Below are positions 1-21,347 of a stretch of DNA of 21,347 nucleotides, piece after piece (the stretch's first letter is position 1; each line of letters begins with the position of its first letter). This DNA is from a virus. A model generated the notes under the pieces. It searched no databases. It had not been told where the DNA came from and saw only the letters and a program-made list of their open reading frames with translations. The stretch lies in the IMG/VR virus record IMGVR_UViG_3300006805_000193, positions 1 to 21,347 of that record; one strand, 5' to 3'. The translations under genes and the position numbers were made by a program.

Positions 1-2
1 CA

Positions 3-683
3 ACAGACTTCGATTACATACAGACTAGAAACGAGATAATCGAGGGAGCGTTTAGAATTGTTGGAGCGCTAGAGAAAGGGCAGACACTCTCTGCTGACAT
101 GCTAGAACAGGGTGTGAAAGCACTCCAGTTACTCGTTAAAAGCTGGGGGAATGAGCACCTGTTCCTCTGGAGCTTTGACCATAGTAGTTTTGTTACAGTA
201 GCAGACCAGGAAGTGTACAACGCAACACTCACCCAGGCGATTATCGGCCTAGAGAAAGCGTGGGTTGTGGATTCAAACGACGACCTTCCACTCGAAGTTA
301 TAAGCTATAGTAGATACCTAGACATCCAGGACAAGGAAACTAATAGTGGTAGGCCATGCGCAATTGCGTATAGGCCAACTCCAGCCCCAAGTTTCTATCT
401 CTGGCCGAGCCCGGATGCTGTCTACACAATTAAGGCGCTCGGCGTTCTTCCATTACAGGATCTAGACACAGCAGGTGGTACTGGCGACATACCTGTTAGA
501 TTCCAGCGAGCGCTTAAGTATGGACTCGCAGAGGATTTGTTTGATGAATATCCTGGCCCAATGAATGAGAGACAATTTGTTCAGGGGAAGGCAGCGGAGT
601 TATTTAGAAGAGCTAAAATCTCTGATAGGCCAGTAGAAACCACTAACGAAGTAGAGGGACTATATGGCTATAGAAATCGTTGA
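3..683 (+). CDS. P22 gp4-like head-to-tail adaptor / tail accessory factor (5' partial)
   Basis: The reading frame is already open at base 3 (TDFDYIQTRNEIIEGAF...), so the true start lies upstream and the first in-frame ATG at 99 is internal. The 226 visible residues match my memory of the P22 gp4 family: a 'tRNEIIegAfRivGalekGq' opening, the phrase 'GVKALQLLVKSW' and a later 'RFQRALKYGLAEDLFDEYPG' helix. In P22, gp4 forms a ring under the portal, closes the packaged head and receives the gp10 hub. The gp10-like gene sits two genes downstream, which supports the call. The 3' end overlaps the tailspike gene by 20 bases. P22 gp4 is about 166 residues, so this version is longer. Confidence 0.82.
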   Translation, partial: TDFDYIQTRNEIIEGAFRIVGALEKGQTLSADMLEQGVKALQLLVKSWGNEHLFLWSFDHSSFVTVADQEVYNATLTQAIIGLEKAWVVDSNDDLPLEVISYSRYLDIQDKETNSGRPCAIAYRPTPAPSFYLWPSPDAVYTIKALGVLPLQDLDTAGGTGDIPVRFQRALKYGLAEDLFDEYPGPMNERQFVQGKAAELFRRAKISDRPVETTNEVEGLYGYRNR

Positions 684-2457
684 GTTTTTACTCTCAGGGT
701 TTACTGATAACTCCGGGGAGCCTCTAAGTGGTGGCTTAGTATATACATACAAAGCTGGGACTCTAACAAATAAGTCTGTATACACAGACAGCACAGGAGT
801 AGCTCCAGAAACAAATCCAGTAGTGCTCGACTCGAATGGCAGGAAGCAAGTTTACGCGAGTGGTTCGTATAAGTTTGTAATTAAAACTGCGGCAGGTGTC
901 ACGCTCTACACACTTGATAATCTATATTTTGAGACAAACCTTGCAACGACTGTTGCGGAAATTTCTGCACTAGACTCTGCGGGGCTTGAGATTGTAATAA
1001 GCTCTGCGATTACACTTACTGGGAATCTTACACTTACAGCACCTGTGAAGTTTCTTCCTGGTGGTAGTATTATCACTGCTGGCTATACACTTACGCTAAA
1101 TGGGCCATTAACTGCGGGAGCTCACCGAATATTTACCTCCGCTGCTGGGGAGGTAGTTCTTAGCTATAAAACAACGGCTGTTGTGCTTGCCGAGTGGTGG
1201 GGAGCTATAGCTGATGACTCCACAGACTGCACATCCGCAATCAATCAGGCAATAGCATCTACGAGAGCGACAGTCCAAATTCTCACTGGAACGTACAGAC
1301 ATACAGGTCTTACCATAAATAGGTCATTAACGTTTAAGGGGACTGGCTGGGCATCGATACTTAAAAATACAAGCTCTGTAAATCATAGTATTGAGGTAGT
1401 TGGTGATGCGACTACTATCTTAGAGCAGCTAAAAATCCAAGACCTGGCACTTACGCATACTGGAAGTGGATCGACCGTGATGGGTGTCTACATGAACAGT
1501 GTGTCAAATTTCTGGAGGCTTGAAAGGGTTTCAATTGTTGGAGCAAGGGCGAGCGGGATAAAGGTACTTGCACCACTAGCAACGAGCAGTGACTCCCTGC
1601 ACGCAATCATAGATCAGTGCTTCGTGTCTGGTTCTGGACTACACGGGCTTTGGATCGAGGGAGACGGGAATAATATCTCTGTCTACGGTGGTAAGTATAA
1701 CGCTAGCGCGAGTCATGGATTTCACTTCGATAATACCACCACAACGACACCGAATTCATTCCCTAATACGATCAGGTGCTACTCATGTGACTTGTCTGGA
1801 AATGATTACGGGCTATACGAAGGTGGACATAGCAACGCTTACTATGGGCTCAGGTTTGAAGGGAACACGACAGGGGAGATAATCCTTGCAACGAAGAGTC
1901 AATCTGCGATGTTTTTTGGAACATCCTACAGCTCTTTCCCTGCTCGTATTACTGGAACACCAACAGCGTCACCTAACTTCTATGACAAGTTCCATCCGAT
2001 GCGATTCTACAACGCTGATGGGTATCTTGCGTACTATGATGAGCTCCTAGCGACTACACGACTTGCACCGAAGAGAAGCTTCCTAACTATTACGATCCCA
2101 GCAACAGTGGCAGGGTCAGGGGCGACTGATTATCCACTAATGCCAGTAATGGATACGATGGAGATTAAGTCTGTAAAGATGGTGTCGTCTGCGCTCATAA
2201 CTGGCGCAAACACTAACTACATGGGATGGCAGTTAAGAGTTAAAAAAACAGGTGGCGCTGGCGATATTTCGCAAGCAGGAATCACGTTTACTCTTGGTAC
2301 AGACCTCGCAGCACTTACAGAAGTAGACCTAACGCTTGGACTTGCAGCTAACCTTAAACGAGTGGACGGGGACATACTCTACATTCAGAAATACGACTAT
2401 GGAACGGGAATGGCGTCTCCTCAGATAGTGATTCAAGTAGAATATGGTGGATACTAA
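664..2457 (+). CDS. Tailspike / receptor-binding protein with beta-helix
   Basis: A 597-residue protein. Residues about 1-92 form a phage tail-fibre-type N-terminal domain (FTDNSGEPLSGGLVYTYKAG... and VLDSNGRKQVYASGSYKF), a beta-rich virion-attachment module. Residues about 176-235 read like the start of a right-handed parallel beta-helix of the pectate-lyase type: WWGAIADDSTDCTSAINQAI, then TGTYRHTGLTINRSLTFKGTG. Beta-helix-like sequence continues to about 440, followed by a beta-rich C-terminal domain that may trimerise. The expected role is host recognition and possibly polysaccharide depolymerisation, though I cannot point to catalytic residues. The start ATG lies inside the adaptor gene, after a GAGGGA ribosome site. 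The stop overlaps the next start (TAATG). Confidence 0.8.
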   Translation: MAIEIVEFLLSGFTDNSGEPLSGGLVYTYKAGTLTNKSVYTDSTGVAPETNPVVLDSNGRKQVYASGSYKFVIKTAAGVTLYTLDNLYFETNLATTVAEISALDSAGLEIVISSAITLTGNLTLTAPVKFLPGGSIITAGYTLTLNGPLTAGAHRIFTSAAGEVVLSYKTTAVVLAEWWGAIADDSTDCTSAINQAIASTRATVQILTGTYRHTGLTINRSLTFKGTGWASILKNTSSVNHSIEVVGDATTILEQLKIQDLALTHTGSGSTVMGVYMNSVSNFWRLERVSIVGARASGIKVLAPLATSSDSLHAIIDQCFVSGSGLHGLWIEGDGNNISVYGGKYNASASHGFHFDNTTTTTPNSFPNTIRCYSCDLSGNDYGLYEGGHSNAYYGLRFEGNTTGEIILATKSQSAMFFGTSYSSFPARITGTPTASPNFYDKFHPMRFYNADGYLAYYDELLATTRLAPKRSFLTITIPATVAGSGATDYPLMPVMDTMEIKSVKMVSSALITGANTNYMGWQLRVKKTGGAGDISQAGITFTLGTDLAALTEVDLTLGLAANLKRVDGDILYIQKYDYGTGMASPQIVIQVEYGGY

Positions 2458-3881
2458 TGCCAACGGTTTCGATACCACTTTTTTCTAGGGTATACAAAAA
2501 CACTGATGGCTCAGTGTTAAATGACGATGCGGCTGTTCAGTACAATGGATTTTTAGATGAGCTCGGTGGCCTATCGATTCGGCCTGGCGAGGTTCTAGCA
2601 ATAAATACTGGCGATAGAAATGATGGCCTCTATATGTGGCCTGATAAGAATTACATCGTCTGTGTTGATAATGGAAATGCAACGCTAAGAAGCGTATCTG
2701 GGCAAACGCTCACAACAACACATGGTACAGGGACAGTTGACGTGCTCCCGGGGAACATGACCATATTCTGCAATGACTCAAACTATGTATTCATGGCAGG
2801 TGGCGCAAAGATTAGCTACATGGATGACTCTGGTGCAATTACTGAAATTGCAGACACTGAAGCACCAACGACCGTAACACACATTGCGTATCTTGATGGC
2901 TATATTCTTGCGATAAACGGGGACAATAGATTCTATTGGTCAAACATCCCAACGACAACAGACTGGGACGCCCTAGACTTTGCCTCAGCAGAAGCTAATC
3001 CAGATAACACTGTAGGGCTCTATGTAGTACAAAGGCAGGTGTATCTACTAGGTGCGGTAACGACTGAGATTTGGGAGAATGATGGAACTACTCCATTCTC
3101 AAGAATCCCAGGAGGGTTAATTGAGACAGGATGCGCAGCTAAGTATTCACCGATAAAGTACGGTGACTCACTTCTCTGGATCAACCAGGACTGGGAAGTA
3201 GTTCAGTTTACGGGAACACAGTTCAAAAAAATCTCAGGTAGGTACGACCAGGAGATACAGAGATTCTCGACTGTATCAGACTGTATTGGGGGCTTAGTTA
3301 AGAAAGAGGGACAAACATACTGCGTGTTTCAGTTCCCAACAGAGAATAGAACTCTTGTTTATGACCCAGTGCTTGAGGATTGGTCAGAGTGGGGATTCTG
3401 GGACTCGAACACTAGTGAATGGATTTCCTATGACTTTAGGGCTGCCGCTAGGGATATAAACACAGGGCAGGTATTTATTGGCAAGGAACGTGCTGGGGTG
3501 ATTGCTTGTCTAGATTCGAGCTCTCGTGTCGATATGACAGGAGCTACAACATCTGCACCATTTAAGTTTCTTAGGCAGACTGGGCACATAGATCATGGGT
3601 CGTCGCAAAAAAAGCGCCTTGAGAAATTAACATTTAGGGCTAAGAGGGGCGCTGACGGCTTAACTACAAATCCGAAGCTAATGCTAAGGTATAGAAACAA
3701 TGGTGCATCTCAGTGGTCAAATATCACAGAAATAGATCTTGGAGCTATTGGAGACACTAGCCATCAAATAAAGCTTTTCAGACTTGGGATTTACGAATCA
3801 AGGCAGTTCGAGATTTCAGCAACAGACGATATGTCAATCGTGCTCTCAAACGCTGAAGCAGACATAACGGTGCTACGATGA
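2457..3881 (+). CDS. P22 gp10-like packaged-DNA stabilisation protein / tail hub
   Basis: 474 residues, almost the size of P22 gp10 (about 472). Recognisable family features are the N-terminal MPTVSIPLFSRVYKNTDGS, the repeated blade-like segments with aromatic turns (GLYMWPDKNYIVCVDNG, YILAINGDNRFYWSNIP, TEIWENDGTTPFSRIPGG) and a C-terminal beta domain after about residue 370. In P22, gp10 assembles on the gp4 ring, stabilises packaged DNA and builds the tail tube to which the tailspikes bind. It overlaps its upstream neighbour by one base (TAATG) and its downstream neighbour by an ATGA. Confidence 0.85.
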   Translation: MPTVSIPLFSRVYKNTDGSVLNDDAAVQYNGFLDELGGLSIRPGEVLAINTGDRNDGLYMWPDKNYIVCVDNGNATLRSVSGQTLTTTHGTGTVDVLPGNMTIFCNDSNYVFMAGGAKISYMDDSGAITEIADTEAPTTVTHIAYLDGYILAINGDNRFYWSNIPTTTDWDALDFASAEANPDNTVGLYVVQRQVYLLGAVTTEIWENDGTTPFSRIPGGLIETGCAAKYSPIKYGDSLLWINQDWEVVQFTGTQFKKISGRYDQEIQRFSTVSDCIGGLVKKEGQTYCVFQFPTENRTLVYDPVLEDWSEWGFWDSNTSEWISYDFRAAARDINTGQVFIGKERAGVIACLDSSSRVDMTGATTSAPFKFLRQTGHIDHGSSQKKRLEKLTFRAKRGADGLTTNPKLMLRYRNNGASQWSNITEIDLGAIGDTSHQIKLFRLGIYESRQFEISATDDMSIVLSNAEADITVLR

Positions 3882-4456
3882 CGGTTAATAAACTAGCAAG
3901 ACCACCGAAGGATTTAGGCTCGTTCATTGGGCGAAAATGGCTAGAGTCTTTAACCAATCAACAAGATCAGTTCTCTGCGATTGCACAGCTAGATTTCTTA
4001 CTAGTACAGCAAGACCCAACAGGCGGCGATGACCTACCAAACGCTAGAAACCTTGAGGTTACATCAGAGCTTACAATTACAGACTCAGGTGGCGGGGCTG
4101 CACTAACGCTTGACCTGTCTGACACTGGCATTACTCCAGGCTCTTATAATCTACTTACGGTGAGCGCGACTGGAAGAATCACTAGCGCTCTAATGAATGT
4201 AGTAGTTGGCGAGATAATCAACACAGACGGCTCACTTGGTGTTTCTGGAACAACAACTGTTACAGTTTCTATCGACACAAGCCATGCAAATGTATGGACA
4301 GTAGATCAGTCTGTACCAGATGAGGTTTACGGGATTGGGTGGGATGGCTCACTTGAGATACCGACAAAAAACGCTATCTACGATAAGATTGAGTCATTAA
4401 CATCAGGCTCAGCTTCTGATGGTGATGCTAGGCGCTTAATTCACATGGGATATTAA
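3878..4456 (+). CDS. Probable minor virion / fibre-type protein
   Basis: 192 residues of uncertain function. A basic, helical N-terminus (residues 1-45) is followed by beta-rich sequence with alternating Thr, Ser and Val (LEVTSELTITDSGGG, TVSATGRITS, VSGTTTVTVS). Near the C-terminus is the phrase VYGIGWDGSLEIPTKNAIYD (part of residues 148-168), which resembles the 'vPTKnAvYDKI' segment seen in many phage fibre and tail proteins. It sits directly behind the gp10-like hub (ATGA overlap), where P22 carries its tail needle gene. I do not see a clear long needle-like coiled coil, so I call it only a probable minor structural protein. Confidence 0.55.
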   Translation: MTVNKLARPPKDLGSFIGRKWLESLTNQQDQFSAIAQLDFLLVQQDPTGGDDLPNARNLEVTSELTITDSGGGAALTLDLSDTGITPGSYNLLTVSATGRITSALMNVVVGEIINTDGSLGVSGTTTVTVSIDTSHANVWTVDQSVPDEVYGIGWDGSLEIPTKNAIYDKIESLTSGSASDGDARRLIHMGY

Positions 4457-4779
4457 TGGCTATAGCAGTCAAAGTTTTAGCGGATGGGCAGCTAGCAAGC
4501 GCTAAGGCAACACTGTACACAGTGCCTGCGCTTACTAAGGCGTATGTAAAGTTCTTTTCTGTGATGAACGTTTCCGCTGGGACTGAAAACGTTACTATCT
4601 ATATAAATAGTTCTGGAACATCTAGGAAAATAGCGTACGCAACTCTTGGGGTTGATGAAAGCGCTAGGATTGTAGACAAGGATGAAGCAATTACCCTAGA
4701 GGCTGGGGATTTGATCGAGGGGTTCTCCTCAAATGCGACTAGTGTGGATTATGTCATTACGGGAGCTGAGGAAACGTAA
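4456..4779 (+). CDS. Small beta-rich structural protein
   Basis: 107 residues, almost entirely short beta-strand-like segments (ATLYTVPALTKAYVKFFSV, ENVTIYINSSGTSRKIAYA, ITLEAGDLIEGFSSNATSVD). Proteins of this pattern are frequent in phage virion clusters as decoration or fibre accessory subunits, but I do not recognise a named family. It has one-base TAATG overlaps on both sides, so it is translated with its structural neighbours. No signal peptide or membrane segment is visible. Confidence 0.55.
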   Translation: MAIAVKVLADGQLASAKATLYTVPALTKAYVKFFSVMNVSAGTENVTIYINSSGTSRKIAYATLGVDESARIVDKDEAITLEAGDLIEGFSSNATSVDYVITGAEET

Positions 4780-5096
4780 TGAGAATGTATAGTGCGCATG
4801 GAGAGAAACTTGGACCACGGGCTGGGTACAGTACTATTAACGATGGTAGTAAGGATGTAACAACAGCAGGGACGAGGGTAGCGCTTTCCACATCTACTCC
4901 ATGCAAGAAGGTAGTAGCTGTAGCAAAGGCTACGAATACAGGTGTGATATGGATTGGAGGGGCTACGATAGCGGCTGGAAGAGGTGAGCCACTTGTAGCT
5001 TATCAGAAGACAGAAATAGAGATATCTAACTTAGCGTCAGTTTATATTGATTCAACGGTGAATGGTGAAGGCGTTACTTTTACATATTTTAATTAG
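4779..5096 (+). CDS. Small beta-rich structural protein
   Basis: 105 residues. The segment from residue 27, beginning TAGTRVALSTSTPCKKVVA, then NTGVIWIGGATIAAGRGEPL and ending ASVYIDSTVNGEGVTFTYF, resembles a beta-sandwich module I associate with phage minor virion proteins. Function is otherwise unknown. The last 35 bases overlap the start of the next gene in another frame, so the 3' end also encodes the next product's signal peptide. It is coupled to the previous gene by TAATG. Confidence 0.55.
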   Translation: MRMYSAHGEKLGPRAGYSTINDGSKDVTTAGTRVALSTSTPCKKVVAVAKATNTGVIWIGGATIAAGRGEPLVAYQKTEIEISNLASVYIDSTVNGEGVTFTYFN

Positions 5097-6264
5097 TGCG
5101 CTTGCGATTACGGCAGTAGCACAGCCGTTTCCACCTCCTCAGCTGAAAAACGAGGGGACAGCAGCAGGGCCATACCATTCCCTAAACTGTGTGGGGCCAG
5201 CAGTAAACTGCACTAACAGTAGCGCTCAGGCTACAATGACGATTGATGTTGAGGCAGGAGACATCTCAAATCTCTCCGCAAGCGATACTCAGGTTCTATA
5301 CAAGGACGGCACCGGAATAAGCGGCGATGCCGATATGACGTGGAACGAAACCACCAACACACTTGACCTTGGGACTGGACTCTTAGAGGCAGGATATTTA
5401 GGGCTGGCAGGAACAGGGGCTAGTACGGCGGCGGCTATAAATATCGGTAACATCACATCGGCAGATATGATCTCCCCGATTCTTGCAAACATAACCTACA
5501 CTGGCACAAGTACAGTTGTTGCGGCGCTGCAATCAGAAATGAACCACACAGGGAGCGCAGTGTCCCCTACAGTTTGGGGAGTAAAGGCAGCAGCAAGGGC
5601 AGGGTCAAACAATTTCGGGATTAACTCTTATGTTGGTATCCAGGCAGACGCAACGTACAATAGTAGCTCAGAAACTTGCGGAGCGTTTGAATACTGCGTT
5701 TTTTACGGGATTGATGCGGTAGTGCTAGGGGAGCCTGGAGGCTCTCATGATGCAACATCGACTAATATCGCAATCGGTGTTTACGTTCCAGCATTTGGCG
5801 CAGTAAGTGGTGGAACATTCATACGCCACGGAATTTTGATGGGGGAGCCACTATCCTTAACCGCTGGGACTAGGGTTGGTTACGATGCAGGGGTTTTTAA
5901 CAACTCTACTACAGTTCAGTATTACGACAGCGGAACAAGTGAGCTCAGGACCGAGGTAGGTGGCACAGAAATCATGTCAGTAAAGGCTACAGCTATTGGG
6001 TTTTTTAATACTAATCCAGTCGCTAGGCCGTCTGCATACACACAGACCTATTCAACAGCATCAAGAACAATGCCAAACCTGACATCTTCATCAGTGTCAG
6101 CGACAGCCAAAAAGGAAGATGGAAGTGCATGGTGCTTCACTACTGATACCGAGTTGAATAACCTTATCACAGCAGTCAATGCACTACGGACGGACGTTGA
6201 TAACGGCAAGAAGGTAACCAACCAACTAATCGATGATTTACAGAGTTTTGGACTACTACAATGA
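5062..6264 (+). CDS. Fibre-like protein with N-terminal signal peptide
   Basis: 400 residues. The N-terminus (MVKALLLHILISALAITAVA|Q) is a typical Sec signal peptide with a predicted signal peptidase I cut after A20. The centre is Gly/Ala/Thr-rich and beta-like (residues about 55-330). It has paired cysteines (C43/C50 and the later CGAFEYC) that could form disulfides. The C-terminus carries TNPVARPSAYTQTYSTASRT, a phrase I associate with phage fibre proteins, then a short heptad-like helix (residues about 365-400) suited to trimerisation. The start overlaps the previous gene by 35 bases and has no strong ribosome site, so translation may be coupled. A Sec signal on a structural-type phage protein is unusual. 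Confidence 0.65.
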   Translation: MVKALLLHILISALAITAVAQPFPPPQLKNEGTAAGPYHSLNCVGPAVNCTNSSAQATMTIDVEAGDISNLSASDTQVLYKDGTGISGDADMTWNETTNTLDLGTGLLEAGYLGLAGTGASTAAAINIGNITSADMISPILANITYTGTSTVVAALQSEMNHTGSAVSPTVWGVKAAARAGSNNFGINSYVGIQADATYNSSSETCGAFEYCVFYGIDAVVLGEPGGSHDATSTNIAIGVYVPAFGAVSGGTFIRHGILMGEPLSLTAGTRVGYDAGVFNNSTTVQYYDSGTSELRTEVGGTEIMSVKATAIGFFNTNPVARPSAYTQTYSTASRTMPNLTSSSVSATAKKEDGSAWCFTTDTELNNLITAVNALRTDVDNGKKVTNQLIDDLQSFGLLQ

Positions 6265-6578
6265 AAAAACTACTACTCGCTATCCTATTCCCTGCAAGCC
6301 TCCTGGCTCAGACACCTACACCAACCCCAGATCCAGATGAGCAGATTGGGCAGCAGTATGGTATCTCTGCGCTAGAGGTCAAAATGCAGCGTATCACCCA
6401 GGCTTTTAACGAGGTTCGGGAGCTCCAGAAGGTGGATCGTAGTGGAAAGGTAGGGACTGGGAGCGATGTGATTTTCGATATTACTACAGAACAAAGGCAG
6501 TCAGTAAGGCATGCTAGGCGAGCAAAGCTTCAGGCAATTAAGCAGCTATGTAGGGACTTAGCAGAGCCAGCGGAGTGA
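6261..6578 (+). CDS. Small secreted helical protein, unknown
   Basis: 105 residues. The N-terminus (MKKLLLAILFPASLLA|Q) is a textbook signal peptide with the cut predicted after A16. It is followed by a TPTPTPDPDE linker and a mainly helical, charged region (residues 30-105) ending RHARRAKLQAIKQLCRDLAE. No family is recognised. It is coupled to the previous gene by an ATGA overlap, so it may act with that fibre-like protein in the periplasm or on the particle. Confidence 0.6.
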   Translation: MKKLLLAILFPASLLAQTPTPTPDPDEQIGQQYGISALEVKMQRITQAFNEVRELQKVDRSGKVGTGSDVIFDITTEQRQSVRHARRAKLQAIKQLCRDLAEPAE

Positions 6579-6590
6579 GTATTTATAGGG

Positions 6591-6619
6591 TTCCTACTAT
6601 TTAATTTAAGGGGTATAAT
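6591..6619 (+). promoter_or_regulatory. Possible sigma70-type promoter, leaderless start
   Basis: A perfect TATAAT at 6614-6619 follows a weak -35 (TTCCTA, 6591-6596) with 17-base spacing. The next gene's ATG begins only 7 bases after the -10, so a transcript would start at or next to the start codon (leaderless or nearly so). This lies in the only gap in the region (6579-6625), and no clear Shine-Dalgarno sequence precedes the ATG at 6626. Confidence 0.35.
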
Positions 6620-6625
6620 TCGACC

Positions 6626-7492
6626 ATGAAAATCAACGCAAAATTACTAGCAAGGCTATTATTTACGCAGGTAGTAATAGCCTCCGTAGCGATTGCAGCT
6701 CCTATCGTCTCCATCTGGGATAAGGCTGGGGCTAATACAAATCCAGCTATTAGGCCAGTACCGCTATACGGCTTTAATGGTGGGATTACAACCACGTTTG
6801 AAGCTGCGTGGCCTGAGTCTGCTGTCTATACACCAACCCTAGCAGCACTTTCCTCTCCCTACTGTGCATCTTCTAGTGCTAACGATGCTGCGGCTGGTAC
6901 GGGAGCAAGAACTGTTCTTTTAACTGGCATAAACACATCGTTTGCAGAGTTTACTGAAACCGTAACGATGAACGGGCAGACCTCTGTAGTGCTTGCTACC
7001 GCAAACATCCTACTTATTAACTCAATGGAGGTTATCACGGCAGGTTCTGGTGGCTTAAACGCTGGTATAATCCAGTGCGGAACTGGGGCAAACACGTCAG
7101 GGGACCCGGCAGTACCACACTCATATATGCCAATCAGCTCTGCAACAACCGTAGCAGGCGCTGGCAATAAGGCGAACTCCTTCATTTACGGAGTCCCTGC
7201 ATCCAAGTCCCTTCTCTGTAGGAATATTTCAGCAGGAAGCGTATTCGCTACTGCGGCAGCAAGTGTTCAAGTCGCAATCGATGGCTACACAAATCTTGGC
7301 CTAATGAAACGCTTTTTCATGCAGCATGTTCATAATACAGGCTCTAACCCATCTACCTATCCAGGGACTATAGTGTTCCCAGAGAAGACTATAATCATTG
7401 GTAAGCTTGCAGGGCCAACTGGGACAAACACAGGACCAGCAGACTTAAGAGCAGAGTGTGTCTTAGTTGACAGCAACTACGCTGATTTATAA
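6626..7492 (+). CDS. Structural-type protein with N-terminal signal peptide
   Basis: 288 residues. The N-terminus has a basic n-region (MKINAKLLAR), a hydrophobic core (residues 11-24) and an AIA|A-type cut near residue 24-25. Residues about 75-145 contain SANDAAAGTGARTVLLTGIN, FAEFTETVTMNGQTSVVLAT and GSGGLNAG. I associate this pattern with a beta-rich module in phage virion proteins. Four cysteines lie in the mature part. It starts after a 47-base gap with a possible promoter rather than by overlap. It may be a surface appendage or decoration protein, but export would be unusual for that role. Confidence 0.6.
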   Translation: MKINAKLLARLLFTQVVIASVAIAAPIVSIWDKAGANTNPAIRPVPLYGFNGGITTTFEAAWPESAVYTPTLAALSSPYCASSSANDAAAGTGARTVLLTGINTSFAEFTETVTMNGQTSVVLATANILLINSMEVITAGSGGLNAGIIQCGTGANTSGDPAVPHSYMPISSATTVAGAGNKANSFIYGVPASKSLLCRNISAGSVFATAAASVQVAIDGYTNLGLMKRFFMQHVHNTGSNPSTYPGTIVFPEKTIIIGKLAGPTGTNTGPADLRAECVLVDSNYADL

Positions 7493-7504
7493 AGGGGAAG
7501 ATTT

Positions 7505-8236
7505 ATGAAGAGCATGATCAAGTTGTTTTTAGTGGCGTTGTTAGCACCTATCATAGCGCTCGCGCAGGATAATATTAGCCAATCTACGGGCATAATCGGT
7601 AATGGCAGGTTACTAGGGGCTAAGACTTATGACGGACAGGTGACTGTGGGTGTTCTTGGAGTTGATAGCTCTGGAAACACGACAATCCAATCATTGTCAG
7701 GAAAGAGTGTTAGCGTTCCTGGGACAATGGCAATAACTGGAGACGCGACACTCACTGGTAACGTAGTTCTAGCAACGTCAGCTAAGGGGCTTTTTACTGA
7801 TACAGTAGACGCAGCGGATGACCAAATTATCGACCTCTCCGCTGCAAGTGCTATTGGCGTGACTCGTGGTGCTGCTCTTAGACTTGGTGGCAACGAGTCC
7901 TCTATCGCTGGGAAAGCTAGGCTTGTTGGTGGGCAGGTATCGACTGGGGATATTGAAATTTATACTAACCATGCGTCAGCCTCTACTATCATTTCTGGTG
8001 GTAACGCTGGAGTCGTTCAGACTAACAACGCTACAGGGCTTGTCTTGGCAGCAGGTAAAACACTTACGTCCGTTGCGACTAGCGACATTGGCTGGGCTGC
8101 TGTAGCAGGTGCAAACACTGCATGTAACACAACCTGCACTTCTGGATGCGTGTTTGGCTTCGATGCTGGAACAACTGCCTTAGTAAGTTGCGCATCAGCT
8201 CTTGCTGATACTTGTGTATGCGCTGGGGCTTCATAG
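7505..8236 (+). CDS. Fibre-like protein with signal peptide and Cys-rich C-terminus
   Basis: 243 residues. The signal peptide MKSMIKLFLVALLAPIIALA|Q is cut after A20. The middle is repetitive beta sequence (TIQSLSGKSVSVPGTMAITG, DATLTGNVVLAT) as in phage fibres. The last 40 residues hold six cysteines (C207, C211, C215, C229, C237, C239) after GWAAVAGANTAC, suggesting a compact disulfide-bonded tip that would form in the periplasm. It is preceded by GGGGAAG at a good distance from ATG. I recall similar C-termini in uncultivated phage fibres, but cannot verify this here. Confidence 0.6.
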   Translation: MKSMIKLFLVALLAPIIALAQDNISQSTGIIGNGRLLGAKTYDGQVTVGVLGVDSSGNTTIQSLSGKSVSVPGTMAITGDATLTGNVVLATSAKGLFTDTVDAADDQIIDLSAASAIGVTRGAALRLGGNESSIAGKARLVGGQVSTGDIEIYTNHASASTIISGGNAGVVQTNNATGLVLAAGKTLTSVATSDIGWAAVAGANTACNTTCTSGCVFGFDAGTTALVSCASALADTCVCAGAS

Positions 8237-8248
8237 GATAGGAGGATT

Positions 8249-8785
8249 ATGGGCTGGTTTGATGAGATTGGTAGCTGGATTGGGAAGAATAAGGACTGGC
8301 TAGAGCCTGTTGTGTCAATCGGCACTGGAGCTCTGAAGCAGGTCAACGAGGACAAGGCAGCGGCTGGCTACATGGACTATTTACGAGAAAGGGAGCAGCA
8401 GAACTATCAAAGCTCTGTTGATCAAATCAATGCATACAATAGTCAGTTGGCCGCTAGTGGTGGTGGTGGTAGGAGCGGTAGTGGGAGCAATGCTGCTGCC
8501 GCTGCTGCGGCTCGTACGAATGAGAAGCGTAGTCGCAAAGCGTCGAAGAAGGCAAATGATGCGCTACAGGGAACCTACAAGCAGATCCTAGAAATGTATG
8601 CTCCTTACAGAGCGACAGCAGACAAGCTACTCCCACAGATGACACAGACCTACCAGAACTCTCTTGGTCTACAGAACGCACTTGCTCAGTATGTAAACAG
8701 TCCAGCACAAGTTGCAAAGCTTGATGCTGCTGGACCTGCCTGGAATGTAAATGTACCACTCCCTGATTCAGTGAGGCTAAAGTAA
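8249..8785 (+). CDS. Probable internal virion / DNA-ejection protein
   Basis: 178 residues, opening with an amphipathic MGWFDEIGSWIGKNKDWLEP, then helices, a Gly/Ser/Ala low-complexity linker (residues about 69-88) and a basic stretch (RTNEKRSRKASKKAND). Small helical proteins like this commonly lead the ejection-protein cluster of podoviruses. I place it there by position and character, not by a recognised family. It has a strong ribosome site (AGGAGG, 8240-8245) just before ATG. This marks a new translational unit after the four secreted proteins. Confidence 0.55.
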   Translation: MGWFDEIGSWIGKNKDWLEPVVSIGTGALKQVNEDKAAAGYMDYLREREQQNYQSSVDQINAYNSQLAASGGGGRSGSGSNAAAAAAARTNEKRSRKASKKANDALQGTYKQILEMYAPYRATADKLLPQMTQTYQNSLGLQNALAQYVNSPAQVAKLDAAGPAWNVNVPLPDSVRLK

Positions 8786-10000
8786 ATGGCGATTAGGTCT
8801 GCAACACCTGGGCGTGGCTACCAACAAGCTCCAGCGCTTACAATGGAGCAGTGGCTTGCAGAGCAGGAGCGTATGGGGAACTACAGCTACTCTAGGGCAC
8901 CTATGAGCGTATCAGCTCAGCAGGCTCAGCGTGCACCTTCCACTAGTGGTATTGCCTCAACAGTAGCGCAGAAAGGGGTGAGTGAGCTCCTAAAGGGTGA
9001 TACTCTTTCAAACATATTCGGGAGCTCGTCTACTCCAGCGGCAACCACTACAGCAGCAGCGCCAACAGCAGTAGGGTCAGCAGCTAATGGTGGAACGATG
9101 ATGTCAGATGGTTCTATTATGGGAGGTTCTGAGGGTGGGTTATCTTTCGGTAATGTAGCTGGAACGATAGCAGCACTCAAAGGTGGCTACGACACTATAA
9201 ACGGCTTACAGCATGGTGGTGAGGGGCTCAGGGGTGGGCTAACCACAGCAGGCGCAGGTGTTGGGCAGCTAATTGGAGGTCCATTAGGCGCTGGCGCTGG
9301 GGCTCTACTTGGTAACATTGCAGGGTACGGGCTACAGGGTGATGGCTGGAAGAATAAGCTTGCGCTTACAGCAGTTCTACCTCCACTAGGGATTGCTAAA
9401 ATGCTTGGCTTTAACCCTATACATAAGACAACTAGGCAGGTAGCGCAGGAGCATACAGCAGACCTACAGAAACAGTTTAAGGATGATTCTACCTATCAGG
9501 CGTACGTCCGGGGAATGAGGGAGCAGTACAACGCACCTCCACCTGACCCAACAAAACCATTTGCTGGAAAGTATGCAACCTGGGATGAGTACAAGAAAGG
9601 TGGCCTAGAGGCAGGGGACCTTACTGGTGTTTACGGAAACCTAAAGACGTTTGGGCAGGACTGGTCAAACATTGACCAGGCTAAGAGGCAGGCAGTTACT
9701 CAGGGGCTAATCGATGCTGGGCTATATAACAGTAAGAAAGGTGAAGTAGAGATTACTGACTCAGCAAAGGCTAGGCAGATCTATGACCAGATAGTAAAAG
9801 GCTCTGGCTACAAACCCCCAACTACCACAACTGCTGGTGGGGTAAGTGCTGGTAGGGGACCAACACAGAATCCAGACCCTGGTAGGATAGTTAGCGGAGC
9901 GCCGGTACCATCACCTACGATGATTCCACGTTCTAAAACTAAATCTCCTGGTATTGGCTTAGATGGTAAACGACTAAAGGCGGTAGGGGGTAGGCTTTAA
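8786..10000 (+). CDS. Probable internal virion / DNA-ejection protein with glycine-zipper segment
   Basis: 404 residues. The N-terminal 110 residues are Ala/Ser/Thr-rich and likely flexible. Residues 151-182 form a glycine-zipper-like hydrophobic run (GVGQLIGGPLGAGAGALLGN), followed by another apolar stretch at about 190-210. Such segments let ejection proteins insert into the host envelope as a DNA conduit. The C-terminal half is charged and helical with a basic tail. ATG directly follows the previous stop (TAAATG). The role is inferred from composition and place between other ejection-type genes. Confidence 0.55.
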   Translation: MAIRSATPGRGYQQAPALTMEQWLAEQERMGNYSYSRAPMSVSAQQAQRAPSTSGIASTVAQKGVSELLKGDTLSNIFGSSSTPAATTTAAAPTAVGSAANGGTMMSDGSIMGGSEGGLSFGNVAGTIAALKGGYDTINGLQHGGEGLRGGLTTAGAGVGQLIGGPLGAGAGALLGNIAGYGLQGDGWKNKLALTAVLPPLGIAKMLGFNPIHKTTRQVAQEHTADLQKQFKDDSTYQAYVRGMREQYNAPPPDPTKPFAGKYATWDEYKKGGLEAGDLTGVYGNLKTFGQDWSNIDQAKRQAVTQGLIDAGLYNSKKGEVEITDSAKARQIYDQIVKGSGYKPPTTTTAGGVSAGRGPTQNPDPGRIVSGAPVPSPTMIPRSKTKSPGIGLDGKRLKAVGGRL

Positions 10001-10950
10001 TGGCAATGATTCCAAAAGTAAATTTCACATCGAAGCTTGGCACTAATATCAATGTTGGTGGTATTACTGGGAAACCACTACAGCGTATTAAGCGGCTTGC
10101 AAACACTGGTTACGGTGACAAGGCTGCAATGGTAGCAAAGCGTAACAGGATTAAGATTCGGCGTGCTGGTGCTCCTGCTGAAACTCCAGTTACTGACACC
10201 CCAGTAACCACAACCCCTGACTACCAGATTCCACCTGGGGAGATGCAACCATCTGGCCCTATAAACTTCCAGCCTATTGCTGGTGGTAGTCCAACAACTC
10301 CAGCAGCGCCGTCACAGGACCAGGTTAATACACTGTTTCCGTCTACTAGGATGTTCGAGCCACAGAACTATGAAGGCTCACCACTCTATCAGTTCCAGGT
10401 TCAGCAGGGACAGAAGCAGCTTAGCAAATCCCTTGCAGCTCGTGGGCTTAGTAACTCTGGGCATGCTATTGAGCAGGAGCTAAACATTCCATTACGAGCA
10501 GCAGCACAGGATACTGACAGGATGACAAGGATTGCATCCGAGAACGCTGAAAGGCTTAAGTCATTCCAGGATAATGAAGCACTAAGACAGGAGCGTGCAA
10601 GTAACAACCAGTGGGATAGGGCTTACTCTGTTGCGGAGCTCATGGCGAGACAATCACCATACCAGTCTGCACTTGATGGGCTTAATAACTCAGCAGACTC
10701 TATGCTTGGTGCTGGCACTGCCGAGGCTAACTTTCTAAAGGACTACTTTAAGAAGGTCATAGCTCAGGGTGGTGGAGGCGGCGGTGGTGGTGGTGGCTCT
10801 GCGGGAACTCCGATACCAGTGCCAACAGCTCCTAACTATATTAACACACAGCCAACTGGAATATCTGGGAACTACTCGTCTAACAATGGGTGGTTAGACT
10901 TACTGACTAAGGGACTATCTAGTTTATTCCCATCAGCACCTGCTAAATAG
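10000..10950 (+). CDS. Probable internal virion protein (DNA transfer type)
   Basis: 316 residues. A basic N-terminus (KRNRIKIRRAG) and Pro/Thr-rich linker lead to residues about 123-225, where YEGSPLYQFQVQQGQKQLSK and RGLSNSGHAIEQEL resemble a helical module found in many phage internal or injection proteins ('sPgYqFql.qG...l..s.aarG...sG'). Ten consecutive glycines (10768-10797) separate this from a short hydrophobic C-terminal helix (WLDLLTKGLSSLFPSAP). It is coupled to the previous gene by TAATG. Confidence 0.6.
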   Translation: MAMIPKVNFTSKLGTNINVGGITGKPLQRIKRLANTGYGDKAAMVAKRNRIKIRRAGAPAETPVTDTPVTTTPDYQIPPGEMQPSGPINFQPIAGGSPTTPAAPSQDQVNTLFPSTRMFEPQNYEGSPLYQFQVQQGQKQLSKSLAARGLSNSGHAIEQELNIPLRAAAQDTDRMTRIASENAERLKSFQDNEALRQERASNNQWDRAYSVAELMARQSPYQSALDGLNNSADSMLGAGTAEANFLKDYFKKVIAQGGGGGGGGGGSAGTPIPVPTAPNYINTQPTGISGNYSSNNGWLDLLTKGLSSLFPSAPAK

Positions 10951-10960
10951 GAGTTTATAA

Positions 10961-12091
10961 ATGCCTCCAAGTTATAAACCACTAGCTGCCGGAGTTCAGG
11001 GAATACCTGAAGAGATATTCAACAATCCTGGAATTACGTTTGAGGATGCTCAAAAGCAGCAGGCACTTGCTCGTGCTCAGGAGCTTGCTAATCAGCGAAG
11101 TGAGCAGCAGGTACGCTCCGAGGAGATGCAGATAGCAGAGGCTCAGAGACAACTAGAGCAGCAGGCTAGGCAGAGGGATGCTATAATAGGTAAGTTTGGG
11201 GCTGGTGGTGGTGAGTTTAACCCAGACGAGGGGTTAAGAACTGCGCAGAGAGTAGCGCTTGAGGGTGGGGATATTTCCACAGCTCTTGATATAGAAAAGG
11301 CACTACGGGCTAGGAAGATTGGTGGTGGTTTTGGTGGGTCTGGTAGCGCTGCGAACATGCCACTACCAGAGGCTATGAGAATAGCAGCGAGCGAGCAACT
11401 TGGGATAGAGCTACCCCCAGGGACTACTCAAAAAGATATTGCAACCCTTACTGGTATAATGAGAACTAGGACCTACGCAGACCAGGTAGGGACGTATGTA
11501 AACGACCCTAACAGGGAGTTAAATGCTCAGACAAAGGCTGCTAGGCTTGCTGGAGAGCAGGTTACAAAACCATCTGAAAAACTTGCGCTTTCGGTTGGAG
11601 CTTCGACAGCGTTTGGTAATGAGGTAGATCGCACACTAGAAAGATACGTTCCGTACGTTTCTGAGAATAGAGGGGTTAGGTTCCTTGCAGCAATGGCAAA
11701 CCCGAACTCAGCAGCGGCTAGGTATATGGGAGCGGTAAACCTCCTCGCTAAACAGGCAGCATTAGCATTAGAGGACAGGGTAACAAATGAGGATTATGCA
11801 ATCATTAAAGAGCTATCCACTCCGACTGAGCTAGATACACTAGAAACAATGATGGATAAAGCAAGGGAGCTTAAAGGCTTTATTAAGCGTCGAACAGAAC
11901 AGAACTTACTCGCGGCAGAGTCTGTGAACATAAACGTTACTAAGCTAAAGCAAATGGCTGGAATGTCTAGCCCAACACCTACCCCACTAACACCTGGGGC
12001 GGCTCCTGGTGGTGGTGGCGTTCCCCTAAACCCAGACGGCACACCATTATCTCGTGAGCAGTTTATGGCTCTAAGAAACAGAGGGCAGTAG
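10961..12091 (+). CDS. Probable internal virion protein, helical
   Basis: 376 residues. Residues about 25-70 are Gln/Glu/Ala-rich with heptad character (coiled coil, AQKQQALARAQELANQRSEQ). The rest is mostly helical, with a Pro/Gly-rich linker near the C-terminus (TPTPLTPGAAPGGGGVPLNP) and an end resembling a processed-tail motif (SREQFMALRNRGQ). No named family is recognised. Size and setting between a DNA-transfer-like and a very large glycine-rich protein suggest a subunit of the ejectosome. Ribosome site TAGGAG precedes the ATG, and the next gene starts immediately after the stop (TAGATG). Confidence 0.5.
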   Translation: MPPSYKPLAAGVQGIPEEIFNNPGITFEDAQKQQALARAQELANQRSEQQVRSEEMQIAEAQRQLEQQARQRDAIIGKFGAGGGEFNPDEGLRTAQRVALEGGDISTALDIEKALRARKIGGGFGGSGSAANMPLPEAMRIAASEQLGIELPPGTTQKDIATLTGIMRTRTYADQVGTYVNDPNRELNAQTKAARLAGEQVTKPSEKLALSVGASTAFGNEVDRTLERYVPYVSENRGVRFLAAMANPNSAAARYMGAVNLLAKQAALALEDRVTNEDYAIIKELSTPTELDTLETMMDKARELKGFIKRRTEQNLLAAESVNINVTKLKQMAGMSSPTPTPLTPGAAPGGGGVPLNPDGTPLSREQFMALRNRGQ

Positions 12092-14836
12092 ATGGACGAG
12101 TATGAACAGTATCTTGCTGATGTTGAGTATGAGCAGTACCTAAGACAGGCTCAGCAGCAGAGCGTAAATAGCGCTATGAGCCGCTCTGGTGGCCCAGTAC
12201 CACAGCCAGCTCCTACCCCAGCACTACCACCATTTGCGCAAAATCAAAGTAGTCAACTTGGCCCAGATTACAGCCAGTCACTAGGCCAGAACGCACTAAA
12301 AGGTATTACAGACCTCCCAGACTCAGTAGCCCACATGGCTAGTGACGCTTACGGATTTGCTAGTGACCCGATTGGCTCGTTCCAACGTGCTGGGGTTGAG
12401 GGCACTGCCAGGACCGTGGGCCCGTTAGCGATGGGGACTGCTGGGGCATTATCGCTTGGTGGTCTTGGTGCCACTGCTGGGAGCTTCCTTGGTCCTCTCG
12501 GCACAATCGCTGGCGGCGCAATCGGTGGTGGTCTTGGCCTTGGTGCTGGACTCCTCGGCTTCGATGCAACAACAAACTTCCTTACAGGGACTGATAAGCC
12601 GGTAGATGAGTACCTAAAAGACTTCGCATACAACTCTACCCAGGGTGGAATGTTTGAGGGTGGAGCTCGTGGGATAGGGGCTGCTGGGCGCGGAATAAAG
12701 AAAGTAGGGTATGACCCTTTTACGCCAGCAGGGACTGACATAAAAGTAGGCAGCGAGCTACTCAAGCAAGTTCCAGACCTAGCGCAGCAAATAGATGCTG
12801 GGTACGCCAATAGTGTTGATGTACCACCTACGTTCCTGGATAAGCGATCTCTTGGAGAGCTTACAGGTAACGATGCGCTAAAGGCAGCACAGAGAACAAT
12901 TGAGCGCTCTGGGAATGAGGCTTACGGCAGATCTGCTGAGGCAAGGACAGCTCGTAATGATGCACAGTTAAAGTACCTTGACGCGATTGAGCAGTCCCCA
13001 GCTACGGCAGCAGATGCGCAGGCTGCAATGCAGGGTAGTTTTGACAGTAGAATTGCAGCAGCTCAAGACGCAATGAATAGCGCAAAGGGTGCTGTCGATA
13101 CTCAGTTAATAGATCTTGCCCCTAAGATAGACCCAATGGATGCAGGAGCTACTATTAGAGACACGGCGCAGAGCTCAAAAGATGCGCGGCGTGGGATTAT
13201 AAGTAAGAAGTTCGAGGCTGCCGGGGATGGTGTTGTTGATATTACTGACGTGCAAACAGTAGCGGCAGATACGATGCCAGCCTATTTCAGGGAAGTTGGG
13301 AAGCAGGCAAGCCCAGAGCTACAAACACTCGTGGAGCAGCTAACTAGGACAGCAGAGGCTGAACCAAGTAGTATCCTAGACCTAAACGGAGACCCTATTG
13401 TTAGGCCGATTACCTACTCACTTAAGGATGTTCAGGCGCTTAGAAGTAAGGCACTAGATATTGCAAACGGTAGCGACAAGGCAACCGCGAGAGTTGCTGG
13501 GGATATTGCAGCAGCGCTACTTAAGGTAGGAGAGGATGCGGCTGCGTCCGGGAGAATACCACCTGAATCTGTTAAGAACTGGAAGGAGGGAATATCGCTC
13601 CGAAAGAAGCTAGGGACTGACTACGAGTCTACTGCTAACCCAACTAAATCAGTATTAGCTAAGCAACCTTACGGTGACCCAAGAATAGAAGCTTCAAGAG
13701 TGCCAGAAAAGTATTTCAAGCCTGGGACTCGTGGAACCAAGGAAGCGATACTTAATTACAAAGAGGTCGTTGGTGCTAGTGAGCAGGCACTTGAACCACT
13801 CTATCGCTACGCTACGGATTCATTCAGGGATTACGCTGTAAAAGATGGGGTAGTAGACTCAGCCAAGGCTAAGAAGTGGCTAGATAGACACTCAACATCA
13901 CTTGAGCAGCTACCAGAGCTCAAGAAACAATTATCTGATGTTCATAGTGCGCAGCAATTTCTAAATGAAAAGTTTGGTGACCTAACTAGAACTCAAGCAG
14001 AGATGGAGAAAGGTGCCGCTAAGCAGTTCCTACAGGCAGACCCAGAAAAGGCTATTCAAGCAATGCTATCTGGGAAAGATATGGTTCGTAGAACAACGGC
14101 GACTGTTCAGTATCTAAAGGCAAATGATGCTGATGCTGTTGCAGGGTTAAGACGTGGAGTCATTGAGCACTTAAAAAACAAAGCGTTTAAACCTGACAAC
14201 ATGGGTGGAATAGAGGAAGCGCTTGCTGGTGGAACCTTTAAGGGTAAGGTGCTTGGTGGAGTGCTCACTAACGAGTACACAAGAATAAAACCAGCGCTCA
14301 CTAGGTCAAAGCTATTCACAGAGTCACAGATAAAGGCGATGGATTATCTCTACAACGATAAGAACTCGCAGCTCTCGATTGACAATGCAAAGGCTCCTGG
14401 TGGTTCTGATACTATGCAGCTTAGTTCTACAATGGCTACGATGTTTAGGGCTGCTGGGGATGGTTTCATAAGAAACGTTCCTTTCGGTAGGACTATTTCA
14501 TCTGTTGTTCTACCTGTGTTGAAGGCTATCCCAGCGGATGCGTTTAAGCTAAGGATGGAGGAGGCGTTACTTAACCCAAGAATCGCTAGAGACTTAGTGC
14601 AAAAAGCCACTGCCAAGAATATGACAAGAACAGCAATGGAAATATTCAAGGATGAGTTTACGGCTGCTGGGGCGATACGCTCAGCTACGTCAACTAGTGC
14701 TGTGGTGTCTAAACCAGCCATAAAGAAACAAGAACAAGTAACGTCGAAGGTATCGTTTCCAAACCCAACAGACTTATTAAACCCTCCTGCGAAGGGTGAA
14801 CTAAGAAAAACAACTATTGGTAACAGGGGGTATTGA
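12092..14836 (+). CDS. Large internal virion / ejection protein
   Basis: 914 residues, the largest product in the window. The first 20 residues contain a doubled EYEQYL motif. Residues about 109-157 are a long glycine-rich hydrophobic stretch (GATAGSFLGPLGTIAGGAIG within it) that could span a membrane several times. The remaining 700 residues are mainly helical and charged, without enzyme motifs I can recognise; I looked for lytic transglycosylase motifs such as ESxxNP and GLMQ and found none. It is likely a genome-ejection protein comparable in role to P22 gp16 or the T7 core proteins, but no homology is claimed. The end overlaps the next gene by one base. Confidence 0.6.
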   Translation: MDEYEQYLADVEYEQYLRQAQQQSVNSAMSRSGGPVPQPAPTPALPPFAQNQSSQLGPDYSQSLGQNALKGITDLPDSVAHMASDAYGFASDPIGSFQRAGVEGTARTVGPLAMGTAGALSLGGLGATAGSFLGPLGTIAGGAIGGGLGLGAGLLGFDATTNFLTGTDKPVDEYLKDFAYNSTQGGMFEGGARGIGAAGRGIKKVGYDPFTPAGTDIKVGSELLKQVPDLAQQIDAGYANSVDVPPTFLDKRSLGELTGNDALKAAQRTIERSGNEAYGRSAEARTARNDAQLKYLDAIEQSPATAADAQAAMQGSFDSRIAAAQDAMNSAKGAVDTQLIDLAPKIDPMDAGATIRDTAQSSKDARRGIISKKFEAAGDGVVDITDVQTVAADTMPAYFREVGKQASPELQTLVEQLTRTAEAEPSSILDLNGDPIVRPITYSLKDVQALRSKALDIANGSDKATARVAGDIAAALLKVGEDAAASGRIPPESVKNWKEGISLRKKLGTDYESTANPTKSVLAKQPYGDPRIEASRVPEKYFKPGTRGTKEAILNYKEVVGASEQALEPLYRYATDSFRDYAVKDGVVDSAKAKKWLDRHSTSLEQLPELKKQLSDVHSAQQFLNEKFGDLTRTQAEMEKGAAKQFLQADPEKAIQAMLSGKDMVRRTTATVQYLKANDADAVAGLRRGVIEHLKNKAFKPDNMGGIEEALAGGTFKGKVLGGVLTNEYTRIKPALTRSKLFTESQIKAMDYLYNDKNSQLSIDNAKAPGGSDTMQLSSTMATMFRAAGDGFIRNVPFGRTISSVVLPVLKAIPADAFKLRMEEALLNPRIARDLVQKATAKNMTRTAMEIFKDEFTAAGAIRSATSTSAVVSKPAIKKQEQVTSKVSFPNPTDLLNPPAKGELRKTTIGNRGY

Positions 14837-15228
14837 TGAATGATGAGACTAGCGAAGTCACGGCAGCTAAGCTACCTCCTTACCGACTGCCTCCTGGTAC
14901 TCCTAAGTGGATACTTATCCTATGTTGCGTGGTTAGTGGTGTTATTGTACCTAGTTTCCTGGCTTTTAGCCCCCAGCTTTCTGAGGTAATTCAGGGCGCA
15001 ACTGAGGCTAGAAGAGCGCAGGCTGAGAACGAGAAGACCGCACTTGGTACAGTCCTTGAGCTCGTAAACACAAACATTCGGCAGATATACATACTAAGCG
15101 AAGCACTCTCCAGGGAGCAGGAAGAGAAGAAAGAGCTCGCAAAAAGAGTTACAGATCTAGAAAGAGCAGTACAAACACATAACAATGCACTTAAAGACTG
15201 TGAGGCAAAGCTTAAACTATGCCACTAG
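14836..15228 (+). CDS. Membrane-anchored coiled-coil protein, i-spanin-like
   Basis: 130 residues when started at ATG 14836. A TTG three bases earlier is a poorer choice, because AGGGGG lies about 8 bases before the ATG. There is a short Pro-rich cytoplasmic N-terminus (residues 1-24), one membrane helix (WILILCCVVSGVIVPSFLAF, 25-44) and then a long heptad-rich helix (about 50-125). This topology fits an inner-membrane spanin (Rz-like), which helps disrupt the outer membrane at lysis, and the next gene is the lysozyme. No embedded or adjacent outer-membrane partner is visible on this strand. A different membrane-tethered role is possible. Confidence 0.55.
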   Translation: MNDETSEVTAAKLPPYRLPPGTPKWILILCCVVSGVIVPSFLAFSPQLSEVIQGATEARRAQAENEKTALGTVLELVNTNIRQIYILSEALSREQEEKKELAKRVTDLERAVQTHNNALKDCEAKLKLCH

Positions 15229-15722
15229 AATTCTACGATGCAGTAGCTAGGGTGTTTGATGTGGATGAGGGTACTGGTGTTCCTGGTAAGGAGGGGATTC
15301 CCTATAAGGACACTAAAGGCTACTGGACAATAGGGCGTGGGCATTTAATCGGGGAGTCTTTAACTGACTTAAAACTATCACGGCATATAGTAGAGGAGCT
15401 TTTTAAGGAGGATCTCGCTATTGCTATCCGTGAGTCTAGGCTTGTTGTGGGTAGTTTATTCTTTGACAGCCTAGCACCTGCAAGACAGGTAGCTCTTATC
15501 TCTATGCTCTACACTCTTGGCCGGAATAAGTTCCTGCGGTTTGAGGAGACTATTGATGCCATAAAGCGCAATGACTGGCAGGAGGTAGGGCGTAGAGTCC
15601 TCGCAAGTAAGTGGGCAAGGGACGTTGATCCACGGCAGAGAGTTGGAGTTGGCAGGGACGACCGTGTAGCACACATGTTTATAACAGGTGAATTTCACCC
15701 ATATTACGGGATTGAAAAATGA
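15219..15722 (+). CDS. T4-type lysozyme endolysin (GH24)
   Basis: 167 residues, close to T4 lysozyme (164). The catalytic triad is present: E17 in VDEGTG, D31 in PYKDT and T37 in GYWTIGRGHL, with the D-to-T spacing of six residues as in T4. Five extra residues lie between E17 and D31 compared with T4. The C-terminal lobe keeps the usual ALISMLYTLGRNKF and WQEVGRRVLASKWARD segments. It cuts the glycan strands of peptidoglycan at lysis. No signal or anchor sequence is visible, so a holin would be needed. It overlaps the spanin-like gene by 10 bases and the next gene by ATGA. Confidence 0.92.
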   Translation: MPLEFYDAVARVFDVDEGTGVPGKEGIPYKDTKGYWTIGRGHLIGESLTDLKLSRHIVEELFKEDLAIAIRESRLVVGSLFFDSLAPARQVALISMLYTLGRNKFLRFEETIDAIKRNDWQEVGRRVLASKWARDVDPRQRVGVGRDDRVAHMFITGEFHPYYGIEK

Positions 15723-16762
15723 GAATAGGTGGAGACTTCCCGGGCGCGGCATATTACCAAAAAGCAGCGGTTCAGGCTTCAGAACCTGGTGACTGTTTTG
15801 GTATTATGCCTGAGACTTTTGGCGTAAAAGGCACCGGCTGGGATACGGTGGAGGCTTTCGGGAGGTGTGGGAAGTTCTTTGAAGGTGTTGTTCACATAAC
15901 ACCGTTTGACGGCACCCATAGGTACCCTATCAAGCAGCTACTCCCACTGATACGTAAAAACGTAATCCGTATGGAGCGCATTGCGAACAAATACCCAAAC
16001 ACTATCTGGATGATTTCAATCTTCTGTGAGCATAACCATCCACGTTCTAGGATGGAGCCACTTTACAGGCGTATGAAGGAGCTAGCGCCATCTTGCCTAT
16101 TCGTAAACTCAATATGGCAGGGGGAGGAGGTTGCTGGGATGCTCACTGAGATACACCTTGAGAGTCCTAACAAGCTTCCTCGTGTACCACGACTTGAGTA
16201 CCTAGTTTCCTATGATGGTTTTGGTGGGGATGGGAAGTGTAACTACACCGATGCAGACCATACTGAGATACTAAATAAGTACGCATCCGCAAGGCATATC
16301 CGCTACTGGGGAGCTCGCTGTAATGGGAAGTTTAAGCCTAACCAGCCAAAGCCACCTACGCCAAATAACCGTACCTACTGGCCTGATGTACACTACCTAA
16401 AGGGGCATAGGGTTATGCTAACAGGGAGGCAGGGGGGCTTGACCTGGCAGGGGAACGCACTCCTTAAACCGTTCGCAGAAGACCATGGGGAAGGTGGTAA
16501 GGATAACAAACTAATGTTTATCCTACCTCGTGGTGGTGACTCGATTGAAGTTATCGACATGGCTGGCAATGTAATAGACAGACCTACCACTATGGGGCTA
16601 CTACCACACCCTGATGGGCCACGGTATTACTCAAAGCTTTACGCCTACCAGGTTGGTGAGATTGCGGTTCGTAATACTGCAAGTAGGCTAGTGCTCGTGC
16701 GCTGTGGAAAGGATGTATACCCGCTAACTGATGTAGTGCTACGATCTGGAAAGTTTAGGTAA
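15719..16762 (+). CDS. Uncharacterised protein, possible barrel-type hydrolase
   Basis: 347 residues, family not recognised. Several hydrophobic strands end in polar or acidic residues: GVVHITPFDG (about 56-65), TIWMISIFCEHNH (95-107, with E104), CLFVNSIW (126-133), YLVSYDGFGGD (161-171, with D166) and HIRYWGARCNG (193-203). This alternation looks like a TIM-barrel glycoside hydrolase with acids at strand ends. That reading is inference, and no known catalytic signature is confirmed. The last 90 residues look like a small beta domain. ATGA coupling to the lysozyme suggests a part in host wall or capsule breakdown, or on the virion. No signal peptide. Confidence 0.45.
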   Translation: MRIGGDFPGAAYYQKAAVQASEPGDCFGIMPETFGVKGTGWDTVEAFGRCGKFFEGVVHITPFDGTHRYPIKQLLPLIRKNVIRMERIANKYPNTIWMISIFCEHNHPRSRMEPLYRRMKELAPSCLFVNSIWQGEEVAGMLTEIHLESPNKLPRVPRLEYLVSYDGFGGDGKCNYTDADHTEILNKYASARHIRYWGARCNGKFKPNQPKPPTPNNRTYWPDVHYLKGHRVMLTGRQGGLTWQGNALLKPFAEDHGEGGKDNKLMFILPRGGDSIEVIDMAGNVIDRPTTMGLLPHPDGPRYYSKLYAYQVGEIAVRNTASRLVLVRCGKDVYPLTDVVLRSGKFR

Positions 16763-16778
16763 CAAAGGACACCTGTAT

Positions 16779-17009
16779 ATGAAGCTACTAAAGCTACTTA
16801 ACAACTGGAAGACAGCGCTTGCCTATGTTGCTATGAGTATCCCTGGGCTTGGTGATATGCCAATGCTTAAGGGTGCTGTTGAAGCACTACTAAACGCTAT
16901 TATAGCTGGGGCTGTTACACCACAGCTAGTAATAGACTTTGTGCTACAGCTACTCCTTGCTACTGGTGTTCTCCATCGTGTGATGAAGAATATCAATGGC
17001 GCGAAGTAG
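16779..17009 (+). CDS. Small hydrophobic holin-like protein
   Basis: 76 residues with two apolar helices, about residues 11-26 (KTALAYVAMSIPGLGD) and 33-63 (AVEALLNAIIAGAVTPQLVI and onward), and a basic C-terminus. The 'NNWKT.la' opening resembles small hydrophobic phage proteins encoded near lysis genes. A holin or other membrane role is inferred from size, hydrophobicity and place behind the lysozyme, but the helices are not strongly hydrophobic throughout. A ribosome site (AAAGGA) precedes ATG. It is the last gene of the rightward block. Confidence 0.45.
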   Translation: MKLLKLLNNWKTALAYVAMSIPGLGDMPMLKGAVEALLNAIIAGAVTPQLVIDFVLQLLLATGVLHRVMKNINGAK

Positions 17010-17026
17010 GAATGGCGCGAAGTAGC
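16995..17026. repeat. Tandem direct repeat at end of holin-like gene
   Basis: AATGGCGCGAAGTAG occurs at 16995-17009 and again at 17011-17025, a period of 16 bases. The first copy encodes the last residues and stop of the holin-like gene. The second fills nearly all of the 17-base gap before the convergent gene. It looks like a recent local duplication. Confidence 0.9.
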
Positions 17027-17467
17027 CTAACTAAACTGCCTAGCTAGGGTCTGTAGTACCTTAGCACTATAAGTCCTAGCTGCTGGGCAGATAATCTTTC
17101 CTTTCTTTACGCACTTAGGACCACCATTGTACGCTCCAAGCGCTAGCTCTAGATTATCGCCGTATCTATCGAGCTCGTAGCGGAGTATTCTAGTCCCACA
17201 CTTTATATTTATCTCTGGGTCATAGAGGTCTTCTTCGCTACTAGCCTCTGGACAGAGTACTGTACCAGCATGGGCACCAAGTACCTGCATAAGACCATAT
17301 GCGCCTGCTGAGGATTTTGCTCGTGGATTCCCTGAGCTCTCGATTAGTATTACTGACTTAATAACTGGCTGGGATATTCCGTGAGTGTTAGCTTCTGCGT
17401 CGTAAAAAAATACACCTGTGCTAACAATCACCAAGACAACTACAATAGCTTTTGGTAGTATAGACAT
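17027..17467 (-). CDS. Membrane-anchored lytic transglycosylase (SLT fold)
   Basis: 146 residues when started at the ATG at 17467. The frame is open further upstream to 17524, but that part lies over a strong inverted repeat and reads as low-complexity Thr/Val. An N-terminal hydrophobic segment (residues 5-21) acts as a signal or anchor. The SLT motifs are clear: catalytic E43 in VILIESSGNP, GAYGLMQV (55-62) and ALGAYNGGP (109-117). Cysteine pairs (C72/C90, C119/C127) fit a periplasmic location. It should cleave peptidoglycan non-hydrolytically. It is the last gene of a leftward unit with a small membrane peptide and a lipoprotein, and converges on the holin-like gene. The ribosome site is weak (CAGGC). 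Confidence 0.85.
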   Translation of the reverse strand: MSILPKAIVVVLVIVSTGVFFYDAEANTHGISQPVIKSVILIESSGNPRAKSSAGAYGLMQVLGAHAGTVLCPEASSEEDLYDPEINIKCGTRILRYELDRYGDNLELALGAYNGGPKCVKKGKIICPAARTYSAKVLQTLARQFS

Positions 17468-17485
17468 AGTTTTGCCTGTTGTTTT

Positions 17486-17529
17486 AGTGGGTACCGTAGT
17501 GCTTGTTCTCGCAACGGTACCCACTTTTT
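17486..17529 (+). terminator. Strong rho-independent terminator, rightward
   Basis: Perfect 12-base inverted repeat: AGTGGGTACCGT at 17486-17497 and ACGGTACCCACT at 17514-17525, with a 16-base loop containing a further TGC/GCA pairing. It is followed on the + strand by TTTTT (17525-17529) and ATTATT. On the minus strand the hairpin is followed by AAAA, so termination is expected for rightward transcripts only. It lies in the leader of the leftward transglycosylase gene. Confidence 0.8.
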
Positions 17530-17530
17530 A

Positions 17531-17635
17531 TTATTGTAACACTGATAGTCCTCGTATCTGAGACAAGAGCCAAAGCACACCTAGAAAGCTTGTGCCGTAA
17601 AGAAAGAACTTAATAAACTCTGATGTTTCTTTCAT
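17531..17635 (-). CDS. 34-residue membrane peptide
   Basis: Small reading frame starting at ATG 17635, one base after the stop of the lipoprotein gene, with a purine-rich GGGGGGAAG just upstream as ribosome site. The product (MKETSEFIKFFLYGTSFLGV then LWLLSQIRGLSVLQ) has one membrane helix (about residues 8-24) with acidic residues before it and an Arg after it. The tight spacing and good ribosome site argue that it is real. It could be a small holin, antiholin or anchor working with the lipoprotein and transglycosylase. No family is recognised. Confidence 0.6.
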   Translation of the reverse strand: MKETSEFIKFFLYGTSFLGVLWLLSQIRGLSVLQ

Positions 17636-17636
17636 G

Positions 17637-17912
17637 TTACTTCCCCCCTGCAAACAAGCTAGACAGAAACCCTGGGGAATTCTCCCGGGCAGTTCTCTGT
17701 AGCTCCTGCTGCTCTCTAAGTTGCCAGTGAGATGATTTCTGGCCGGCTGGAGCTCTAGTGTTCTCGATGATACCGTTCATCCCATCAAACATTGCCTGGA
17801 GTCCTTCCGGTGAACCAGTAAGCGTTGCACCGTCACTTGCTACATGCATAGCGCCTGCGCAACCAGTAGTAGCAACCAGAGCCACAGCAGTAATCCCTAT
17901 AACCTTTTTCAT
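17637..17912 (-). CDS. Small lipoprotein
   Basis: 91 residues. A lipoprotein signal peptide is visible: MKKVIGITAVALVATTG|C with C18 as the lipid-modified residue (-3 is Thr, an acceptable but not ideal lipobox). The mature part is about 74 residues, with Met/Asn-Gly segments, a Gln/Glu-rich helical stretch (HWQLREQQELQRTAREN) and a hydrophobic end (GFLSSLFAGG). The ribosome site AAAGGAAA precedes ATG. The next genes are the membrane peptide and transglycosylase. One possibility is an outer-membrane spanin partner for the coiled-coil protein at 14836-15228; another is a surface or exclusion lipoprotein. Confidence 0.7.
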   Translation of the reverse strand: MKKVIGITAVALVATTGCAGAMHVASDGATLTGSPEGLQAMFDGMNGIIENTRAPAGQKSSHWQLREQQELQRTARENSPGFLSSLFAGGK

Positions 17913-17925
17913 ACGTTTCCTTTTT

Positions 17926-17950
17926 AAAAAAGCGGCCTTCCGAGCGCCGC
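17926..17950 (-). terminator. Terminator-like hairpin in lipoprotein leader
   Basis: Reading leftward, GCGGC...GCCGC (17950-17932) can pair as a 7-base stem with a bulged G and a four-base CGGA loop. It is followed at once by TTTTTT (17931-17926). It lies between the predicted promoter and the lipoprotein ribosome site, so it could act as an attenuator. It could also stop read-through from the long leftward gene chain that ends at 18017. Confidence 0.65.
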
Positions 17951-17951
17951 A

Positions 17952-17982
17952 ACTATAATACCTATCGTTCAGATGTGTGAAC
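17952..17982 (-). promoter_or_regulatory. Predicted leftward promoter with overlapping operator-like repeat
   Basis: On the minus strand TTCACA (17981-17976) is a -35 candidate. The -10 could be TATTAT (17960-17955, 15-base spacing) or TATAGT (17957-17952, 18-base spacing). A perfect inverted repeat GTTCA-6-TGAAC (17967-17982) covers the -35 and could bind a regulator. This would drive the lipoprotein, membrane peptide and transglycosylase unit. Confidence 0.45.
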
Positions 17983-18016
17983 TTCTTGAGTAGATTCGTA
18001 CTTATTTTGAATAAAT

Positions 18017-18157
18017 TTAATTTTTAACTATGTATCCCATTGCGATGAGTCGTTTGATCACCCGACTTCTTAGGGTGGAGGAGGCTCCTGGCTCTTTAGT
18101 GGCAAAGCTCCTGATGAGCTCTAGCCAGGATTTTTCAATTGCCACTACCTCGCTCAT
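18017..18157 (-). CDS. 46-residue hypothetical protein
   Basis: Small frame starting at ATG 18157, overlapping the stop of its upstream neighbour by ATGA, with GAGAAGAG just before it as ribosome site. The product is basic and helical (LELIRSFATKEPGASSTLRS, then RVIKRLIAMGYIVKN). The second half could form a small helix-turn-helix or winged-helix-like unit, but it is too short to judge. It is the last gene of the long leftward chain. About 100 bases of non-coding sequence with the promoter and hairpin follow. Confidence 0.55.
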   Translation of the reverse strand: MSEVVAIEKSWLELIRSFATKEPGASSTLRSRVIKRLIAMGYIVKN

Positions 18158-18507
18158 TTCTCTTCTCCGAAAATAATCTGTTTTAGGTCAGGATACCAAT
18201 TAGGCCACACCTCCCAGGCTGCCTTCCAAATCCTCTCCCTCTCCTCCCTGAGCGCCTCCTCCACCTGCTTGTCGTATTGGTCATTCCGCACAAGGTCGAG
18301 ATGCTTGTACTTTGTTACTGCCTCATACTCATCCGTGAAGGTGATTCGGACTGGCCTAGCTTTCCAGCGGTTGTCTGGAATTGCGGGGGCGTAAAGTCGC
18401 GCAAGAGATTCCATGCAACCTTCTTTTGTTGGTGCTAAGGATTCTAGATCTGCGATAGGCAGATCGCTCTCGTGCCACGCCACCCACCCCTCAATCGGCT
18501 TTGTCAT
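18154..18507 (-). CDS. Hypothetical accessory protein
   Basis: 117 residues, unrecognised. It opens with MTKPIEGWVAWHESDLPIAD, reminiscent of short phage early proteins with an 'EGWV' beginning. It has a conserved-looking middle (RWKARPVRITFTDEYEAVT) and a charged C-terminal helix (KQVEEALREERERIWKAAWE) rich in Trp and Glu. It begins directly after the previous stop (TAGATG) and overlaps the next gene by ATGA. A cytoplasmic protein with no signal or membrane segment. Confidence 0.65.
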   Translation of the reverse strand: MTKPIEGWVAWHESDLPIADLESLAPTKEGCMESLARLYAPAIPDNRWKARPVRITFTDEYEAVTKYKHLDLVRNDQYDKQVEEALREERERIWKAAWEVWPNWYPDLKQIIFGEEK

Positions 18508-18747
18508 CTACTGCTCCGCATGTATTTTGATATTCGCAAACTTCCTAGCGATCCTCTCGCAATAGTCTGCATATACTGGGCTTTGTTTTTTTTCGTTAAA
18601 CCACAGTTTACCCTCCCTAAGAGCAACCGACACGCATCCAAGAATATCGACTAGCATCTTCATATCCTCGCTTGTTATGTGTACCTCCTCGCCGTCTGAG
18701 GTACGCAAGAATTCAAATAGACCATCCGGCTTCTGCTTGTTAGTCAT
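18508..18747 (-). CDS. Hypothetical accessory protein
   Basis: 79 residues, unrecognised. A mixed alpha/beta protein with an acidic middle (LRTSDGEEVHITSEDMKMLV) and a basic C-terminal helix. It starts by an ATGA overlap. Its first residues, MTNKQK, and 14 bases around its start are shared with the neighbouring gene that starts at 18950 (MTNKRK), suggesting a copied start region. It lies in the middle of the coupled leftward chain. Confidence 0.6.
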   Translation of the reverse strand: MTNKQKPDGLFEFLRTSDGEEVHITSEDMKMLVDILGCVSVALREGKLWFNEKKQSPVYADYCERIARKFANIKIHAEQ

Positions 18748-18950
18748 GGTTTGCTACTCCTCATATCTCTCTGATATGCTAGGGCCGCTTCTTGGTAGCC
18801 AATCTCTACACCATGCTCAAAAGCATCTTTGATGTAGTGCTTAATTAGCTTCACATCTCCCTTCGACCAACAATCCATCAAGCACTCCTCCATCCCTGAC
18901 TCGTCTAGATACTGCTTTCTAAGCTGCTGTAATTTGCGCTTGTTAGTCAT
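18744..18950 (-). CDS. Hypothetical accessory protein
   Basis: 68 residues, unrecognised, largely helical and charged (LRKQYLDESGMEECLMDCWS, then KHYIKDAFEHGVEIGYQEAA). Two cysteines lie close together. It overlaps its upstream 40-codon neighbour and its downstream neighbour by ATGA, so expression is presumably linked. Confidence 0.6.
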   Translation of the reverse strand: MTNKRKLQQLRKQYLDESGMEECLMDCWSKGDVKLIKHYIKDAFEHGVEIGYQEAALAYQRDMRSSKP

Positions 18951-19069
18951 GCCAACAACTCCCAGAAATTATCCGTTACAATCTTAGAAAACTCAGGCTC
19001 AAGGGGTACAGAGTTTTGAAGCAGGTATTGATACACCTCGTCTAACAGTTTCTGTTCTTCTTCACTCAT
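18947..19069 (-). CDS. 40-residue hypothetical protein
   Basis: Small frame from ATG 19069 to a TGA at 18947, fitting exactly between two genes with ATGA overlaps at both ends. The ribosome site GAAGGGAG lies immediately upstream. The product is acidic and helical (MSEEEQKLLDEVYQYLLQNS, then VPLEPEFSKIVTDNFWELLA). The exact fit argues that it is translated. Function unknown. Confidence 0.65.
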   Translation of the reverse strand: MSEEEQKLLDEVYQYLLQNSVPLEPEFSKIVTDNFWELLA

Positions 19070-19266
19070 CTCCCTTCCCTCCTAGCCCTCGGTATATACC
19101 CGTACCTATTCTCATCCTGCTTAAAATTGTGTGGCACAAGCCTCCTTAAAGGATCGTGACCAAAGGGGTATAATAGGTTTTGTCGAACAAGTCTTTCCAA
19201 GCTAACGAATACCCGCTTCCTCGTTGCCCACTTCCAGAATTTCCTGCGCTTACGATTTGGAGTCAC
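19066..19266 (-). CDS. Small basic hypothetical protein
   Basis: 66 residues starting at GTG 19266, overlapping the previous stop (GTGA) with GGAGGCGAAGGGAG upstream. It is strongly basic (MTPNRKRRKFWKWATRKRVF, RARREGR at the end), with Trp/Phe in the first third. A nucleic-acid-binding role is possible from composition only. Confidence 0.55.
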   Translation of the reverse strand: MTPNRKRRKFWKWATRKRVFVSLERLVRQNLLYPFGHDPLRRLVPHNFKQDENRYGYIPRARREGR

Positions 19267-19523
19267 CTCCCTTCGCCTCCTTGCTTAATCACTCCAATCG
19301 GGCCCCACTTCACTGCTTGCCCAACTCGAAACCCGTCTTCCCAACATGCGGCATATTTCATTGCAGTACCCTCTCCGAATATTAGCTTCAGCGGTCCAAG
19401 GTGATACGTCCAACTAAAGTGACATGCCCCAACCTCAACACCATGCCACTTAAACCACTCTTTCCACGCTCCCCATCTTGTCGCCCAAGCGAACCTTACG
19501 GGCCAGTTGTGATAAACGTCCAT
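19263..19523 (-). CDS. Trp-rich hypothetical protein
   Basis: 86 residues with ATG 19523 as start. A GTG three codons earlier overlaps the ribosome site and is less likely, since GGAGG lies 8 bases before the ATG. The product is rich in aromatic residues (MDVYHNWPVRFAWATRWGAW and onward), with the phrases FSWTYHLGPLKLIFGEGTAM and WEDGFRVGQAVKWGP. No family recognised. Start and previous stop overlap as TGATG. Confidence 0.6.
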   Translation of the reverse strand: MDVYHNWPVRFAWATRWGAWKEWFKWHGVEVGACHFSWTYHLGPLKLIFGEGTAMKYAACWEDGFRVGQAVKWGPIGVIKQGGEGR

Positions 19524-19538
19524 CAAAAACACCTCCCC
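19518..19538 (-). repeat. Repeated ribosome-site/start module, copy 1
   Basis: A 21-base segment covering the Shine-Dalgarno, a T-rich spacer and the start codon (core GGGGAGGTGTTTTTGATG on the minus strand) occurs here and identically at 19885-19905. A shorter relative lies at 19742-19758. Confidence 0.85.
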
Positions 19539-19744
19539 ATCTCTTTCTTTGGCTTAACTCCACATCGCCGACAGTAAAACTCTTTAGATACTTCTAGGCA
19601 GTCGAGTAGTCGCTTTTCTGTTCTCCATATTTCATATCTGGACAAAGTTCCTTGCATTAAATAGCAAAGAGCATCCAGGGCATCGTCTTTATGGTGCCAA
19701 TCCCAGGAGTGGTAACCAAGCCAACACTTTAGTTTTCCAAGCAT
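19523..19744 (-). CDS. Small zinc-ribbon-type protein
   Basis: 73 residues. An N-terminal KLKCWLGYHSWDWH and a C-terminal FYCRRCGVK supply Cys and His ligands for a zinc-ribbon-like fold. Similar 'LkCwlGxHxW ... C.rCG' small proteins are common in phages, usually without a known role. The ribosome site is strong (AAGGAGGTG, overlapping the stop of the upstream 43-codon gene). The function is unknown; nucleic-acid binding is possible. Confidence 0.65.
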   Translation of the reverse strand: MLGKLKCWLGYHSWDWHHKDDALDALCYLMQGTLSRYEIWRTEKRLLDCLEVSKEFYCRRCGVKPKKEMGRCF

Positions 19745-19758
19745 CTAAAAACACCTCC
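19742..19758 (-). repeat. Repeated ribosome-site/start module, shorter relative
   Basis: GGAGGTGTTTTTAGATG on the minus strand differs from the two 21-base copies (19518-19538 and 19885-19905) by an inserted A in the spacer. It serves the zinc-ribbon gene. Confidence 0.75.
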
Positions 19759-19890
19759 TTATTGAACCAATGCCCAAACCAATCCCGCTGTTAGCAGGGT
19801 GCACCAACCAACTAGAAACCTAACTGCATTTAGCACCGACCCGAAGGTTTTCAGAATCTCGTCAAAGACTTCTTCTGTCTCTTTGTCCAT
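19759..19890 (-). CDS. 43-residue membrane protein
   Basis: Small frame starting at ATG 19890 with the strong ribosome site GGGGGAGG. The product has an acidic N-terminus (MDKETEEVFDEILKTFGSVL) and one membrane helix (RFLVGWCTLLTAGLVWALV, about residues 24-42). The stop overlaps the ribosome site of the next gene (TAAGGAGG). A short inner-membrane protein of unknown role; such early phage membrane peptides sometimes affect exclusion or lysis. Confidence 0.6.
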   Translation of the reverse strand: MDKETEEVFDEILKTFGSVLNAVRFLVGWCTLLTAGLVWALVQ

Positions 19891-19905
19891 CAAAAACACC
19901 TCCCC
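19885..19905 (-). repeat. Repeated ribosome-site/start module, copy 2
   Basis: Identical over 21 bases to 19518-19538. It includes the start and second codon of the 43-residue membrane protein, so both genes begin Met-Asp. Confidence 0.85.
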
Positions 19906-19923
19906 CGAATTTCCTGAATACTG

Positions 19924-19955
19924 GCACCATATTCCCGACGCCGAGAAAATGGTGC
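19924..19955. repeat. Inverted repeat in intergenic gap
   Basis: GCACCAT (19924-19930) and ATGGTGC (19949-19955) form a perfect 7-base inverted repeat with an 18-base spacer, between the Acb2-like gene and the 43-residue gene. No T-run follows on either strand, so it is not a typical terminator. It might be an RNA hairpin or protein-binding site. Confidence 0.45.
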
Positions 19956-19961
19956 GCTAAC

Positions 19962-20180
19962 CTATTCCTGCACACTACCTGCGTCGTTATGAACTACTGC
20001 CTTAATCGCCCACATAGCAGACTGTTCAAGATTCGTGAGGGCAACCGACCTCTCCCTAGACTCGCCAGCAACCTCCAATACTGTGTTGTGTAAGGCGCTA
20101 TATGCCTCTCGCAACTTTGTAATCATCTCAAGTCCTCCAGCACTAGGCTTGTGATATGCGTATGTCTTCTCCATTTTCAT
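19962..20180 (-). CDS. Small helical protein resembling Acb2/Tad1-type anti-CBASS proteins
   Basis: 72 residues from ATG 20180, or 70 from a second ATG at 20174 that is better spaced from GGAG. The sequence has the phage pattern I associate with the Acb2/Tad1 hairpin family: HKPSAGGLEMITKLREAYSA (residues 10-29), then SRERSVALTNLEQSAMWA (41-58), ending in a helix. Known Acb2 proteins bind the cyclic oligonucleotide signals of CBASS and related systems and so block abortive defence. The match is from memory, and close relatives may bind other ligands or have other roles. It lies between a metzincin gene and small unknown genes, as expected for an accessory region. Confidence 0.55.
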   Translation of the reverse strand: MKMEKTYAYHKPSAGGLEMITKLREAYSALHNTVLEVAGESRERSVALTNLEQSAMWAIKAVVHNDAGSVQE

Positions 20181-20195
20181 TCTCCTATAAATAAA

Positions 20196-20747
20196 CTAAA
20201 AACATTTATTCCTAATTTCCTGTACGCTAACTTCGTCAAAATCAAGCAGCTTGTCTTTCACTAGCCCAAGCACTCCTGAGTTCATCACTGTTGGCGAGTC
20301 GATGTGATCAGCACCTAAGCCATGTCCAACCTCGTGGATTAGTGCGCTGGCGCTATGTAGCCACCTATCCTCGCCTTTGCTGTTGAACCGCTCCACCACG
20401 CTGTAGCTAACTGAGGAGGCGCATTTCATAGAGCTAACCCCCGTCATCCACTTGCGCCCGTCTTGAATTACTGGAGGAACCAGAAAGTGCACTAGCCCCC
20501 GCCGACTGAACCTTTTACGCGCCAATCCTGCCAAGCAGTACCACCTATTAGCTCGTGCGCTTGAACCTATATCGCTAGCCCACTGTGAGCACTTAGTCGT
20601 GTTTAGGTGCCTAATCCTGAACCGTAGCGGGACGCCCAACTGCTCGCTGTACTTTGCTTTGAGAAGCTCCAACATCTGCGGTACGTCGGCTCTGTCGAAG
20701 TCGGGGTTTTGAGTTAGGAAGACCAAAGTGATTAGGAGGGATTTCAT
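20196..20747 (-). CDS. Metzincin-type zinc metalloprotease
   Basis: 183 residues from ATG 20747 (ATGA overlap; a GTG three codons earlier is possible). The zinc motif HEVGHGLGADH (residues 138-148) matches HExxHxxGxxH with E139 as catalytic base. A Met-turn (TVMNSG, M154) follows seven residues after the third His, the arrangement seen in matrixin-like metzincins. A short hydrophobic N-terminus (MKSLLITLVFLTQ) may be a signal peptide, but its core is short and the cut site unclear. Five cysteines are spread through the protein. It could be exported or act inside the cell. Proteases of this clan are unusual among phage early genes, and the substrate is unknown. Confidence 0.75.
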   Translation of the reverse strand: MKSLLITLVFLTQNPDFDRADVPQMLELLKAKYSEQLGVPLRFRIRHLNTTKCSQWASDIGSSARANRWYCLAGLARKRFSRRGLVHFLVPPVIQDGRKWMTGVSSMKCASSVSYSVVERFNSKGEDRWLHSASALIHEVGHGLGADHIDSPTVMNSGVLGLVKDKLLDFDEVSVQEIRNKCF

Positions 20748-21124
20748 TTGTACCACTCGTAGGGATTAACTAAAGACCAGTCGTCTAAACTTCTTTCGAA
20801 TCTCGATAACCCCGACTCGTGCTTTTTTGATAGCTCCGGCAATAGTCCATGTTTTTTGAAGCAGTAATAAAGCTCGTCGTCTGCGTTCATCCAGTAATAG
20901 TAATCTGCGTTGCTATAGTCAGCCTGTCGCACCCACCCACCATTAAGCAAATGCTCCATGATTTCCCGCATCGTCGGAGGGGTGTGGAGTTTTTCGTAGG
21001 CAACAAAATGTTTCGCGCTCGGTGCCTCGGCAGGGACGTTCACGGTCAACTTTTCCCAACCGTCGTACTTTCGCCACCTCCACCCATCGCACTCTATCGT
21101 CTCGGGCCATTTGTCGAGTTTCAT
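20744..21124 (-). CDS. Hypothetical accessory protein
   Basis: 126 residues, unrecognised. It is rich in Trp and Tyr (WPETIECDGWRWRKYDGWEK at the start, YSNADYYYWMNADDELYYCF in the middle, VNPYEWYK at the end). A helical part (TMREIMEHLLNGGWVRQ) lies between beta-like segments. No signal or membrane helix. It overlaps both neighbours by ATGA. Confidence 0.6.
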   Translation of the reverse strand: MKLDKWPETIECDGWRWRKYDGWEKLTVNVPAEAPSAKHFVAYEKLHTPPTMREIMEHLLNGGWVRQADYSNADYYYWMNADDELYYCFKKHGLLPELSKKHESGLSRFERSLDDWSLVNPYEWYK

Positions 21125-21345
21125 TCTTTTGGTTCCTTTGCTTTTGCTACTCGTGAATATTCAAAGTCACTAACATAACTCAGTTCGGAGTACCCACTGA
21201 CTGAGTATCCGATCAGTTGAGCAAATTGACACTCCTCCCACGGCTCAAAATCCATATATGCGAGGCTATTCATATCGATCCGAAACTCTTTTGGTAGGCT
21301 ACTGCAATGATCTAATAGTTTTCTTACGATTCTGTTTTGTTTAAA
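21121..21345 (-). CDS. Hypothetical phage protein (5' partial)
   Basis: The frame is open from the right edge of the window to TGA at 21121, giving the last 74 residues of a protein that starts outside. The visible part includes EFRIDMNSLAYMDFEPWEEC and then QFAQLIGYSVSGYSELSYVS. The 'QLIGYSvSGy.ELSYVSD' ending resembles short phage proteins I have seen, without known function. It overlaps the next gene by ATGA, so it belongs to the same leftward chain. Confidence 0.6.
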   Translation of the reverse strand, partial: FKQNRIVRKLLDHCSSLPKEFRIDMNSLAYMDFEPWEECQFAQLIGYSVSGYSELSYVSDFEYSRVAKAKEPKE

Positions 21346-21347
21346 CC

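Follow-up and report, generated by a model that had tools for sequence, protein, structure and literature searches.

A block of four consecutive genes whose products carry predicted Sec signal peptides was identified in the virion module of a tailed phage. The window, i.e., the whole stretch of 21,347 nucleotides that was analysed, contains these open reading frames (5062-6264, 6261-6578, 6626-7492 and 7505-8236) between head-closure/fibre genes and ejection-protein genes (Table 1). We tentatively prefer the reading that the products are appendages that are exported by Sec and stabilised by disulphides, mature in the periplasm and probably join virions at lysis. The block proteins, most of them fibre-like, would be made as preproteins from the late virion operon and exported by the Sec translocon of the host. 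The signal peptide would then be removed and the cysteines oxidised in the periplasm; the 7505-8236 product ends in a six-cysteine cap. Lysis is the most likely point at which the mature proteins would encounter finished virions and bind to their exterior, forming head spikes or tail appendages. The computed properties of the block are normal signal peptides, a position in the virion module, coupling of the cap to the signal, cysteine enrichment and kinship with a virion-protein family; export, cleavage, disulphide pairing and attachment at lysis are what we infer. A preliminary description had suggested that the proteins are added to the particle outside the cytoplasm, coat the infected cell or act at release, and the cysteine enrichment together with the virion-module location favours the first of these ideas. 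Somewhat more speculatively, a group of tailed phages may route appendages through Sec, fold them with periplasmic disulphides and mount them at lysis, so that the virion is partly built outside the cytoplasm. In the textbook view, tailed-phage assembly is wholly cytoplasmic. To our knowledge, no tailed phage has been shown to mount Sec-exported appendages, and literature searches for export of virion proteins by tailed phages yielded nothing direct.

Table 1. Coordinates of the exported block and of neighbouring features in the window
Feature	Coordinates	Strand	Support
Tailspike-like protein, pectate-lyase-type, no signal peptide	664..2457	+	Pfam Pect-lyase_RHGA_epim 8e-5, under family cut-off
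Head closure / P22 gp10-like packaged-DNA stabilisation protein	2457..3881	+	phrog_578 2e-45; 50 phage records
Three small fibre-type genes lacking signal peptides (5' of block)	3878..5096	+	
Exported fibre-like protein, 400 aa (predicted export)	5062..6264	+	Signal-peptide score 9.28; 5 Cys in mature part
Small exported protein, 105 aa (predicted export)	6261..6578	+	Signal-peptide score 8.56; 1 Cys
Exported phage virion-protein family member, 288 aa (predicted export)	6626..7492	+	Signal-peptide score 9.46; phrog_8198 7e-8; 4 Cys
Exported fibre-like protein with C-terminal six-cysteine cap domain, 243 aa (predicted export)	7505..8236	+	Signal-peptide score 10.14; cut ALA|Q
Six-cysteine C-terminal domain, last 56 residues of 7505-8236 product	8066..8233	+	Alignment of 11 proteins
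Five ejection/internal virion-type genes, downstream of block, no signal peptide	8249..14836	+	phrog_598

Signal peptides were scored with our own scorer, which uses n-region charge, h-region hydrophobicity and the -3/-1 rule and cannot tell signal peptides from some membrane anchors. About 86 E. coli K-12 genes served for calibration; among them, known exported proteins scored at least 8.08 and cytosolic proteins at most 6.46; the one outlier, yjbM, carried an "exported" label that had no good basis. The products of 5062-6264, 6261-6578, 6626-7492 and 7505-8236 begin with MVKALLLHILISALAITAVA|Q (signal peptide residues 1-20), MKKLLLAILFPASLLA|Q, MKINAKLLARLLFTQVVIASVAIA|A and MKSMIKLFLVALLAPIIALA|Q, respectively, and all four have the features of Sec (SPase I) substrates, namely a basic n-region, a hydrophobic core and small residues at -3/-1. 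Their scores (8.56-10.14) fall in the exported range and none of the 11 other virion-module genes (99-14836) scores above 5.4, which bears out the earlier claims that four consecutive virion-module genes encode Sec signal peptides and that the flanking structural genes lack them. The proposed cut sites AVA|Q, LLA|Q and ALA|Q are kept as predictions, whereas the third (AIA|A) is ambiguous and the scorer favours a later GA|N.

Shuffled whole proteins reached a score of 8.5 in only 0.2-1.25% of cases, and 31 of the 1171 mechanically called ORFs in related loci (2.6%), many of them spurious, scored at least 8.3. Four signal genes drawn at random from the 19 on the plus strand would all be neighbours in 16 of 3876 arrangements (about 0.4%). 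Good Shine-Dalgarno sequences precede 7505 and 8249 and a moderate one (aagggg) precedes 6626; the start of 5062-6264 lies within the preceding gene (35-nt overlap), as does that of 6261-6578 (4 nt), and both look translationally coupled. No in-frame start with a convincing ribosome site was found 3' of the hydrophobic segment in any of the four genes. As a prediction from sequence, export of the four products is well supported.

Virion genes lie immediately on either side of the block, and the possibility that the signal-peptide genes are morons outside the virion operon was rejected for the window. Among the downstream genes, 8249-8785 (3e-5) and 10000-10950 (0.003) match phrog_598 (DNA ejection), and none of the five encodes a cysteine. 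The head-closure protein, used as an IMG/VR query, had no relatives. The 5062-6264 product had no match in Pfam, PHROG or NCBIfam and no relative in phage records or IMG/VR, and its C-terminal module, searched separately, had no phage match. The 6261-6578 product, which has no family match in Pfam, PHROG or NCBIfam, contains a Pro/Thr linker followed by a coiled-coil-like helix; it was rejected as a fibre and is a small coiled-coil-like protein instead.

The cap domain of 7505-8236 has the core C-[ND]-T-T-C-x3-C-[VI]-x-G-x-D ... C-x7-C-x-C. Fourteen columns, including all six cysteines, are invariant in the alignment of the 11 cap proteins. The family-wide pattern C-x-T-T-C-x(3,4)-C-x2-G-x-D ... 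C-x7-C-x-C, present in 7505-8236, lies at or near the C-terminus (about 45 more residues follow it in L230). No match to the domain was found in 50,697 phage records, Pfam, NCBIfam or PDB sequences, and none in named phages; it is an unnamed, undescribed domain. DNA scans for the cysteine pattern, which are blind to signal peptides, and a homology scan detected it in nine other viral lineages (L002/L003, L004, L005, L215, L224, L226, L229, L230 and L231) and in one Paceibacterota MAG (L233). L003 duplicates L002, and L232 is a 5'-cut near-copy of L229. Most matches to a loose six-Cys spacing pattern were cysteine-rich frames arising by chance; one, L215, was a true new member. In GTDB genomes no cap copy was found with the first domain patterns and the MAG was the one found with the DNA pattern; no second cellular copy was found among 380 sampled genomes of its phylum.

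All 11 distinct cap proteins with an intact N-terminus, the window's included, have a signal peptide with a score of about 9 or higher, compared with the ORF background of 2.6%; the L004 protein has one only from an internal start (8.75-9.6). The middle regions of the cap proteins are largely unrelated, so the signal and the cap travel together. The L215, L224 and L226 proteins also share a motif after the cut, with a Cys pair (C[AS]..L ... LC/IC). The AF2 model of 7505-8236 is unreliable (pLDDT 45).

In L224 and L230 the cap gene follows the major head gene; it lies within the head module in L215, L005 and L004, and beside tail/ejection-type genes in L226 and L002. Signal-peptide genes occur as runs of three plus a lipoprotein gene (L226), three (L231) and two (L230), and L002 contains two with a 97-aa gene between them; three lineages have at least two consecutive signal-peptide genes of the non-lipoprotein type in the virion module. 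The signal-peptide protein L226:1556-2893, from the equivalent block, matches the GTA head-spike-fibre domain (NCBIfam NF048003, 1.2e-26), which suggests exported capsid spikes, whereas the four window genes have no match to NF048003. The phage-record relatives checked for two L226 signal-peptide proteins have no signals, and an L231 signal-peptide protein had no phage match. Signal-peptide genes contain a median of 1.57 Cys per 100 aa, compared with 0.25 for the remaining genes of these modules (p 2e-7); the median is 0.97 (p 0.006) when the cap domain is left out. Cysteine parity was set aside as too weak a test for disulphides.

The 6626-7492 product is the only one of the block with detectable relatives among named phages. 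The A5 profile, which contains the window protein itself, covers window positions 6674-7477 (E 6e-72), and identity to 52 relatives is 27-32%. The domain family is shared with phrog_8198 and with SSCSM1_31 of cyanophage S-SCSM1, which is annotated 'virion protein'; virion proteins of S-SCSM1 were identified by mass spectrometry of CsCl-purified particles (PMC9602691). The conserved two-domain core (GTGARTVxVxGL, ETVTxNGQT, AGSG..NAG, VPAGxT) is present in 6626-7492, but the N-terminal arm EPFELQVxRGQIxGH (also EPFxLQVxRGQIxGH) is missing, with a signal peptide and linker in its place. The relatives show the reverse: among the closest 80 in IMG/VR the arm is kept in nearly all and a signal peptide is found in none. 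The signal replaces the family arm and is not a mis-annotated start, and the protein is better described as divergent from the S-SCSM1-type family than as one of its canonical members. The missing arm might be the virion anchor of the family. As a single-sequence query in IMG/VR, 6626-7492 had no relatives, and family members were found in none of the other cap-domain contigs. The AF2 model (pLDDT 74, pTM 0.75) contains two jelly-roll-type domains, one of which resembles the carbohydrate-binding domain of the cyanophage A-1(L) short tail fibre (8ke9) and the TNF-like lectins BC2L-C and PLTL in Foldseek, at the fold level only (TM-scores 0.27-0.35 on target). Conservation of the signal among homologues, which had been put forward as a check, holds for all 7505-8236 relatives with an intact N-terminus and fails for 6626-7492, where homologues without the hydrophobic segment, earlier named as a ground for refutation, are the rule in the family. 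The earlier view of a structural-type block is supported by the virion-protein family of 6626-7492 and by the head-spike domain in a similar block elsewhere.

Filamentous phages assemble at the inner membrane; the window and the cap contigs, unlike these phages, encode tailed-phage head, closure and ejection proteins. The filamentous minor coat protein pIII is nevertheless alike in being a virion adhesin made as a preprotein, whose signal sequence engages Sec (PMC8310372). The T4 antiholin RI, SAR endolysins and o-spanins are likewise phage proteins on the host export pathway, but they are lysis regulators, enzymes and spanins outside the virion module, whereas the window proteins are fibre-like and lie inside it.

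It is rather unlikely, though worth weighing, that the exported proteins never enter the virion and act as soluble or surface adhesins or decoys shielding receptors on the host or on debris. Such proteins would serve superinfection exclusion and reduce virion loss, and would re-use fibre and virion modules with the docking arm exchanged for a signal peptide. This agrees with the position of the 6626-7492 signal where 80 relatives have the conserved arm, with the small exported coiled-coil proteins or lipoproteins in or beside several blocks and with the cellular cap protein (L233), which is of a secreted type, lies among secreted-protein genes and is not in a virion. Exported phage proteins that answer superinfection are also known, e.g., T4 RI, which has a cleavable signal peptide (PMC8385771). 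However, the genes lie inside the virion operon and not among morons, the domain types include head-spike and virion families, and no outer-membrane translocation route is visible, so that the proteins would be periplasmic before lysis in a diderm host. The recurrence of such an exported fibre-like block with its undescribed cap would imply either particles finished outside the cytoplasm or soluble adhesins released alongside virions. Either outcome would alter what genomes can be taken to say about host range, superinfection and virion stability, and the cap motif is a simple handle for further cases.

It is improbable that the hydrophobic N-termini stay unprocessed, as membrane anchors or as helices with which the virion penetrates membranes, or that the gene starts are wrong. 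Some E. coli inner-membrane proteins also score high with our scorer, and the relatives of 6626-7492 lack such a segment; against this, the hydrophobic cores are short with Ala sites at -3/-1, convincing downstream starts are absent, the signal is fully conserved with the six-Cys domain, cysteines are enriched, and the mature N-terminal motif is conserved after the cut in three phages. A role as lysis or envelope-disruption helpers in the periplasm, with the fibre-like character a coincidence, is very improbable. Exported genes do lie near lysis or peptidoglycan-enzyme genes in L231, L229 and L002. In the window, however, some 7 kb separate the block from the lysozyme/spanin-like genes (14833-15722) and virion genes lie on both sides; in L224, L230 and L215 the exported genes follow head genes, and hydrolase or holin features are absent.

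The L231 block also includes a pectate-lyase-like enzyme, and some blocks hold small lipoproteins. These products look more like secreted accessories than appendages.

Genes 99-14836 are read from their sequence as a podovirus-type virion module, on a linear IMG/VR virus record of 21,347 bases that is probably a fragment. The preliminary description had claimed that four consecutive genes of this module carry Sec signal peptides and that the property is confined to this block within the module. Both claims held: the four products scored 8.56-10.14, in the range of exported proteins, and the other virion-module genes scored 5.4 or less. The home-made scorer draws on the charge of the n-region, the hydrophobicity of the h-region and the -3/-1 rule; about 86 genes taken from two regions of E. 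coli K-12 served for its calibration. Known exported proteins scored at least 8.1, except yjbM (labelled exported on doubtful grounds), and cytosolic proteins at most 6.5; some inner-membrane proteins also scored high, so signal anchors are not excluded by the scorer alone. Shuffled versions of the four products reached 8.5 in 0.2-1.25% of trials, a score of 8.3 was reached by 2.6% of the 1171 ORFs that were called mechanically in related loci, and the chance of four signal genes being adjacent among 19 plus-strand genes is about 0.4%. The called starts of the four genes agree with start-site inspection. No relatives of the first two were found.

Features of the window, in order, and of related contigs
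Feature	Location	Strand	Remarks
SU10-type adaptor	within 99-14836		before tailspike
Tailspike	within 99-14836		between adaptor and head closure gene
Head closure/P22 gp10-like protein	within 99-14836		after tailspike; phrog_578, 2e-45
Three small fibre-type genes	within 99-14836		between head closure and signal genes
First signal gene	5062-6264		score 9.28
Second signal gene	6261-6578		score 8.56
Third signal gene	6626-7492		score 9.46
Fourth signal gene	7505-8236		score 10.14
Five cysteine-free genes	within 99-14836		after signal genes; two match DNA-ejection family phrog_598
Spanin-like gene	14833-15228		lysis-type, after virion module
Lysozyme	15219-15722		lysis-type, after virion module
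347-aa product	15719-16762	+	7 cysteines, no family; between lysozyme and small holin-like gene
SLT transglycosylase	17027-17524	-	adjoins lipoprotein-type gene
Small lipoprotein-type gene	17637-17912	-	score 9.69; strand opposite to virion module
Metzincin-type zinc protease signature	20196-20756	-	HEVGHGLGADH then SPTVMNSGV; Pfam M10/M12 matches weak only
Fused ORF	L004:5787-8150		S49 head protease, signal-like segment, decoration-type stretch, six-cysteine domain
Only cellular six-cysteine copy	L233:2449-5830		followed by two more secreted-protein genes
Pectate-lyase-like exported protein	L231:5012-8170		1052 aa, PelZ-type 3.5e-23, long Thr/Pro linkers; in phage signal block
807-aa ORF	L005:8142-10565		matches DUF5661, 2'-5' RNA ligase, uracil-DNA glycosylase, XkdF head protease
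Small coiled-coil lipoprotein genes	L226:700-924; L215:2913-3194; L002:10867-11133		directly after or near signal-plus-cap gene

Cysteine content is evidence for real export that rests on other data than the N-terminal segment. In virion modules of eight lineages, with genes hand-chosen from mechanical ORF calls, the median was 1.57 cysteines per 100 residues in 17 signal-bearing genes versus 0.25 in 50 genes without a signal (p 2e-7); with the cap domain described below removed, the former median falls to 0.97 (p 0.006). These p-values are indicative because the genes were author-selected and are not independent. Such enrichment is as expected for folding in an oxidising compartment.

The final 56 residues of the fourth product form a six-cysteine cap domain. 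Its relatives were sought by IMG/VR homology, then by a cysteine-spacing pattern and then by a tighter pattern, all blind to the N-terminus. Members were identified in the viral contigs L002/L003, L004, L005, L215, L224, L226, L229 (with L232, cut at the 5' end), L230 and L231, none of them cultured, and in one protein of a Paceibacterota MAG (L233); no second cellular copy was found in 380 genomes of that phylum, and no match in the 50,697 phage records, PDB sequences and curated libraries searched. In the alignment 14 columns are invariant, and the six cysteines are all among them. A signal peptide (9.0-10.9) is present in all members whose N-terminus is intact; in L004 it appears only from an internal start (8.75-9.6) inside an ORF also encoding a head protease, and this fusion may reflect either a gene with an internal start or an effect of assembly. 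Between signal and cap lie fibre-type sequences that are for the most part unrelated to one another, so simple common descent of the entire proteins does not account for the pairing of signal with cap. L215, L224 and L226 also share a motif with a pair of cysteines immediately behind the cut site.

Conservation of the signal among homologues, a check proposed earlier, was thus borne out for the cap-domain proteins but not for the family of the third product. Relatives of this product occur in podovirus-type and cyanomyovirus genomes and include an annotated virion protein of cyanophage S-SCSM1, for which mass spectrometry of CsCl-purified particles has been published (PMC9602691). An IMG/VR alignment search gave more than 300 relatives; a signal peptide was found in none of the best 80, nearly all of which start with the conserved N-terminal arm EPFELQVxRGQIxGH. 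A signal and linker occupy the place of this arm in the third product, and its four cysteines lie at hydrophobic positions of the family in predicted strands. The structure model (pLDDT 74) contains two jelly-roll-type domains, one of which resembles, at low TM-score, both TNF-like lectins and the short-tail-fibre domain of cyanophage A-1(L); the top viral structure matches are unnamed tailed-phage proteins.

To the signals, their location and recurrence, the family relationships and the cysteine enrichment, all computed here, a putative pathway may be added in which the four products would be exported by Sec, cleaved and furnished with disulphides, would meet virions at lysis and would attach to them. 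The literature searched, which covers few subscription journals, contained no account of tailed phages with Sec-exported appendages. In the chief competing explanation the products never join the virion and serve as adhesins or decoys; the missing arm of the third product speaks for this reading, the operon position of the signal genes and a head-spike domain in one L226 signal protein against it. Sequence cannot decide between virion appendage and off-virion adhesin or decoy.

Similar blocks are present in other cap-bearing contigs. L226 contains a signal-plus-cap gene, a small lipoprotein gene and two more signal genes, all in a row, upstream of adaptor-type and ejection-type genes. One L226 signal protein has a GTA head-spike-fibre domain, and its checked phage-record relatives, which are tail or fibre proteins, lack signals; another L226 signal protein also has a signal-free relative. 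L231 contains a run of three signal genes, L230 two immediately after the major head gene, and L002 two separated by one 97-aa gene. A single signal gene follows the major head gene and a 166-aa gene in L224, and L215 and L005 have one each in the head module. Outside such blocks, none of five annotated relatives of the window's head closure gene has a signal-peptide gene in the corresponding slot. The small coiled-coil lipoproteins of L226, L215 and L002 may function as spanins or act together with the exported proteins.
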